Positions 1 to 64,000 of a DNA stretch of 64,000 nucleotides are shown here, one piece after another. The DNA comes from Chloroflexota bacterium. GTDB taxonomy: Bacteria; Chloroflexota; Anaerolineae; Aggregatilineales; J027. The notes under the pieces were generated by a model. The model was not told where the DNA came from and searched no databases. It saw nothing but the letters and a program-made list of their open reading frames with translations. Made by a program: the position numbers and the translations under genes. The stretch's first letter is position 1, and each line of letters opens with the position of its first letter. The stretch spans positions 62,001 to 126,000 of the forward strand of contig QMIT01000009.1 in NCBI GenBank assembly GCA_024434115.1, in the 5' to 3' direction.

Positions 1-1114
1 GCTCTGGCCGCAAACGCAAACGCAAATGACCGGGGCGATCCGTCAGGTTCCAAAACTGTTCACGAGGATTGCGTAAGAAGTTCCAGCAAAAAGCTAAGGT
101 ATCCGCGTCAAAATCATCACGGGTAGGTTGTTCAGGCCACGGATGAGGCGGCAGATTGGGCGACGGAAATTCTGGTTCGATGCCACCGCGTCTCGCATTA
201 ACAACAGGCCAGCCATCCATTTCCCATGTAACCGGGGCCATAAACGTTTCACGTCCCAGATTGTAATGGTAGCCCGGTTCAAAGGGTGTGCTGTAGGGAC
301 GGACACCTAAGGCAACCATCCACCATTCACCATTTTGCGTCTGGACTAAGTCGGCGTGGCCTGTCGCCGCAATCTCTGAGAAATAACCCTTATGACGGTG
401 CGTGAGGATTGGGTTACGGTGACACGATTCATAGGGTCCGGTGATAGTTTTGCTGCGGGCTATAGTGACGGCATGATAGGCATCCGTGCCGCCCTCTGCA
501 ATCATCAGATAATAGGTGTCACCGATGTGGTATAGGTGGGGAGCTTCGGGATGAATGGCTCGTTTGGCTGCACCATCCCACAGCGCGTATTTTTCTCCAA
601 TAAGCTGCATCGAGTTCAGGTCTAGTTGCTGAAGCCAGATTTCCCGATGACCATGATCGGATTCGCCAGTTCGTGGAATACGATTCCCGGTGTACCATAC
701 TCGCCCGTTATCATCAAACAATAAGGATGGGTCAATTCCCGGCGCATCCTCCAACCAGTAGGGATCAGACCAAGGGCCTGCTGGATCGGTAGCTGTCACA
801 ATAAAATTTCCGTAGGGGGGTGTTGGGTCTTTGAAATTGGGAACCAGCGTGTTGATAACGTAGAAAAGCCCATCATGGTAACGGATGGTGGGCGCAAATA
901 AGCCTCTTGAACCTTGCAAACCATCTAAACTTAACTGCGATGGGCGATGTATGACATGCCCAATCTGTCGCCAGTGAACCAGATCGCGGCTGTGGAAAAT
1001 GGGCAGCCCCGGAAAATATTCAAAAGTTGACGTTATCAGATAGTAATCTTCATTAACGCGGCAGATAGATGGATCAGGATAAAAGCCCGGCAATATCGGA
1101 TTATGAAATGTCAT
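1..1114 (-). CDS. GH43 family glycosidase (beta-xylosidase/arabinofuranosidase type), 3' end beyond window
   Basis: The reverse strand is open from an ATG at 1114 to the left edge (371 codons), so the gene is cut. The start of the product, MTFHNPILPGFYPDPSICR, is the classic N-terminus of the five-bladed GH43 propeller. All three catalytic carboxylates are visible: Asp14 (general base, in PDPS), Asp128 (pKa modulator, GIDPSLLFDD) and Glu190 (general acid, HPEAPHLY). Around residue 330 the propeller gives way to the start of what should be a C-terminal beta-sandwich, as in roughly 530-residue subfamily 11/12-like enzymes. No signal peptide is seen, so it should act in the cytoplasm on imported xylo- or arabinoxylo-oligosaccharides. 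It diverges from the dioxygenase gene, and the shared region holds a LacI-type operator. The exact substrate is inferred from family and neighbours. Confidence 0.9.
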   Translation of the reverse strand, partial: MTFHNPILPGFYPDPSICRVNEDYYLITSTFEYFPGLPIFHSRDLVHWRQIGHVIHRPSQLSLDGLQGSRGLFAPTIRYHDGLFYVINTLVPNFKDPTPPYGNFIVTATDPAGPWSDPYWLEDAPGIDPSLLFDDNGRVWYTGNRIPRTGESDHGHREIWLQQLDLNSMQLIGEKYALWDGAAKRAIHPEAPHLYHIGDTYYLMIAEGGTDAYHAVTIARSKTITGPYESCHRNPILTHRHKGYFSEIAATGHADLVQTQNGEWWMVALGVRPYSTPFEPGYHYNLGRETFMAPVTWEMDGWPVVNARRGGIEPEFPSPNLPPHPWPEQPTRDDFDADTLAFCWNFLRNPREQFWNLTDRPGHLRLRLRPE

Positions 1115-1177
1115 AGTCACATCTCGCAGATGAGGTTTATAGACGTATCTAATGTAATTGGATATAGTATAGACTGC

Positions 1178-1195
1178 TTTACAAGCGCTTGCAAA
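1178..1195. promoter_or_regulatory. LacI-family operator between GH43 and dioxygenase genes
   Basis: The palindrome CAAGCGCTTG (1182-1191), within TACAAGCGCTTGCAAA, has the central CG and half-sites of LacI/GalR/CcpA-class operators. Two close copies occur upstream of the binding-protein gene, which ties the GH43/dioxygenase pair and the transporter into one regulon. The cognate regulator is not in the window. Confidence 0.75.
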
Positions 1196-1240
1196 AAGAT
1201 TGATAACACCGATGAGAAACCCTTTTCAGGAGATAAGAAC

Positions 1241-2104
1241 ATGGACTATACAACGTTGTCACCGGAAGAAGTTCAACATTTTTTGGACTATGGTTTTGTT
1301 CACTTAACCAATTGTTTTGATACCAACTTTGCCGCGCAATCAACCGCTGCTGCGTTCGAGCGTCTTGGATATCGGGAAGATGATCCCGCCACATGGGAGC
1401 AGCCCATCATCCATATGCCAAACAAGGAGTTTGTTGATGTAAAAGAATTCTCGCCCAAAGTCTATGGTGCTATCTGTGATTTGCTGGGCGGGGAGGATCG
1501 TGTTCAAACCCCTGTTCGTTGGGGTGATGGCTATATTGTCAACTTTAGACTCGGCGCTGACCGGGACTGGGTTGCCCCATCTCCAGAGTCGGGCGGCTGG
1601 CACAAAGATGGCGATTTCTTCTGGCATTTTCTGGATAGCCCTGAACAAGGCCTGCTTTTGATTGTCGTTTGGCGTGACATTGAACCGAGAGGTGGGGGGA
1701 CTTTTATGGCCTGCGACTCGATCAAACCCGTCGCCGAATATTTGAACAACAACCGCGAAGGTTTACATCCCTTTGAAGGCGGTTTTGGTAAGTTTATTCA
1801 TGAATGCAAAGACTTTCGTGAACTAACAGGAAAAGCAGGGGATGTCGTCATTATGCACCCCTTTATGCTTCATGCGTCCTCACAAAACCATTCCGGTAAA
1901 GCCCGCTTTATCACCAATCCCCCAGTAGCATTAAAAGCGCCAATGAACTTCAACCGGGATCATGTGGAAGATTTCTCCCCTGTTGAACTGGCGGTTTTGA
2001 AAGCATTGGGGGTTGAACGGCTTGATTTCCAAATTGAGGGCGAACGTCGGCGATTTGATGCAAAGGCTTATCGTGAAGCCCGCGCCCAGAAGCAAAATTC
2101 ATGA
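1241..2104 (+). CDS. Phytanoyl-CoA dioxygenase (PhyH) family Fe(II)/2-oxoglutarate oxygenase
   Basis: The 287-residue product has the double-stranded beta-helix oxygenase signature: the iron ligands His121 and Asp123 lie in GGWHKDGDFFWHF, the distal ligand is probably His211 in MLHASSQNHSG, and Arg222 is placed to bind 2-oxoglutarate. I chose the ATG at 1241 because an AGGAGA Shine-Dalgarno lies just upstream. The longer frame from 1103 would run back through the LacI-type operator and into the divergent GH43 gene. The substrate is unknown. PhyH proteins of bacteria hydroxylate many small molecules; here the position in a xyloside regulon suggests a sugar-linked or plant-derived substrate, which is inference only. 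Confidence 0.85.
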   Translation: MDYTTLSPEEVQHFLDYGFVHLTNCFDTNFAAQSTAAAFERLGYREDDPATWEQPIIHMPNKEFVDVKEFSPKVYGAICDLLGGEDRVQTPVRWGDGYIVNFRLGADRDWVAPSPESGGWHKDGDFFWHFLDSPEQGLLLIVVWRDIEPRGGGTFMACDSIKPVAEYLNNNREGLHPFEGGFGKFIHECKDFRELTGKAGDVVIMHPFMLHASSQNHSGKARFITNPPVALKAPMNFNRDHVEDFSPVELAVLKALGVERLDFQIEGERRRFDAKAYREARAQKQNS

Positions 2105-2387
2105 TTGAGTGCTAGTTCAAAATCGCAATACAGCAATTAATCCGGTCGCTACACCAGAGAGCATATCTTTTGCCTGACCAAAGTTGATTCAGAATTTGGC
2201 GTAGGCTGGATATGCTCGATATAGAGCGAATCTTAGGCCAAATGCTTCGCCCACCCGTCGCGTAATCCGGAATTCGGGTGATTATGTGGATTTTCGGAAC
2301 AAAGGGTTTTAACCCATCGTTGGAGCAAAATACCCATCATTGAGCCGAATTTGGTATAATAGACTTTGACCTTTAAAGTCAAATTGC
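2105..2387. other. Intergenic stretch, nothing recognised
   Basis: Together with the control region that follows, about 770 bp separate the dioxygenase from the binding-protein gene. I see no convincing gene or mobile-element end in this first part. A TATAAT at 2355-2360 has no well-placed -35 box. Confidence 0.4.
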
Positions 2388-2417
2388 TTGACAAAGTATC
2401 ATTTTCCATGTTATGCT
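2388..2417 (+). promoter_or_regulatory. Sigma-70 type promoter of the ABC importer operon
   Basis: A perfect TTGACA (2388-2393) is followed after 18 bp by TATGCT (2412-2417). A LacI-type operator begins four bases downstream, over the expected transcription start, which fits repression. A transcript from here would have a leader of roughly 450 nt before the binding-protein gene. Confidence 0.6.
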
Positions 2418-2420
2418 TTC

Positions 2421-2434
2421 TGCAAACGCTTGCA
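2421..2434. promoter_or_regulatory. LacI-family operator 2 (promoter-overlapping)
   Basis: TGCAAACGCTTGCA is a near-perfect palindrome with a central CG, sitting just after the -10 box and so covering the probable +1. Confidence 0.75.
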
Positions 2435-2517
2435 AAGGTTTTATTGTTTCGGTATCCAACTAATAGAATATCATACTGATGTTCTTAAAAATAAGGCGAT
2501 ATTTTTTTTAGTAAAAA

Positions 2518-2533
2518 TTGCAAGCGCTTGCAA
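2518..2533. promoter_or_regulatory. LacI-family operator 3 (perfect 16-bp palindrome)
   Basis: TTGCAAGCGCTTGCAA is a perfect palindrome. Its centre lies 98 bp from the centre of the promoter-overlapping operator, a spacing compatible with DNA looping by a tetrameric repressor or with a second promoter. Confidence 0.8.
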
Positions 2534-2872
2534 TAGCGAGGCGCTCTTATGAAACAACACAGAGTTGTTGGGTTGAAAAACGTGGTTATTGATCTGGCTG
2601 CCCAAACAGCCGGGTTCTTCTATTCAACTGTTAGATGTCTCGTGACTAGCTGCGTAATTGTCAGAGCGCCCATTCAAATTCACCATAGCTTCACCATCCC
2701 CATACGCAGCCGCTCTTACCTGTATTCCCATCCCATATTTCAAATCAACTTCAGCAGATCAGAAAAAGGAGGCACCCAGCACAGCATAGTAATTTAGTAT
2801 CGCAGTTGGCAGTAAACGATTAAGCATGTATGTATTACACATTTTCATACATATTGAGTTGAGGAGCTTGAA

Positions 2873-4816
2873 ATGCGTAAACTTGGCCTTTATTTTTTGG
2901 CTATATTACTCTTGGTCACTTTGGCCCCCGTTGGTAACCTCGTAAATGCACAGGGAACCTATCACGAATCTCCAATGTTAACCGCACGGGTTGAAGCTGG
3001 AGAGTTGCCACCCGTCGAAGAGCGTTTGCCAGTGACTCCGCGAGTCGTAGAACCCTTCAAGGAAGTTGGTGAATACGGCGGCGCAATGCGGATGGGTTTC
3101 GTTGGCAACAATCCCGGTTGGGGCGGTCTGTGGTATGTGACAGGTTGGGAAAACCTCGCCTCTTGGGCTCCAGATTTCTCTGGCGTTGTCCCTAACATTG
3201 CCGAAAGCTGGGAAGTCAGCGATGACGTGCGCGAATATACCTTCCACCTCCGTGAGGGGATGAAATGGTCAGACGGCGCACCCTTCACTGCCGATGACAT
3301 CATGTTCTACATTGATGACATTCTGTTCAACGAAGAATTATCACCCGCTGGCCCAAGTGCAGACTGGCTACCCCGTGAAGGTGCTGCGGAATTCCGTGCT
3401 GAGAAAATTGATGATTACACGGTAAAGTTCATCTTTGCTAATCCTTACGGTACATTCCTGTACACCCTCCCACAATGGAATGGGCGTCATATCACATGGT
3501 TCCCGAAACATTATTTGTCACAGTTCCATGCGGACTACAATCCCAATGTTGCTGACCTTGTGGCCGAAACTGAGGGCGCGGAAGACTGGGTGAGCCTTTT
3601 CAACATCAAAGCCTCTGGCCCCACCGAAGATACCAATAACTACTTCAACAATTTGGAACGCCCGCTGCTCTTCCCATGGGTTCCAACCAGTGTACTGGGC
3701 GGTAGCACCGAGATGAATATGGTGCGTAATCCCTACTACTTTAAAGTTGACACCGAAGGCAATCAACTCCCCTACATTGATGAGGTCATCGGGGTGTCTT
3801 ACCAAGACGACGAAGCCCGTAATCTCGCGCTGGCAAATGGGGATATTGATTACATCAAAGACGCGACAGGTCGTGAATTCTTCTTCGATGCCCTCGATTC
3901 CGGTGCACCACTGGCGATGTCCTTCTGGAATGACGAAGCGGGCAATACCAACTCGATTCACTTTAATTTCAATACACAAGACACCGTGCTTGCAGAAATC
4001 TTCAAAGACATCAACTTCCGTATCGGGATGTCGCACGCGATCAATCGTGAAGAGATAATCGAAATCGTCCATCAGGGACAGGGTACGCCCGCGCAGGTTT
4101 CGCCGCTGGAATCCTCACCTCTATACAATGAACGCCTTGCCACGCAGTATGTTGAATACAACGTTGACCTTGCAAATGAGTATCTTGATAAGGTCGCCCC
4201 AGACCGCGATTCCGATGGGTATCGCTTGCGCTCCGACGGCGAACGGCTCTCATTCGTCCTCTCAGTCCCGAATTCTGAGGCATGGCAGCAGAATTGGGTA
4301 TCTGTTGGTGAATTACTGGTGGGCTACTGGGAAGCAGTGGGTGTTGAGGCTCTCCTTGATGCTGTCGCTGCCGACGTGATGACCGAACGCCGTGAACAGA
4401 ATAACTATGAAGCCACCATCTACACCGGAGAAGGCGGCGCAGGCCTGACCCCGATTCTTCAGCCGCGCTACTATGTCCCCGGCGAATATGACAGCCTGTT
4501 TGGAGTTAGCTGGTTCTACTGGTGGGCGGGCGCACAGGACGCCGTGCTGATTGAGCCGCCACAGGACGTCAAGGACCTCCGATTGAAGTTTGAACAAGTG
4601 GGTCAACAACCCACTCAGGAAGCTCAGGTTGCAGCGATGACTGAAGTTTTGGATATCGCGGCGGATAACTTCTGGGTAATTGGTATCTCGCGCCCCGGAA
4701 ACGGCTTCCAGCCCTATCATGAACGGATTGGGAACTTCCCCGACCAATGGATTCATGGGTGGGGTGAAGGCGTCGAAAAGATTACTTACCCTGAGCAATG
4801 GTATCTGAAGCAATAG
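2873..4816 (+). CDS. Family 5 (oligopeptide-type) extracellular solute-binding protein, probably xylo-oligosaccharide binding
   Basis: The 647-residue protein starts with a type I signal peptide (cleavage expected near LVNA-QG, residue 26). There is no lipobox cysteine. The body is a periplasmic-binding-protein cluster C fold of SBP_bac_5 type, with typical stretches such as FHLREGMKWSDGAPFTADD. The family usually binds peptides, but large members near glycoside hydrolases bind oligosaccharides (known for Thermotoga xylo-oligosaccharide importers). Placement with GH43 and GH39 genes makes xylo-oligosaccharides the best guess. It is the first gene of a five-gene importer operon, has a GAGG ribosome site, and is followed by a strong hairpin that probably keeps its level above that of the permeases. 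A short inverted repeat (TATGTAT 2829-2835, ATACATA 2847-2853) lies just before the ribosome site. Confidence 0.9.
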   Translation: MRKLGLYFLAILLLVTLAPVGNLVNAQGTYHESPMLTARVEAGELPPVEERLPVTPRVVEPFKEVGEYGGAMRMGFVGNNPGWGGLWYVTGWENLASWAPDFSGVVPNIAESWEVSDDVREYTFHLREGMKWSDGAPFTADDIMFYIDDILFNEELSPAGPSADWLPREGAAEFRAEKIDDYTVKFIFANPYGTFLYTLPQWNGRHITWFPKHYLSQFHADYNPNVADLVAETEGAEDWVSLFNIKASGPTEDTNNYFNNLERPLLFPWVPTSVLGGSTEMNMVRNPYYFKVDTEGNQLPYIDEVIGVSYQDDEARNLALANGDIDYIKDATGREFFFDALDSGAPLAMSFWNDEAGNTNSIHFNFNTQDTVLAEIFKDINFRIGMSHAINREEIIEIVHQGQGTPAQVSPLESSPLYNERLATQYVEYNVDLANEYLDKVAPDRDSDGYRLRSDGERLSFVLSVPNSEAWQQNWVSVGELLVGYWEAVGVEALLDAVAADVMTERREQNNYEATIYTGEGGAGLTPILQPRYYVPGEYDSLFGVSWFYWWAGAQDAVLIEPPQDVKDLRLKFEQVGQQPTQEAQVAAMTEVLDIAADNFWVIGISRPGNGFQPYHERIGNFPDQWIHGWGEGVEKITYPEQWYLKQ

Positions 4817-4844
4817 CATAATACTCTGATAGAGTTTGATTTAA

Positions 4845-4871
4845 GGGGTTCTCCGTCCAGCGGAGAACCCC
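4845..4871 (+). terminator. Strong intercistronic hairpin (3' stabiliser or attenuator)
   Basis: GGGGTTCTCCG (4845-4855) and CGGAGAACCCC (4861-4871) form a perfect 11-bp stem with a 5-nt loop between binding protein and first permease. No U-tract follows, so protection of the upstream message is more likely than full termination. Confidence 0.7.
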
Positions 4872-4908
4872 TCCCCGCCTAGAAATAGAGTTTAGGAAGA
4901 AAATAGCC

Positions 4909-5898
4909 GTGCTAAAATATCTTGCCCGTCGTCTACTCTTTATGATATTGACTGTTTGGATTATTACTGTGATCGCATTTGTGGTCATCCAAATACCACC
5001 GGGCGATTACGTAACCAACATGGTTTCTGAAATGATGTCGCAAGGCTCAGACAGAATAGACCCGGCTGTTACAGAACAGTTGCGCGACCAATATGGCCTG
5101 AATGATCCCGTCTATGTTCAGTATTATAAGTGGATGAAGAACATTGTTACCGAAGGTAACTTTGGATACTCTCTGACATTTAGGCGCGATGCAAGGGTCT
5201 TAATCCTTGAGCGTCTCCCCATGACATTCTTATTGACAAGTTCATCAGTTCTGTTCGTATGGTTTGTCTCCTTACCGATTGGGGTCTTTTCGGCGGTCAA
5301 GCAATATTCTATTTGGGACTATATAGCGACCTTTATTGGTTTCATCGGAGTAGCGACCCCCAATTTCCTCTTCGCTTTAATCCTGATGTATCTCAGTTAT
5401 CGTTATGGAGGGCGTGCCTTAATTGGCTTATTCTCTGCCGAATATGTCAATGCGTCTTGGAGTTGGGCCAGAGTTGCTGATCTGCTGAAACATATGATCA
5501 TCCCCGTAATTATCATCGGCACATCGTATACGGCTGGCTTGATCCGCACCATGCGGGCAAATCTCCTCGATGAACTGAAACGCCCATATGTTGATGCTGC
5601 CCGTGCGAAGGGACTTCCCGAAAGACGCCTCATATGGAAATACCCGGTACGCTATGCCTTAAATCCATTTGTGAGTACAATCGGGTGGGCATTGCCCGGA
5701 CTTGTCGCGGGTGAGGTGATTGTGTCCATTGTGCTAAATTTGCCAACATCGGGTCCTGTCTTATTTGAGGCGCTCAAAGAGCAGGATATGTATGTAGCAG
5801 CCGGATTTATACTCGTTTTGAGCACCTTAACTGTCATTGGAACCTTTATCTCGGATGTGCTACTAGTCATCCTCGATCCGCGCATCCGCCTAGAATAA
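4909..5898 (+). CDS. DppB/OppB-type ABC permease
   Basis: The 329-residue inner-membrane permease starts at GTG (AGGAAG ribosome site about 10 bases upstream). It has the N-terminal segment typical of DppB (MLKYLARRLLFMILTVWIITVIAF), about six membrane spans, and the EAA-type coupling loop DAARAKGLPERRLIWKYPVRYALNP that docks with the ATPases. With the downstream OppC-type partner it should form the channel of the importer. Confidence 0.92.
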   Translation: MLKYLARRLLFMILTVWIITVIAFVVIQIPPGDYVTNMVSEMMSQGSDRIDPAVTEQLRDQYGLNDPVYVQYYKWMKNIVTEGNFGYSLTFRRDARVLILERLPMTFLLTSSSVLFVWFVSLPIGVFSAVKQYSIWDYIATFIGFIGVATPNFLFALILMYLSYRYGGRALIGLFSAEYVNASWSWARVADLLKHMIIPVIIIGTSYTAGLIRTMRANLLDELKRPYVDAARAKGLPERRLIWKYPVRYALNPFVSTIGWALPGLVAGEVIVSIVLNLPTSGPVLFEALKEQDMYVAAGFILVLSTLTVIGTFISDVLLVILDPRIRLE

Positions 5899-5910
5899 GG
5901 ATTAATATTG

Positions 5911-7056
5911 ATGGATACAACTTTAGAACAACACGAGGCTGTAACGCCTGCGGCAAAGAATACCGCCCATACCGATACCGAGGTAGCTGTCGAATTCGCG
6001 TCGCAATGGCGATTAATGTGGTGGAAGTTTCGCAAACATCGTTTGGCAGTCGTCGGCTTGATTGTCGTCGTCACCTATTATGTCGTTGCGCTTTTCGCCA
6101 ACTTTTTTGCCCCGCAAGCGACCAAAACATATATCGCCGAATATGTATATTCGCCGCCACAACAGCTCCATTTTTTCCAAGATGGTCGCTTCTCGCCCTA
6201 TGTTCATCCCTATACCTATGAACGAGATCCGCTTTCTTACAAGAAAATCTATAAGGTAGATACCGAAACAATCATTCCAGTGGGCTTGTTTGTGCATGGT
6301 GATTCTTACGAGGTATTTGGCCTGTTTGAAACAGATTTACACCTTTTTGGCCCCAAAGAACACGGCCAGCCTTTCTACCTGTTAGGCGGTGATGCTATCG
6401 GGCGCGATCTTCTTAGCCGTACTATCTTTAGTGCGCGTATTTCCCTAGTCGTGGCTTGGGTTGGCGTTTCCATCAGCATGACCATTGGGATTATCCTCGG
6501 TGGAATCTCAGGGTTGTTGGGTGGTATGGTTGATAACATCATCCAACGGCTTATCGAAATTACGATGTCAATCCCTACGCTCCCTATCATTATTGCAATT
6601 GCGGCCTTAGTTCCAATTGATTGGAGCACTCTGCGGGTCTATACCATTATTGTGCTGCTGCTGGCTATTACCGGCTGGACAGGACTGGCACGTGTGGTGC
6701 GGAGTAAATTCCTAGTGCTGCGTGAGGAAGATTTTGTCCTTGCCGCACGACTAGATGGGGCGCGGTCTAGGCGCCTAATCTTTAAGCACATGCTCCCATC
6801 CTTTTACAGTCACATCATTGCTTCCGTCACCCTTGCTTTGCCGGGTATGATTCTGGCAGAGACAGCGCTCAGTTATCTTGGTTTTGGCTTGCGTCCACCT
6901 GCTGTTAGCTGGGGGGTGCAATTGCAACAGGCTCAACAGATCAATGTAATTTCAAATTATCCTTGGATGCTGGCGCCAGCAATTGCCGTGATTATTATCG
7001 TTCTAGCCTTTAACTTTTTGGGCGATGGATTGCGCGACGCGGCTGACCCGTACTAG
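5911..7056 (+). CDS. DppC/OppC-type ABC permease with enlarged external domain
   Basis: The 381-residue partner permease has an OppC N-terminal region (first span near residues 50-70), then about 100 extracytoplasmic residues rich in Tyr, Phe and Pro (roughly 75-170), then five spans with the coupling loop LAARLDGARSRRLIFKHMLPS. The external domain is much longer than in dipeptide permeases, a trait of OppC-like oligosaccharide or large-substrate systems. I prefer the ATG at 5911, preceded by AAGGA, over the TTG three bases earlier. Only 12 bases separate it from the other permease. A small hairpin (7058-7074) follows it. Confidence 0.9.
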   Translation: MDTTLEQHEAVTPAAKNTAHTDTEVAVEFASQWRLMWWKFRKHRLAVVGLIVVVTYYVVALFANFFAPQATKTYIAEYVYSPPQQLHFFQDGRFSPYVHPYTYERDPLSYKKIYKVDTETIIPVGLFVHGDSYEVFGLFETDLHLFGPKEHGQPFYLLGGDAIGRDLLSRTIFSARISLVVAWVGVSISMTIGIILGGISGLLGGMVDNIIQRLIEITMSIPTLPIIIAIAALVPIDWSTLRVYTIIVLLLAITGWTGLARVVRSKFLVLREEDFVLAARLDGARSRRLIFKHMLPSFYSHIIASVTLALPGMILAETALSYLGFGLRPPAVSWGVQLQQAQQINVISNYPWMLAPAIAVIIIVLAFNFLGDGLRDAADPY

Positions 7057-7111
7057 TGTGTATTAAAAATACACGGGCTTCTTGAAATTTAAGTGTTGAT
7101 AAAGGCTTATT

Positions 7112-8128
7112 ATGGCAGAGACATTACTCGAAGTAAAAGATTTACATATCCACTTCTCCACCGACGCTGGCGTGGTAAAAGCTGTTGATGGGGTTGATTT
7201 GGTCATTCAGCGCGGCAAAACATTGTGTTTGGTAGGGGAGAGCGGTTGCGGCAAAAGTGTAGCCAGCCGTTCATTTCTCAAAATCATCCACACCCCCGGC
7301 AAAATTGTGAAGGGCGAACTGCTGTATCACCAATCAGACGGCACGCTAATTGACATCGCTAAACTTGATGAAAAGGGACGGGCTATACGGAGAATACGCG
7401 GCAAGGAAATTGCGATGATTTTCCAAGAGCCGATGTCGTCCCTAAGTGTCATGCACACCATTGGTAATCAGATCATTGAAATGATCCAACTCCATACAGA
7501 TGCTACCAAGCAAGAAGCACGCGAACGCGCGATTGAATTGTTGCGCCTCGTCGAAATCCCAAGACCAGAACGTTTAATAGATGAATATCCGTTTCGCCTG
7601 AGTGGTGGGATGCGCCAGCGTGCGATGATTGCAATGGTATTATCCTGTAACCCGGCGCTGTTGATTGCTGATGAACCAACAACGGCCCTTGATGTCACTA
7701 CACAAGCCCAAATTCTCGATCTGATGCGTTCGCTGCAAGAAAAATATGACATGGGGATCCTCTTTATCACCCATGATTTAGGGGTCGTCGCCGAAATCGC
7801 CGATGAAGTGGCCGTGATGTATCTTGGGCGTATTGTGGAGCATGGGGATGTCAATACGATTTTCCATAATCCAAAGCACCCCTATACCAAAGCCTTACTC
7901 GAAAGCATCCCCAAAATGGCAGCCCAGCGTAACGCACTGAACCCAATAGAAGGGATGGTTCCCAGCCCATTTCGCCGACCCAGTGGCTGTGCTTTTCACC
8001 CCCGTTGTCGTGAACGTATTGAGCAGTGCAGCCATGTCGTGCCAGAAGTAACGCAACTGAGTGACAGCCATCAGGTGCGGTGTTTATTGGCCTCTCAGAA
8101 TCACGTGCAATTGGAGCGAGAAGTTTAA
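7112..8128 (+). CDS. OppD/DppD-type ABC ATPase
   Basis: The 338-residue ATPase has Walker A GESGCGKS, Q-loop MIFQEPMSSLS, signature LSGGMRQR, Walker B LLIADEPT and switch His in FITHDLG. The C-terminal oligopeptide-transporter extension carries a cysteine cluster (GCAFHPRCRERIEQC and a later HQVRC), often an iron-sulfur site in this family. It should pair with the next gene's product as the heterodimeric motor of the importer. Confidence 0.92.
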   Translation: MAETLLEVKDLHIHFSTDAGVVKAVDGVDLVIQRGKTLCLVGESGCGKSVASRSFLKIIHTPGKIVKGELLYHQSDGTLIDIAKLDEKGRAIRRIRGKEIAMIFQEPMSSLSVMHTIGNQIIEMIQLHTDATKQEARERAIELLRLVEIPRPERLIDEYPFRLSGGMRQRAMIAMVLSCNPALLIADEPTTALDVTTQAQILDLMRSLQEKYDMGILFITHDLGVVAEIADEVAVMYLGRIVEHGDVNTIFHNPKHPYTKALLESIPKMAAQRNALNPIEGMVPSPFRRPSGCAFHPRCRERIEQCSHVVPEVTQLSDSHQVRCLLASQNHVQLEREV

Positions 8129-8129
8129 G

Positions 8130-9227
8130 ATGCAAGCACAAACAATTAACGTAGAGGGGCTGTCCATGAATGACCCTCACAATATGCTGGAACTCCGCGA
8201 TTTGAAGAAGCACTTTCCTATCAATAAAGGTCTCTTTGGACAAACAACCGGGCATGTAAAAGCGGTTGATGGGGTCTCGCTGGAAATTCGTAATGGCGAA
8301 ACCTTTGGACTGGTGGGTGAAAGTGGCTGCGGTAAATCAACTATTGGACGCTGTATTGTCCGTGCATATAACATTACACAGGGACAAATGCTCTATCAGC
8401 AGAAATCGGGTAATGTTGTTGATCTTGCCCACACAGCCTCTAATCAATTGCGAAGTCTACGACATGAAATTCGGATGATCTTCCAAGACCCGTATTCATC
8501 ACTTAACCCGCGCATGACCGTCTTTGAAAATATTAGTGAGGCGCTCAAAATTAGTGGTACACCCCGCAGCGAAATGCAGGAACGGGTGGCTGTGATCTTG
8601 CGACGTGTAGGCTTACGTCAAGAATATATGTCACGCTATCCCCATGCCTTTAGCGGTGGCGAACGGCAGCGTATTGGTATTGCACGTTCCCTGATTACTG
8701 AACCGCGTCTGATTATTGCTGATGAGGCCGTATCCGCGCTGGATGTATCGGTGCGTGCTCAGATACTCAACCTCCTTAAAGAGTTACAGGATGAATTTCA
8801 ACTCACCTATCTTTTTATCTCGCACGACTTAAGTGTTATCCGGCATATTTGTGACCGTATAGCGGTGATGTATGTTGGAAAACTGGTCGAAACGGCCACT
8901 GGCGACGATTTATTCCGTCAGCCAAAACATCCCTATACCGAAGCGTTGCTTTCGGCTGTACCTATCACCGATCCTTTGGATAGAGGCAAACGTGTTCGCA
9001 TTCGCTTAACAGGCGAAGTGGCGGACCCCTCCAATCCACCAAAGGGGTGCTACTTCCATCCACGATGTGGCTATGCTCAGGAGAGATGTTCCACCGAAGA
9101 ACCGGAGGCACGGCACGCAGGACAGGACAAAGGTATAGTGAAATGCCATTTTTCAGAGGAACTCCATTTACAAGGCGTTATCGTGGATGATGATCGCTCG
9201 GCATTAATGGCAGAAAGCGCACGTTAG
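8130..9227 (+). CDS. OppF/DppF-type ABC ATPase
   Basis: This second ATPase has Walker A GESGCGKS, Q-loop MIFQDPYSSLNPRM, signature FSGGERQR, Walker B LIIADEAVSALD and the C-terminal cysteine extension GCYFHPRCGYAQERC. Note Ala after the Walker B Glu, in place of the usual Pro (DEAVSALD). The ATG at 8130 starts one base after the upstream stop codon, implying translational coupling. An alternative ATG at 8166 has a better ribosome site (GAGGGG) and would give a conventional N-terminus; the choice is open. It is the last gene of the importer unit before a repeat and a terminator. Confidence 0.9.
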   Translation: MQAQTINVEGLSMNDPHNMLELRDLKKHFPINKGLFGQTTGHVKAVDGVSLEIRNGETFGLVGESGCGKSTIGRCIVRAYNITQGQMLYQQKSGNVVDLAHTASNQLRSLRHEIRMIFQDPYSSLNPRMTVFENISEALKISGTPRSEMQERVAVILRRVGLRQEYMSRYPHAFSGGERQRIGIARSLITEPRLIIADEAVSALDVSVRAQILNLLKELQDEFQLTYLFISHDLSVIRHICDRIAVMYVGKLVETATGDDLFRQPKHPYTEALLSAVPITDPLDRGKRVRIRLTGEVADPSNPPKGCYFHPRCGYAQERCSTEEPEARHAGQDKGIVKCHFSEELHLQGVIVDDDRSALMAESAR

Positions 9228-9342
9228 GGAGCCTCAGCCTTTAAATCAGCCTGTTGAAAAAAAGGTCAATCTTGGATTGGTGGGTAAAATGGCCGACTAA
9301 TAAGAAAGGTCTTGCCATATGATACCAGATTCGGGTAAAGAC

Positions 9343-9410
9343 CACCCCCATCCCCAACCCTTCCCCAAACACAGGGAAGGGTTTCAATACAGGGGTATTC
9401 CCTCTCCCTA
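9343..9410. repeat. C-rich palindromic REP-like unit
   Basis: After the C-rich run CACCCCCATCC, the arms AACCCTTCCC (9356-9365) and GGGAAGGGTT (9374-9383) form a perfect 10-bp stem with loop CAAACACA, followed by a further C/T-rich part. This resembles dispersed palindromic repeats common between genes in Chloroflexota and cyanobacteria. Its copy number cannot be judged from one window. Confidence 0.5.
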
Positions 9411-9429
9411 TGCTTGTGGAGTGGTTAAG

Positions 9430-9470
9430 AAGGGCCTTCATCATCCGAATTCCGTATGAGAGGCCCTTTT
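9430..9470 (+). terminator. Probable terminator after the ABC importer
   Basis: AAGGGCCT (9430-9437) pairs with AGGCCCTT (9461-9468), followed by two more T. The loop is long (23 nt) but contains a further TCAT/ATGA pairing. Confidence 0.5.
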
Positions 9471-9508
9471 GAATTAAACCTTCTATTGTTTAAGGAACGA
9501 TCCTAAAG

Positions 9509-11047
9509 ATGACAAAAACAGAGATCACGATTGACCGCAACCAATCAGGCGAACCCCTTAACCCCTATTGGAAGGTGTGCGTCGGTGGCGGACGGGTTGC
9601 AGAAGCCCTACGCGCAGACTTCCAAAAACATCTGGAACTTATCCAGCGCGAGATACCCTTCGACTACATGCGAATGCACGGTCTATTCCACGAGGATATG
9701 ATGGTCTATCGAGAAGAAGACGGACAGCCCATTGTGAACTGGCAATACGTTGATCTCGTATACGACCACTGGCTCTCGATCAAGATTCGCCCATTTGTCG
9801 AACTTGGGTTTATGCCATATGACCTTGCAAGCGGGGAGGAGACGGTTTTCTGGTGGAAAGGCAACATTACCCCGCCCAATAATTGGGAGCGCTGGGAATG
9901 GTTTATTCAACAATTTATCCGGCACATTATCGAACGCTATGGTCAGGATGAAGTACGACGCTGGTATTTTGAAGTCTGGAACGAGCCGGACTTGTTTTTC
10001 TTCTGGAAAGATGCGGATTATGATGCTTATTTGGAGTTGTATAAACGGACCGTCCGTGCCATTAAGCAGATTGATGCATCCCTCAAAGTAGGCGGCCCTG
10101 CAACGGCGTCGGCATCGGCTGGCCCCGGTATAGCATCATGGGGCAATAAGTTCCTAAGTGCGTGCCGTGAAGAAAATATACCAATTGATTTCTTCTCAAC
10201 ACATCCCTATCCCACCAATCACCCATTTGATGCCGACGGTAAGGGCTATATGACGTGGGATGGGCCAGAGCGCCTCGTGGTTGACCTGACGGGTTATGAA
10301 AAAACGCTTGAAGAAAACGGTTACTCACATCTTGAAAAGCATTATACCGAATGGAGCAGTAGCCCAAGCCCGCGTGACCCCACTCACGATACGGCGTTCC
10401 TTGCCCCATTTATCGTACAGAACAATCTAGCTGGACATGGTCATGCCGATTCCCTATCCTTCTGGGTTATCAGCGACATTTTTGAAGAAACACGTGCCGG
10501 GGATGTACCGTTTCATGGCGGCTTCGGTTTGATTAATACACAGGGCCTAAAAAAACCTTCCTATCATGGCTATTGGTTTCTTTCCCGATTGGGAGATGAG
10601 ATACTCGATATGGGCGATTCGTTCGTTGTGACACGCCATACAAGCGGGAAAATCTCGGCTCTGGTATGGAATTATTGTCATTACACCAACGAGGCAGCAA
10701 GTGATCACCGTTTTGTCGAACAGGCTACTGGCACACGCCGACTTTACGATATGTTTGTACAAAAAGCGGCGAAAGAATTTACCTTGAATTTGCCGGGATT
10801 TGAGCGAAAAGTCCGGGTTCAGACTACCCGTTTTGACCGTGAACATGGTAGCGTGCTGGATGCTTGGTTTGATATGGGGTCACCGGAGCAGATTCTGCGT
10901 GAAGACCTTGACATACTCCGGCAAAAGATGGAACTGAAAATGAGTGTCGAATATCTTTCATCTACTCCAAATTTGTTGACCTTGAATTTAACAGTGCAAC
11001 CGCATGGGGTAACGCTCGTAGATATTTCAGAGAGCGCTTTCGCCTAA
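9509..11047 (+). CDS. xynB: GH39 family beta-xylosidase
   Basis: This 512-residue intracellular (no signal peptide) TIM-barrel glycosidase matches GH39. The acid/base Glu159 lies in FEVWNEPDL and the nucleophile Glu281 in HYTEWSSSPSPRD, about 120 residues apart as expected for clan GH-A. FFSTHPYP and LSFWVISDIFEE are further family stretches, and the C-terminal 150 residues are the accessory beta-sandwich. It should release xylose from the non-reducing end of xylo-oligosaccharides brought in by the upstream importer and partly trimmed by the GH43 enzyme. It is probably separately terminated from the importer, so may have its own promoter, but no further LacI-type operator was seen before it. 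Confidence 0.9.
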   Translation: MTKTEITIDRNQSGEPLNPYWKVCVGGGRVAEALRADFQKHLELIQREIPFDYMRMHGLFHEDMMVYREEDGQPIVNWQYVDLVYDHWLSIKIRPFVELGFMPYDLASGEETVFWWKGNITPPNNWERWEWFIQQFIRHIIERYGQDEVRRWYFEVWNEPDLFFFWKDADYDAYLELYKRTVRAIKQIDASLKVGGPATASASAGPGIASWGNKFLSACREENIPIDFFSTHPYPTNHPFDADGKGYMTWDGPERLVVDLTGYEKTLEENGYSHLEKHYTEWSSSPSPRDPTHDTAFLAPFIVQNNLAGHGHADSLSFWVISDIFEETRAGDVPFHGGFGLINTQGLKKPSYHGYWFLSRLGDEILDMGDSFVVTRHTSGKISALVWNYCHYTNEAASDHRFVEQATGTRRLYDMFVQKAAKEFTLNLPGFERKVRVQTTRFDREHGSVLDAWFDMGSPEQILREDLDILRQKMELKMSVEYLSSTPNLLTLNLTVQPHGVTLVDISESAFA

Positions 11048-11217
11048 AGATGATTTTACAGCGCATTTCAAGTAATCAAGTCCGGCCTGAGTACAGAAGC
11101 CAATGGCATCATAAAGGGAGACTGGGTCAAAGGGAGAACTGCGCAATACTCAACTGAAAAGGCTCGGCTTTAGGACGAAGCGGACGGAAAAGGGCCAAAC
11201 AAGTATTTAGCTATCGC

Positions 11218-11490
11218 TCATCCTGAGTACACTACGGCCCGCCAACAACCGATCACAGAAGTGCTGGTAACGTGCCAGTTGTCGTTACAGATTCGTGCGA
11301 TCCGGAATCCCCCAAACAAGCCATCATAATCCTGTTTCAGCCAGCGATAGAAGGCTCGAAAGTGTTCCCCTTTGACCACGAATAGAATCCCAATCGTCAC
11401 CACCTAGCTCGGAGACAACGTGGCTTGCGGCACTTTCACTAAATCATCGACAGAGCAAACAATGTGCAGGATAATATCTTCAGTGGTCAT
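11218..11490 (-). pseudogene. Broken DDE transposase N-terminus
   Basis: Reading from an ATG at 11490, MTTEDIILHIVCSVDDL and, after an in-frame TAG (about 11405), VVTIGILFVVKGEHFRAFYRWLKQDYDGLFGG match the N-terminal part of a common DDE transposase type (LVTIGLLFALKG..RAFYRWL). A frameshift follows: another frame continues with HFCDRLLAGRSVL. The catalytic domain is missing, so the gene is dead. The exact IS family is uncertain. Confidence 0.6.
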
Positions 11491-11546
11491 GTTGTTACCT
11501 CACTTTGTCTTGAACACCTCTAGTGTGGCACATTTTCATGACCCCT

Positions 11547-11976
11547 TCAACTCGCACCATTGGTTACTAGATGAACTTGCAACCGCAGTTCGTCAAGTGG
11601 GTCTTTTTTCAGTAGGGAACGCATTAGGGTAGGGCTCCGCCGACGCCAATGGTGTTGCGGGACTGCGCCTTCAGTTGTTGATCTCATCTGTAAGATTGCC
11701 CTTGAGCAACGATATCGTGTTCCATTGTCCCCACTCGACTTTATCCAGTGTGGTTGAGATGACGTATTTGGGCGTCTTGTTGATGAGGCTGGCAAACGGC
11801 TCATCCGTCGCTGTGGGCTGGTAGGGTGCCCATTCTCGGTAGGTCACCCGCCCCATGAGCGAAGCATCCTGTTCCTTAAGCTGCGATGTCAGCATCGAAC
11901 ACATCAGACTGCAATTGATTAGGCCATTCCGTCACGCCGTCCAGTGAGATAAACAAACTTGGACTACTTTTCGCAT
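11547..11976 (-). pseudogene. Frameshifted dihydrofolate reductase/RibD-C family gene
   Basis: Pieces in different frames line up with one small DHFR-family protein: a start MRKVVQ at 11976, then LFISLDGVTEWPNQLQSDVF, then SLMGRVTYREWAPYQP and TPKYVISTTLDKVEWGQW with LLKGNLTDEI, then NTIGVGG, then PTLMRSLLKKDPLDELRLQV. At least three shifts are needed. The functional family members are about 190-residue reductases often found beside regulators or mobile DNA; this copy cannot make one. Confidence 0.75.
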
Positions 11977-12051
11977 CTGATTCTGGCTTATGGTGTGCAA
12001 CGGAGCACAAACCCCCCGGAAGGAAACAAGGGCTGATAGTCAGTCGCATAA

Positions 12052-12704
12052 GCGATTTTCGACCCGTATACGGCGTGTTGAGCAATTCCACCGCATGTTG
12101 CAGCCGTGCCTGATCCAGCGATCATACCGTGCTGTCGTTTGGATACTGGCATGGCCCGCCAAATCCTTGACCATCACAATACCGCCCCGACATCCAATAA
12201 ATCCCCCACAATCGTCCGTCGGAAATCGTGGGGAGAAATCGGGGATTTTGGCTTCTGGCGCCCGCTTGCTGCAAATCTTGAAAATCGCCTGCCGCGTGAT
12301 GGCTTGCTCGATGATTCTGCTGGTTCGTTGACGGCAAAGAACAGCGGCCCGGAACCGTTCCCGCGTACCACCAGCCAATCCAGCAATGCTTGTAAGCTGC
12401 CTCCCGTAATCGGCACAAGACGTTCTTTGTTGCCCTTGCCCCGCACGGTCAGGCGTTTCATCGTCGGGTCAAAATCGGCGAGGATGAGTTCGGCTCATTC
12501 TGTTACCCTGTATTGTGCCGTGAAAGAGATTTGTTTTTCAGCCGCAAAGTGAAGGGGTCCCAGAATGTAGCCTTTGAGTCGCATTTGTTCAATACAACGG
12601 ACCGGGGCACTGAATTCTTGAACTTTAAATTTCCCAGTATGTTTAACCGCGAATTCTAATGCCTTAGTCACTTCATACTTATGTTTCAAGGCCACCCTCG
12701 CCAC
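12052..12704 (-). pseudogene. Broken tyrosine recombinase (integrase)
   Basis: A catalytic-domain fragment is clear: AELILADFDPTMKRLTVRGKGNKERLVPI, then ISPHDFRRTIVGDLLDVGA (HxxR box). In a shifted frame follow IVMVKDLAGHASIQTTARYDR (second His and the Tyr nucleophile) and, after another shift, VELLNTPYTGR. A TGA at 12495-12497 interrupts the same frame upstream. The part from 12498 to 12704 (MARVALKHKYEV...) is open but does not look like a recombinase core-binding domain, so the 5' limit is unsure. Confidence 0.7.
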
Positions 12705-12734
12705 AGGGATGGCCTACTCTATCCAAAACCTATA

Positions 12735-14201
12735 TCACTGTGGACATCCGTTCGTAGGGCTGCTCGTCGTAATTAGGACATCGGCAATCGGGCGATTAGC
12801 ATAAGCCTTATTGTTGACACCCGCATTGGCACAGTCCCGCCAATTAAAATTCGGGTCAGCCGCCGCTGCCAGTGCAACCATGACGCTAACAGCAGGGGCC
12901 GCAAATGAGGTACCAGCTATGTACTCGCCATTATCCAAATACCAGAGCGCCGGGGCCATCACTTCACCATTATTGGAAGGCGTCCATTGGAGGGTTGGTT
13001 CATTGGCGGTACTGCCACTGACACTGATTACCATGTCCCAACTGCCGGGGGCCAGCGAGGGGGCATAGCCCGGCATAGATCGGCCCAAGTTGCCTGCCGC
13101 TGCAACCGGTATGATAGGTGTTGAAGAAGTTTGCAGTAGATGATAAAGGGGCGTTAAATCAAAGTGATTCGGTGGAAGACCCGTCAAATAACCTAACACA
13201 TAGGCCGCCATCAACTGAATATTCTGATCCCATTGAGCCAATGTTAGGCCAGTTTGCCCACTCAAGGAAAGTTCTGTGAGGGCAAGGGTCAGCGAGTATC
13301 CACGAATAGCCTTAAAAAGGGCCAGCGCCGGAACTTGTGGCGAGGGAGTCACGGGTGTGCCCGCACGTTCAACACATAGGGTTAAGCTGTCCTCGGCGAT
13401 CATAGATGCCAAAACATTCGTCCATAGATCAACGCGATTATAGTCATCACAGGTGGTGTCGAACCCAGTGATGACGTCGCTCACTTCCAAACCTGCGTTT
13501 TCCAGCACGCCACTATCCTCCACACTAAGTACCTCCCAGTTGGGGGCGGCTTCTGCAATAAAGTCGCTGGCAAAATGGGTGGGCAAAAACTCGTCACGGA
13601 TATGGAGCGAAAATGGTTCAATCTGACAGGGTAGAACGGCGAAACTCATATTGAGTACCACTTTGTCGTAACTTGGATTTTCTGTAATTTTTGTCTGTAT
13701 GGCGCTTTCGATATTGGTTAAGTCGTATCCGGGAATGTTAACTGTGTCAATTTTGAAATCCGCCGTTGTGTACTCGTCTCCTTCTTCTTGAGGTGGTTGG
13801 CTTGGAACTAGCTGCTCATAAACCTGTTGCACTATATCAAGGACTGCTTGACCGTGTGTTAGTCCATTCTTGCTCGACTTGGCCGGATTGTTGAAATCGT
13901 CCACCACCAAAATCAAAACGCGGGCATCGCCTGTGGTGACTTCATCTGGTATCCAATGCCCAAAGTCCCCAAGTGTTACAACGCCTTCAGGTACGACGAA
14001 ATTGGGATCGCTGGTAATGCCTGAGCCACTTCCCGGATAGACCCACTCTTGCCCGGTAGTTTGGAAGTCATTGAGGGCACATACATCAGGCGGGACATCA
14101 TCTTGGGCATTTATAGGTTCTGGATAATGAAGCGATGGCGTGACCACCAGAAGTGCTAGGCACATGACTATAAACATATGAAGTTTCTTACGACGTTTCA
14201 T
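12735..14201 (-). CDS. Secreted subtilisin-like (S8) protease with inserted PDZ-like domain
   Basis: The 488-residue protein starts at the ATG preceded by AAGGAG, with a signal peptide ending near INAQ (residue 33). The S8 triad is present in order: Asp101 or Asp102 (LILVVDDFNN), His116 (GLTHGQAV) and Ser432 (AGTSFAAPAV), plus oxyanion Asn371 (AAAGN). Between His and Asn the domain is split by about 60 residues (222-283) with PDZ features: VLSVEDSGVLENAGLEVSDV, then ITGFD, and LTLCVERAG near the end. Such an insertion is unusual and could bind substrate C-termini or regulate activity. The gene lies 19 bases behind the STAND regulator gene on the same strand, so the two are probably one operon; a regulatory protease role is inferred. 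Confidence 0.85.
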   Translation of the reverse strand: MKRRKKLHMFIVMCLALLVVTPSLHYPEPINAQDDVPPDVCALNDFQTTGQEWVYPGSGSGITSDPNFVVPEGVVTLGDFGHWIPDEVTTGDARVLILVVDDFNNPAKSSKNGLTHGQAVLDIVQQVYEQLVPSQPPQEEGDEYTTADFKIDTVNIPGYDLTNIESAIQTKITENPSYDKVVLNMSFAVLPCQIEPFSLHIRDEFLPTHFASDFIAEAAPNWEVLSVEDSGVLENAGLEVSDVITGFDTTCDDYNRVDLWTNVLASMIAEDSLTLCVERAGTPVTPSPQVPALALFKAIRGYSLTLALTELSLSGQTGLTLAQWDQNIQLMAAYVLGYLTGLPPNHFDLTPLYHLLQTSSTPIIPVAAAGNLGRSMPGYAPSLAPGSWDMVISVSGSTANEPTLQWTPSNNGEVMAPALWYLDNGEYIAGTSFAAPAVSVMVALAAAADPNFNWRDCANAGVNNKAYANRPIADVLITTSSPTNGCPQ

Positions 14202-14220
14202 AATAAGCTCCTTAGGGTGT

Positions 14221-16968
14221 CTAATTGGATTTCTTGTTTGAATCGGGGGGGAGTGTATAATTATTTTTCCGCATAAATCTAAGTAGTCGTTCGATACGGC
14301 TTGTGGCGCCGCTGGCTTTCCAAAGTGTATACGCTTGCTCGAAATGGTATTGAGCCTTATCCCGCGCACCAACGGCATCGTAGTCTTCACCCAGCGACAT
14401 CAAGGCGTCTGCCATCCAGTGCTTATTGTCAAGTTCATGAGCCAAACGATAGGCGTCTTGGTCTGAGACCAGCGCTAACTCCAACCAGCCAAGTATACGT
14501 TCACAATTGCCACGATTAATCAAAGCCATGAAATGGACTTCATGCAGGTTAAGCTGGGTAGCGATTTCTACTGCCTCATCAGAACAACGACGGCTATTCT
14601 CATAATTCGGTGGGGTTTTCCGACCTTCATAAAAGCTGCGGTGACTTAATACATAGGCACGTCTGTTGTCATCGTTGTGGTCGCGTGCTAGGGCATAGGC
14701 TTCTTCATAATAATGTTCGGGGTCGCTACCCTGTTGAAATTCGGTGGTGCCGATCAGAGTCAACAGGGTGATAATACGATTCGAGTTTCCCATCAATCGG
14801 GCAAATTCTAAGGATTCATGATAAGCCTCCAAGCCTTGAGCAAGGTTTCCCAAATAGATCGCATAAGCATCGCCATATTTGCCTAGTAGATAGTGGGCGG
14901 GTTCGATCCATTGTTCGGCTTTGGCGGCCTCAATTGCGAGACGCATGAGGTACAGTACACTCGCACTGTAGCCACGTGACGCAAAATAACCCGACTCGCC
15001 AGAATCCACCGCCAGCAGTCGCATGATTTCGACCAACTCCTCCCACAGGTGGGTCTCATAGGCGGCATAGGCGGCCCCCAACAGATTTCCCAGTTCAGCA
15101 TCGAGCGCCGTCAAGGTTTTGGTATGTCGGGCAGCACATTCTCGGCAAGCAGCAATGACTGTAGTTTGTGAAAGGCGGCTGTTGGCACGGGCATAGCTGT
15201 AGGCCAAATCGTGGACACGATAGATCGTCAGATCGGGACTTGCGGGACCAAGTCGCTCCACTAGGCCACGCCGCTGAAGCTCAGAACAGAGAGCCTCGAT
15301 ACCGTCTCGGTTTTTGTTCAGGCAAAGCGCCAGTAGGTCGGACGTTGCAGTCGTCGTGAACAAGGCACCAAAGGCCAGAAAAACATCACGTGCCGAAGGA
15401 TCCAGTGACGCGATGCTGGCATCCATCAATTCTTTGATACTCTCACGCCCCTCATTGGCAAACCAAGCTGGCATGGTCATCAGGTGGAGCGATTTGCCAA
15501 ACCGATTCAGCAACTCAGCGGGGGTCAAGTCATCCACAAGCAAGGTCTTGCCCGCGATTTCCAGCGCAAAGGGATGAAATCCCAAGCGGCGGCAAAGCTT
15601 CTGGGCGTCGTCATCATGAGCCAGAAATGTTCGATTGGCGTGATAGTTGAGCAAAGCCATAGCATCTGGAGGGGTGAGTTCGGTCACGTTGAGGATCGGC
15701 CCAACGGGGATGCGTTGTCGGGATGTAACGAGTACTGGGACTTGTATCGGGATGGCTTGCATTATCTGTTGAAGCGTCCGCCCATCTTGAGCATCATCAA
15801 TCACGACTAACTTGATGCCCGCTTCCGCCAATAGACTCCGCATTTTTTGGAGGCGTAATTCGCTCTCCCCAACAGCAATCTCGCGGTGAGCATCAAAAGG
15901 ACGCGCCATCGCCTCCAGTAGCGCCCCGACAGGCTCATCCCGTGCCACCAGCCACAGCACAGGGGTGTGTCCTTCGGCGACCCATCTAGCAGTAGCCTCG
16001 GCAGCGAGAACGGTTTTGCCTATCCCGCTGAATCCTTGCAGCAGCACCCGTCGTTGGTTATTCAACAATTCGTGCAACTGGGCCAGCAAGTCAGTTCGTC
16101 CAAACAAAAATTCAGGACGCAGTGGCACATCATTTTCCGTGTGAATCAACAACCCCGGCACAGCAGATGCCAGTGGGGATTCTTCGGTTTTCTTTTTCTT
16201 ATCAGTAGGCCGCTGGTTACTTGGCGGCAATTCGCCCCGTCGGATGCGTTCGTACAATTCTGTTATCTCAGGCGAGGGCACAATGTCCAATTTTTTCTGC
16301 AAAATCTCGCGGCAGCTATCATATTTTTGTAGGGCAGCGGTGCGTTCACCGGAGCGCCACAGCAATTCCATTAAGCGACGATACGATTCTTCACGCAGTT
16401 GATCCATTTGGAGCAGTGCGGTGGCTCGGGCAATACCTGCTGGATAATTGCCCGTCTCTAGATAACAAACGACGACGGTATCTAGTGCATTTATCGCCCG
16501 CATCTTCCAATGCTCACGTTCGAGAGTTGCCCATATGTCAAACGCGCTGCTGTCCACAAAGAAGCCAACCAAAAAATCACCCCGATACAACTCAAGGGCC
16601 GACTCAAGGTGGTCAACTTCGCTGCTAGAGACCAAGCGTCGCTCGAATTCTAGGGTATCAAGCCAAATGGCACTTGCCGGATTCAGCCCAATGTCATCGT
16701 GGGTGATGTTCATAAAGGCGGGGAGTCTTTTTTTCAGGCTGACCAACGCCACACGCAAATTATCTTTGGCTTGGGAAGCACTGCTATATTCCCAAAATAT
16801 CTCGGCCAATTCATCACGGGAATACGCCTCGCGGGCATTTTGCTTTAGCGTACACGCCAAATAAACCAACAGTGCCTCGGTCTTGCGAGTTTCAAAACCC
16901 GACACGACCTGCCCATCCACTTGAAAGTTCAGCCCGCCAAGCGCACGGATTTCCAATGACGGTGTCAT
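14221..16968 (-). CDS. SARP-STAND regulator (AfsR-like: winged helix, BTAD, NB-ARC, TPR)
   Basis: The 915-residue protein begins with an OmpR-type winged helix (1-95) followed by a bacterial transcriptional activation domain (about 100-245). Then comes a STAND NTPase with P-loop GFSGIGKT (312-319), Walker B IKLVVIDDAQD and an NB-ARC-like winged-helix part. From about residue 650 it is helical TPR-like (for example ELALVSDQDAYRLAHELDNKHWMADALMSLGE). This is the AfsR/MalT-like layout of signal-gated activators: the TPRs sense, NTP drives oligomerisation, the winged helix binds direct repeats. It shares an operon with the subtilase and starts 13 bases from a five-unit 11-bp repeat array, its likely DNA target. 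The inducing signal is unknown. Confidence 0.88.
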   Translation of the reverse strand: MTPSLEIRALGGLNFQVDGQVVSGFETRKTEALLVYLACTLKQNAREAYSRDELAEIFWEYSSASQAKDNLRVALVSLKKRLPAFMNITHDDIGLNPASAIWLDTLEFERRLVSSSEVDHLESALELYRGDFLVGFFVDSSAFDIWATLEREHWKMRAINALDTVVVCYLETGNYPAGIARATALLQMDQLREESYRRLMELLWRSGERTAALQKYDSCREILQKKLDIVPSPEITELYERIRRGELPPSNQRPTDKKKKTEESPLASAVPGLLIHTENDVPLRPEFLFGRTDLLAQLHELLNNQRRVLLQGFSGIGKTVLAAEATARWVAEGHTPVLWLVARDEPVGALLEAMARPFDAHREIAVGESELRLQKMRSLLAEAGIKLVVIDDAQDGRTLQQIMQAIPIQVPVLVTSRQRIPVGPILNVTELTPPDAMALLNYHANRTFLAHDDDAQKLCRRLGFHPFALEIAGKTLLVDDLTPAELLNRFGKSLHLMTMPAWFANEGRESIKELMDASIASLDPSARDVFLAFGALFTTTATSDLLALCLNKNRDGIEALCSELQRRGLVERLGPASPDLTIYRVHDLAYSYARANSRLSQTTVIAACRECAARHTKTLTALDAELGNLLGAAYAAYETHLWEELVEIMRLLAVDSGESGYFASRGYSASVLYLMRLAIEAAKAEQWIEPAHYLLGKYGDAYAIYLGNLAQGLEAYHESLEFARLMGNSNRIITLLTLIGTTEFQQGSDPEHYYEEAYALARDHNDDNRRAYVLSHRSFYEGRKTPPNYENSRRCSDEAVEIATQLNLHEVHFMALINRGNCERILGWLELALVSDQDAYRLAHELDNKHWMADALMSLGEDYDAVGARDKAQYHFEQAYTLWKASGATSRIERLLRFMRKNNYTLPPDSNKKSN

Positions 16969-16980
16969 TGCTGCCCCCTC

Positions 16981-17035
16981 TGAACGCTCTCTGAACGTTA
17001 CTTGAACGTTACTTGAATCATCTTTGAACTATCGG
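16981..17035. promoter_or_regulatory. Five direct repeats, 11-bp period: probable SARP binding array
   Basis: TGAAC/TGAAT cores begin at 16981, 16992, 17003, 17014 and 17025, exactly 11 bp apart; units 2 and 3 are identical TGAACGTTACT. SARP/OmpR-type regulators bind direct repeats with this spacing, one face of the helix. The array lies between the divergent regulator and secreted-protein genes, and could control both. Confidence 0.75.
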
Positions 17036-17116
17036 CTAACGGCCATTTCCTAAGCTGAGGTTGAAAAGGGGTGACGCCCCTTAGAAACCGATGTCAAAAA
17101 ACCAGTGAGATGAGCC

Positions 17117-17956
17117 ATGAACATTCAAGTTAGCCATATAGTAACACAAAATTCGCGGAAAAATATTAAACGTCGGTATAGCGCAGCTATCTGCATTGTT
17201 GTAGGAATTCTAATCCTTGCGTTCTACTCAATGAGAAGTTCTGTGGTTCCAGCTTTTGCTCTGGGTCCAGATATGAACGATCTGTATGATTTGGTACAGC
17301 AAGGCGAGGGCAATGTGGCAGTTCAGCAGGTGGCGGTATTTGCTCAAGAATTAGGCGGGTGGGGGCCCGCTCCCGGCGATGAGGTCGTCTTTGATCCCCA
17401 CATGGATCGGGACATACGCGGGGCATTGGTCGAGGTTGACTATCCCGCACACTGCTACGAGCGCAAGGGCGTGCCAGATCAAACAGAGTGTATTGAATAC
17501 TACCAGATGATTGAACGGCGGGTGCGTTTTGGGCGATCATTATTCACAACCCCTAACGGCGATGGCACCGAAACGCTCCGCCCCATGTTTGAAGATGTGC
17601 TCTCAACCTTCATTGAAGAAGTGGGGCACTCGTGGCAGGAATATTTATACGAGACCGATGGTCAAGCTGGCCCGCGTCTACATGAGACCACCCAAGCCGA
17701 AGCGGAACGGTGGGCAGCAGGCCGGGAGTATCAGATTAAACGTTACATCCTGAGTCTTGACGGCGTTGTATTTACGCTCTCCGATCAGCAGCTAGCGACT
17801 CTGCGTAGCCATATCTGTGAAGGCTATGCCAATCCTATCAACCATGAAATCCCGACATTTGCGGCACCTACGGGTTGGCCTCATCCTGAAGGTTGGCCTA
17901 CAACGATGCCATCCGCTATCGAGTTCGATGCCTTTTGCCATACTGACCACTTATGA
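17117..17956 (+). CDS. Secreted or membrane-anchored protein of unknown function
   Basis: The 279-residue product has a basic N-terminus and one hydrophobic segment (residues 24-45, IVVGILILAFYSM), so it is exported or anchored. I do not recognise the family. A central stretch TFIEEVGHSWQEYLYETDG, then HETTQAEAERWAAGREYQI, looks like a zincin helix in which the first His of HExxH is Glu; without a relative this is only a resemblance. Three cysteines lie outside (in HCYERK, TECIEYY and SHICEGY) and another in FCHTDHL. The gene diverges from the SARP-STAND/subtilase operon across the repeat array, so it is probably a target of that regulator and possibly a substrate or partner of the protease. 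Confidence 0.7.
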   Translation: MNIQVSHIVTQNSRKNIKRRYSAAICIVVGILILAFYSMRSSVVPAFALGPDMNDLYDLVQQGEGNVAVQQVAVFAQELGGWGPAPGDEVVFDPHMDRDIRGALVEVDYPAHCYERKGVPDQTECIEYYQMIERRVRFGRSLFTTPNGDGTETLRPMFEDVLSTFIEEVGHSWQEYLYETDGQAGPRLHETTQAEAERWAAGREYQIKRYILSLDGVVFTLSDQQLATLRSHICEGYANPINHEIPTFAAPTGWPHPEGWPTTMPSAIEFDAFCHTDHL

Positions 17957-18308
17957 TGGTCTTCCAAGTAGCGTCAATATGAGTCATCCTCCAAGAATTC
18001 CTGTCGAAACGGACAAGAAGAAGATGACTCATGATATTCGCCTTGAGTAACATAGCCTTTCAACCTATCTACCCCACCTCCCCGTCTTTTCAGGGCAACC
18101 CGCGTATCCTTTTCGACTAAAGGCGCGGACTACAAGGCCGCGCCCGCAATCTCGCACGCCAGTTCACGAGCGTGTGTAGGGTGTAACCAGACATGCTGTC
18201 CAGTCGCCGCAACCCAAAGAGGCAAAGGCCAGATTGCATGTTAGTGATACCTTACTATAAGACGACGCTCCGATTAGAATCTGATCTTATAGAACTTACG
18301 GTTCCTGC
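17957..18308. other. Intergenic stretch, nothing recognised
   Basis: No open frame of note, no clear hairpin with a T-run and no repeat were found here; it leads into a possible reverse-transcriptase scrap. Confidence 0.4.
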
Positions 18309-18463
18309 TCAAATAAGTGCCTCACTGCAAATGATTTTTGCCACTGGTTGCTCATCCTGAAAAGCATGGTTGTCAAGCCAGTCTCGCATGTTGTATTGTA
18401 GGTAGATATTGGCAAGCATCTTTAGCAACGGCTGCCCTTGACGGTTGCTTCGGCGGATACTTT
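18309..18463 (-). pseudogene. Possible group II intron reverse transcriptase scrap
   Basis: An open fragment reads RQGQPLLKMLANIYLQYN and MRDWLDNHAF before a stop at 18309-18311. The QG..L..LANIYL..Y...W arrangement recalls the reverse-transcriptase block QGG.ISPLLANIYL of group II introns. No upstream or downstream domains remain, so identification is tentative. Confidence 0.4.
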
Positions 18464-18661
18464 CTTGCCCATTGCTTTCCCCTTTAGATGTTCCAATGGG
18501 TGGAAAGTTTTTTCTATTCTAACCTATCTCTGTGTCCAAGTCGCGCTGAAACGGAACGGGTGTTGCCACTGTTCGTTCGTTAGTTCATGTCGTCTTTTGC
18601 TCCTACTGCAACATTTTAAGTCTATTCATTCTGTTTGCAAACACGCCCTAGTCAATATCTC

Positions 18662-19627
18662 TTATTCGGTGGCGATGCCTTCCATGTTCAGCCTGATTTT
18701 CTGTCGCCGCCTTTGACCAATGCGTGGGAGCTTGGTATTGATGACCGCTACCCCCGCCAAAATGACAATGGTGGCGAAAATCATGGGCAGGGTTACATTT
18801 TCATCGGCGACCAACCAACCCATAACAACCGCGATGACCGGATTCACATAGAAATTTGTACTCACTTTGGCAGGTTCGACAGTTTTCAGCAGCCACAGGT
18901 AGGCCGTATAACCGATGATGGATCCAAAGATGGTCAAATAGATTAAGGCAACGATAGACCGAAGTGAGATTGATGTTATATCGAGGCGGGAAGGTTCACC
19001 CAACAACAGGCTGACTCCCAAAAGCAATATCCCCGCTGCCAACATTTCACTGGCTGTACTCATGCGGGTATCCTGTGGCAATGGGGCACGCCGCGAATAT
19101 AGACTTCCCATCGCAAAGAACATGGCCCCAATGAACACAATGCCCATGCCTGCCAACTGATCGTTATCAGCATCTAGGGAGGGTGCAAAGAGTAGAATTA
19201 TCCCAACGAACCCAAGCCCTAGCCCAGTGAATATCTGAGGACTTGGCTTTTTGCCCCCGAAACCTAACCATCCAAACAGCGTGATCCATATGGGGATGGT
19301 TGCGACCACCAATGCAGCTAGCCCGGAGGAAATGCGCTCCTCGGCGAAACTGACGAGGCCAATTCCACCGACCAACATCAGCCCGCCAACGATCACCGCC
19401 GAGCGCCAATGTCGCAGGCTAGGGAAATATCCACCCCGCGCTAACAAAATAACCATCATGATGCCCCCAGCAAAGAAAAAACGTAACCCAGCCATCATAA
19501 AGGCCGGGATGGTCTCAACCGCAATACGTATCCCTAGAAACGTTGTCCCCCAGATGAGGTAGATAGCGAGAAATGCTACTCCGATTTTGACCTTTGTGGC
19601 CTGTGATAGAGGGTTCGTGTCGGTCAT
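18662..19627 (-). CDS. DMT superfamily transporter (two EamA domains)
   Basis: The 321-residue inner-membrane protein has about ten spans in two EamA repeats; the first opens with FLAIYLIWGTTFLGIRIAVETIP, a hallmark of the YedA/RhaT-like group, and the second ends in FYVNPVIAVVMGWLVADENVT. Members export amino acids or other metabolites. It diverges from an AraC-type regulator 98 bp away, a frequent pairing suggesting the regulator controls it. Substrate unknown. Confidence 0.88.
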   Translation of the reverse strand: MTDTNPLSQATKVKIGVAFLAIYLIWGTTFLGIRIAVETIPAFMMAGLRFFFAGGIMMVILLARGGYFPSLRHWRSAVIVGGLMLVGGIGLVSFAEERISSGLAALVVATIPIWITLFGWLGFGGKKPSPQIFTGLGLGFVGIILLFAPSLDADNDQLAGMGIVFIGAMFFAMGSLYSRRAPLPQDTRMSTASEMLAAGILLLGVSLLLGEPSRLDITSISLRSIVALIYLTIFGSIIGYTAYLWLLKTVEPAKVSTNFYVNPVIAVVMGWLVADENVTLPMIFATIVILAGVAVINTKLPRIGQRRRQKIRLNMEGIATE

Positions 19628-19689
19628 GATTGACTTTCTCCACTTTAGACAAGACTCCCCTCATCGTAGGTGGAAAAACTTGGGCCGTC

Positions 19690-19719
19690 TTGTATGTTCT
19701 TGCAGGGTACGGCTATACT
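19690..19719 (+). promoter_or_regulatory. Promoter giving a likely leaderless AraC-type mRNA
   Basis: TTGTAT (19690-19695), 18 bp, TATACT (19714-19719). The expected start of transcription falls on or next to the ATG at 19726, and no Shine-Dalgarno is present, so the message may be leaderless. Confidence 0.45.
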
Positions 19720-19725
19720 TTTCTT

Positions 19726-20586
19726 ATGGCTACCCAAGCGCAATCCTCATTAGCTAAATCGCAAGACAGTGCCCAACTTTGGCGGGTGGATGTTTTTGGC
19801 GGACTCGAATTGTTTCGTGCCCATTTTGTCGAATTCAGTTTTTCCCCGCATACTCACGATGAATTTATGATCGGCATGACCGAAAACGGTTTCGCTTTGC
19901 CTCAATTTCGGGGGGCGGTGCGGAATGTTGGGCCGGGAGATGTGTTTGTATTAAACCCCGGCGAAGTGCATGGGGGTGGGCCAGCCGCCAATTCGATTTG
20001 GCAGTACCGTTCGTTTTATCCCTCATCCGCTTTAATGCAACGTGTTGCCGAAGAACTCACCGAGACACATCGAGATGTCCCTCAATTTACGGGCGGGGCG
20101 ATTTATAGTCCTACGGTAGCGACGATGTTGTGGCAAGCACATAAGGCTTTAGAAGAGGCAAGTTCGGTATTGGTACGCGAGTCCACTCTTTTGGAGGCAC
20201 TGGTTGGTTTGATTGTCCATCATGCGGCGGACAAAATAACGGTGCATGAGGTGGAGAAAAGCAAACATCGGGCCGTCAAGGTGGCGAAAGATTATCTTGA
20301 GGCGCTCCCCACCGAAAATGTGTCGCTCGATACCCTAGCGAGGGAAGCGAATATTAGCTCCTTCAGATTGTGTCGAGTCTTTCGGCGTGAGACCGGATTA
20401 TCGCCCCATGCCTATCAAATATTGGTGCGAGTACGCCTTGCCAAGTCGTTGCTGATGAAGGGGATGCCCATCTCACAGGCTGCTGTGGAAGCGGGTTTTT
20501 TCGATCAGGCCCATCTGACACGGCACTTTAAGCGCGTCTACGGGGTGACGCCGGGGCGGTATCTCAGTGAAGTATTTCCTTTATAA
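19726..20586 (+). CDS. AraC family transcriptional regulator
   Basis: The 286-residue protein has an N-terminal cupin sensing domain (FRAHFVEFSFSPHTHDEFMIGMTENG, then VLNPGEVHGG) and a C-terminal double helix-turn-helix (LDTLAREANISSFRLCRVFR; then ISQAAVEAGFFDQAHLTRHF and the end motif KRVYGVTPGRY). Such proteins often sit beside EamA exporters and respond to an amino acid or related effector. The ATG at 19726 was chosen because it begins the cupin without an implausible hydrophobic prefix and abuts the promoter. The hydrolase gene follows after 23 bp. Confidence 0.87.
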   Translation: MATQAQSSLAKSQDSAQLWRVDVFGGLELFRAHFVEFSFSPHTHDEFMIGMTENGFALPQFRGAVRNVGPGDVFVLNPGEVHGGGPAANSIWQYRSFYPSSALMQRVAEELTETHRDVPQFTGGAIYSPTVATMLWQAHKALEEASSVLVRESTLLEALVGLIVHHAADKITVHEVEKSKHRAVKVAKDYLEALPTENVSLDTLAREANISSFRLCRVFRRETGLSPHAYQILVRVRLAKSLLMKGMPISQAAVEAGFFDQAHLTRHFKRVYGVTPGRYLSEVFPL

Positions 20587-20609
20587 AATGATTCGGGGAA
20601 TTTCTGGCG

Positions 20610-21305
20610 ATGGATAAAAAACACTGTTTGGTCTTGTTACATGGGGCAGTGGGGGCAAAATCACAATTTGCAGAACTGGTTCCGCTGCTTGAATCCCACT
20701 TTGAGGTCATTACGCTCGATTTTGAGGGGCATGGTACGGCAGATTTAACCGATAGACCCTTTAAAATTGAGCATTTTGCTGAGAATGCCTTGAACATGGC
20801 AGGGTCGGAAAAATTCGACGTATTTGGTTACAGCATGGGTGGCTATGTCGCGCTGTATCTGGCTCTGTATCAGCCCGAACGGGTGGGACGGGTGTTTACA
20901 TTGGCGACCAAATTCGATTGGACACCCGTGACAGCGGAAAAAGAAGTTAAGTTGTTGGACGCCGATAAGATTTTGCAGAAAATCCCCCAATATGCCCAAA
21001 CCCTACAGGCGACGCACCGAGATTGGCGCATGGTCTTGGAAAAAACACGCGCATTATTGATGGGTTTGGGTGAGCGAAATCTATTGACTCCCGATGTTTT
21101 GGCCCAAATAACCCAACCTGTGCGGATAGCGATAGGGGATCGAGACAGCATGGTGAGCCTTGAAGAAAGTATCGTGGTGTATCGAGCATTGAAGTTGGGC
21201 GAATTGCAGATTTTACCTGCAACCCCTCACCCATTCGATAAAATATCTCCGTCTTTGTTGGCAGATGCCATTATTCAATTTTGCACGAGGGGAAATTGGG
21301 CGTGA
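20610..21305 (+). CDS. Alpha/beta hydrolase
   Basis: The 231-residue cytoplasmic hydrolase has the oxyanion stretch LLHGAVG, nucleophile Ser in GYSMGG, acid Asp in IGDRDSMV and His in ATPHPFDK. It is of the small esterase/MenH-like size; substrate unknown. Its stop overlaps the serA start (GTGA), so it is cotranscribed with serA and probably with the AraC gene. Confidence 0.85.
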   Translation: MDKKHCLVLLHGAVGAKSQFAELVPLLESHFEVITLDFEGHGTADLTDRPFKIEHFAENALNMAGSEKFDVFGYSMGGYVALYLALYQPERVGRVFTLATKFDWTPVTAEKEVKLLDADKILQKIPQYAQTLQATHRDWRMVLEKTRALLMGLGERNLLTPDVLAQITQPVRIAIGDRDSMVSLEESIVVYRALKLGELQILPATPHPFDKISPSLLADAIIQFCTRGNWA

Positions 21306-22903
21306 CCCATCGAATTTTAATTGCAACGTCGCTGTCCGAAGCCGGATTAAATCTGTTAAAAGGAGAGATCGGAGGTTTGGTGCAGGTGGTTGAACCGGAA
21401 AACCTGAGCAAACACCCGATGCTGAATGCTACGGAGGCTTTAATCATCCGGGATGAGGTGGAGATTGACACTGCCCTGCTGGAAAAAATGCCCAAACTGC
21501 GGGTGATTGGGCGGGCCGGGGTGGGCATTGCGGGGATTGATGTCGAGGCGGCTACCCGGCGTGGCATTATCGTCATGAATACCCCCGGCGTGAATGCGGT
21601 CAGCACCGCCGAATATACCTTTACCTTGATGCTGGCGATGGCGCGGAACTTGATTCAAGCCCACAACGCGATGACGGGTGGGATATGGAAACGCGAACAG
21701 CATGTGGGGATGGAACTGCACGGTAAACGATTGGGCATTATCGGTTTAGGTCGGGTGGGGCGTGAGGTCGCACGGCGGGCGATGGCTTTTGGTATGACCG
21801 TGCAAGCCTATGACCCGTATGTGACCGAAAATCAACTGGGCGATTTAAGACTAAAACTGGTTGGCCTAGCTCAATTATTGGCGGATTCCGATGTCATCAG
21901 TTTACACTGTGCCACGACATCTGAAACAGTAGGATTGTTAAATGCCGATACCTTCGCGTTGATTAAGAATGGGGCGCTACTCATTAACACCGCACACGGC
22001 AGCATCGTTGATGAAAATGCTCTCCTGACGGCCTTGAAAAATGGGCGGTTGGCGGGGGCAGCAGTGGATGTGTATGCCCATGAACCCATCACTAATTCAC
22101 CGCTGCTCAATTTGCCCAATGTGCTGCATACCCCCCATTTAGGTGACAGCACGCGCGAAGCCCAACGCGATTTAGGTTTGTTGATCGCGCGGCAGGTGCT
22201 CGATGCTCTGCGCGGCGAAGATTATCGCAATGTCGTCAACATGCCGTTTGTAGATGGGCGACCCTTTGAGATGATCGCCCCCTATTTGAAATTGGCGGAA
22301 CGCATCGGGATGTTGCAACATGCGCTGGCACGCGGGCCAATTAACCGGGTGATGCTGGAATTTAGGGGACAGGAGGTTGAAGGGCTGGTCAAACCAATGA
22401 CGGTGGCCTTGCTGCGCGGCCTGTTGATGCCAATTTTAGGCGAGGGCACAGTAAATTATATCAACGCACCCGTGCTGGCCCATGAGCGTAATATCTTTGT
22501 CAGCCAAACCAAAGGACTGGATAGCCCTGATTATGCCAATTTGATGTCGTGTCAGGTGCATTGGCTGGGGCCACACGCGGGCAGTACCACGATGGCCGGG
22601 GCGTTGTTTGGGCGCACCGAGGCCCATATCGTGAAGATTAATCAATATCGTACCGACTTTCAACCGGAAGGGGTGCTGTTGGTCATTGGAAGCTATGACC
22701 GCCCCGGCGTGATCGGACGGGTCGGCTTGCTACTGTCGGAAAACAGCATCAATATCGCGGATTGGCGGACAGGACGCGCCGAGCCGGGGGGGCAAACCCT
22801 ATCGGTAGCAATTTTGGACGAGCCAATTTCGGATGATCTGCTGGAAACCTTACGTTCGCAGGATTATGTGCGGCACGCGACCCAGATTGTTTTTTCATCC
22901 TAA
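21302..22903 (+). CDS. serA: D-3-phosphoglycerate dehydrogenase
   Basis: The 533-residue enzyme makes 3-phosphohydroxypyruvate, the first step of serine synthesis. Its catalytic domain has RAGVGIAGID, the NAD motif GIIGLGRVGREVARRA and an active-site region LINTAHGSIVDE; an intervening domain and a C-terminal ACT domain (LLVIGSYDRPGVIGRVG) follow, the long form found in many bacteria. I chose GTG at 21302 (GAGGGG ribosome site eight bases upstream), giving a 4-base overlap with the hydrolase. In the usual catalytic His-Pro region the sequence reads HTPHLGDSTREAQ, so the catalytic His is kept but the usual Ala-Ala after Gly/Gln is replaced. It converges on the kinase gene with a 4-base overlap. 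Confidence 0.93.
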   Translation: MTHRILIATSLSEAGLNLLKGEIGGLVQVVEPENLSKHPMLNATEALIIRDEVEIDTALLEKMPKLRVIGRAGVGIAGIDVEAATRRGIIVMNTPGVNAVSTAEYTFTLMLAMARNLIQAHNAMTGGIWKREQHVGMELHGKRLGIIGLGRVGREVARRAMAFGMTVQAYDPYVTENQLGDLRLKLVGLAQLLADSDVISLHCATTSETVGLLNADTFALIKNGALLINTAHGSIVDENALLTALKNGRLAGAAVDVYAHEPITNSPLLNLPNVLHTPHLGDSTREAQRDLGLLIARQVLDALRGEDYRNVVNMPFVDGRPFEMIAPYLKLAERIGMLQHALARGPINRVMLEFRGQEVEGLVKPMTVALLRGLLMPILGEGTVNYINAPVLAHERNIFVSQTKGLDSPDYANLMSCQVHWLGPHAGSTTMAGALFGRTEAHIVKINQYRTDFQPEGVLLVIGSYDRPGVIGRVGLLLSENSINIADWRTGRAEPGGQTLSVAILDEPISDDLLETLRSQDYVRHATQIVFSS

Positions 22904-25485
22904 TCAGTGGGGGAAACGCGAATCCGCTGTACATATTCCCCTGCCATATAATTGCTGCTGCCATCCGTGACCATGCGGGTTAGGGTGTAGCGAATTTCAA
23001 AATCGAGCGGTGCGTTATTGGGAAATGTCCAATCACGCACGAGGGTTGCCCATGTGTGGCAGCGATTGTCATTCTCGGTGTAATCGTATTCAAACCAATA
23101 CCGACTGCCGATGTCTATACCATTGAGAAAAAATTTCATGGTCAGGGCATCTAGGTTGGCTTGTAATAATTCATTGGTGGCCGTACACCAGATAAAGTTC
23201 CAGCGCAGGGTTTCGGTGGGATCAATGGTGATTTCATATTCGGCTGTGCCGGGGGACTTCAAATCTCGAAATTGGGCTTCGATCGGTGTCCAGAGACTTT
23301 CGTATAGGATAACCTCGTTGATAGTCGAGGGTGCAGTCAAGCGCACGGGCAAATCTAGCAAAGCCTCTTGATCTTGATGCAGTGCCCATATTTTGACATC
23401 GCCCTGACGACTGACCGAGGCCAACATTGTACCATCGGCGTTGAAGGCCAGTTTATTGATAAACGGGCTGGGTTGCTGCTGAAGGGTGGCGATTTCTTCA
23501 TCTGAGGCGACATCCCATAAACGAACCGACCCATTGGAACCGCCTATCGCCAAAAGACTACCATCCGGGCTGTAGCGCAGAGTGGTGATCCAACTGGTGG
23601 GTGGCTCCAAAATATCCAGTGCATCACCATTTTGAACATCCCAGATTCGCAGGGTACGATCCGCACTACCCGAAGCCAAGCGCGTACCCGTCGGATTAAA
23701 GGCCACCGTAAAGACTAAATCGGTGTGGCCTGCTAATTCGGTCAACATGGTGCGGTTTTCAACATCCCATATCCGTACCATAAAATCGCTGCCCGCCGAA
23801 GCCACCCATTTTCCATCCGGGCTGAAGACTACTTCTTCCACGGAGCGCGAATGCCCCCCCAAGACAATGCCTGAGCCATCCACGACACCCCACAGCCAGA
23901 TTTTGCCATCCGCTCCGGCAGAGACCAATTGAGTCCCGTCAGGGCTAAAGGCAACACTGTGTACATTGTTGTCATGCCCCCGCAGAACTGATAATTCTGA
24001 ACCTGTGCGGGTTTCCCAGATGCGGATGGTGTTGTCGTCTGCACCGGAAGCGATTTTGCTGCCATCGGGGCTAAAGGCGACAGTCACGACATCATCGGTA
24101 TGCCCACGCAGCAGGCGAACTTCTTCATCTACCATCGAAATTAGGTAAATGCCTTCCGGACGGGCTAGGGCCAATAATTCCCCATCGGGCGACCATGCCG
24201 CGTCCTGCGCTTCAAGGCCGGGGATGGTTCGCAAGATTTCCACTTCGGTGGCGGTTTGGGCCGTAATTTGCAGTGGATTTGCAGGGGTGGCAGTCGCCGT
24301 TTCAGCTTCGGGGGTGTTGGTCGGGATAGGTGTTTCTTTGGCGGGTGAGGCATCGGTAGAGGCGTTTGGTGAAACTTGGAGCCGATCATCGGTAATGGTC
24401 GGGAACTGTTCGTTTTCGCGTGTGGGATCATCCTCTTGATTGCTGAGTAATACAATCAACCCGCCGAATCCAATCATCAAGAGGCCCATCAACAGCAGGC
24501 TGCCAATCATCCAGCGATTATTTTTGCGTCGGCGGGGTTGGTGGCGCTCAAAGGGGGTGCGGGTGTCGTCCATTGGGCCAGAGGGGACAGGCGGCAGGGT
24601 TTCAAACGTCTTGCTCCCCAAAAATCCAGTGGTGAGACGTTCTTGGGTGGGGATTTCGGCAATCGCTTCTTCCAACGCGGTGACAAAGGTACTGGCGTTG
24701 GGATACCGTATACCGGGGTCTTTGGCAAGCACCCGATTCATGACTGAATTGACAGCCGGGGGCAGATTAGGTTGGACAAGGGAGGGCGGCTTGGCATTTT
24801 CATGCAAGTGTTTGTGCATCATCGCGTAGGGTGTGCTGGCTTGGAAGGGTAGTTCATCCGTCAGCAAAATGTAGGCGATAACGCCTAACGAATATATATC
24901 GGCCCGCGTATCCACACTTTCGGCCCGCCATTGTTCTGGTGACATATAGGCGGGTGTACCCATTGCCTGTCCGGTTGTCGTCAATCCACTTTTTTCGACC
25001 TGTAACAGCTTGGCGATCCCAAAATCGCCCAGATAAGCGTTACCTTCGGTGTCAAAGAGGACATTGCTGGCCTTGAGGTCGCGGTGAATGATGTTTTGTT
25101 TGTGGGCATAATCCAAGCCACTGCCGATTTGCCGCAAAATTTGCAGAGCCTCGCGCAGGGAAGGGCGCTTAAAAAATTCAAGGCGCTGGCTTAATGTACC
25201 ACCTGTCAGGAGACGCATGACGATGTAACTGATACCTTCATCCGTGCCGTGATCGTAAATCGGCAGGATGTGGGGATGTTCCAATAGGGCAGCGAGTTGA
25301 ACTTCGCGCTCAAAACGTTCGGCATAATCGGCTTGTTGGGCAAACTGAGGCGGCAGCACCTTAACGGCAACTTTGCGCCGAACGGCGGTTTGATAGGACT
25401 CATAGACGGCACTCATCCCACCCACACCAATGAGATCACCGAGTTTGTAGCTGCCAAGCTGTTGTCCAGTCAGGTTATGCTGCAT
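22900..25485 (-). CDS. Membrane Ser/Thr protein kinase with WD40 propeller
   Basis: The 861-residue protein has an N-terminal Hanks-type kinase (Gly loop GVGGMSAVY 20-28, Lys42, HRDLKASN with Asp136, DFG 154-156, GTPAYMSPEQ), a juxtamembrane linker, one span at about 325-350 (WMIGSLLLMGLLMIGFGGLI), a Thr/Pro-rich stalk and seven WD40 blades (for example LLRGHTDDVVTVAFSPDGSKIASG). A C-terminal jelly-roll-like domain of about 140 residues follows. By topology the kinase is cytoplasmic and the propeller outside. Such receptors are typical of Chloroflexota and other complex bacteria. The FHA protein and PP2C phosphatase genes in this window could belong to the same phospho-signalling network (inference). 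Confidence 0.9.
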   Translation of the reverse strand: MQHNLTGQQLGSYKLGDLIGVGGMSAVYESYQTAVRRKVAVKVLPPQFAQQADYAERFEREVQLAALLEHPHILPIYDHGTDEGISYIVMRLLTGGTLSQRLEFFKRPSLREALQILRQIGSGLDYAHKQNIIHRDLKASNVLFDTEGNAYLGDFGIAKLLQVEKSGLTTTGQAMGTPAYMSPEQWRAESVDTRADIYSLGVIAYILLTDELPFQASTPYAMMHKHLHENAKPPSLVQPNLPPAVNSVMNRVLAKDPGIRYPNASTFVTALEEAIAEIPTQERLTTGFLGSKTFETLPPVPSGPMDDTRTPFERHQPRRRKNNRWMIGSLLLMGLLMIGFGGLIVLLSNQEDDPTRENEQFPTITDDRLQVSPNASTDASPAKETPIPTNTPEAETATATPANPLQITAQTATEVEILRTIPGLEAQDAAWSPDGELLALARPEGIYLISMVDEEVRLLRGHTDDVVTVAFSPDGSKIASGADDNTIRIWETRTGSELSVLRGHDNNVHSVAFSPDGTQLVSAGADGKIWLWGVVDGSGIVLGGHSRSVEEVVFSPDGKWVASAGSDFMVRIWDVENRTMLTELAGHTDLVFTVAFNPTGTRLASGSADRTLRIWDVQNGDALDILEPPTSWITTLRYSPDGSLLAIGGSNGSVRLWDVASDEEIATLQQQPSPFINKLAFNADGTMLASVSRQGDVKIWALHQDQEALLDLPVRLTAPSTINEVILYESLWTPIEAQFRDLKSPGTAEYEITIDPTETLRWNFIWCTATNELLQANLDALTMKFFLNGIDIGSRYWFEYDYTENDNRCHTWATLVRDWTFPNNAPLDFEIRYTLTRMVTDGSSNYMAGEYVQRIRVSPTD

Positions 25486-25592
25486 GAATCCTGCCCTGTC
25501 TACGCCACTTTATGATGTTGGAAATTATAGTCGGGGAACGGGTTCGTTCCAAATTGGTTATGCTTGAGTCAGAATTTCCTTTGGGCAAATGC

Positions 25593-25622
25593 TTGACTCA
25601 GAACAGAGGTTCGGAATATAAT
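25593..25622 (+). promoter_or_regulatory. lexA promoter
   Basis: TTGACT (25593-25598), 18 bp, TATAAT (25617-25622). The spacer contains the SOS box, so LexA binding would directly exclude RNA polymerase. Confidence 0.75.
25601..25612. promoter_or_regulatory. SOS box (LexA operator)
   Basis: GAACAGAGGTTC is a perfect GAAC-N4-GTTC palindrome, the LexA site type known from Bacillus and actinobacteria. A related inverted repeat, GGAAC-N6-GTTCC, lies at about 25535-25550 close to the kinase start and may be a weaker site. Confidence 0.75.
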
Positions 25623-25664
25623 GTGGAAAAGTTTAACCGAACGTATGTGCGACGAGGTGGTAAT

Positions 25665-26393
25665 ATGGCAAATACAGAATCGAAACGAACATCGCGGCGA
25701 GACCCTAATAAGCTCTCGGAACGTCAAAAGAAAATCTTGGTCTTCATTGAGCAATTCTTGAAACGGAATGGCTATCCGCCGACCATTCGGGAAATTGGCG
25801 AGGCTGTCCAAATTGCTTCCACATCAGTGGTCAATTACAACTTGAACAAGTTGGTCAATGGCAGCTATTTGGAACGTTCGCCCGATGTATCGCGCGGACT
25901 GCGCCTGCTCAAGAATTTGAACAATGAGCCTGTCGAAATCGAATACAGCCATGAAATTCGGGTGATTGAGGCTTCGAATGTTACGCCGGTGCCGATGTTG
26001 GGCAAGATCGCGGCGGGGATGCCTTTGATGCTGCCCGAAAATCACAGCTTTTATCCTGACCCGGATGAAATCGTCGAAGTCCCATCACCACTTTTGGGCC
26101 GCTATGCTAACAGCGACAATATCTATGCCCTGCGGGTGCAAGGCGATTCAATGGTAGATGCGCTGGTCGGTGACCGAGACATTATCGTGGTGCAGCGGCA
26201 GGAAACGGCTGAAAACGGCGATATGGTAGCGGTGCTATTAGAAGATAGCAACGAAACTACGCTGAAATATTTCTATCGTGAAGGCAAACTGATTCGGTTG
26301 CAGCCTGCTAACACGACCATGGATCCGATTTTGGTAGATGCGCGACGGGTCAAAATTCAGGGACGTGTTTTGGCTGTTCTGCGCCAACTGTAA
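25665..26393 (+). CDS. lexA: LexA repressor
   Basis: The 242-residue SOS repressor has an N-terminal winged helix (LSERQKKILVFIEQFLKRNGYPPTIREIGEA) and a C-terminal S24 peptidase domain with the self-cleavage site Ala117-Gly118 (GKIAAGMPL), Ser162 (QGDSMVD) and Lys201 (TTLKYFY). It is about 35 residues longer than E. coli LexA, mainly in the linker and an acidic insert. The ATG with GAGGTGG ribosome site is preferred over the 51-codon longer frame, which would run back through promoter and SOS box. Confidence 0.93.
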   Translation: MANTESKRTSRRDPNKLSERQKKILVFIEQFLKRNGYPPTIREIGEAVQIASTSVVNYNLNKLVNGSYLERSPDVSRGLRLLKNLNNEPVEIEYSHEIRVIEASNVTPVPMLGKIAAGMPLMLPENHSFYPDPDEIVEVPSPLLGRYANSDNIYALRVQGDSMVDALVGDRDIIVVQRQETAENGDMVAVLLEDSNETTLKYFYREGKLIRLQPANTTMDPILVDARRVKIQGRVLAVLRQL

Positions 26394-26418
26394 ACAATCA
26401 ATACACCCATCACCGTGC

Positions 26419-27198
26419 CTATGCTAACACGCTGACGGCGTAGGCAACGGATGCGACGATACCTGCCGCAAATAGGATTGGAGCAAACATCCATTTGTTG
26501 GGTGTATTTACGTCCACAATGCGTACTCCGCCCGGTTCAACCAAATCACGCTGTACTTCAAATTCCGGGCAGATAAACCACGCCAATATGAACCCTCCAA
26601 CCAAGCCGCCAATATGGGCCGCATTGTCAATATTGGCATCCGGCAGCAGCCCAAACCCAATATTAATTAGGGCCAAAATCCCCATTTGCGACAAACGCCG
26701 CTGTGCTCCGTCACCATAAAGATGACGATGGCGGTAGAGATAGACCCCCATTGCGCTGAAGATCGCAAAAATCGCCCCGGACGCACCAATCGAAACGGCA
26801 TCGGTATAGAGCAGGCTGGCAAGCGAAGCCGTGATGCCCCCCAAGACGTAAATCAGCGCGAACCGTACATGCCCAAAAAGGCTTTCCACATCGCGCCCAA
26901 ACAGATAGAGCGCATAGCCATTAAAGAGGATGTGCATCATATCCAGATGGAAAAATATGCTGGTAAACAGCCGATAGTATTCTCCGTCGTAGAGAATCCG
27001 CTCGTTGATTTTGGCCCAGTCCAGCATAAATAGCTGGCTTTGTACAGCACCCAGCGAATTTCCATAGAGATAAATCACGCCAATGATACCCAAAATGATA
27101 TACGTCAAAATGGGCTGCACGGTGGGTAGGGTGATCCGCACGCGATTGTTAGGTGGGGGAGGAGTATTGGGGGTAGGTGGGTTGTGATTTGGTTCCAT
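26419..27198 (-). CDS. Rhomboid family intramembrane serine protease
   Basis: The 259-residue protein has a Pro/Asn-rich cytoplasmic N-terminus, six core spans and a likely seventh at the C-terminus. The catalytic Ser140 (SIGASGAIFA) and His195 (NAAHIGGLVGG) are present, with Asn93 (HILFNGYAL) in the oxyanion-hole position. It cleaves transmembrane segments of unknown substrates. I prefer ATG 27198 over the upstream one at 27243 because the extra 15 residues look like untranslated sequence. It converges on lexA. Confidence 0.88.
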   Translation of the reverse strand: MEPNHNPPTPNTPPPPNNRVRITLPTVQPILTYIILGIIGVIYLYGNSLGAVQSQLFMLDWAKINERILYDGEYYRLFTSIFFHLDMMHILFNGYALYLFGRDVESLFGHVRFALIYVLGGITASLASLLYTDAVSIGASGAIFAIFSAMGVYLYRHRHLYGDGAQRRLSQMGILALINIGFGLLPDANIDNAAHIGGLVGGFILAWFICPEFEVQRDLVEPGGVRIVDVNTPNKWMFAPILFAAGIVASVAYAVSVLA

Positions 27199-27342
27199 AC
27201 CGACATTATGGCGGTAGAAAAATTGCTTGGCAATACACATCACCTGCTTACCGGGCGATTTAATGAAATTCTAACTTCTCTACCTACTTTATTGTGTTGA
27301 ATCGAAAGTATTTTATAAGGCTTGACCCATCATGATATTTAG

Positions 27343-27401
27343 GTTAATCTAAAAAATAAGTTAATCTCACAGAATAAACTTGCCGATTAGGATGTTAATC
27401 C
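27343..27401 (+). promoter_or_regulatory. Direct repeats GTTAATC(T/C) upstream of the MacB-type ABC pair
   Basis: Copies start at 27343, 27360 and 27394, spaced 17 and 34 (twice 17) bp. A TTGACC at 27322 precedes them. They may bind a regulator of the ABC genes; none is encoded adjacent. Confidence 0.35.
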
Positions 27402-27486
27402 TGATCGAAACAGCCCTATATCACTTTGATTCCTTTAACATTGGGCGCAGGATAACAGATAGTAGGCAGATTACAGGAGGGGAACC

Positions 27487-28206
27487 TTGATTACGATTGA
27501 CCATGTATCTAAACACTATCAGATGGGATCTGTCACCGTTACGGCCTTGCAAGATGTGTCATTGCAAGTGAATAAAGGCGAATTTGTCGTGATTTTGGGG
27601 CCATCGGGCAGTGGCAAAACGACGCTGCTGAATATGTTGAGCGCCCTTGATACCCCAACCAACGGCAAAATCAGCATTAACGGCCAAGACATTACCTCAG
27701 CCAGCCGCACCGATCATTTTAAATTCCGACGTGAGACGATAGGCTTCATTTTCCAGTCATTTAACTTGTTTCCGAGCCTGACTGCGCTCGAAAATGTGCA
27801 ATTTGCGGTGGACATGCGCGGCAATGGCAATCACCGCAATGGCAGTCGTGCCGCAGCAGCGCAAGAAGTCTTGACACAGGTTGGTTTGGGCCAACGGGTG
27901 CGTCATTTTCCACACGAACTTTCGGGTGGGGAACAACAGCGGGTAGCGATTGCGCGGGCGCTGGCAATGGGCAATCCGATTTTGTTGGCAGATGAGCCAA
28001 CGGGGGAACTCGATTTTCGGACAGGCATCCAGATTTTGCAGTTGTTACAGGAACAGGCCCTCAATGGCAAAACGGTGCTGGTTGTAACGCACAACCGCGA
28101 AATCTCACGGGTGGCGGATCGCGTCGTTGAACTCAGCAGCGGGCAAATTGTGCGCGACGGCCCGCCACAGGGTGGCAAAGCCGCTATTAGCGATCTGCAC
28201 TGGTAA
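27487..28206 (+). CDS. MacB/LolD-type ABC transporter ATPase
   Basis: The 239-residue ATPase has Walker A GPSGSGKTT, Q-loop IFQSFNLFPSLTALENV, signature LSGGEQQR, Walker B ILLADEPTGELD and switch His in VVTHNREI. It starts at TTG behind a strong AGGAGGGG ribosome site. The short, C-terminally unadorned form and FtsX-type partner mark the type VII (mechanotransmission) class, which moves lipoproteins, peptides or antibiotics away from the membrane. The permease follows 14 bases downstream. Confidence 0.92.
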   Translation: MITIDHVSKHYQMGSVTVTALQDVSLQVNKGEFVVILGPSGSGKTTLLNMLSALDTPTNGKISINGQDITSASRTDHFKFRRETIGFIFQSFNLFPSLTALENVQFAVDMRGNGNHRNGSRAAAAQEVLTQVGLGQRVRHFPHELSGGEQQRVAIARALAMGNPILLADEPTGELDFRTGIQILQLLQEQALNGKTVLVVTHNREISRVADRVVELSSGQIVRDGPPQGGKAAISDLHW

Positions 28207-28220
28207 AGGGGGGTATCAAC

Positions 28221-30677
28221 ATGCGACAAATTCAATTTTGGCTGCGCTGGTCATGGCGTGATCTCAAAGCCCGCTGGCTGCAAGTGCTGGCGATTGGCAT
28301 TATCATCGCGCTGGGGACAGGAGTTTTTAGTGGATTTGGGGGGCAGAAAAAGTGGCGGATTCATTCCCTTGATGAAAGCTATGATCGCCTGAATACCTAT
28401 GATTTGCGGATGACTCTGACGGATGGGAGCTATCTTGAAAAACAGGCATTGGTAGATGCCCTGCGTAATGTAAACGGGGTAACGGGGGTTGAATCACGCT
28501 TGCTTATTGCGACACAGGTGGATGCCTCCCAAGACGACGAAACCATATTGGTACAAGGTGAAATCGTCGGGGTGGATGTCACTGAGGGTGGGCCACACAT
28601 CAACCAACTCTACCGCAATCAAGGCCGCGATTTTACTGAGGACGACAACGGTCAGAATGTGGCAATAGTCGAATACAAATTCGCCAAGCATTATGACCTA
28701 AAACCGGGAGATGCTCTGCACATCAGCGGCGATATTCCATTGGATTTTGTGGGGACGGGGCAATCATCGGAATATTTCTATATCATCCCGGAGGAAGGCG
28801 TATTTTTGGGGGAGGCCAGTTACGCCGTACTCTTTATGCCGCTGGAAACAGTGCAAACCATCGCCGGACGCGAAGACTTGGTCAACAGCGTGGTGATGAC
28901 CCTACAGGATGAGGTTGAACCGAAAGCGGTGGAGGCTGAAATCGAAGCACGCATGGCCCAAACATTTCCCGATATTGGCTTCGAGATGAATACGCGCCAA
29001 GAGGATGACATCTATAAATTGGCCTATTCCGATGCTGAGAACGATCAGGTGACGTGGGACATCATCGCTTATCTGTTTTTGATTGGGGCGGCGATGGGTG
29101 CGTTTAATCTAGCAGGGCGCATGGTTGAAGCCCAACGGCGGCAGATTGGCATCGGCATGGCGCTGGGCGTGCCACGTTTTTGGATCGCGTTACGGCCTTT
29201 ATTGGTCGGGCTGCAAATTGCGATTTCCGGCATGGTGTTTGGGTTAATTTTTGGGGCTATTCTCAGCACTGTTTTCGGCAATATTGTCAAAGATTTTGCC
29301 CCCTTGCCTTATTGGATTATCGAACTGGATATGGCGACATTTCTCCGAGCGGCGGTGGTTGGGTTTTTGCTGCCGTTTGTGGCGACCTTGATTCCAACTA
29401 TACGAGCAGTACGAGTGAATCCCGTTGATGCTATTCAATCCGGGACACTGGTGGCGAAGGGGGGTGGATGGACAAAACTGCTGAATTATTTACCTATCCC
29501 CGGTAGGAGCTTTGCACGGATCCCCTTCCGTAACATCCTTCGTGCCCCTTGGCGAACGACCCTGACGATTTTGGGGGTAGCGGTTGCCATTACCCTGATG
29601 GTGATGTTTGTTGGTTTCTTAGACACCTTTGTCGCCACAATGGATGAAGCGGACGAAGCACTGTTGGGGCGAGGTGGGGATCGGGTACAGGTCAATCTCA
29701 ACTTCTTCTATCCAGTGGACACCCCGAATATCCAAGCGTTGGATGAACTAAAAACAGCAGAGGGCGATCCTTTGCTCGATCAGACCGAACCGCGCTTGAT
29801 GTTGGGGGGCACACTAAAACGGGGTGATACCGAAATCCCGACTATGTTAGAGTTAGTCAAAATGGATAGCCCTATTTGGCGACCCACCTTTGTCGAAGGC
29901 GATCTTAAAGCAGGGGAGGACGGGATTGTGCTTTCGGAAAAGGCCGCCAAAGACCTTGACGTGAAAGTGGGGGACACCGTAACCCTTGAACACCCCCTGC
30001 GCGAAGGCACATTCTCATTCCGCATGATGACCAGTGAAGTTCGAGTGGCCGCGATTCATAACAATCCGATGCGCTCCCTGAATTATATGGACATGAGCAG
30101 TGCGGGCATGATGGGCTTGGAGGGTCAAACGAACTTGTTGGTGGTGACACCAAGCCAGTATGCCGATGTCAATGACATCAAACGCGCCCTATTTTCCCAG
30201 CCGGGGGTGTCATCGGTGGTTGGTGTCCACGAATATTTGGATGCCTTCGACGAGGTTTTGAATATTTTTGCCGTATTTCTGCGGATAGTACAGGTGGTTG
30301 TGCTGTTTATGGCGTTTCTCATTGCATTTAACTCAACCAGCATCAATGTGGATGAACGGGTGCGGGAAATCGCCACGATGTTTGCGTTTGGACTGCCTGT
30401 GCGAACGGTGACACGGATGCAAATTGTCGAAAATATCATGATCGGCATCTTCGGGACGCTAGTTGGCCTGTTGGCGGGATGGTTGCTGTTACAACGATTC
30501 TTGGCGGCACGGGTGGAAGATCAACTAGAAGACATTAATCTGGTTATCGTGCTGGCACCAACCACGATCTTGATCTCGTTACTATTGGGGGTGCTGGTGG
30601 TGGCACTGACGCCCATTTTGAGCATTCGCCGAATGTTGCGCATGGATATTCCCTCGACCATTCGTTATATGGAATAA
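28221..30677 (+). CDS. FtsX-like ABC permease (MacB-type, duplicated)
   Basis: The 818-residue membrane protein has two FtsX units. The first has a span at residues 19-38, a large external domain (about 45-270) and three spans (about 275-395, with VAGF-like AAVVGFLLPFVATLIPTIRAVRVNPVDAI). The second has a span near 445-465, an external domain and three C-terminal spans ending ILSIRRMLRMDIPSTIRYME. This is the layout of Gram-positive-type single-chain permeases that act as a unit with the upstream ATPase. Cargo unknown. Confidence 0.9.
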   Translation: MRQIQFWLRWSWRDLKARWLQVLAIGIIIALGTGVFSGFGGQKKWRIHSLDESYDRLNTYDLRMTLTDGSYLEKQALVDALRNVNGVTGVESRLLIATQVDASQDDETILVQGEIVGVDVTEGGPHINQLYRNQGRDFTEDDNGQNVAIVEYKFAKHYDLKPGDALHISGDIPLDFVGTGQSSEYFYIIPEEGVFLGEASYAVLFMPLETVQTIAGREDLVNSVVMTLQDEVEPKAVEAEIEARMAQTFPDIGFEMNTRQEDDIYKLAYSDAENDQVTWDIIAYLFLIGAAMGAFNLAGRMVEAQRRQIGIGMALGVPRFWIALRPLLVGLQIAISGMVFGLIFGAILSTVFGNIVKDFAPLPYWIIELDMATFLRAAVVGFLLPFVATLIPTIRAVRVNPVDAIQSGTLVAKGGGWTKLLNYLPIPGRSFARIPFRNILRAPWRTTLTILGVAVAITLMVMFVGFLDTFVATMDEADEALLGRGGDRVQVNLNFFYPVDTPNIQALDELKTAEGDPLLDQTEPRLMLGGTLKRGDTEIPTMLELVKMDSPIWRPTFVEGDLKAGEDGIVLSEKAAKDLDVKVGDTVTLEHPLREGTFSFRMMTSEVRVAAIHNNPMRSLNYMDMSSAGMMGLEGQTNLLVVTPSQYADVNDIKRALFSQPGVSSVVGVHEYLDAFDEVLNIFAVFLRIVQVVVLFMAFLIAFNSTSINVDERVREIATMFAFGLPVRTVTRMQIVENIMIGIFGTLVGLLAGWLLLQRFLAARVEDQLEDINLVIVLAPTTILISLLLGVLVVALTPILSIRRMLRMDIPSTIRYME

Positions 30678-30683
30678 TACGTG

Positions 30684-30705
30684 GGGTGGCCTAAAAAACC
30701 GCCCT
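30684..30705 (+). terminator. Hairpin after the MacB-type permease
   Basis: GGGTGG (30684-30689) pairs with CCGCCC (30699-30704) around an A-rich loop; only a weak T-rich tail follows. Confidence 0.45.
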
Positions 30706-30781
30706 CTTAGTTGCATTCTCCCCGCAAATCTCTAATATTGAGGCATGATTCCGCCCAAAATATTTATGGACAAAAATTATA

Positions 30782-32053
30782 ATGACGGATAAGCAGTTTC
30801 CGGTTGAACCCGAATATCTCCAACTCCTTTATGAAGTCACACGTTATCTCAATTCTAGCCTTGAGTTCGGGTCGGTTTTGGATTATGTCATAGACCGGGC
30901 CATTGAAGTTACACGGGCCGAACGCGGTTTTTTGATGCTGATAGATGAACAGACTGGCAAGCTGCATTTTGAAGTGGCCCGTGGGATGAATCGGCAGGAT
31001 TTGGAAACCCCCGCCTTTGAAGTCAGTACCACCGTCGTCAATGAGTTGATGATGACCAAAGAACCCATCCTGACCAGCAATGCGCTTTATGACAAGCGGT
31101 TTAAAGCTGGTGAGAGCGTCATTACCAAAGGGCTGCGCTCGATTTTGTGCGTGCCGATCATGATGCGGGACAAAATGACCGGCCTGATTTATGTGGATAA
31201 CCGTATCATCGCGGGCATGTTTAACGAAGGGCATCGGGATTTATTAGCGGCCTTTGCCAGCCAAGCCGGAATCGCCATTGAGAACGCCCGTTTGTATCAG
31301 GTCGCTGTTGAAAAAGGCCGGATGCAGCGTGAACTGGAAATGGCCCGCAATATTCAACAGGGGCTATTGCCGCGTTGGGTTAAAACACTGCCCGGATACG
31401 AAGTCGCTTTTGATTGGTATGCAGCGCGTGAGGTGGCAGGCGATTTTTATGACTGCTTTTTGCTGGATGAACACCGCATGGGGATTGTAGTCGCAGATGT
31501 AGCCGATAAGGGTGCTCCGGCGGCGATTTTTATGGCAGTCGCGCGGAGTTTGTTACGTGGTAATGCTTTTTCCCACCAATCCCCCGATGAAACACTTGTC
31601 TCGACCAATTCTCTATTGTTGCAAGATGCGACAGGGGGGATTTTTGTCACGGTCTATTATGCCATCCTAGAACTCGGTGGCCGAATGTACGGGGTCAACG
31701 CGGGCCATAATTTACCATTGCTGTATCGCGCTAGAACTCAGCAAATTGAGTGGCTGCCACGTGGGGGGCGTCCGCTGGGATGGTTCGATAATCTGCCAAC
31801 ACGCATTGATGAATATCAGCTAGAGATTGGGGACGTGGTTGTGTTTTATACCGATGGCTTAACGGAGGCGGAGAATATTTATCAGGAGCCGTTTGGGGAT
31901 GCTCAACTGGCGGAGGTGGTGATGCACCACGCCGATGGGACGGCGGCCCAGATCAAAAATGCGATTTTGGCAGCGGTAACGACCTTTGTAGGGAATGCCC
32001 CGGTCTTAGACGATTTAACGCTGGTAGTGGTGCGCTATATTGGGGAAGAGTAG
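30782..32053 (+). CDS. GAF-domain PP2C/SpoIIE (RsbU-like) phosphatase
   Basis: The 423-residue cytoplasmic protein has an N-terminal GAF sensor (about 10-170: SLEFGSVLDYVIDRAIEVTRAE), a coiled linker (MQRELEMARNIQQGLLPR) and a PPM-type phosphatase domain (about 200-420) with metal-binding motifs AGDFYD, VVADVADKGAPAAIFMA and VVFYTDGLTEAEN. RsbU-like phosphatases dephosphorylate Ser/Thr on anti-anti-sigma factors. An RsbT-like ATPase is encoded about 23 kb away, but no STAS protein was found in the window. Confidence 0.9.
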   Translation: MTDKQFPVEPEYLQLLYEVTRYLNSSLEFGSVLDYVIDRAIEVTRAERGFLMLIDEQTGKLHFEVARGMNRQDLETPAFEVSTTVVNELMMTKEPILTSNALYDKRFKAGESVITKGLRSILCVPIMMRDKMTGLIYVDNRIIAGMFNEGHRDLLAAFASQAGIAIENARLYQVAVEKGRMQRELEMARNIQQGLLPRWVKTLPGYEVAFDWYAAREVAGDFYDCFLLDEHRMGIVVADVADKGAPAAIFMAVARSLLRGNAFSHQSPDETLVSTNSLLLQDATGGIFVTVYYAILELGGRMYGVNAGHNLPLLYRARTQQIEWLPRGGRPLGWFDNLPTRIDEYQLEIGDVVVFYTDGLTEAENIYQEPFGDAQLAEVVMHHADGTAAQIKNAILAAVTTFVGNAPVLDDLTLVVVRYIGEE

Positions 32054-32079
32054 CCCCAGACTAAGCAATGTGGCAACAG

Positions 32080-32108
32080 AGGAGCAGAAACCATGTTCTG
32101 CCCCCCTT
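32080..32108. terminator. Hairpin between convergent genes
   Basis: GCAGAA (32084-32089) and TTCTGC (32096-32101) with flanking G/C pairs form a stem followed by CCCCC and TTT; it lies between the phosphatase and FHA genes, which converge. Confidence 0.5.
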
Positions 32109-32139
32109 TGTTCATGTGCGAAGCGGCGTATAAAGTCGG

Positions 32140-32808
32140 CTAATTGCAACTGCTCGAATCTACTTGGAAGCCGAGTGCATCAACGACGTCAGACAACACG
32201 GGAATATCGTCCCATGCACAGGTGGCATCTACCACAATAAGGCCTACCACGCTTGAGATAATGCACAAAACCAAGAAACAGCCGCAGGCCAAAAATAGCC
32301 AACGTCCAGCACCACCCCCCTGCATCGGTTCATCTTGATAGCTGTAGGCAGGTGGGGGAGCAGGCGGCGCAGCAGCATAACCGGGCGCTTGGGCCGCATA
32401 GGGATCATAATAACCGCCCGCTTGGGCAGGCGCAGCGCTGGGGCCAACCATCGTCGCCTGAGCAGGTGGCTCGGCATACCCACCACCAGCCGGAGCCATT
32501 GAAGTGGCTTCATAGGCGAGAATCACGGTTTCGCCAAGCCCCACAATATCCCCACTGGACAGAGGTCGTGCCCCCGTCAAACGCTGACCATTGACGAATG
32601 TGCCGTTGGTCGAACCGAGGTCTTCAATCGTATAGCCGCCGCCGCCGCGTGTAAATCGGCAATGGTGACGACTGACTTCCGGGTCGTTAATGGTAATATC
32701 ATTGGTAATGTCACGACCCAACGTGCTGATGTCTTTAACCAGTTCATAAACCTGATTCGGTTGTGGCCCCCGGCGAACAATCAGGCGAAAGCTGCCGCCG
32801 CTTTGCAT
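32140..32808 (-). CDS. FHA-domain protein with low-complexity linker and C-terminal membrane span
   Basis: The 222-residue protein has an N-terminal forkhead-associated domain (residues about 8-100) with the phosphothreonine-binding signature: TLGRDITNDITI, SRHHCRF, IEDLGSTNGTFVNG. A long Ala/Pro/Tyr/Gly-rich linker (105-170) leads to a Gly/Cys-rich span (WLFLACGCFLVLCIISSVVGLIVV) and a short tail with Cys residues. It probably tethers Thr-phosphorylated partners to the membrane, perhaps targets of the WD40 kinase (inference). AGGAGG precedes the ATG. Confidence 0.88.
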   Translation of the reverse strand: MQSGGSFRLIVRRGPQPNQVYELVKDISTLGRDITNDITINDPEVSRHHCRFTRGGGGYTIEDLGSTNGTFVNGQRLTGARPLSSGDIVGLGETVILAYEATSMAPAGGGYAEPPAQATMVGPSAAPAQAGGYYDPYAAQAPGYAAAPPAPPPAYSYQDEPMQGGGAGRWLFLACGCFLVLCIISSVVGLIVVDATCAWDDIPVLSDVVDALGFQVDSSSCN

Positions 32809-32900
32809 ATAAATGCCTCCTCCGCAGAAGTACGAGGGTGGATGATAACGCAGTAACTATAGTAGGAAAGGGATAACAGGTCAACCCTGCTACAAATTTT

Positions 32901-33719
32901 ATGACAACCCAAAAATCGCGCAACTTGCCTTTTCGAGTGTTGAGTATCGGTGGGTCAGATTCTGGTGGAAGCGCTGGAATTCAAGCCGACCTCAAAACCT
33001 ATGAGGCGCATGGTGTGTTTGGAACCACCGCTTTGACCGTTGTCACAGCCCAAAATACCATTGGTGTTCAACTGGTATTTCCACTTTCCCTTGATTTGAT
33101 TGAGGCCCAAATTGAATCGGTGCTGACCGATATTCGACCCGATGCCGTCAAAACCGGGTTGCTTGGCCGTGCGGAAGTCGTGGGGTTGGTGGCGGAAAAA
33201 ATTAAAACCTATGGCCCCGTGCCGCTGGTGGTAGACCCTGTACTGGTCAATGGCAAGGGGGATTTGATTGTCTCACTGGAAACGTTGGACGCCTATCGAG
33301 AACAATTATTCCCATTGGCGACGGTCATCACGCCCAATTTGGATGAGGCGGCGCGGTTGGTGGGGCAGTCAGTGAAATCAGGCCATTCTTTACATGACCT
33401 AGCCCTTAAACTGAAAGCATTTGGCCCAAAGGCTGTCGTGGTCAAAGGGGGACATCTGCCGGGGGACGAAATCGCTGACATGTTTTTTGATGGCAAACAG
33501 TTTATCGAATTACATGCCTCTCGGTTGCCGATTGAAAATCCACACGGTGTCGGCTGTACATTTGCCTCGGCGGTGGCGGCGAATTTGGCGCAGGGGGCGA
33601 TTCCCCAAATGGCAGTGATGGCAGCCCATGCCTATCTGCAATCAGCTTTGGAGGCGGCCCTTAAATGGAAAGTTGGGGAAGGACGCACACCGGTGAATCA
33701 TCATGCTGGCAGAGTTTAG
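32901..33719 (+). CDS. thiD: Hydroxymethylpyrimidine/phosphomethylpyrimidine kinase
   Basis: The 272-residue ribokinase-fold enzyme phosphorylates HMP and HMP-P in thiamine synthesis. Diagnostic stretches are GGSDSGGSAGIQADLKT near the N-terminus, VVDPVLVNGKGD, TPNLDEAARL and the ATP/anion-hole motif HGVGCTFASAVAANLAQG. No other thiamine gene is adjacent and no TPP riboswitch was seen in the 92-nt upstream gap. Confidence 0.92.
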   Translation: MTTQKSRNLPFRVLSIGGSDSGGSAGIQADLKTYEAHGVFGTTALTVVTAQNTIGVQLVFPLSLDLIEAQIESVLTDIRPDAVKTGLLGRAEVVGLVAEKIKTYGPVPLVVDPVLVNGKGDLIVSLETLDAYREQLFPLATVITPNLDEAARLVGQSVKSGHSLHDLALKLKAFGPKAVVVKGGHLPGDEIADMFFDGKQFIELHASRLPIENPHGVGCTFASAVAANLAQGAIPQMAVMAAHAYLQSALEAALKWKVGEGRTPVNHHAGRV

Positions 33720-33771
33720 GCGGATATTGTAGGCTTAGTTCAATCCCTATCTCGCCCAGTGGAGTACAACC

Positions 33772-35802
33772 ATGAGCCAATCATCTACCACACCCCATGC
33801 AGAAGCCGAGCAACCGCGCAAAGTGCAAAGCAACTGGCAGCGCTTTGTCTCGCGGCGGATTTTGACGACCCAACACCCGGCACGGCGCTTGTTACGGGGG
33901 CTATTGATTGGGGGGATTGTCGCTCTAATGGTGAGTGTGGCGGTCTATTACAATCGTTTTCCCGATATTCGAGCGCGGCTAAAGGATGGCCTTTATTCCC
34001 CGGCAGCTACCAGTGGCAATGTAGTGATTATCGCCATTGATAACAAATCGTTGGAGGCATTGGGGCGCTCACCAGCGGACTGGGATCGAGCCGACCATGC
34101 TCGACTAGTAAATTTCTTGGCTCAAGCCGATGCACGGGTCGCCACGTTTGACCTCTTTTTCGATATTGCCGCTCCCGATGATGAAGCATTCAAAACCGCA
34201 ATGGATGAAGCGTGTCGGCCAACACCACTTGGAACCTGTACTGGAATGGAAGTGATTCTGGCGGCGGTGGGGGGACAGCCCGTCAATGAAACGCAGACCT
34301 CCGGAATTAGCACTTTTATCAATGTCGCGCAGCCTGAGGAGTCTTTGCGGAATGCGGCGGGGCGTTTAGGGCATGTGAGTGTACGGCCAGATACTGATGG
34401 CTATTTGCGAGAAGTGCCGTTGATTATTCAAGAGGTCGGGCAACCGCCCATTCCAATTCTCGGATTGGCGAGTTTTCTGAGTTATCAGCGACTGGACGAA
34501 ACCTCGGTACGCTATGAGGATGAAGAACTTCGTTATTATATTGACCCGAATGGCAGACAATATACCGTCATTCGCCAATTGCCCACCGATGACTTTCCAC
34601 GCATGTTAGTCTATTTTTTCGGTCTGCCCTCCCATCCAGACGATGCAGACTCCACTTTTGCCACCTATTCCTATATTGATGTGCTGGACGGCAAAGTTCC
34701 CCCAGAAGCGTTTGCCGACAAAATGGTGTTGATTGGAGTTTTGGATGCGGATACACAGCCTGACCAATTTCCTGTGCCGATCACTTCAGCCGATAACCAG
34801 ATGTACGGGGTGGAAATTCACGCTAATGTCATCGAGACCATCTATCAAGCCGAGCATTCTGAGACCCGCAGCAAGAATTTGAAACTACCCCTCGTACAGC
34901 AATCAGAACGTGAGCAGTATCTGTTTGTGATTGCCTTTGCCATGCTGGGTGGGATACTGTTGTCCTTTGTGCGGTGGTACATTGGCCTGATTGCTGCGCT
35001 TTTCGCCTATGGGGTGTTCTATTTTGTTTATGCTTATGTTGCCCTAATTCAGCGGGGAGTTTTGACGGAGCTTTTCTTTCCGGGGATGGCGCTGGTGTTG
35101 GTGTTTATCGGGACGGTCATCTCCAATTATGTGTTTGAAGAACGCCGCCGTGCCGAGATTAACGACCTATTTAGCCGCTATGTCTCCACCGACATCGCCC
35201 AAAAAATCTTGGAAAGTTATGACCGGGGTGAATTGGAACTCGGTGGCGAGGAGCGCGAAGTCACCGTGATGTTTGCCGACGTGCGCGGCTTCACGACCCT
35301 TTCTGAAGGACTGCCCCCACAGGAAGTGGTCAGGATGCTGAATTTGTTCTTAGAGCGCATGAACGAGATTGTGTTGAAACATGGTGGGGCGATCAATAAA
35401 TATATTGGTGACAATTTGATGGCTTTTTGGAATGCGCCCTATTTCCAAGAGGATCACGCATGGAAGGCAACTCAAGCGGCGTTGGAGATGTTGGAGGCGA
35501 TTCATGATATTAACGCTCAACAGCAGTTTAAATCCCCGGTACAGTTTGGCATCGGCATCAACACCGGGATTGTGGTGGTGGGCAATATTGGATCGCAGCA
35601 GCGGCTGGAATATACCCCGATTGGCGATACGGTCAATGTGGCATCGCGTTTAAGTGGGGTCGCTGAGGGAGGCGCATGTTTGGTGGGGCCGGGGACGTAT
35701 ATTTATCTGGCAGAGCGGTTGCAACCTTCACGTCAGCTTCAGGTACGGCTCAAGGGCAAGGCTCAAGAGTTGGGGGTCTACGAATTTCGACCTCAAGCGT
35801 AA
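33772..35802 (+). CDS. CHASE2-domain class III adenylate/guanylate cyclase
   Basis: The 676-residue receptor has an N-terminal span (about 44-62), a long external CHASE2 sensor (about 65-365: IAIDNKSLEALGRSPADWDRADHA), three spans near 380-460 and a cytoplasmic class III catalytic domain (about 490-670). Metal-binding aspartates are present in VTVMFADVRGFTTLSE and KYIGDNLMAFWN; TPIGDTVNVASRL matches the region that aligns purine and ribose. CHASE2 ligands are mostly unknown. The product should be cAMP (or cGMP) made on an external cue. Confidence 0.92.
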   Translation: MSQSSTTPHAEAEQPRKVQSNWQRFVSRRILTTQHPARRLLRGLLIGGIVALMVSVAVYYNRFPDIRARLKDGLYSPAATSGNVVIIAIDNKSLEALGRSPADWDRADHARLVNFLAQADARVATFDLFFDIAAPDDEAFKTAMDEACRPTPLGTCTGMEVILAAVGGQPVNETQTSGISTFINVAQPEESLRNAAGRLGHVSVRPDTDGYLREVPLIIQEVGQPPIPILGLASFLSYQRLDETSVRYEDEELRYYIDPNGRQYTVIRQLPTDDFPRMLVYFFGLPSHPDDADSTFATYSYIDVLDGKVPPEAFADKMVLIGVLDADTQPDQFPVPITSADNQMYGVEIHANVIETIYQAEHSETRSKNLKLPLVQQSEREQYLFVIAFAMLGGILLSFVRWYIGLIAALFAYGVFYFVYAYVALIQRGVLTELFFPGMALVLVFIGTVISNYVFEERRRAEINDLFSRYVSTDIAQKILESYDRGELELGGEEREVTVMFADVRGFTTLSEGLPPQEVVRMLNLFLERMNEIVLKHGGAINKYIGDNLMAFWNAPYFQEDHAWKATQAALEMLEAIHDINAQQQFKSPVQFGIGINTGIVVVGNIGSQQRLEYTPIGDTVNVASRLSGVAEGGACLVGPGTYIYLAERLQPSRQLQVRLKGKAQELGVYEFRPQA

Positions 35803-35845
35803 ATAAGCTCTGACATAATAGGGTCATTGCACGGAAGTCCTAACT

Positions 35846-36196
35846 TCAAAGGTCGTCGAGTTCGCCTTTGTCCAGTGACATTTGGAAGGCTCGCCCAATG
35901 GTTAGGATTTCTTGAATCCAATAGATGATTTCCATCTGCTCATCATCGGCAGACATCACGGCTTCAAATAAGCTGTCAGGCATGTCTAAGAAGACTTCTG
36001 TACTGAGGCAGGCGATGGCCTGTAAAACGGAATCCCGTGATTCGGGAGGCTCCCCATCCATCAAACCCTCATACCAACGTTCCATGAGGGGGTGGATTTG
36101 TTTGCAGGCGGCACCATCTTCGATTTGCCCTAATTGGTCATTGGCAAATGTTTCAATGTCATCCAGCCATTCGGGTCGTTGATCTTTGTCACTCAT
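35846..36196 (-). CDS. Small acidic protein of unknown function
   Basis: The 116-residue product (MSDKDQRPEWLDDIETFAND...) is acidic, probably all-helical, and lacks signal peptide or spans. I do not recognise a family. The ATG at 36196 has a GGGAGTGG ribosome site; the longer frame from 36280 adds 28 residues of non-conserved appearance. It stands alone, downstream of rsmH with about 130 bp between. Confidence 0.7.
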   Translation of the reverse strand: MSDKDQRPEWLDDIETFANDQLGQIEDGAACKQIHPLMERWYEGLMDGEPPESRDSVLQAIACLSTEVFLDMPDSLFEAVMSADDEQMEIIYWIQEILTIGRAFQMSLDKGELDDL

Positions 36197-36326
36197 CTTA
36201 GCCACTCCCAAAAATGAATTATGGGTAGTATACGTAGAACAAAACTGGAACGCAACTTTGCTCAAACGTTCTATTAACATTTTAAATACCTAAAGACCGA
36301 CTAGCAGGTTCAAATTGAGCGAAACT

Positions 36327-37268
36327 TCAGAGGCGTTCAGCGATACGGAGTTTGGCACTGCGGGCGCGGGGGTTGAGGTCAATTTCTGCGCCGCTGGCTT
36401 CAATCGGTTTGCGATTCACGAGGCGGATAGTGGCTTGATGGTGGCAAGTGCAAATTGGTTGATGGGGTGGGCAGAGGCAGTCGGTAGATTCTTGTCTAAA
36501 GTATTGTTTGACGATGCGATCTTCCAAACTATGGAAGGTCAGAATCGCCAAACGTCCACCCGGTTTTAAGAGATTGAGCGCGATAGGCAAAACGGCCTCT
36601 ACCGCGCCGAGTTCATCGTTAACGGCGATGCGCAGGGCTTGAAAAACGCGGGTGGCGGGATGAATTTTGGGGCGCGGACCATGTGAGCGGTACAAGTTGG
36701 CGATTAAATCGGCGAGTTCGGTGGTAGTGTAAACGGGGCGGGATGCCACAATTTGGCGGGCAATGCGGCGACTGTCGTTTTCTTCACCATATTGAAAGAA
36801 CAAATCGGCCAATTCTTTTTCAGGCAGCGAATTGACCAATTCGGCGGCGGTCATTATGCCGGAGGAGGGGTCGAAGCGCATATCTAACGGCCCCTCCAAG
36901 CGAAAAGCAAAGCCCCGTTCGGCCTGATCAAACTGCATGGAGGATACGCCTAAATCCAGTAAAATGCCGTCTACTTGAGGCGCATCCAACTTTAACCATG
37001 CTGCCACTGCTCGATCCATCTCAACATAACTGGCGTGTACCAACCTAGCCCGATTCCCATATTCGGCGAGACGTTCCCCTGCGATATTAAGGGCATCGGG
37101 GTCGCGGTCAAGGCCGAGCACTTGGTTGTCGGGACGGGTAGATAGCATCGCATGGGTATGGCCCCCTGCGCCCAATGTACCGTCCACAAAATAGGCATTT
37201 TCGCGCTCGGCTACTTGCAGACCCGTCAAGATAGGGTCAACCATAATTGGCTGATGGGGCAGCGCCAT
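36327..37268 (-). CDS. rsmH: 16S rRNA (cytosine1402-N4)-methyltransferase
   Basis: The 313-residue SAM-dependent enzyme methylates C1402 in the decoding centre. Its N-terminus has HQPIMVDPILTGL and the SAM motif VDGTLGAGGHT; later come LDLGVSSMQFDQAERGFAFR, PATRVFQALRIAVNDEL and ILTFHSLEDRIVKQYF, all strongly conserved in RsmH. In most bacteria it lies in the mraZ-dcw cell-wall cluster; here it is followed by an unrelated small gene and preceded six bases upstream by the sugar dehydrogenase gene. Confidence 0.94.
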   Translation of the reverse strand: MALPHQPIMVDPILTGLQVAERENAYFVDGTLGAGGHTHAMLSTRPDNQVLGLDRDPDALNIAGERLAEYGNRARLVHASYVEMDRAVAAWLKLDAPQVDGILLDLGVSSMQFDQAERGFAFRLEGPLDMRFDPSSGIMTAAELVNSLPEKELADLFFQYGEENDSRRIARQIVASRPVYTTTELADLIANLYRSHGPRPKIHPATRVFQALRIAVNDELGAVEAVLPIALNLLKPGGRLAILTFHSLEDRIVKQYFRQESTDCLCPPHQPICTCHHQATIRLVNRKPIEASGAEIDLNPRARSAKLRIAERL

Positions 37269-37274
37269 AGGCTC

Positions 37275-38414
37275 TTAGCTCTTCGCTTCCAATTTGAATA
37301 CCCGTCCAAGATGGTCGGTCACATAAATTTCACCATTGGCGTCTTCGCCAAATGAGCTTATTGGGGAATCGGTGTTCATAAAAACATCCCCTTCCCACTC
37401 GCCATCGATGTTTCTTAACCAAAAGATCGTTCCGGCGCAATAATCCGCATACAAATAGACCCCATCTAGTTCCGGTAATTCCGAACCACGATAGACATAG
37501 CCACCTGTGACCGAACAACCGAGATCATGGCTGTATTCGGCGATGGGTTTGACCGTCCCATCGAGTTCGTTGCCCTCGTAGGAATGACGACCTTCATAAA
37601 TGTTCCAGCCATAATTTTCACCACCCGTGCTGTCGGCAGGCTGGAAGTTGACCTCTTCATATTGATTTTGCCCGACATCGGCAATATAGAGATCACCTGT
37701 GGCGCGATCAAAGCTGAAACGCCAAGGGTTGCGGAGGCCAATGGCCCAAATTTCAGGACGACCTTCCGTGCCATCCGCAAATGGATTATCTGGCGGAATC
37801 GCATAGGGTTCCGTATTAATGTCGAGGCGCAGCATGGTCCCCAACAACGTAAAGGGGTCTTGTCCGTTGTTACTCGGATCACCCGCACTCCCGCCATCTC
37901 CCATACCGATGTAGAGATAACCATCTGGCCCAAACGCCAGCATCCCACCGTTGTGATTGGCAAAAGGCTGTTCGATCCAGATGACCACTTTTTCACTATC
38001 GGGGTCGGCAAGATTGGGGTCATCGGCGCTGACGCTGTAGCGGGCGACGACGGTGCTGCCATCTTGGGCGGTATAGTTGATGAAGAAATAGCCATTTTCG
38101 GCATAGTCGGGATGGAAGGCCAATCCCAACAATCCTTGTTCGTTTCCGCTATCATTAACGATGCCGCTAATGTCCAAAAAGGGTGTTTCCAGCATTGCCC
38201 CCTCTTGGATAATATAAATTTCGCCGGATTGGTCAACCACAAATAAGCGGTCATTATCGCCGGGTGGAGTAGTGACAAACAGGGGGCGAGTTAGCCCTTC
38301 CGTGACGATTGACGTCAAGACATACTCACGATCCGAGGGTGGGTCGGCTTTGGCCTCCGATTTGCAGGCTAACAATATAAACACCAAGACAAAAACCACG
38401 TTGAGCTTTCGCAT
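37275..38414 (-). CDS. PQQ-type glucose/sorbosone dehydrogenase-like lipoprotein
   Basis: The roughly 379-residue protein starts with a lipoprotein signal (VLVFILLACKSEAKADPP; lipid Cys near residue 17). The rest is a six-bladed GSDH propeller: VTTPPGDNDRLFVVDQSGEI, GLLGLAFHPDYAENG, MLAFGPDGYLYIGMGDGG, GLRNPWRFSFD, IADVGQNQYEEVN. These enzymes oxidise sugars with PQQ, though many homologues are of unproven activity. ATG 38414 is used; a TTG two codons earlier lies better spaced from the GGGAGAAGG ribosome site and may be the real start. Confidence 0.88.
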   Translation of the reverse strand: MRKLNVVFVLVFILLACKSEAKADPPSDREYVLTSIVTEGLTRPLFVTTPPGDNDRLFVVDQSGEIYIIQEGAMLETPFLDISGIVNDSGNEQGLLGLAFHPDYAENGYFFINYTAQDGSTVVARYSVSADDPNLADPDSEKVVIWIEQPFANHNGGMLAFGPDGYLYIGMGDGGSAGDPSNNGQDPFTLLGTMLRLDINTEPYAIPPDNPFADGTEGRPEIWAIGLRNPWRFSFDRATGDLYIADVGQNQYEEVNFQPADSTGGENYGWNIYEGRHSYEGNELDGTVKPIAEYSHDLGCSVTGGYVYRGSELPELDGVYLYADYCAGTIFWLRNIDGEWEGDVFMNTDSPISSFGEDANGEIYVTDHLGRVFKLEAKS

Positions 38415-38545
38415 GTTCAATTTTTACCTTCTCCCTTGATGGACGAACTAATTGTAGCGGAACTTTGGTTGGATGTTTATAACCTACCACTTGCCGCTTT
38501 GCTGACAACGACTACACTTGAGAGACAAATGGTGAGGAGTATGGA

Positions 38546-39688
38546 ATGCTGATTAAACGTGCTTTTTTACTGATAATCGTTGGGTTAAGTCTCGTTACAT
38601 TACATCCAGTCCACAGCCAAAGTTCGGCTAGCGCCCCTTTGATTGTTTTGATGGGTGGCGATTTTTGGACATATGCCGATAGCACATGGACGCAGATGAC
38701 CCAGAGTGGCTATCACCAAACGCCGCTGCTTGGGCCGGACGGCACCCAAATTGCCTATCGAACGGTTGCACCCGACGCCATTGCCGCCCTCGAATCTGGG
38801 CAGGGCACTAGCGGTTTTCCGGCCACCGACATCAATCTCTTAAATCTTGCGACGGGGGAGGAACAGTTCATTGCCACCCAACCCGATAATATTTCGTTGG
38901 CGGAAGGGCGCTATATCTTACGTTCCGAGCCGTCTTGGTCGCCGAATGGCACGCAAATCGCGTGGACGGATTTGGCCTATCCCAGCGGCACCGATTCGTT
39001 AGTGGTCTATGATATAGCAAGCGTCACCCCGATTTCATTTCCCCTGACCCTGCCCCAGCGCTACGGAATTCAAGGGGCAGCTGAAATCCGATGGGGAGCA
39101 GCGGGTATTGCGATCTGGGTGACAGGGCTGGATGCTGCTACAGGCGGGATTAGTGAAATGTTCTCGATTTATACTCCCGATGGACAATTGCTCTCGACAT
39201 CACAACTGCCTTTTAGCGACACCAGCGGTTATATCCTTGATTTCTTCTGGATTGAACATCAAGGTAATCAGGATTTAGGGGTGTTGTACAGCAATGGCGA
39301 TTTTTATTTGATTGACCCGCGTTTGAACACGTTTATGCAATATCTGAATCCGCCAACATTTTTTGCCAGCGGGACGGCAGGAGCGCCTTCCATCAGCCTT
39401 GTGCGTGCGCCGGAAAATCAAATAGGCCTCCCTTTTAGTTTTAGCTATCAGCCGGAAGCCAGTGGTACAGCGGTCAGTATTCCCGAAACACTTTCACCCT
39501 TAACCATCACTATCGCACCTGATGGGACGGCACTTGCGTATATCACTTCAGAGGGGCAGGTGGTCGTGGTGCAAAATGGTAGCCCTCAAACCATTACCTC
39601 CGCTGACCAATTCGCAACGGCCTTGGTTTGGGCGAACAAAAGCTGGACGACTGCCGAAGGCGGCGGTGCAGGTGGCGGTGCTGGTTAA
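38546..39688 (+). CDS. Secreted TolB-like beta-propeller protein
   Basis: The 380-residue protein has a clear signal peptide (cleavage near VHSQ, residue 25), GAGGAG ribosome site and repeated WSPNG.QIAW-type blades (SWSPNGTQIAWTDLAYPSG; LLGPDGTQIAYRTV; IAPDGTALAYITSEG). It ends in a Gly-rich tail (EGGGAGGGAG). It resembles WD40-like/TolB propellers that bind protein partners or carbohydrates; no specific role can be given. Confidence 0.8.
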   Translation: MLIKRAFLLIIVGLSLVTLHPVHSQSSASAPLIVLMGGDFWTYADSTWTQMTQSGYHQTPLLGPDGTQIAYRTVAPDAIAALESGQGTSGFPATDINLLNLATGEEQFIATQPDNISLAEGRYILRSEPSWSPNGTQIAWTDLAYPSGTDSLVVYDIASVTPISFPLTLPQRYGIQGAAEIRWGAAGIAIWVTGLDAATGGISEMFSIYTPDGQLLSTSQLPFSDTSGYILDFFWIEHQGNQDLGVLYSNGDFYLIDPRLNTFMQYLNPPTFFASGTAGAPSISLVRAPENQIGLPFSFSYQPEASGTAVSIPETLSPLTITIAPDGTALAYITSEGQVVVVQNGSPQTITSADQFATALVWANKSWTTAEGGGAGGGAG

Positions 39689-39734
39689 GTGGGAATGCGG
39701 TTGGCTATTTTTACGCGCTTAAAACGGAGAAAAC

Positions 39735-40034
39735 ATGAGCAATACAGAATTGGATTTGGATGCCTTGATCGAAGCGATGCGTGAACATTATGACGCCGAA
39801 GGGCTGCATTGGATGGAAAAACTACTGCATACACATGTGGGTGGGCCAGTGACGGCTTTGTTTACACAGGTCGAAATTATTCAACGTGCGCTTGACCGAA
39901 AACCAGAAATGGTGCCGGGGGAAGTGGCCTCATTAAAGGATAATGTGCGGCTGGCCTCTGACAATATTCGCAAGATTGTGAAAGCGCTGGCAGCGGCCAA
40001 TCGTCCACCCGACGAACCCGCCAATGGGGGCTAA
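39735..40034 (+). CDS. Small helical protein resembling a histidine-kinase DHp domain
   Basis: The 99-residue product contains LLHTHVGGPVTALFTQVEII, followed by a second long helix VASLKDNVRLASDNIRKIVKAL. The pattern H..(x)GP.TAL...(E/I)...  matches the phosphoacceptor helix of HisKA domains (HELRTPLTAL..), and the second helix fits the dimerisation hairpin, but there is no ATPase domain. It could be a stand-alone phosphotransfer or pseudo-DHp protein, which is unproven. GGAG precedes the ATG. Confidence 0.6.
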   Translation: MSNTELDLDALIEAMREHYDAEGLHWMEKLLHTHVGGPVTALFTQVEIIQRALDRKPEMVPGEVASLKDNVRLASDNIRKIVKALAAANRPPDEPANGG

Positions 40035-40117
40035 AACCCCTAGTTTTGAGGACTGATGGTCTATTTGCGAAAGCTCTACAATTGTACGACTTTTAGAAGC
40101 TAGGAAAGGGATTCATC

Positions 40118-40564
40118 ATGAATCAACCCAATCGCACCAAGACCTATATCGCACGCAAAAAAGCCGTGCCGATGATTTCGGAAAAGGTGCAGCAGGAAAT
40201 GACGGTCAATACATTGGAAGGCCCACGTACTGCTTATGTGGGAGATTATCTGATGACGGGAACACGCGGCGAACAGTGGGCGATTGAGCCAGACAAATTT
40301 GAAGCGACTTATGATGTGCTGGGTCAGACTCCTGACGGTAAGTTGCAGGTACAGTCCAAGCCAATCGAACGGGCTATCTTTCAAACGCTTGTCCCGATGG
40401 ATTTCATCATCCGGGGTGAAAATTTTCACGCCGAGGCTGGAGATGTGATTGTAAGTTATGGCCCGGATGATATGGCCCCGGTCAAGCAAGACGTCTTCTA
40501 TGAAACCTACGAAGTGATACGGCCTGCCACATCTGAGGAAGATTTTGGTGTAGCCGCTGTGTGA
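40118..40564 (+). CDS. PGDYG-type protein of unknown function
   Basis: The 148-residue soluble protein contains YVGDYLMTGTRGEQWAIEPDKFEATYDVL, the hallmark of PGDYG proteins, whose function is unknown. The core beta region is repeated loosely near the C-terminus (GDVIVSYGPDDMAPVKQDVFYETYEVI), suggesting an internal duplication. It follows the DHp-like gene by 83 bp with its own AGGAAAGGG ribosome site. Confidence 0.8.
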   Translation: MNQPNRTKTYIARKKAVPMISEKVQQEMTVNTLEGPRTAYVGDYLMTGTRGEQWAIEPDKFEATYDVLGQTPDGKLQVQSKPIERAIFQTLVPMDFIIRGENFHAEAGDVIVSYGPDDMAPVKQDVFYETYEVIRPATSEEDFGVAAV

Positions 40565-40642
40565 TTTGATAGCGGCCCTAAGCCCGATAACCCCAACCTA
40601 AGCCGCTAACCCAAACGCGGTAGTATTTCCTTTTGCCCAAAT

Positions 40643-40722
40643 AACCTTCTCTCCAGTTGACTTGCACGCTACAATTCCCCGTCACCAATAACGGAATGGA
40701 CTGGTGTTCTGTAGAGAAGGTT
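40643..40722 (+). promoter_or_regulatory. 80-nt inverted-repeat leader of hisS (candidate RNA element)
   Basis: AACCTTCTCT (40643-40652) and AGAGAAGGTT (40713-40722) form a perfect 10-bp stem. Directly inside, CCAGT (40653-40657) pairs with ACTGG (40700-40704), leaving an 8-nt 3' bulge; at the top ATTC..CGT (40674-40682, CC bulge) pairs with ACGGAAT (40691-40697) around loop CACCAATA. The stem ends at the ribosome site (AAGG, 40723-40726) before hisS. It lacks T-box hallmarks. A small palindromic mobile element is the alternative. Confidence 0.55.
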
Positions 40723-40735
40723 AAGGTGAATTCGC

Positions 40736-42085
40736 ATGGCTAAATTGACGGCCCGCACTCCCAAAGGAATGCGCGATTTTTTGCCCGCTGACATGATCAA
40801 GCGGCAGTATGTGTTTGGGGTCATCCGCGAGGTATTTGAAAGTTTTGGTTTTGAGCCGATTGACACGCCCGTCTTGGAACTGCGTGAAAATCTGATGAGT
40901 GGGAATTATGGCGAGGACGCTGAGAAGCTGATTTACTATGCCCAACATCCCGGTGCCAAAGAAGAACTCGCCCTGCGTTACGACCTGACCGTACCATTGA
41001 GCCGCTTTTTTGCCGCGCACGAGAATGATCTAAGCCTGCCCTTCCGTCGTTATCATATCGCTCCGGTGTGGCGAGGGGATCGCCCACAAAAAGGGCGCTT
41101 CCGTGAATTTTATCAATGTGATGCCGATATTGTTGGGGTGCGCCACATGGGGGCCGATGCCGAAGTGATGAATGTGGTCTATACCGTACTTAAACGGCTC
41201 GGCTTTGCGGATTTCACCATCAAATACAACAACCGCAAGTTGCTTTTGGGAATCGGGGCGTATTCAGGTGTGCCAGAAAATCGGCTACCTTTTCTCTATC
41301 GCACGATTGATAAGACCGACAAAATTGGCTTGGAAGGTGTGACTGAGGAGCTACGTAAAGAGGGCCTGCCGGAAGAAACTGTTCAGCGCCTGGTCAATTT
41401 GCTGGTGGTTGAAGAAGGGGACGCCTCTAAGCGGTTGGCTTTATTGGGACGGTTGCGCGAAGAAATGGATGGTATAGACATCGCTCAACAAGGTTTGGAA
41501 GAATTGGAGCAGTTGACCCGTGCGGCGGATGCGCTCGGATTAATCGGCAACACGGCGATGGATTTTACGATGGTGCGCGGCTTAGGGTATTATACCGGCC
41601 CGATTTTTGAAACCTTTATCACCAAACCGGAAAATCTGGGGGCGGTGCAGGGGGGTGGCCGCTATGATGAACTGATCGGCCTGTTCCGGGGGCAAAGTTT
41701 GCCGACCACAGGCATCAGCTTTGGCATTGAGCGCATCCTCGAATTAATGGACATCCTGAACCTGTATCCAGCTTCGATTGGTTCGACGGTGGTACAGGCC
41801 CTCGTTACGTTGTTTAGCGAGGATTTACAAACCGACGCCCTCAAGTTGGCGATGGAATTACGTGAGGCGGGGATTCGCACCGAGACGTATATGGATGCCC
41901 GCAAAGGCATTGGCAAACAAATTGGTTATGCCGACTCCAAACGCATCCCGCTTGTGATCATTGCTGGACAGGATGAATTAAGCGCGGGGCAGGTGCGGCT
42001 CAAACGTTTGGCGGATGGACATGAGGAAAGCGTGAACCGTCGGGAATTGGGGAGCGCGGCACATCGCTTGCTCAATTTGGCATAA
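40736..42085 (+). CDS. hisS: Histidyl-tRNA synthetase
   Basis: The 449-residue class II synthetase charges tRNA-His. Motif 2 is in APVWRGDRPQKGRFREFYQCDADIVG; the histidine A and B boxes are in VRGLGYYTGPIFE and GGGRYDELIG; motif 3 is in TGISFGIERILELM. The C-terminal anticodon-binding domain starts near residue 345 (VVQALVTLF). An unusual structured leader precedes it. Confidence 0.95.
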   Translation: MAKLTARTPKGMRDFLPADMIKRQYVFGVIREVFESFGFEPIDTPVLELRENLMSGNYGEDAEKLIYYAQHPGAKEELALRYDLTVPLSRFFAAHENDLSLPFRRYHIAPVWRGDRPQKGRFREFYQCDADIVGVRHMGADAEVMNVVYTVLKRLGFADFTIKYNNRKLLLGIGAYSGVPENRLPFLYRTIDKTDKIGLEGVTEELRKEGLPEETVQRLVNLLVVEEGDASKRLALLGRLREEMDGIDIAQQGLEELEQLTRAADALGLIGNTAMDFTMVRGLGYYTGPIFETFITKPENLGAVQGGGRYDELIGLFRGQSLPTTGISFGIERILELMDILNLYPASIGSTVVQALVTLFSEDLQTDALKLAMELREAGIRTETYMDARKGIGKQIGYADSKRIPLVIIAGQDELSAGQVRLKRLADGHEESVNRRELGSAAHRLLNLA

Positions 42086-42132
42086 ACTTGACGTAAAATG
42101 AGAGACGGTGGGATTATCATTGGAGGCCGATC

Positions 42133-43464
42133 ATGAACGAAGAAATCCTATCTCTCGACCAATATCTCAACCTGTTTCCGTGGACGGAAAGCCAAAAGGC
42201 CGCCGGGGACATCCTAGAGTGGTTGTGGCATTATGAGGTCAAAGCGCCTGTAGACCAGCTTTGGCCTCATTTGTGTGATACCAACCGCTTTAACCGCGAC
42301 CTCGGCTATGATGGTTTAGAATTTGTCGAGAAGGCGGGAATTTTATATGGGGCATCCGGCACAGACCGCCTCCGCTGGGAATGGATTGAGTATCCTTGGG
42401 ATTGGGTCTATGGGCGGTATTCGATTCATCTCCGCACCTATACACGCGGCCTGCTGCTGCATAATCGCTCCGGCTATTATCTGCAACCGCTGAATGAGGG
42501 TCAATCTACGCGGGTTTATGGCTATATCGGCTCGGTATTTGATAACCCATTAGGGCGGCGTTATCTCAAAAATTATGAAAGCCGCTTCGAGGCCCGCTTT
42601 CAGTCGGTATTCCGCAGAATTGAGCAGCGCCTGTTGGGTCAGCCCGAAACCCAAAATGTATATGACATCCGCCTGCTTGAAATGGGTCAAAATACTCAAC
42701 AGCAGTTGGAGGCCATGCGCGAAAAATTGGTGCGGCTTGGCCTTGCACCAATGCTGATAGACCGATTGATGCAGTATCTTTTTGAAGCCGATCAGATTGA
42801 ATTGCAGCGAATTCGGATTGTGCCGCTAGCGAAGACGTGGAATGTGCCACTCGAAGATATGCTCAAGGTATGTTTGGGGGCGGTACGGGTTGGCTTATTT
42901 ACCATTTCGTGGGATGTGATTTGTCCCCATTGTCGCGGGGTACGTCTTGAAGCCCCAACGATGACGATCATTCCAAACTCGGTGCGCTGTGATGCCTGTG
43001 AATTGGATTTTGTGACGACTGCCGACCATGCGGTGGAAGTGACCTTTCGGATTCGGCCTGAAATCAAAGAAGTACCCCAAGCCGCTTTTTGCAGTGCCGA
43101 ACCGAACAAAAAGCGCCATATCAAAATCCAGAAAAATCTACCTCCCTCAGCCCAAAATGAAGTGATTGAAGTGTTTCTGCCCGCCGGGAACTATCGGATG
43201 CGGGTGAATGGCTTTAACGACCTGATGAGTTTTGAGGTACGTGGCGAAGGATTAATGGATGGGGTGGTTGGGGCAGAACTTAGCCTAACAACGCGACAAT
43301 CCGGCAAAGTGATTTTGAATAACCCTCATCCCCGCCCGGTGATATTTGTATTGGAAGAAGTGCGCTGGCCCGATGATGCCCTACAACCCGCCGAGGTATT
43401 AAAACAAACGGGTTTTGAAGATGTTTTGAAAGGCCAACCCGAACCCACAATACCCGTCACATAA
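42133..43464 (+). CDS. DUF5939-type protein lacking the usual cyclase domain
   Basis: The 443-residue cytoplasmic protein has an N-terminal START/SRPBCC-like part (about 30-180: LWHYEVKAPVDQLWPHLCDTNRFNRDLG), a helical middle, a zinc ribbon (CPHC at about 265, CDAC at about 287) and a C-terminal beta domain (FVLEEVRWPDDALQPAEV). In many homologues this DUF5939 arrangement is followed by a class III cyclase catalytic domain; here the chain ends 29 residues after WPDDAL. The protein could therefore be a stand-alone sensor or a partner of a separate cyclase such as the CHASE2 protein. GGAGG precedes the ATG, 47 bp after hisS. Confidence 0.8.
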   Translation: MNEEILSLDQYLNLFPWTESQKAAGDILEWLWHYEVKAPVDQLWPHLCDTNRFNRDLGYDGLEFVEKAGILYGASGTDRLRWEWIEYPWDWVYGRYSIHLRTYTRGLLLHNRSGYYLQPLNEGQSTRVYGYIGSVFDNPLGRRYLKNYESRFEARFQSVFRRIEQRLLGQPETQNVYDIRLLEMGQNTQQQLEAMREKLVRLGLAPMLIDRLMQYLFEADQIELQRIRIVPLAKTWNVPLEDMLKVCLGAVRVGLFTISWDVICPHCRGVRLEAPTMTIIPNSVRCDACELDFVTTADHAVEVTFRIRPEIKEVPQAAFCSAEPNKKRHIKIQKNLPPSAQNEVIEVFLPAGNYRMRVNGFNDLMSFEVRGEGLMDGVVGAELSLTTRQSGKVILNNPHPRPVIFVLEEVRWPDDALQPAEVLKQTGFEDVLKGQPEPTIPVT

Positions 43465-43492
43465 AAAGGGCCATTTTGCCGCATGGTTGGCG

Positions 43493-43521
43493 TTGACGTG
43501 GCGTGGAGTCAATGCTATACT
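43493..43521 (+). promoter_or_regulatory. infC operon promoter
   Basis: TTGACG (43493-43498), 17 bp, TATACT (43516-43521); a start of transcription near 43528 leaves a leader of about 50 nt before the proposed infC start codon. Confidence 0.7.
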
Positions 43522-43578
43522 GTCGCCACCATCAATTATTTTTAACGTCATTATGTTTCAGTTTGAAAGGGTCAGCTT

Positions 43579-44103
43579 ATCAGCGACGATTTTCGTATCA
43601 ATGAACAAATTCGCGCCCGCGAAGTTCGATTGATTACAGACACGAATGAAAATATCGGGGTTGTGTCTCTGCATACTGCGCTGCAAATGGCGCAAGAGCG
43701 TGAACTGGATTTGGTAGAAGTTGCTCCCAACGCCGTCCCACCCGTAGTGCGGATTATGGACTTTGGCAAGTTTCTCTATCAAAAACAGAAGCGCGAGCGA
43801 GCCGCAAAAACACAGCAGAAGACGATTGAAGTCAAAGAAATTCGGCTGCGCCCCAAGACGGATGAACACCATTTGGGATTCAAAATCCGTGATGCCCGTC
43901 GCTGGTTGCAAGACGGCATGAAGGTCAAAGTGCGTGTGCGGTTTAAGGGACGTGAAATTGAATATCCCAAAATTGCCCGCGATATGCTTGAAATAATTGT
44001 CAAAGATTTGCAGGATATTGCAATTATTGAACAAGCACCGATGATGGAAGGCCATACGATGTTGATGCTGTTGGCCCCCAATCCGGAGAAGATTAAGAAA
44101 TAA
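43579..44103 (+). CDS. infC: Translation initiation factor IF-3 with proposed AUC start codon
   Basis: The frame encodes the whole of IF-3, beginning SDDFRINEQIRAREVRLITD, but the region before the TTG at 43630 has no ATG, GTG or TTG back to an in-frame TGA at 43564-43566. The conserved N-terminus (DFRINEQIR.REVRLI) must be translated, and an ATC at 43579 lies about seven bases after an AAAGGG ribosome site, giving a normal 174-residue protein. IF-3 rejects non-standard start codons, and E. coli infC uses AUU for autoregulation, so AUC here would have the same logic. Later hallmarks: IMDFGKFLYQ, KEIRLRPKTDEHHLGFKI, KVRVRFKGREI. First gene of the infC-rpmI-rplT operon. Confidence 0.92.
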   Translation: MSDDFRINEQIRAREVRLITDTNENIGVVSLHTALQMAQERELDLVEVAPNAVPPVVRIMDFGKFLYQKQKRERAAKTQQKTIEVKEIRLRPKTDEHHLGFKIRDARRWLQDGMKVKVRVRFKGREIEYPKIARDMLEIIVKDLQDIAIIEQAPMMEGHTMLMLLAPNPEKIKK

Positions 44104-44149
44104 GCGCTGTTTGATATTTTGATTGAGGTCAAACCGAGAAAGTCCAGAT

Positions 44150-44169
44150 GCCGCATACACCCATGCGGC
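44150..44169 (+). promoter_or_regulatory. Hairpin in the infC-rpmI spacer
   Basis: GCCGCAT (44150-44156) and ATGCGGC (44163-44169) form a perfect 7-bp stem with a 6-nt loop, 14 bases before the rpmI ribosome site. In other bacteria L20 binds an RNA structure near this position to repress rpmI-rplT; this could be part of such an element or a processing site. Confidence 0.5.
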
Positions 44170-44196
44170 GTTCATTTGTCATAAGGAGTTTTTGAA

Positions 44197-44451
44197 GTGC
44201 CGCGTAAATCTACTAAAACTGGCAAGCAGAAGCTAAAGACGCACAAGTCTACTGCCAAGCGCTTTAAGGTGACTGGTACAGGCAAAATTATGCGTACAAA
44301 GGGCGGCAAGAGCCATTTGCGCCGCCGCAAGTCTGCCCGCGTGAAGGACGACTTCGACAATATGATTGAAGTGTCCCACAACAGCGACATCAAAAAGGTA
44401 CGTCGTCTGGCCCCCTATCTGCGTAAATATAAAGCCAACCCCCCAGCCTAA
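44197..44451 (+). CDS. rpmI: 50S ribosomal protein L35
   Basis: The 84-residue basic protein begins at GTG behind an AAGGAG site (MPRKSTKTGKQKLKTHKSTAKRFKVTGTGK) and has the L35 pattern HLRRRKS and VRRLAPYL. It is longer than the usual 64-66 residues through a C-terminal tail and a slightly extended N-terminus. It binds 23S rRNA; the gene sits in the conserved order infC-rpmI-rplT. Confidence 0.95.
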   Translation: MPRKSTKTGKQKLKTHKSTAKRFKVTGTGKIMRTKGGKSHLRRRKSARVKDDFDNMIEVSHNSDIKKVRRLAPYLRKYKANPPA

Positions 44452-44487
44452 GGCTGTAGGCAAGAAAATCTGAGGAGTAATTAGAGA

Positions 44488-44835
44488 ATGGCTCGTGTAA
44501 AAGGTGGTTACGTCACTCGCCGTCGCCACAAGAAAGTTTTGAAACTGACCAAGGGCCAGTGGGACACCAAACATAAACTGTTCCGCCGTGCCAATGAAGC
44601 GATGATGAAAAGCCTGTGGTATTCCTATCGGGATCGTCGTCAACGCCGCCGTGATCTGCGCCGCCTGTGGATTGCCCGTATCAATGCGGCTGCCCGTATC
44701 AATGGCGTAAAATACAGCGTGTTTATTGACGCCCTGAAGAAGAATAATATCGAACTAGATCGTAAAATTCTGGCCGATATTGCGGTGCGCGACCCCGAAA
44801 CGTTCAGCAAGCTGGTCAAGTCGGTTAAAGCCTAA
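44488..44835 (+). CDS. rplT: 50S ribosomal protein L20
   Basis: The 115-residue protein ([25 protein letters not shown]) has the L20 stretches [21 protein letters not shown] and [28 protein letters not shown]. It is needed for early assembly of the large subunit and usually represses its own operon. A good terminator follows. Confidence 0.96.
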
Positions 44836-44865
44836 AACGCTTTCGCCTAAAATAGACTAAACAAT

Positions 44866-44890
44866 AGGTGGAGATTGCATCCACCTTTTT
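44866..44890 (+). terminator. Rho-independent terminator of infC-rpmI-rplT
   Basis: AGGTGGA (44866-44872), loop GATTGCA, TCCACCT (44880-44886), followed by TTTT: a classic intrinsic terminator. Confidence 0.85.
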
Positions 44891-44922
44891 GTGCTTCTAG
44901 TGCAGGAATATACCGATCACCC

Positions 44923-45696
44923 ATGATTACTTCATCCGACAATGCCCGTATCAAACAAGTACGTGGTCTGCTGACCCAAGCTAAACAGCGGCGGCAGGAA
45001 CAAAGATGTGTGCTAGAAGGCGTGCGGCTGATTGAAGATGCCCTTTTAGAGGGGGTACAGCCGGATTTTGTGGTGTATCGCCCCGACGCTGCACTGAAAA
45101 TATCCCCATCGGCAGACCTGTTGAACCGCCTGCAATCCCAAAATATCCCGTGTTTGGAAACCGACCCAAGCCTATTCAATAAATTGAGCTATACGCAAAA
45201 CCCGCAAGGAGTATTAGCGGTCTGCCCATTGCCAGAACTTACCCCACCTCAGCCCTTGAGCCTAGTCTTGATTTTGGATGGTATCGGCGACCCCGGTAAT
45301 CTTGGCAGTGCCTTACGCACGGCGGGGGCAGTGGGGGTGGATTTGGTCATCTTGTCGCCGGATACGGTAGATCCATTTAATCCCAAAGTGCTGCGCGGCG
45401 GGATGGGGGCACATTTCCGGCTGCCAATTCAACAGCAGACATGGGTCGAAATTGGGCAGTTGGGTTTGCCGATGGTGCTTGCCGATGCCGACGGAGAACG
45501 GCATATTTTTGAGGTGGATTGGACAAGCCCCGTCGCGCTGGTGTTGGGAAATGAGGCACATGGCCCCAGTCAACAGGCCCGTGCGTTGGCTTCGCAGAGG
45601 GTACGGATTCCAATGGTTTCGGCGGAATCACTCAACGCAGCGATGGCAGCCAGCGTGATTTTGTATGAGATTTTCCGCCAACGGCATTACGCCTGA
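44923..45696 (+). CDS. TrmH/SpoU family RNA 2'-O-ribose methyltransferase
   Basis: The 257-residue protein has an N-terminal RNA-binding substrate domain (MITSSDNARIKQVRGLLTQAKQRRQEQRCVLEGVRL) and a SPOUT catalytic domain with LILDGIGDPGNLGSALRTAGAVG, LGNEAHG and IPMVSAESLNAAMAASVILYE, the three SpoU motifs. It methylates a ribose in 23S rRNA or tRNA. I chose the ATG at 44923, since the 16-codon longer form would begin within the rplT terminator. It converges on the next gene with a 10-bp overlap. Confidence 0.9.
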   Translation: MITSSDNARIKQVRGLLTQAKQRRQEQRCVLEGVRLIEDALLEGVQPDFVVYRPDAALKISPSADLLNRLQSQNIPCLETDPSLFNKLSYTQNPQGVLAVCPLPELTPPQPLSLVLILDGIGDPGNLGSALRTAGAVGVDLVILSPDTVDPFNPKVLRGGMGAHFRLPIQQQTWVEIGQLGLPMVLADADGERHIFEVDWTSPVALVLGNEAHGPSQQARALASQRVRIPMVSAESLNAAMAASVILYEIFRQRHYA

Positions 45697-47072
45697 TTTT
45701 CCCGTTCGAGCAGCAACTCCGCGATTAGCTCCGCTCCGCGATTTTGCCAGTTATAGAGGGTGCGCGGTGGCACATTAATCTGAAACCACTTCAACATGCT
45801 GGTGATTGAACTGTCCACATCCTCGCCAGCGGGGTGATTTTTATAGGGACTGACCCCAACCACATAGGGATAGTAGAGGGCATTAAAAAACCGCCATTCA
45901 TCTGTCGTACCAAATTTTTCAGCCGATTGAGGACGCAGGGTTTCAATACATTCGGCCAAGACTTGGCGCAATTCGTGGGCACGATGGATGGAATTGGCCT
46001 CGTGAGTGAGGCGTTTGGTGACAATCTGCATATCGGTGAGGGGGCTGGCGGCAAGACGTGGCAGATTTTGCATATGGCTGAGGGCGCGGCGAGTCAGTCG
46101 GACAAAATCGGCGTGGTCAAGGCTGGCAATCGCGGGGGTGGCTTCGGGACGGCGTACTTCGTTGAGCATCAAGGTACGGAGAGCTTCCCGTGCTTCGGCA
46201 TCCTTTGAACCCGATTTATACAACAGCCGATCCAAAAACTGCTCAATTTGCCCTCCCAGCGGAATCCCCAAGCTAATCACGGCGAGGGTGCCCAATAGGG
46301 CCAACGCGAGGGCGGGTGTCCATGTATCGGCACTCAGCAGGGCGATACCCCAAGGGGTCACGATAATCATCAAGGCTAGCAACACTTTTAGGAGGGTAAA
46401 ACTAAGATCGCGGCGCACCGCCTGACCTTCGGAGACGGCATCATAGACAATCGCGGCGATGCCAAACATGATGACATCTGCCACGACGAAGGCAAAGACA
46501 AACGCAGGTGAAAACCACCCCGGCAGCAGACATATCATCCCACCAAGATATGCCAAACCCGCCAAACGCAGTGCATTAAAAGGACGATAGGCACGATCTT
46601 GTTTGGTAGTCGCTTTAAAATTTTGATGCAGCAGCCATGCCGCCACCGCCGTTACCCCGATATTGTAAACGGCATATGTCCAAAAAAGTGGGCCGGGGTC
46701 ATGTGTCTGAAAATCCATCAACTCGCTGCCGACCCAACCGCCGAATACCAGTACCATCGCAATCGGCATAAGCAGTGTCCACCACGCCCGATCAAGCGCC
46801 AATTGGTCACCGGGTCGCAGCAAAATAGCGATGCGTGTCCACAGTGCGACAGGCAGGGGATACGCGACCCATAATAGGCGAGATACCCATTCGACCCGTC
46901 CCCCAAATTCATGCCCCAAATATAAGTCGGCTTGAATCAGGGCATAGCTGATAAGTACCCCTGCCGCCGCCACCGAAATCGGATGGAAGCGCCCTCGACT
47001 CAGTAAATAACCCGCCAGCGTGAGGGTAATGAAATAAGCGGAGAGTTGGAGTATGGAAAGTAGGGCCTGCAT
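45687..47072 (-). CDS. Multi-span membrane protein with cytoplasmic C-terminal domain, unknown function
   Basis: The 461-residue protein has about eight spans in the first 280 residues, arranged like 7TM sensor modules (7TMR-type N-termini of histidine kinases). A soluble C-terminal domain of about 175 residues contains TRRALSHMQNLPRLAASPLTD and ends in MLKWFQINVPPRTLYNWQNRGAELIAELL, which looks helix-turn-helix-like. No kinase, cyclase or phosphatase motif is present. It may be a membrane-bound sensor with an unusual output domain; I do not recognise the family. Confidence 0.7.
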   Translation of the reverse strand: MQALLSILQLSAYFITLTLAGYLLSRGRFHPISVAAAGVLISYALIQADLYLGHEFGGRVEWVSRLLWVAYPLPVALWTRIAILLRPGDQLALDRAWWTLLMPIAMVLVFGGWVGSELMDFQTHDPGPLFWTYAVYNIGVTAVAAWLLHQNFKATTKQDRAYRPFNALRLAGLAYLGGMICLLPGWFSPAFVFAFVVADVIMFGIAAIVYDAVSEGQAVRRDLSFTLLKVLLALMIIVTPWGIALLSADTWTPALALALLGTLAVISLGIPLGGQIEQFLDRLLYKSGSKDAEAREALRTLMLNEVRRPEATPAIASLDHADFVRLTRRALSHMQNLPRLAASPLTDMQIVTKRLTHEANSIHRAHELRQVLAECIETLRPQSAEKFGTTDEWRFFNALYYPYVVGVSPYKNHPAGEDVDSSITSMLKWFQINVPPRTLYNWQNRGAELIAELLLERENQA

Positions 47073-47146
47073 AGTGTCATCTATCCGAAAAAAGGGCGAT
47101 TATTGAAAACCGCCCTCGTCATCGCCATCCCACGTATTATCGCATA

Positions 47147-47560
47147 TTAGCGATTTTCGCGGAGGGCCAGATGCCAGATGAATGCTAACAGTCCACCACC
47201 AACCGCCATTGCGATAGATGTGGCGACGCCGAGTGTGTTGAATTCCACTGCTAATGGAGCAACGAGGAAATCAACCCCCATCATGAGCATCACGAAACGG
47301 GCGATCTTGAAATTGCGTGGGGTGATAGTGCCCTCACGCGCCACCCACAACTGCCACAGGGCATAGAGACTGAAGATGCCCCCTTCGAGCCGCAGTATGA
47401 CATCGGCGCTGTCCGACATGCCGAGGGCATCTATCACGGTGCTGGTGGCAAAGATGATGAACGCCCCCGAAATAAGGGTGAGTACCGCATCCCCCCGCCA
47501 CAGCAGTTTGAATAGATTGAGCGTTCCGGTTTGACGAGCTAAAGTTGCCTGTTGAGCCAT
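47147..47560 (-). CDS. Small four-span membrane protein, unknown function
   Basis: The 137-residue protein has about four hydrophobic segments (LLWRGDAVLTLISGAFIIFATS; IFSLYALWQLWVA; FVMLMMGVDFLVAPLAV; IAMAVGGGLLAFIWHLAL). AGGAG precedes the ATG. No charged motif suggests an enzyme. Confidence 0.7.
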   Translation of the reverse strand: MAQQATLARQTGTLNLFKLLWRGDAVLTLISGAFIIFATSTVIDALGMSDSADVILRLEGGIFSLYALWQLWVAREGTITPRNFKIARFVMLMMGVDFLVAPLAVEFNTLGVATSIAMAVGGGLLAFIWHLALRENR

Positions 47561-47686
47561 CTAAAATTCTCCTGATCCGGCAGATCAAATTGAATTGAAC
47601 CGATGCCGTCATCATGGCCCAAAACGCACTGCCAACACGAGACAAGACACTGCCATTTACTGCCAAATTTTAGAAATAATGGGGTT

Positions 47687-47709
47687 GGGCGATATTAAAA
47701 AAGTCGCCC
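47687..47709 (-). terminator. Hairpin downstream of the GNAT gene
   Basis: GGGCGA (47687-47692) and TCGCCC (47704-47709) flank an A-rich loop, one base beyond the GNAT stop codon; no T-run follows on the gene's strand, so termination strength is doubtful. Confidence 0.4.
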
Positions 47710-48570
47710 TTACGAATTTACAGGCGTGTCAAACCGATATTCGTCCACATCACAAATCGGCTCATAGCCAATTTCTTGATAGATGTGGTTGGAGGTCGGG
47801 TTGCTAAGGTCGGTGTAGAGGAAACAGAATTTACGTCCCGTATCCAGTTGCAATTGACTGAGGGCAGCGACACAGGCACTGGCATAGCCTTTTTTGCGAA
47901 ATTCGGGCGGTGTATACACTGGCCCAATACGGATGCCGTTGGGGGTAGGGCCGCCGCGCCCTGCCATCGAAACTGCCTCGCCGTCGTGTTCCCATAAATA
48001 TATTTTGCGGGTCTCGGAGACGAAATAACGATCTACCAGTTGGGGCACATCTGAATTGTCCACGACTCCCATCGCTTCTTGGCGGAAGGCGGCAAACCAT
48101 TGAATCAACAACAGGCGGTCATCGGGGGTGGCAACTCGAAACGAGCCGGGGATACCTGTCACCGAGTTGACGTGCGAAAGCTGATAGATACGTTCGCGCA
48201 TGTTGAGCCGATAAGGTTGGCGGGTCATGGCCTGCCATAAATCCGCAAAGGTTTTGCCAATCGGGACCGTCGCAATTACCCCCGTCAGGATACCATAAGC
48301 GCTTTGCACATCATTTGCCAAGACGGTGAGGGCATCCGGGCGGGTGACATGCGAAATAATCAGGTTATGTGGCGGGGTACGGATGGTTATTAGGACAATT
48401 TTGCCCGCATCCTCGACCACTGCCAAATAAAACTGTGGATAAACCTCCGGGTCGTGGATCAGGGTATTGGTCAGACCGAGAATTAAATTGTGCTCGGCTT
48501 CTCGTTCCATCAAAAACGCCTCGGCATCCTGCAAAAATTCACGAGGGTCGCTAAAACGCCTCAATTGCAT
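47710..48570 (-). CDS. GNAT family N-acetyltransferase
   Basis: The 286-residue protein has a divergent N-terminal half and a C-terminal GNAT domain (about 150-280) with the acetyl-CoA motif IGPVYTPPEFRKKGYASACVAAL and the end motif CFLYTDLSNPTSNHIYQEIGYEPICDVDEYRF. This is the FR47-like two-domain group. Acceptor unknown. A GGAGGGAAG ribosome site precedes the ATG. The upstream propeller gene ends 15 bases before it, so the two may be cotranscribed. Confidence 0.88.
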   Translation of the reverse strand: MQLRRFSDPREFLQDAEAFLMEREAEHNLILGLTNTLIHDPEVYPQFYLAVVEDAGKIVLITIRTPPHNLIISHVTRPDALTVLANDVQSAYGILTGVIATVPIGKTFADLWQAMTRQPYRLNMRERIYQLSHVNSVTGIPGSFRVATPDDRLLLIQWFAAFRQEAMGVVDNSDVPQLVDRYFVSETRKIYLWEHDGEAVSMAGRGGPTPNGIRIGPVYTPPEFRKKGYASACVAALSQLQLDTGRKFCFLYTDLSNPTSNHIYQEIGYEPICDVDEYRFDTPVNS

Positions 48571-48585
48571 GGTCTTCCCTCCCGT

Positions 48586-50595
48586 TTACTGGGGTACTGT
48601 CGGTGGCTGCGGCGGCGCGGCGGATGGGATGGCCTGCCCAAAAGTTGGCTGCGACGAAATGGCAATCAGGCTTGGCTCGGTTGATCCCGGTGCAAGGAAA
48701 TACAGCTTCGTTTCCGGCATGGCAAAACGCAATTGGGTAGTGTCCACGTTTTGCGCGAATCCCAAAATCATGTCACGGTCACTGGGGATAAGGCTAAAGA
48801 CAATGCCAGCTTGATTGGGGGCGACGGCCAATTTCCCGATGGCATAACCCTGACCCTGCCAGATGGGGATGGCTGTGCCGTTGCTGAGGTCATATTCGAT
48901 GATGGACACCGTGTTCAATACCGACAGATAGGGGAAGATGCCTAATTGTTCTTCGGCGCGTTCTTGGAGGGTGGGGTCGCTGACCTCAAACGGCTCACCT
49001 GAAGGCGCATAGGTGGTGTAATAAAATTTGCTGCTGTTGGCGGCCCATGCCAATTGATCGGGGGTATCCAACATGGCAATTTCGGTGCGTTCGCCGTTCA
49101 TCATATTGATGAGTACGGTTTGATTGCCTGCCAAAGCCAACAACTGCTGACGATCAGGTGATAGAACCGCATGGCGTAAATCTGACCCCAAATTGAGGGA
49201 GGTGTTATCGGTGGGATTCCAAATCGCCAAGCCTTCCCCCGCACAGGAAGTTGTGTATAGAAAACGATTGTCAGGTAGCCAATCAAAACTAAACGGGTTG
49301 CCATATGGCCCAGTTTCGCGCTGATACAGGCGTTCCGCCACATATGGACTGGTTTCAACTTCACAGCCCTCGGTGAATGGTACTGTCCCCAGTGTTTGTT
49401 TATCATCTCCATTGGGCAGGGCGGTGCTGACGGTGAGCAGGCCTACTTGGTCAGCGGGTGTTAAATAGGCGATACGTTCGCCAGTGATTGACCAGCTTGC
49501 CGGGAAATTGGTGGCAACAGGATTGGCAAAAATGACGCTGCGTTTGCCTGTATCCGACACCTCTAAGCGTTGATTACCATTTTCCAGCAATTCAAAATAG
49601 GCCAGATATTGAGCATTGGGGGAAAAATTCAATCCCCGGCGATCCCGACGGGCATTGTTGGTGACGCCATACCCCGGTAAATAAACATACGATCCCAGAT
49701 AGACATCATTAGCAAACACATGGGCGAAGGGGTACCCCGCCAACAATTGGGCCGTATTGCCAGTTGGAACGGGTGTTACCCCTGTATCATCAGCAGCGAC
49801 TTGGCCCGTCGAAAATTCAAAGGAATCCAAAATCGCCAAAAAGTTGCCTGCCCACCCCTCATATTGTTCCAGTGGGGCGGATTGCAGAATGACATAGCCG
49901 TCGCCTTCCACACCCACCGGAATGGCAGTGGTACGAAATTGATGGACGACCTCCCCACAAATTGCTTTATATTGCGCAGTTAGGGCGGTGCTGGCCCCAA
50001 TCGCGTTGGGGGCTTGCAAATCTTCGACAAAGCCCGCTTCTCGAATGGCCTCATTGAGCAACAAATCGGCATTGCCAACACCCACTTTATGCTGAATTTC
50101 GATGAGGGGGTTGGCGCAATTTTTCGTGCCGTCGGGTGAGATAATCACCAGTGACAGGTCTTCACTTGCCGCAACCTGCCATGTTTCGGGGTAGTCAATC
50201 ATAAACGCCGTGTTTTGATAGCTCCGATAGCCAATTGCCACCGTCCGGTTGATGGGGGTGCATAACACAACGGTGTTGCCATTTACATCGCTATGTAGTT
50301 CATAGGTGGTCGGGTCTTGGTCAATGGTAAATTGCCAGATATAGCCCTGCACCTCGCCTTGTACATAACTTACCCCGGCTTGCGGACAACCGAGGCTGGA
50401 ATCTTGCCATGTTGTCAACTGATAGGTGTAGTTAACCAACGTATAGTTGCGCCCCAATTGCTGGGCAAAATAGTCTTTGACGCGCTGGAGCACCGTCTCT
50501 AATGGAGTTTGGGCGTGGACTGTGGGTGGCATCAAAATCCCCACAATGAGCAGGCAAACAAGAATGGGGAGGAGTTTGAGATTTGGTTGTTTCAT
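48586..50595 (-). CDS. Large secreted beta-propeller protein
   Basis: The 669-residue product starts MKQPNLKLLPILVCLLIVGILMPP with signal cleavage near VHAQ (residue 28). Residues 30-110 form a small domain (LGCPQAGVSYVQGEVQGYIWQFTID), 115-255 a PsbP-like or lipoprotein-like domain (TAFMIDYPETWQVAASEDLSLVIIS), and the rest repeated propeller blades (FSPNAQYLAYFELLENGNQRLEVSDTG). The ATG at 50595 is used because the preceding 33 residues in frame are not signal-like. Extracellular function unknown. Confidence 0.8.
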   Translation of the reverse strand: MKQPNLKLLPILVCLLIVGILMPPTVHAQTPLETVLQRVKDYFAQQLGRNYTLVNYTYQLTTWQDSSLGCPQAGVSYVQGEVQGYIWQFTIDQDPTTYELHSDVNGNTVVLCTPINRTVAIGYRSYQNTAFMIDYPETWQVAASEDLSLVIISPDGTKNCANPLIEIQHKVGVGNADLLLNEAIREAGFVEDLQAPNAIGASTALTAQYKAICGEVVHQFRTTAIPVGVEGDGYVILQSAPLEQYEGWAGNFLAILDSFEFSTGQVAADDTGVTPVPTGNTAQLLAGYPFAHVFANDVYLGSYVYLPGYGVTNNARRDRRGLNFSPNAQYLAYFELLENGNQRLEVSDTGKRSVIFANPVATNFPASWSITGERIAYLTPADQVGLLTVSTALPNGDDKQTLGTVPFTEGCEVETSPYVAERLYQRETGPYGNPFSFDWLPDNRFLYTTSCAGEGLAIWNPTDNTSLNLGSDLRHAVLSPDRQQLLALAGNQTVLINMMNGERTEIAMLDTPDQLAWAANSSKFYYTTYAPSGEPFEVSDPTLQERAEEQLGIFPYLSVLNTVSIIEYDLSNGTAIPIWQGQGYAIGKLAVAPNQAGIVFSLIPSDRDMILGFAQNVDTTQLRFAMPETKLYFLAPGSTEPSLIAISSQPTFGQAIPSAAPPQPPTVPQ

Positions 50596-50706
50596 GAAAT
50601 TTCTGATAAAGACGCTAGGGAATAAAAATCGAGCCTTCAGGATACACGATAGGCTTCTGAGGCGGCAAGGGCACGGCGGCAATACGTCAGGCAATAATAT
50701 GCCAAC

Positions 50707-51369
50707 CTAGCCCAATACCAACTGATAAAGTTCTTCATAGGAATGAATGATGCTCGATCCGCCAATGTTTTCAGGGTTATCGGGTTGAAACGCGACTGGC
50801 ATGATGCCCTGTTCGCCCACAAGGGATAATTCATAGAAATCACGACCTACATAGAGTATCTCATCAGTCGAGATGTCAGCGGCTTGGAGGGCCACCTTAA
50901 AAAAGGCAGGATCAGGCTTGGTAAGACCAATTTCGCACGAGGTCAAAACCATCCACCATAAATCTCGTGGAAAGCCAGCATCCTCCAACCAAGTGACTAA
51001 ATCGTCGGTTGGGTGTTCGGTATTGGCAGCAATGGCAATGGCTACCCCGCTGTCCTGTAATTCCAATAAGGTCTCCACCGCACCCACAATAGGTTGGATG
51101 GCGGCGGCATCCGCCAATAAAACGGATCGCCCATAAGAGAGGGCTTGTTGGGGGAGACCATGAAAAGTCAAAATGGCGTCATAATAATCCTGTCGGCTAA
51201 TTCGCCCATGCAATACATCAAAATGGGCTGCTTTTAGGGCTTTTTGAACAACCTTCGGATGACGGGGTTGTAAATCATAGGCCGCCAAGTAATCTTGTAA
51301 ATGTCGGTCGGGTTTAGGATGGATATAGAGTACGTCATCGGTATCCAGCAGTACAGTACGGAATGGCAT
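50707..51369 (-). CDS. HAD superfamily hydrolase
   Basis: The 220-residue protein has HAD motif I in VLLDTDDVLYI, a motif II Ala-Asn form (AIAIAANTEHPTDDL), motif III Lys in GLTKPDPAFFKVAL and motif IV ILYVGRDFYEL. Motif I reads DTDDV; the nucleophile would be the first Asp and the acid the +2 Asp, as in DxD. It should be a small-molecule phosphatase with a helical cap (about 20-85). Substrate unknown. ATG 51369 is preferred over the TTG two codons before. Confidence 0.85.
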   Translation of the reverse strand: MPFRTVLLDTDDVLYIHPKPDRHLQDYLAAYDLQPRHPKVVQKALKAAHFDVLHGRISRQDYYDAILTFHGLPQQALSYGRSVLLADAAAIQPIVGAVETLLELQDSGVAIAIAANTEHPTDDLVTWLEDAGFPRDLWWMVLTSCEIGLTKPDPAFFKVALQAADISTDEILYVGRDFYELSLVGEQGIMPVAFQPDNPENIGGSSIIHSYEELYQLVLG

Positions 51370-51454
51370 CCTCAAATCCTTGAACAGGAGAATAGTAGGA
51401 AAATTGTATCAGTAGTGGCCTACTATCGCCAGAATCTAATGAAAGGATCATCTC

Positions 51455-52177
51455 ATGCAAAAATGGATTGCGCTTGTTTGTATCCTTTTGGTGGGGTTGA
51501 TTTCACCTGCCCCCACTGCCCACGCCCTCCCGGAAGCCCAACGAGTTGAACTGGAAGCCAGTGATGGGTTGGTCTTAGTGGGTGATTTTTATATACCAGA
51601 AAGTGAAGAACCTGTCCCTGCCGTTATCCTGATGCATATGTTGGGGCGTCGGCGCGGTGACTGGGAAACGCTGCTGCCCGTGCTGGTGGATGATTACGGC
51701 ATGGCGGTACTCAATGTGGATTTACGTGGTCATGGCGAAACAGGTGGCTCAACGGATTGGGCATTGGCCGAAGAAGATGTGCAAGCATGGATTGATTGGC
51801 TGCGTCAACAGGAAGGCATCAACCCCGACTCCATTTCGTTGATCGGGGCCAGCATTGGCAGCAATCTAGCTATACGCGGTTGGGCCAACGATGAAAAAAT
51901 CCGCACGGCAGTGGCCCTTTCCCCCGGTCTTAATTTTCGTGGTGTGACCACCGAAGATGCGGTAGAAGCCAATGCAGACCGGCCTTTGATGTTGGTCTCG
52001 GCTCGCAGCGATAGAGAAAGCGCCATTGCGGTGACGACCCTGTTCGATTTAACTGACAGCAATACACTGGTACGACTTTTCAGTGGTTCTCGGCACGGTA
52101 CCGACCTTTTCGATACTGAGTATTCTGACTGGTTGATAACCGCTATCGCCGAATGGGTTGATTCGCAATCTCAATAG
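51455..52177 (+). CDS. Secreted alpha/beta hydrolase (dienelactone-hydrolase-like)
   Basis: The 240-residue protein has a signal peptide (cleavage near THAL-PEA, residue 25), then VELEASDGLVLVGDFYIP, oxyanion HMLGRRRGDW, nucleophile Ser in LIGASIGSNLAI, acid Asp in VSARSDRESA and His in SGSRHGTDLF. The triad is complete. It is exported, so may act on polymer-linked esters or peptides in the envelope. An AAAGGA site precedes the ATG. Confidence 0.86.
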   Translation: MQKWIALVCILLVGLISPAPTAHALPEAQRVELEASDGLVLVGDFYIPESEEPVPAVILMHMLGRRRGDWETLLPVLVDDYGMAVLNVDLRGHGETGGSTDWALAEEDVQAWIDWLRQQEGINPDSISLIGASIGSNLAIRGWANDEKIRTAVALSPGLNFRGVTTEDAVEANADRPLMLVSARSDRESAIAVTTLFDLTDSNTLVRLFSGSRHGTDLFDTEYSDWLITAIAEWVDSQSQ

Positions 52178-52192
52178 TGATTGTTTTGCTAG

Positions 52193-52217
52193 GAGGCGGT
52201 TGATTCAAAGCCGCCTC
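52193..52217. terminator. Hairpin between convergent hydrolase and zinc-ribbon genes
   Basis: GAGGCGG (52193-52199) and CCGCCTC (52211-52217) form a 7-bp stem with an 11-nt loop; no T-run on the plus strand and only a weak one on the minus strand. Confidence 0.45.
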
Positions 52218-52229
52218 GTCCATGTTCCA

Positions 52230-53405
52230 TCACTGTCCATTTTGGCTACGCCCCCATAGACTAAACCCATCTACATATACCTCGCCTGTCTGCCCATTAA
52301 CCAATGCACGACGGATGTCATCGTCGGCTTCGTGCAGTAGGATGACCCAGATCGGCAGCAGCATAAATTCGTAGGCCACACGGGGTACATAGGTTTCGAT
52401 ATTGAGATAGGCTCGCAAGGGGAATTCGGCAGCGCTGTTGCTGTAGGCCGAGATGCTGCGGGGGCGTTTGCTTTTGACCTCTTTTTTAGCTTGTTCGACT
52501 GCCTTTTTCACAATCGGGGTGGCGGCCTGCACCATGTCAATCTGATATAACTGTGCGCGAATTCCGGCAAGATAACCCGGTTCATAGTCACGCAGTTCCG
52601 ACAAGTCATATGGCAGCAGATGGGGCACAATATCCTGATTGGCAATCGCGGCGTAAATGGGATCGGACAACTGAACAAAACTTTCCATGCCAGAGGCCAC
52701 AATCCCCTGCGGATAGCGCCAGCGAACTTCGGTAGTGACTTCAAAAACCCAAAATGGCAAAAACACCGGACTGCCCGTGACCCGCGCAATTTTGTCATGT
52801 AAAAAGCGACTGAGGCTGCTGTTGATTTTTTCATCTACCAAAGACCGCGCTTTAGGGGCAGTAATTTTGAAGGGGATAATTTTGGTGGGGGCATCCAATT
52901 TCCCCTCATTGTCGTGGACAATCACAAATTGGGAGTCACAAAATGGGCAGCGCTCATTTAAATCTTCGGGTGGCATGATAGATTGCGCTCCACAACTGGT
53001 GCAGTCCATGACCCGTCCCGTGACATCCCATTGAACGGCTTTCCCATAACGCTCCATCAATACAGCCCGCAAAGATTTTTCGGCATGAGGTATTTTATTG
53101 CTTGACTTCGATTTGTGGGACTTAATGGGATATTTTTTGCCACAGGTGGGGCAGTGGATCATGGACTGACCGGGAACAGGCTCAAGGTCATCCCCGCCAC
53201 AGTTGGGGCATTCAATCATTTCCCCTTTGGCTTTTGTTTGGCCCTTGAGTGTCAGTGGATGAAGTTGAATGCGGGCTTCGGCAGGGGGTAAATTTTGCCA
53301 TTCCCGTATCGGTTGATAGCCACATTCTTTGCAATAGACCAGTCCACTTTGCAGATCAATGGTCAGTCGGCTGCGGCAGACTGGACAGCCAATTCGCAAT
53401 CCCAT
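52230..53405 (-). CDS. Multi-zinc-ribbon protein of unknown function
   Basis: The 391-residue protein has four zinc ribbons in its first 160 residues: CPVC..CKEC (7-28), CPNC..CPTC (65-88), and CTSC..CPFC (134-153); the second pair sits behind a Lys/Ser-rich linker. The C-terminal part has a membrane-proximal-like tail (ARVTGSPVFLPFWVFEVTTEVRWRY and FMLLPIWVILLHEADDDIRRALVNGQTGEVYVDG). This is the layout of ribbon proteins that look like PriA ends or TFIIB ribbons but whose function is unsettled. No span is certain. Confidence 0.75.
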   Translation of the reverse strand: MGLRIGCPVCRSRLTIDLQSGLVYCKECGYQPIREWQNLPPAEARIQLHPLTLKGQTKAKGEMIECPNCGGDDLEPVPGQSMIHCPTCGKKYPIKSHKSKSSNKIPHAEKSLRAVLMERYGKAVQWDVTGRVMDCTSCGAQSIMPPEDLNERCPFCDSQFVIVHDNEGKLDAPTKIIPFKITAPKARSLVDEKINSSLSRFLHDKIARVTGSPVFLPFWVFEVTTEVRWRYPQGIVASGMESFVQLSDPIYAAIANQDIVPHLLPYDLSELRDYEPGYLAGIRAQLYQIDMVQAATPIVKKAVEQAKKEVKSKRPRSISAYSNSAAEFPLRAYLNIETYVPRVAYEFMLLPIWVILLHEADDDIRRALVNGQTGEVYVDGFSLWGRSQNGQ

Positions 53406-53572
53406 CGTGCAAGCCCCTTATTTATAGAAGAATAAAGAATGCTGGCGTAAAAAAACGCCTTTGCCGTATTATAGTCATTCAATACCGATGTGGGATAAAT
53501 TTGGATAGGGCTGGATAGCAAAAAATTAGATCAGACAAACCATCTTAGAAGAGATGAGGCAAATAGAGTCCT

Positions 53573-54637
53573 ATGGAAACAATGTCAATGGTGCAGGTGC
53601 TGGTGGTTGAAGATTCGATGACCACGCGGCGCTTCCTTGTAGATTTGATCAACAACATTCCGGGCCTGATGGTGATAGGTGAGGCCGAGGACGGCGTGCA
53701 AGCCCTACGTTTGGTGGAAGAACTCCGCCCGGATGTCATTAGTATGGACATCCAGATGCCCAATATGGATGGCTTGCAGGCCACCCAGCACATTATGGCG
53801 AACACCCCAACGCCGATTGTGGTCGTTTCAGCCGGGTTAGGGCAGCGTGAAGTAGATTATGCGATGCTGGCGATTGAGGCGGGGGCCTTAGCTGCGATTG
53901 ATAAACCGACGGCTTCTCCGCAGGACGAGGCCAAGCGCACAGAATATTTACGTTTGCTACGATTGATGGCTGGGGTCTCCGTCGTGCGACGGCGCTCATT
54001 AGATCAACTAGAACAGCGGTTGGATTCGCTGCCCAATATCCAAGCTGACACCCATCATTTACCCGAAATAGTGGTGATTGGGGCAAGCGCAGGCGGGCCG
54101 GGGGCCTTGACCCAAGTCTTGAGCTACCTGCCTGAAGATTTTCCACTGCCCATTCTCGTCACCCAACATCTATCCGCCGATTTTGTGCCCGGTCTGGCGA
54201 ATTGGCTGGGACGGCGCTGTGTCTTACCGGTGCGGTTGGCGCTAGAGGGTGAATATCCAGAGCCGGGTGAGGTCTGGCTTGCCCCCGGTGGCTATCACAT
54301 GCAGCTTTCTCAGGAGGGGCGGGTTGAGCTTATTCCCGACAAAGGCCACTATCGCCATCAGCCCTCGGTAGATGCTTTGTTTGACAGTGCGGCTAGTGTG
54401 TATGGTCGCAAAGTCATTGCGGTATTGCTGACAGGCATGGGGGATGATGGGGCGGACGCGATGGCCCGGCTTTTTGCCTATGGCGCTCGCACGATTGTGC
54501 AAAATGAAGAAACCTGTGTGGTCTATGGAATGCCGGGGGCAGCGGTGGAGCGTGGTGCCGCCGAATATATTTTGCCAGTCGGCGAAATTGGTCGGGCAAT
54601 CACCCGCTTGGCACAGGCTGGCAATCATTATCGTTAG
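53573..54637 (+). CDS. cheB: Chemoreceptor methylesterase/glutamine deamidase CheB
   Basis: The 354-residue protein has an N-terminal receiver (phospho-acceptor Asp59 in VISMDIQMPNMDG) and a C-terminal CheB methylesterase domain with the triad Ser172 (VIGASAGGPGA), His199 (LVTQHLSADF) and Asp292 (TGMGDDGADAMA). It removes methyl groups from chemoreceptors, yet no receptor, CheR or CheA is encoded nearby. It opens a five-gene signalling cluster. Confidence 0.93.
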   Translation: METMSMVQVLVVEDSMTTRRFLVDLINNIPGLMVIGEAEDGVQALRLVEELRPDVISMDIQMPNMDGLQATQHIMANTPTPIVVVSAGLGQREVDYAMLAIEAGALAAIDKPTASPQDEAKRTEYLRLLRLMAGVSVVRRRSLDQLEQRLDSLPNIQADTHHLPEIVVIGASAGGPGALTQVLSYLPEDFPLPILVTQHLSADFVPGLANWLGRRCVLPVRLALEGEYPEPGEVWLAPGGYHMQLSQEGRVELIPDKGHYRHQPSVDALFDSAASVYGRKVIAVLLTGMGDDGADAMARLFAYGARTIVQNEETCVVYGMPGAAVERGAAEYILPVGEIGRAITRLAQAGNHYR

Positions 54638-54750
54638 ATGGGTTCAAAAAGGTTGAAATACTGAAACCGTCGCGTTAGAAGACTATAACCCAAAAGCATA
54701 AATGGCATTGGGCAGACGGGTGTACAATTCAGGCAGAATTGAGGTGATAC

Positions 54751-55125
54751 ATGGCTCACGATGTATTGCTAGTGGAAGACAGCCCGACACAGGCTGAACA
54801 GATTAAACACACACTAGAGAATACAGGATTAACAGTACAGGTAGTCGGAGATGGGCCGGAGGCGATTCGTGAAGCGATGATCAATCCCCCCCGCCTAATT
54901 GTTTTGGACATCAACTTGCCTTCAATGGATGGTTATCAAGTGTGTCGGCGGCTGAAGCGTAACCCGGATACCAAAGATATTCCGGTGATTATGTTAACCG
55001 AACAAAGCAGTGCCAAAGATACGATGACTGGGTTGCAGGCGGGAGCAGACGATTATATCCCCAAAGATATTTTTGCCGGGGAGCATCTGCTGGACACCTT
55101 ACGTGAGCTAGGGCTGATCGAATAG
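54751..55125 (+). CDS. CheY/PilG-like single-domain response regulator
   Basis: The 124-residue receiver keeps all active-site residues: Glu9-Asp10 (LLVEDS), phospho-acceptor Asp53 (IVLDINLPSMDG), Thr83 (MLTEQSS) and Lys105 (YIPKDIF). No output domain. GAGGTGAT precedes the ATG. The likely phosphodonor kinase is elsewhere. Confidence 0.9.
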   Translation: MAHDVLLVEDSPTQAEQIKHTLENTGLTVQVVGDGPEAIREAMINPPRLIVLDINLPSMDGYQVCRRLKRNPDTKDIPVIMLTEQSSAKDTMTGLQAGADDYIPKDIFAGEHLLDTLRELGLIE

Positions 55126-55170
55126 TGTTGTATCCGACTTTTTCAAATGAAGGATATGCTCTAGCAATTT

Positions 55171-55596
55171 ATGTCAGAAGGACAGCGCGTCAAAATTCCC
55201 CCGGTGATGGTGATTCAGGTAGAAGACAGCATGGATGTGATGCTGGCCCGCAATATTGCACGTCGGGCGGCTTCACTCTTAGGTTTTAACACGGCCAGCC
55301 GCGCACAAGTGGCAAGTGCGGTGGCCTCGCTGGTGGGGGTCATCTTAAACGCAGGCGAACGACAGGTCATTAATCTACATGGTTTGCGACAGGGCATTGA
55401 TGTCGGAATTCAAGTAGTTTGTGATGCCCCTTGGTTAGCCGACGCCAGCCCGGAAAATGCGACGGTTGCGCTGCGGGCCAAGATGGGCAAGATTATGGAC
55501 GAAATCAGCCTTGTGCCAACCGCTGTCCCGCATATCGAAATGGTGTTATGGCTGACCACCGAACGTAGTAAACAATCAAGTCCTCCCCATTCATGA
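55171..55596 (+). CDS. RsbT-like HATPase-fold protein
   Basis: The 141-residue protein contains LARNIARRAASLLGFNTASRAQVASAVASLVGVILNAGERQVIN, the N-terminal helix and N-box region of RsbT/RsbW-like kinases. The usual ELxxN of the N-box is SLVGV here, so the catalytic Asn is missing and ATP binding may be lost. The chain may act by binding rather than by kinase activity. It lies between CheY and CheW genes; the CheW start is 7 bp after its stop codon. Confidence 0.75.
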   Translation: MSEGQRVKIPPVMVIQVEDSMDVMLARNIARRAASLLGFNTASRAQVASAVASLVGVILNAGERQVINLHGLRQGIDVGIQVVCDAPWLADASPENATVALRAKMGKIMDEISLVPTAVPHIEMVLWLTTERSKQSSPPHS

Positions 55597-55603
55597 GGAT
55601 GAT

Positions 55604-55996
55604 ATGCAGCGATCACTGGTGGTCTTTGAAATGGGGGAACAACAGTTTGGCCTGCCGATTGAGGTGGTGAGTGAAATCATTCCCCTAATCGCCGTCAGCC
55701 CTATCCCCGATATGCCGAGTGATTGGCTGGGGGTGGCGAATGTACGGGGGCAGGTCACTCCGGTGATAGATTATCGGGCGCGGGTGGGCCGAGCCAAAGA
55801 TCTTCCATCCTTGTCAGCCCCATTGATTGTTATTCGGCAGGGCCGCCAACAAGTGGCGTTGCTGGTGGAACAAATTAAACAGATAGTGACTCTTAATGTT
55901 GAGCAGTTGGACACCACCGGGATCATTCACGAAGGCCGACTGCTCATGTGGGTAGACCCAAAAACCATACTGGGGCGTGAGACCCCATCATCGTAA
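55604..55996 (+). CDS. cheW: CheW-type adaptor
   Basis: The 130-residue protein is a complete CheW/SH3-like coupling domain: LVVFEMGEQQFGLPIEVVSEII, VANVRGQVTPVIDYR and LLVEQIKQIVTLN. CheW couples receptors to CheA; neither is encoded nearby. A GAGG site precedes the ATG. Confidence 0.92.
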   Translation: MQRSLVVFEMGEQQFGLPIEVVSEIIPLIAVSPIPDMPSDWLGVANVRGQVTPVIDYRARVGRAKDLPSLSAPLIVIRQGRQQVALLVEQIKQIVTLNVEQLDTTGIIHEGRLLMWVDPKTILGRETPSS

Positions 55997-56018
55997 GCTC
56001 TGCATGAGGAACTGAGAC

Positions 56019-56930
56019 ATGACCACAACCGCCAAAGCATTGAAGGGCCGCGTTTTACTGGTGGGGGAAGACAAAAAGCTGCTAAGTGATCTCTCGGATA
56101 TGCTGGAATCCACCGAGGATTATTTGACCGTCAAGTCGGGGACATTTGAAGACGCTCTCAGCGAGATTTTGCTTGGGGAGTTTCAGATGGTTGTTACTGA
56201 GACCCGCCTGCCAGACTTAAGCGGCATGGACTTGTTAGCGGTAGTGGGGGGCTTGCGGCCCGGTACCCCGGTCATCATGATTGATGATGAACTCTCGGCA
56301 AAATCCGCCGTCGCCGCGATGCGTTTAGGGGCGTGTGATTATCTGCATAAGCCTATCAATATGCAGTTTGTGATGATGCAAATTGAGCGTCAGATAGATT
56401 TATATAAACGCACCCAAAAAGAGGACAAACCCGAATCTGGCGACCAGCCAAAAATTCCTGTCCGTGATCGTCAGCGCCAAATCAATCCAGCCACTCGTCC
56501 GGCAACCTTGCTCCTCAATCGTCAGCAGTTTGAACGTATCAACAATGAATTGGCGACGCTGTTTGGGCATATCCGTGCCCATTTTGTCGGCCTGATTGAT
56601 GGCGACGGCAATTTGGCAGGGGCATCGGGGGCACTCGAAGATTATGACTTGGTGCTGCTGACTCGCGCCCTGTCGGTTGAACACCCCGCCACCGACACCT
56701 TGGCGCGGATTCTAGACGAAAATCAATTTAATGCCGTCTATCTGGAAGGCAATCGCAGCGGGGTTTATGTGGTCGAGATTCAAGACCCCTATTTGATGTC
56801 ACTGGCGGTCATTTGCAGCACAGATGTCAAACCCGGCATGGTCTGGCTCTATACCAAACGTACCGCCGACACCATCGCCTCGTTTTTGAAGGAATCTGCC
56901 AACGCCCCGGCAGTCCCCGCCGCGTCATAA
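56019..56930 (+). CDS. Pseudo-receiver fused to Roadblock/LC7 domain
   Basis: The 303-residue protein has an N-terminal receiver fold (1-125) in which the phospho-acceptor Asp is Glu61 (MVVTETRLPDLSG) and the Thr position is Asp89 (VIMIDDELS), while Lys111 (LHKPIN) is kept, so it is probably not phosphorylated or mimics the active form. A charged linker (130-160) leads to a Roadblock/LC7 domain (about 168-290: FERINNELATLFGHIRAHFVGLIDGDGNL; YLMSLAVICS), of the MglB type that often binds small GTPases. It ends the che-like cluster before a terminator. Confidence 0.8.
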   Translation: MTTTAKALKGRVLLVGEDKKLLSDLSDMLESTEDYLTVKSGTFEDALSEILLGEFQMVVTETRLPDLSGMDLLAVVGGLRPGTPVIMIDDELSAKSAVAAMRLGACDYLHKPINMQFVMMQIERQIDLYKRTQKEDKPESGDQPKIPVRDRQRQINPATRPATLLLNRQQFERINNELATLFGHIRAHFVGLIDGDGNLAGASGALEDYDLVLLTRALSVEHPATDTLARILDENQFNAVYLEGNRSGVYVVEIQDPYLMSLAVICSTDVKPGMVWLYTKRTADTIASFLKESANAPAVPAAS

Positions 56931-56952
56931 GTCAGCTTCGCAAAACGACAAC

Positions 56953-56985
56953 AAAGGGGTGATTTGCTATAAATCGCCCCTTTTT
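56953..56985 (+). terminator. Terminator of the che-like cluster
   Basis: AAAGGGGTGATTT (56953-56965) pairs with AAATCGCCCCTTT from 56971, followed by a T-run: a strong intrinsic terminator. Confidence 0.8.
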
Positions 56986-56995
56986 AATTTCCCAA

Positions 56996-57385
56996 TTAGG
57001 CCAATGGGTCTAATCGGCTGTGTTCTTTAAGGCAGCGTTCCAAAACCCGCCGCGCCTCCCGCACGTTGATTTTGGGCGAGGCCTCGGTATAAAACTTCTG
57101 CACCACACCCTCCACCGCGTTGATATTCGATGGCGTGTAGGTTGAGAGGTCAAGTGCATAATCGGCCTCATCCAAGTCGTCAATGGGTTCCAGCGTAATC
57201 TCGGTCACGTTTTCGCGTCGGGATTGTTCAATTTTTTGACTGCGGCTCTTGCTGGCTTTGGCACGGCTGAGGAGTTCATCGGCATGGTTGGGGGTGGCGG
57301 CGGCGGCCTGTTCATAAAATTCGGCTAATTTGGCTTCTAGTTCGATTGCGAAGGTCATGACAGCACCATATTGATTTAAGGCCAT
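56996..57385 (-). CDS. Small helical protein of unknown function
   Basis: The 129-residue protein starts MALNQYGAVMTFAIELEAKLAEFYEQAA, which looks like the first helix of ferritin/rubrerythrin-like bundles, but the second metal-ligand helix (ExxH) is not evident. The second half (LEPIDDLDEADYALDL; FYTEASPKINVREARRVLERCLKEH) is helical. No clear family. An AGAGGG site precedes the ATG. Confidence 0.65.
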   Translation of the reverse strand: MALNQYGAVMTFAIELEAKLAEFYEQAAAATPNHADELLSRAKASKSRSQKIEQSRRENVTEITLEPIDDLDEADYALDLSTYTPSNINAVEGVVQKFYTEASPKINVREARRVLERCLKEHSRLDPLA

Positions 57386-57408
57386 AAAAATCCCTCTTTA
57401 AAAGCAAA

Positions 57409-57435
57409 AAGGCGGTTCATTCACCAAACCGCCTT
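57409..57435 (-). terminator. Terminator of the polyamine operon
   Basis: AAGGCGGTT (57409-57417) pairs with AACCGCCTT (57427-57435); on the minus strand a T-rich tract follows, as expected after potA. Confidence 0.8.
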
Positions 57436-57464
57436 CATTTCGGACTTATGTGAATGATGATAAA

Positions 57465-58601
57465 TTAGTCTACCAGAACACGGGCGTTTTCATCCACCCA
57501 ATAGACAAAGACATTCTCACCATTTTGGAACTGTTCGTCTTCGCTGCGGCGGAAATTCTGAGTACGCACCACGACCTGCGAACTGCTGCCGTTATAACCA
57601 AAGCTGACGACATGGCGCGTGTCCGTGCCAATATAGACCGATTGTTGCAGCCGACCCGGAATCAGCGTTGTGCCGGAATCGTGATATGGTTCTGCCCCAT
57701 TGCCATGTTTCAGCGTCAATTTTTCAGGCCGAATCGCTACGGTGACTTCGCTGCCAACGCTCATGGCAGGGTCATCTAACACCGCACCGACCTTATAACC
57801 GCTGGGGAGTTCGACCTCACCACGTGCCCCGGCCCGGTCACACAGGCGGCCTTTGATAAAATTGGTTTCGCCAATGAAGTCCGCCACGAAACGGGTATGG
57901 GGGCGTTCATAAATGTCTTCAGGTGTGCCGACTTGCAGCACCTTGCCGTAATTCATGACTGCGATGCGATCCGCCATGGTTAGGGCTTCTTCTTGGTCGT
58001 GGGTAACGTAGATGAAGGTGATGCCGAGTTTCAACTGCATTTCCTTCAATTCAAACTGCATGGCCTTGCGCAACTTCAGGTCTAGCGCTCCCAATGGCTC
58101 GTCGAGGAGCAGCACGGTGGGGCGTTTGACAAGGGCACGGGCAAGGGCAATACGCTGCTGCTGACCACCCGACAGTTCACGCGGTTTGCGCTCGGCGGTG
58201 TGGGGCAGTTGCACCAATTCAAGAGCCTCAATCGCTCGCTGTTTGGCTTCGGCGCGTGAGACACCTTCCATCTGTAACCCGAACATCACATTTTGGAGAA
58301 CGTTCATGTGGGGGAACAGGGCATAATCTTGAAACACCGTATTGACGGGACGGTGAAACGGCGGAACCCCTTGTACCTGCTTGCCACGAATCAGGATTTC
58401 CCCACGCGAGACATCTTCGAACCCGGCAATCATGCGTAGGGTAGTAGTCTTACCACACCCACTGGGGCCAAGTAGGGCAAAAAATTCGCCCTTGTGAATT
58501 TGTAGTGAGACGTCATCCACTGCCTTGACCGACGCATTTTCCTTGCGCCGACCCGCAAACTCTTTGACGACGTGCCTAAGTTCAACATCAATTGCAGTCA
58601 T
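57465..58601 (-). CDS. potA: Spermidine/putrescine ABC transporter ATPase
   Basis: The 378-residue ATPase has Walker A GPSGCGKTT, Q-loop VFQDYALFPHMNVLQNV, signature LSGGQQQR, Walker B VLLLDEPLGALDLK and switch His in YVTHDQEEA, then a C-terminal TOBE domain (about 250-375: VAIRPEKLTL; QQSVYIGTDTRHVV). GAGGAA precedes the ATG. It powers the PotBC fusion permease and is the last gene of the operon. Confidence 0.93.
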   Translation of the reverse strand: MTAIDVELRHVVKEFAGRRKENASVKAVDDVSLQIHKGEFFALLGPSGCGKTTTLRMIAGFEDVSRGEILIRGKQVQGVPPFHRPVNTVFQDYALFPHMNVLQNVMFGLQMEGVSRAEAKQRAIEALELVQLPHTAERKPRELSGGQQQRIALARALVKRPTVLLLDEPLGALDLKLRKAMQFELKEMQLKLGITFIYVTHDQEEALTMADRIAVMNYGKVLQVGTPEDIYERPHTRFVADFIGETNFIKGRLCDRAGARGEVELPSGYKVGAVLDDPAMSVGSEVTVAIRPEKLTLKHGNGAEPYHDSGTTLIPGRLQQSVYIGTDTRHVVSFGYNGSSSQVVVRTQNFRRSEDEQFQNGENVFVYWVDENARVLVD

Positions 58602-58705
58602 CAGTTCCTCCGACTACCTATACTAGAGGCGAGCAGAAGACGATACAGTGAAAACCACTAAGTTCTGGAGTCGCCCTGAAACAAACAAGAAAAAATAAGG
58701 TTCTA

Positions 58706-58728
58706 AAAAGGGGCGAACGCGCCGCCCC
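58706..58728 (-). terminator. Intrinsic terminator/attenuator between potD and potA
   Basis: On the minus strand CGCCCC/GGGGCG arms (58723-58728 and 58710-58715) form a stem directly followed by TTTTT. Transcription into potA must read through, or potA has its own promoter in the 150-bp gap. Confidence 0.75.
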
Positions 58729-58754
58729 CAAAGTTCTCGCTAGCCAAGTTGCTT

Positions 58755-59855
58755 CTATTGTCCGATAAAGATGGTGATTTGATCCCACGCATCAATATAG
58801 GCTTCTTCGATATCCGTGTTAGCATCCACTGTCCATAGACGTGCCATCGTCTCTTCATCGGGGTAGGTAATACCATTATTCAAATATTCTTCGAGAATCA
58901 GGCCCTGATCGAGCGCCGCTTGGTTCGGCGTACCATAGCCGATTTCGTTGCTGATGTCCGCGCCAACCTGTGGGTCAAGGATGTAATCAATAAAGACATT
59001 GGCGAGATCAGGATTGGGCGCATCGGTTGGGATTGCCAGATTATCAATGAAGATATTCGCGCCTTCTTCGGGAAGGGCATACCCAAAATCGTCACATTCG
59101 CATTCTTGGATAATTTGGAGGATGTCCCCGCTATATTCCAGCGCGATGTCCACATTGCCACCTGCCAACAGTACCTGACCGTCATCTGGGGTAATAGCAA
59201 CGACATTGCTGCCTTTTTCAACAAGATATTCGGCGGCTTCGGCGATTTCATCTTCATCTTTGGTGTTGGGGTCATAACCAAGCATTTGCAGGCCGACGCC
59301 GATCATAAAACGCAGGTCTTCGGGCCATGACACAGGGCCATCGTGTTCCCAGACCTGTTCCCAAGAGGTGATTTCTCCAACTGCTTCTATATTATAGCCG
59401 ACCCCAGTTGTCCCCCATTGGTAAGGAATGGTATAGGTGTTTTCAGGGTCATAGCTGCGTCCCTTGAAGGTATCGCCTATGTTGGCCCAATTGGGGATGA
59501 GATCGTAATTGATGGGTATCAGCAATTCTTGTTCAACCATCGTTTGCACAATGTAATCGGTGATGACGATGACATCCCAGCCGGGGTTGCCTTCACGCAG
59601 ACGGGTGAGGGTGTTTTCATTGCCATCTGTGACATCATATTGCACGGTAACGCCGCACAGTTCCTCAAAATCGGGAATGGTGTTCGACCCGATATAGGTT
59701 GCCCAGCCATAAACACTTAAGGTTTGCCCTTCATAGCCTTCGGGGCATATCCAAGTGGTCGCCCCTTCTTGCGCCATGGTAGGACGTGCAGCGGCAGGGG
59801 TTAGAATTGCCACCACTAGGAAAAGCGAAAAAACTAAGACAGCTATTTTGTACAT
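58755..59855 (-). CDS. potD: Spermidine/putrescine-binding protein
   Basis: The 366-residue exported protein has a signal peptide (cleavage near TMAQEG, residue 29). The mature part is the PotD/PotF fold: LSVYGWATYIGSNTIPDFEELCGVTVQYDV, WDVIVITDYIVQTMVEQELL, YTIPYQWGTTGVGYN, and a DWQ-like C-terminal acid cluster (DAWDQITIF). The residues that bind polyamine amines cannot be fully assigned without alignment, so spermidine versus putrescine is open. Confidence 0.9.
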   Translation of the reverse strand: MYKIAVLVFSLFLVVAILTPAAARPTMAQEGATTWICPEGYEGQTLSVYGWATYIGSNTIPDFEELCGVTVQYDVTDGNENTLTRLREGNPGWDVIVITDYIVQTMVEQELLIPINYDLIPNWANIGDTFKGRSYDPENTYTIPYQWGTTGVGYNIEAVGEITSWEQVWEHDGPVSWPEDLRFMIGVGLQMLGYDPNTKDEDEIAEAAEYLVEKGSNVVAITPDDGQVLLAGGNVDIALEYSGDILQIIQECECDDFGYALPEEGANIFIDNLAIPTDAPNPDLANVFIDYILDPQVGADISNEIGYGTPNQAALDQGLILEEYLNNGITYPDEETMARLWTVDANTDIEEAYIDAWDQITIFIGQ

Positions 59856-59906
59856 GACGATCCCTCTCTGTCTATCGAGAAAAACAAATATTTGGTTGTT
59901 GACGTA

Positions 59907-61868
59907 CTAGGCTTTACCCGCGCTGCGTCCTTGCAACACAAGCGAGAGTCCAACTAACAAGGTGGAAACGATAATCATCATGGTGGAAATGGCGTTGATT
60001 TCCGGCGTCACCGTGCGCCGCGCCATACTGTACACCACAACGGTTAGGGTCGAGGTATTGAGACCCTTCGTAAATTCGCTGATGATGAAGTCATCCAGCG
60101 ATAAGGTGAATGCTAATAATGCACCTGCGACAACCCCCGGCAGCATCAATGGGAAGGTAACGCGCCAGAAGGTTCGCCATTCATTTGCCCCCAGATCACG
60201 GGCCGCCTCTTCAAAATGAGGGTTCATATTTGCCAAGCGTGCCCGCACCACAATCGCCACAAAGGGGATACAAAAGGCGACGTGCGACAAGATGAGGGTC
60301 AGATAGCCAGAACGCAACGTAATATCAAGGTGTTTGGCAGCATAATCGAAGACGATATTAAAGAAAACCAGCAGCGAAATACCCTGTGTAATTTCAGGAA
60401 TACCCACTGGTAAATAGAGCAAACCTTCCAGTGGACGCTTGCCTATAAAACGACTTCGTGCCATACTAAGAGAAACCATCACAGCAACGATGGTTGATAT
60501 GAGAGTTGCGGCGACACCGACGATGAGGCTGACTTTTACCGATTGAAGTAGCAGGTCAGTCGTTAAGTCCGCGTCAACGTCAATGCCGCCGCTGAGAAGT
60601 TTGCTATACCATTTGGTGCTAAAGCCACGCCAGACGGCTGTGGAGTTGGAATCATTGAACGAAAACACCAATAAGACGATGATGGGCACCCACAAAAAGA
60701 CGTAACAAAAAAGTGCGTTGGCCCACATCAAGACTGGTGCAGTTCGACGAATGATTAAATCCCGCTTCATGCGAAGTGCCGGACTCAACCCAAATTTTTG
60801 GCGGCGGCGCTGGTTTAGTTCATCGGAAAGGAGGAGAAATTGGCGTGAGATAGAGCCAGTAATTGGCGCTATCATCGCGGCCAACAGCCCAAAGGCCCGT
60901 GATAAGACGTCTGCCGAATGATGGGCAGATGCTTTGCTGGGGGTATTTTCAGTACGCTGGGCGACAAGGGCATAGACGACGAGCGCAACTGCGACCACTG
61001 CCATGAGCACCATCGAAGTTGCTGCCCCGCGTGTCCAGTCACCCGTACCTCTGAAATTGCGGTAGATCAACGACCCAATCATCATGCCTTTTGTCCCGCC
61101 CAACATTTCGGCGGTGATATAAGTGCCAATGGCCGGGATAAACACAAGGATGCTACCTGCAATGACACCCGGCAAGGTCAAGGGAAAGATGACACGCCAA
61201 AAGGCTGTCCAATCATTCCCACCCAGATCATGGGCCGCTTCGACTAACTTAAAATCGAATCGTTCAACGGCTGCATAGATAGGCAGCACCATGAAGGGAA
61301 GGTAGCCATACACCATCCCAATCGTGACCGCCTTGGTGGTGAACATCAATTTTAAGGGTTCTTCAATCAATCCTAGTTGAAGCAGGGTGTGGTTCAAGAG
61401 GCCATCATCGTTGTTGCCCAGCAATACGCGCCACGCATAGGTGCGGATGACGAAGTTTGTCCAAAAAGGCAAGATGACGAGAAATAAGCTGAATTTTTGA
61501 ACCCACTCTTTACGACGGGTACTGATAAAAAAGGCCAGCGGATAGCCCAATACAAGGCACCAAAACGTCGTCGTAAAGGCAATATTCAGCGAACGTTTGA
61601 AGATAAGCCAATAGCCTTCGGTGGTGACGTAGAGATAATTATCGTGGAAGTTGCGACGCAGACTTTCGAGTGACCAGTCATAAATGACCGTGCCGCCCCG
61701 ACCACGTTCCATGAAGCTAATGGTGAATACAATCAGGAGAGGTAAGAGGAAAAGAAGGAAAAGCCATAGTGTTGCCGGGAGAGCGAGTAGCCCTCCGTGC
61801 GCCTTGAGCTTTAACCGCCCGAGTTGAAAGCGCGGACGATGATCTGAAGATGCGACGCTAGTATCCAT
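59907..61868 (-). CDS. potBC: Fused PotB-PotC permease of polyamine ABC transporter
   Basis: One 653-residue chain contains both permease halves. The first (about 25-325) begins ALPATLWLFLLFLLPLLIVFTISF and has coupling loop VEAAHDLGGNDWTAFWRVIFP. A linker of about 70 residues includes LNQRRRQKFGLSPALRMKRDL. The second half (about 385-645) begins PVLMWANALFCYVFLWVPIIVLLVFSF and has EEAARDLGANEWRTFWRVTFP. PotB and PotC are normally separate genes. About twelve spans. It is the first gene of a minus-strand operon potBC-potD-potA. Confidence 0.92.
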   Translation of the reverse strand: MDTSVASSDHRPRFQLGRLKLKAHGGLLALPATLWLFLLFLLPLLIVFTISFMERGRGGTVIYDWSLESLRRNFHDNYLYVTTEGYWLIFKRSLNIAFTTTFWCLVLGYPLAFFISTRRKEWVQKFSLFLVILPFWTNFVIRTYAWRVLLGNNDDGLLNHTLLQLGLIEEPLKLMFTTKAVTIGMVYGYLPFMVLPIYAAVERFDFKLVEAAHDLGGNDWTAFWRVIFPLTLPGVIAGSILVFIPAIGTYITAEMLGGTKGMMIGSLIYRNFRGTGDWTRGAATSMVLMAVVAVALVVYALVAQRTENTPSKASAHHSADVLSRAFGLLAAMIAPITGSISRQFLLLSDELNQRRRQKFGLSPALRMKRDLIIRRTAPVLMWANALFCYVFLWVPIIVLLVFSFNDSNSTAVWRGFSTKWYSKLLSGGIDVDADLTTDLLLQSVKVSLIVGVAATLISTIVAVMVSLSMARSRFIGKRPLEGLLYLPVGIPEITQGISLLVFFNIVFDYAAKHLDITLRSGYLTLILSHVAFCIPFVAIVVRARLANMNPHFEEAARDLGANEWRTFWRVTFPLMLPGVVAGALLAFTLSLDDFIISEFTKGLNTSTLTVVVYSMARRTVTPEINAISTMMIIVSTLLVGLSLVLQGRSAGKA

Positions 61869-62175
61869 CTACGAGTTCTTTAGACATCCAGATCAAATAG
61901 TACGCGATGGCCTTCATACAGGGAAACTGTCCTCAATCTTCGTGAATCTTTGAACGGCTCTTGATTTAAATGAAAAAAATCTTTCTGTTGCTGTCATAAA
62001 ACGCAACCAAAGATTTTTGGATCAAGCCAAAATACGATGTGAATGATATAGCGAATTGAATCGAAATGCAAGTAGTTTTTTTGTGAAAATTCTCGCTCGG
62101 TGGCAGGGGTTTAAGAGAATCCCCGTTATCAGGTGAAACCAGAGGAAAAAGAAAAAGCGGAAGTGAACATCCCCT
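61869..62175. promoter_or_regulatory. Divergent control region with a large imperfect hairpin
   Basis: AATCTTT (61978-61984) pairs with AAAGATT (62009-62015), and GTTGC (61987-61991) with GCAAC (62003-62007), around loop TGTCATAAAAC; A- and T-runs flank it on both sides like a bidirectional terminator, yet both neighbouring genes point away. It may be an operator or cruciform instead. Confidence 0.4.
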
Positions 62176-62832
62176 ATGACTATCAAAACCAATCCATCAC
62201 TCATCTCTGTGAGGAATACCCGCCTTGAAGATTCGGAGGCCATTCATGAAATCGTAGCCCTTGCCTTTGGTGGTGAGGTGGGCGAGCCGATGGCAATGTC
62301 GCGTCCCCACATCCAACAACAGTTGCGCCGATTTCGTGAAGGTCAATTTGTTGCAGTAACCCCGCAAGGCCGTGTGGTGGGTACTGCCACGACCATGCGA
62401 ACGAATAAACCTCCAACCGCCACCCCTCAGCCATGGCTGAAAATGATTGGTGGCCTTGAACTCAACAACCATGACCCCAATGGTCAATGGCTCTATGGCG
62501 CGGAATTTGCTGTCCATCCAGCTTTTCAAGGGATGGGCATAGGCCGCACGCTCTATGATGCCCGTTTCCAATTTATCAAACGACTCAATTTACGTGGATT
62601 CTATGCTGTTGGCATGTTGATGGGTTATCACCGCTATCAACATCTGATGAGTGTTGCCGAATATGCCGATAAAGTTGTCAAGCATGAAATCGAAGACCCA
62701 ACGGTCTCGATGCAGATGCGGCGCGGCTTCAAGGCACTGCGGCTCGTGGATTATTACAACGACGAACCGCTGGCTGGCAACGCTGGCATGTTGATTGTGT
62801 GGCATAACCCGGATTATCGCCCAATGTATTGA
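62176..62832 (+). CDS. GNAT acetyltransferase (first of two tandem paralogues)
   Basis: The 218-residue protein has a GNAT core with acetyl-CoA motif EFAVHPAFQGMGIGRTLYDARF and a C-terminal YNDEPLAGNAGMLIVWHNPDY that replaces the standard end strand. The stretch NGQWLYGAEFAVHP recurs in the next gene (NGDWLYGADVSVHP). Acceptor unknown. Confidence 0.85.
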   Translation: MTIKTNPSLISVRNTRLEDSEAIHEIVALAFGGEVGEPMAMSRPHIQQQLRRFREGQFVAVTPQGRVVGTATTMRTNKPPTATPQPWLKMIGGLELNNHDPNGQWLYGAEFAVHPAFQGMGIGRTLYDARFQFIKRLNLRGFYAVGMLMGYHRYQHLMSVAEYADKVVKHEIEDPTVSMQMRRGFKALRLVDYYNDEPLAGNAGMLIVWHNPDYRPMY

Positions 62833-62916
62833 TTTCTATGGGGCAGGCTGCCAGAAGGTGGTCTGCCCGATTATTCATGGATAAAGGAGTTAAAGGGAAA
62901 AAGGAATTGGGGCATC

Positions 62917-63570
62917 ATGGTTCATCAAATACTCAAAAGCGGCATCGTGATTACGTCAACACAGCCTGAACATGCGCGGCAGTTGGAACGCCTGCAAGAC
63001 ATCGTTTTTCCAACACTCGCCCCAGAGCAGCGTTTTAAAGCCGAGCATTATCTGAAACACTTAGAGATTTTCCCCGATGGGCAGTTTGTGGCCCTACATG
63101 GTGAACAGGTTGTAGGCGCGACCAGCACCGTGCGTTTGCATTATACGCATGGGCATAGTAAACATCCCCGTTTCGACGACATCATTCAGGGCGGCTGGCT
63201 AACCTCCCATCAACCCAACGGCGATTGGCTGTATGGGGCGGATGTGAGTGTACATCCCCATTCACGACGGATGGGTATTGCACGTGGTCTGTATAGAGCA
63301 CGCCAAGACTTGGTGCATCGTTTGGGCCTCAAGGGGCAAATCGCGGGTGGCATGTTAAGCGGCTATGGCGCTGTCAAAGATAAAATGACCGCCATGCAAT
63401 ATTTTGAGGCCTTATTGATGGATAAAATCGTAGACCCCACGCTTTCGGCACAGCGGCGGGTAGGGTTTGAACTGAAAGAATTACTGCCGAACTATTTAGA
63501 TGACCCTTTGTGCGACAATTACGGTGTGCTGATTATGCTCGACGCCGGACGCCAAGTCGCACTGGAATAA
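62917..63570 (+). CDS. GNAT acetyltransferase (second of two tandem paralogues)
   Basis: The 217-residue paralogue has motif DVSVHPHSRRMGIARGLYRARQDLV and shares about the same length and C-terminal architecture (LLPNYLDDPLCDNYGVLIML). Position of the AAGGA site supports the ATG. Gene duplication followed by divergence is the simplest reading; a strong terminator follows. Confidence 0.85.
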   Translation: MVHQILKSGIVITSTQPEHARQLERLQDIVFPTLAPEQRFKAEHYLKHLEIFPDGQFVALHGEQVVGATSTVRLHYTHGHSKHPRFDDIIQGGWLTSHQPNGDWLYGADVSVHPHSRRMGIARGLYRARQDLVHRLGLKGQIAGGMLSGYGAVKDKMTAMQYFEALLMDKIVDPTLSAQRRVGFELKELLPNYLDDPLCDNYGVLIMLDAGRQVALE

Positions 63571-63601
63571 AAACACGCTTTTAAAAAGAAAATACACAGT
63601 G

Positions 63602-63630
63602 GGAGCAGTCCAAATAGGATTGCTCCTTTT
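63602..63630 (+). terminator. Rho-independent terminator
   Basis: GGAGCAGTCC (63602-63611), loop AAATA, GGATTGCTCC (63617-63626), TTTT: ends the GNAT pair's transcript. Confidence 0.85.
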
Positions 63631-63666
63631 GTTTCTGCACGAAAGTTTACCAAGAGCGCGGTAAAG

Positions 63667-63687
63667 CCCCTGCCTTGAGGCATGGGG
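63667..63687 (+). mobile_element. Bulged hairpin at the presumed left end of an IS200/IS605-type element
   Basis: CCCC (63667-63670) and GGGG (63684-63687) with TGCC/GGCA inside form a stem with loop TTGA and one unpaired T, the usual shape of subterminal hairpins in IS200/IS605 elements. The flanks (AAAG before, ATATAAGG after) are typical of such ends. Confidence 0.6.
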
Positions 63688-63703
63688 ATATAAGGCGCAA
63701 AAT

Positions 63704-63731
63704 TTGACAAAGGCATCAGGTACTCTATACT
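63704..63731 (+). promoter_or_regulatory. tnpB promoter
   Basis: TTGACA (63704-63709), 16 bp, TATACT (63726-63731), between the element-end hairpin and the tnpB start. Confidence 0.6.
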
Positions 63732-63768
63732 ACACAACCAATATCATGAAAACAACCACGCGGTTAAT

Positions 63769-64000
63769 ATGGGCTACCAAGCATACCAGTATCGTCTCTA
63801 TCCCAATGCACAGCAGGAGAAAGACCTGTTGAATCTGTTTGCGGTGGCACGCCACTACTACCACATGTGCTTGGATTTGTGGCGCTACACCTATCAAACC
63901 GAAAAGCGTCGTCCCACCTCGCCAGAATTTGAAGCGATGCGGAAGGGTTATAAAAAGACTATCCCGGCGGCTAAAAACGTGCATTCGCATGTGTTTCAGG
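63769..64000 (+). CDS. tnpB: TnpB family RNA-guided endonuclease, 3' end beyond window
   Basis: The open frame begins MGYQAYQYRLYPNAQQEKDLLNLFAVARHYYHM, the N-terminal helix-turn-helix/WED start of IS200/IS605-family TnpB proteins (YRLYPN..Q...L). The RuvC and zinc-ribbon parts lie beyond the right edge. The product nicks or cuts DNA guided by an omega RNA made from the element's right end. No tnpA gene lies within the visible part. Confidence 0.75.
   Translation, partial: MGYQAYQYRLYPNAQQEKDLLNLFAVARHYYHMCLDLWRYTYQTEKRRPTSPEFEAMRKGYKKTIPAAKNVHSHVFQ

Follow-up and report, generated by a model that had tools for sequence, protein, structure and literature searches.

A SARP-STAND regulator paired with a predicted exported, zincin-like protein in uncultured Chloroflexota

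Introduction

A secreted S8 protease, an AfsR-like regulator and a divergently transcribed protein that we call X lie side by side in a 64 kb stretch of Chloroflexota DNA (the window, meaning the whole stretch that was analysed), with an array of direct repeats between the regulator and X. The question raised by this locus is which of these parts belong together. SARP regulators are known chiefly as antibiotic switches of Streptomyces, and AfsR is phosphorylated by the Ser/Thr kinase AfsK. A preliminary description of the window suggested that the three genes form a module of sensing regulator, protease and exported target. Here we examine the genes, the array and their occurrence in other genomes.

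Results

Domain structure of the regulator

The regulator gene (14221–16968, minus strand) encodes a SARP-STAND protein of 915 amino acids, with an N-terminal winged helix, a BTAD domain at residues 117–243 (E 2e-22), an NB-ARC domain at 303–419 and TPR repeats at 814–884, identified as TPR_12. The match to Trans_reg_C, at 39–84, is weak (E 0.08). The protein thus has the winged helix and BTAD domain of a SARP and, behind them, the NTPase (NOD) and TPR parts of a large SARP of the AfsR type. It scores 48 of 1430 bits against the NCBIfam AfsR equivalog, which is under the cut-off, and we therefore call it AfsR-like rather than AfsR.

The DNA-binding halves of the regulators linked to X form one related group and score 129–573 bits among themselves (lower for the frameshifted copy in locus L037), as against at most 134 bits with the other BTAD proteins of the host. 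The part that follows the SARP half is NB-ARC plus TPR in the window, L003 and L031, nSTAND1 plus WD40 in L038, and protein kinase, nSTAND1 and WD40 in L034 and L036. The sensor half is swapped between lineages; the DNA-binding half, the promoter and X are kept. In L034 (972–6758) and L036 (2601–7853), BTAD, protein kinase, nSTAND1 and WD40 form one chain of 1750–1930 amino acids. The host genome has seven nSTAND1 matches in all, and its second regulator–X pair (L003, G000:C2) has kinase-nSTAND1-WD40 genes on both sides, at 4696–9363 and 13452–18482. The kinase is fused to the SARP in one lineage and encoded next to it in another, which by analogy suggests that it may feed the SARP as AfsK feeds AfsR.

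The window also encodes a Ser/Thr kinase-WD40 protein (22900–25485, minus strand), about 5 kb from X, which is a possible AfsK-like partner. Defence-system models gave generic TPR and kinase matches and nothing else. We found no literature on SARP or BTAD proteins in Chloroflexota, and none on BTAD-WD40-kinase fusions.

In its order of winged helix, BTAD, NTPase and TPR, the regulator resembles AfsR of Streptomyces, whose target is afsS, and a kinase input is plausible. It differs in belonging to Chloroflexota, in having as its predicted target one exported protein rather than antibiotic genes, and in its six units of the CGAACG/TGAACG type. Unlike AfsR, the regulators here have sensor halves that are swapped between lineages, and in some the kinase itself is fused to BTAD. 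There is also a resemblance to the STAND conflict systems of multicellular bacteria (PMC7159879), Chloroflexota included, which combine STAND, kinase or WD40 sensors with peptidase-type effectors; here, however, the STAND module belongs to a transcription factor whose effector is predicted to be exported, and SARP or BTAD proteins are not mentioned in PMC7159879.

X is a strongly conserved family

X (17117–17956, plus strand) is 279 amino acids long and begins with a hydrophobic, export-type N-terminus, predicted to be a signal peptide. It matched no family in Pfam or NCBIfam, and no solved relative was found in the PDB by sequence. The preliminary description had called it a protein of unknown family, and this holds: X does not belong to a known unrelated family, and on these searches it is an undescribed one. 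In the alignment of X copies, cysteines 113, 125, 234 and 274 are invariant, except that C234 is gone in the one copy fused to an Rhs protein (see below). X is probably exported, and two disulfides would stabilise it.

X carries the motif E167-E168-x-x-H171-S-W-Q174, followed later by E204-Y-Q. Residues E167, E168, H171, Q174 and E204 are invariant, also in the Rhs-fused copy, and the position of HExxH is occupied by EExxH in all 15 free-standing copies and in the fused one. Purifying selection on X is strong, with dN/dS of about 0.09.

Occurrence of X and of the regulator

The host genome (5.28 Mb) has as its named relatives MAGs of the Anaerolineae/Aggregatilineales in the Chloroflexota. X was searched for in all of this genome, among its relatives, across 400 genomes of the phylum and, using a profile, in 154 genomes of the order. 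Fifteen free-standing copies were found, in 12 of the 154 genomes, together with the single Rhs-fused copy. Among the 400 genomes of the phylum there were matches in the host alone, a profile run on 396 genomes of the class yielded nothing convincing beyond the order, and no X was found on plasmids or viral contigs.

Ten of the 15 copies have a divergent BTAD regulator as their direct neighbour (window, L003, L029, L031, L032, L033, L034, L035, L036 and L037), and the number rises to 11 if one inserted gene is allowed; in the additional locus, L038, a single gene (aldolase-like by eye) stands between regulator and X. Because the entire host genome has only nine BTAD matches, this adjacency is far from random. 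Two X genes have neither array nor regulator, and two have the array and no adjacent regulator (L020 and L030). The sequence distances of X and of the regulator are weakly correlated when near-identical pairs are left out (Mantel r 0.44, p 0.04); the value of 0.85 for all pairs is inflated by three near-identical pairs.

Several individual loci deserve description. In L037 the regulator (2–694) beside X appears to be frameshifted after about 74 residues, with X and the array intact. In L040, X lacks both array and regulator and stands beside what looks by eye like an operon (3126–9687) of sigma factor, anti-sigma factor and CHAT-like protein, followed by an S8 protease (Pfam). L028 (G404:C331, approximately 9431–11233) encodes a protein with Rhs repeats that ends in an X-homologous domain bearing the motifs EEVGHTWQ and REYQVK.

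The Rhs-fused copy hints that the X domain can serve in conflict between cells. We considered X as an Rhs polymorphic toxin and rejected this, given that X is free-standing with its own signal peptide and that the fusion is confined to L028. No conserved immunity gene was found beside the X loci, which argues that the target of X lies outside the producer and disfavours a self-harming toxin.

The repeat array and the X promoter

The preliminary description had recognised a binding array of five units between the genes. The position stands; the number is six, in 11-bp phase, at 16981–17042 on the plus strand (TGAACGC, TGAACGT, TGAACGT, TGAATCA, TGAACTA and CTAACGG), and the array faces X. The last unit, CTAACGG, occupies the −35 position, and the proposed −10 box, TAAGCT (17051–17056, plus strand), starts 8 bp after it, so that the X promoter in the window reads CTAACGG-CCATTTCC-TAAGCT. 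According to PMC10936776, a SARP site consists of direct repeats spaced by one or two turns of the helix, and 8 bp lie between its 3′ repeat and the −10 box. The X promoter has this geometry, with 11-bp spacing and 8 bp to the −10 box, as does the AfsR/afsS promoter with its 11-bp direct repeats (PMC10936776). In its exact form the three-unit pattern is found at one place in the window. With up to three mismatches there are three overlapping matches, all inside the array, against 0.05 expected by chance in the window; the array is therefore not a product of chance. The linkage of three genes and an array is real.

When the regions upstream of X were aligned without gaps on a common CCTA anchor, invariant positions were seen in nine loci. 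A heptamer, 8 bp and TANNNT occur in this arrangement once only within 250 bp upstream of 13 of the 15 X genes, with the T, A and T invariant; among these genes are those of two weaker lineages, L003/L032/L033 and L035. When the window and its congener were left out of the training, the resulting matrix gave 70.7 for the window array and −5.1 for the best site elsewhere in the 64 kb. An array profile matched a single site in the host's genome (E 5e-19; the next had E 0.49), and in the host's second X–regulator pair the array is weakened. Over the 154 genomes the profile gave 11 matches, of which nine lie before an X gene, a tenth before a decayed X and the last before a pair of hydrolases. Because almost all of these matches lie upstream of X, the regulator seems, in essence, to have a single target. 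The array is well supported as the predicted binding site, as originally suggested; more precisely, what it serves is the X promoter.

The decayed X, in L099 (1992–2371, G463:C199), was outside the training set; the signal peptide is joined to the last residues and the middle is missing. The hydrolase pair is in L100 (at 5161, G450:C3:1458160), where an array-like promoter precedes two tandem genes that look by eye like secreted hydrolases, and is the sole candidate for an extra target. A different BTAD gene of the host (L055, G000:C14, approximately 7085, reverse strand) comes with a three-unit 11-bp repeat of its own, GTGACAG, which may be a site for another SARP.

The protease

Downstream of the regulator lies a secreted S8 subtilase (12735–14201, minus strand; Pfam PF00082, E 4.5e-10). 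Its best start is the ATG at 14201, after AAGGAGC. The catalytic motifs read from the sequence are complete (D101/D102, H116, N371 and S432) and are present in both homologues. Only 19 bases separate the stop codon of the regulator from the start of the protease, which is consistent with one operon; the two genes are probably cotranscribed, as had been proposed. The subtilase had further been described as split by a PDZ domain. The subtilase assignment stands, and a PDZ-like insert is plausible from the sequence pattern, with a Pfam PDZ_2 match of E 0.25 (under the cut-off) and a pLDDT of 57 for the model of the insert.

The protease accompanies X at two of the 15 loci, the window and L029, which are from the same genus, and is missing at the other 13. 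Apart from generic matches to the catalytic core, its company with X is limited to these two congeners. Between the window and L029, dN is 0.48 for the protease, 0.12 for X and 0.16 for the regulator. Because of this rarity and this dN, the triplet is not a conserved system. Homologues of the regulator and X are thus usually neighbours, and the protease, rare and faster-evolving, drops out of the module first proposed: judged from sequence, it is a lineage-specific accessory downstream of the regulator.

Predicted structure of X

The structure of mature X was predicted with a pLDDT of 90. A Foldseek search with the model found nothing significant. In a structural re-alignment of the model, the best nine rows were all zincin metallopeptidases, with modest VIA Z values of 5.8 to 3.6; the top rows comprised Spartan, MATCAP, lugdulysin, ACE, LTA4H, clostridial light chain and aminopeptidases. 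In the model, the helix expected to hold HExxH holds EExxH, and a second helix holds E204. Because of these top rows and these helices, we read X as zincin-like with an altered or lost metal site, and the modelled fold is likely to be that of a zincin. Without the first metal-binding His, X may perhaps not be a protease; that it binds metal and is catalytic is our inference.

The model of X resembles zincins such as Spartan/SprT (6mdw), MATCAP, lugdulysin and LTA4H/PepN in having an active-site helix with ExxH and, after it, a helix that bears a Glu, but in all members of the X family Glu replaces the first metal-binding His, there is no sequence match, and Z is at most 5.8. The EExxHxxQ...E of X also resembles the HExxHxxQ...E of the PVC/eCIS-core metallopeptidase (DUF4157, PF13699) and of the Tox-MPTase of Rhs toxins (PMC3482391); unlike those domains, X is a separate protein with its own signal peptide, and it has no profile–profile similarity to them. 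Membership of the eCIS-core family (PF13699) was rejected, with an hhalign probability of 0.1% and no Pfam match.

Discussion

We propose that the regulator and X form a two-gene regulator–effector pair with a private promoter, in which a sensor-driven activator has one main target, an exported zincin-type metallopeptidase-like effector. We put the probability of this reading at roughly 0.6. In the proposed mechanism, the STAND NTPase and TPR sensor part would keep the AfsR-like protein inactive until it is released by a cytoplasmic signal, or by a Ser/Thr kinase that phosphorylates it as AfsK does AfsR. The winged-helix/BTAD part would then bind the six in-phase repeats and recruit RNA polymerase to the weak X promoter. 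X would be exported and would act outside the membrane, its first metal-binding His being replaced by Glu. The activation of X, the trigger and the extracellular target are predictions of this model.

Other explanations differ from this one over X, the array or the protease. X could be a dead zincin, a pseudoenzyme with a binding, sensing or structural role outside the cell. The replacement of the first His of HExxH by Glu in all copies favours this, as do the substituted catalytic motifs described for other zincin families, such as CLCA (PMC3650047). Dead sites are, however, usually less constrained than the site in X, where neither the residues of Glu-Glu-x-x-His-x-x-Gln nor the later Glu vary, even in the Rhs-fused copy, and we consider a pseudoenzyme possible but clearly the less probable reading. 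It is very unlikely that the array serves mainly for autoregulation by a general regulator, with X as a bystander. Only 12 bp separate the array from the start codon of the regulator, so binding should affect expression of the regulator too; but the array and the −10 box point at X and are kept before X genes with no adjoining regulator (L020 and L030), and the host genome has a single array site.

The protease suggests a further alternative, a three-part envelope or peptide-signalling module in which the S8 protease would act on X or on a peptide signal and the regulator would detect the processed product. The protease is indeed complete and secreted, and in the window as in one congener it follows the regulator at a distance of 19 bp. 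Its absence from 13 X loci, the restriction of its company with X (beyond catalytic-core matches) to two congeners, and its lower constraint than that of X or the regulator nevertheless make such a module unlikely.

A bolder form of the regulator–effector reading is that X represents a new class of exported EExxH metallopeptidases used as inducible conflict effectors, under a SARP with exchanged sensors of the TPR-STAND, WD40-STAND and kinase-STAND-WD40 types. We offer this tentatively, and regard it as rather improbable. If it were true, different threats could trigger the same weapon through the exchanged sensor halves.

Every feature tested identifies the regulator itself as a SARP. The new elements are its predicted dedicated exported target, the undescribed EExxH family to which that target belongs, and the exchange of sensors around a fixed output. 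In uncultured Chloroflexota a SARP is thus found as the apparent private switch for a single exported protein, with the promoter, the DNA-binding half and the target retained. The joining of a kinase, a STAND NTPase and a SARP in a single polypeptide hints that the logic of AfsK and AfsR was put together from separable parts. With X comes a family that has no name, is under strong constraint and may have exchanged His for Glu in a zincin active site.
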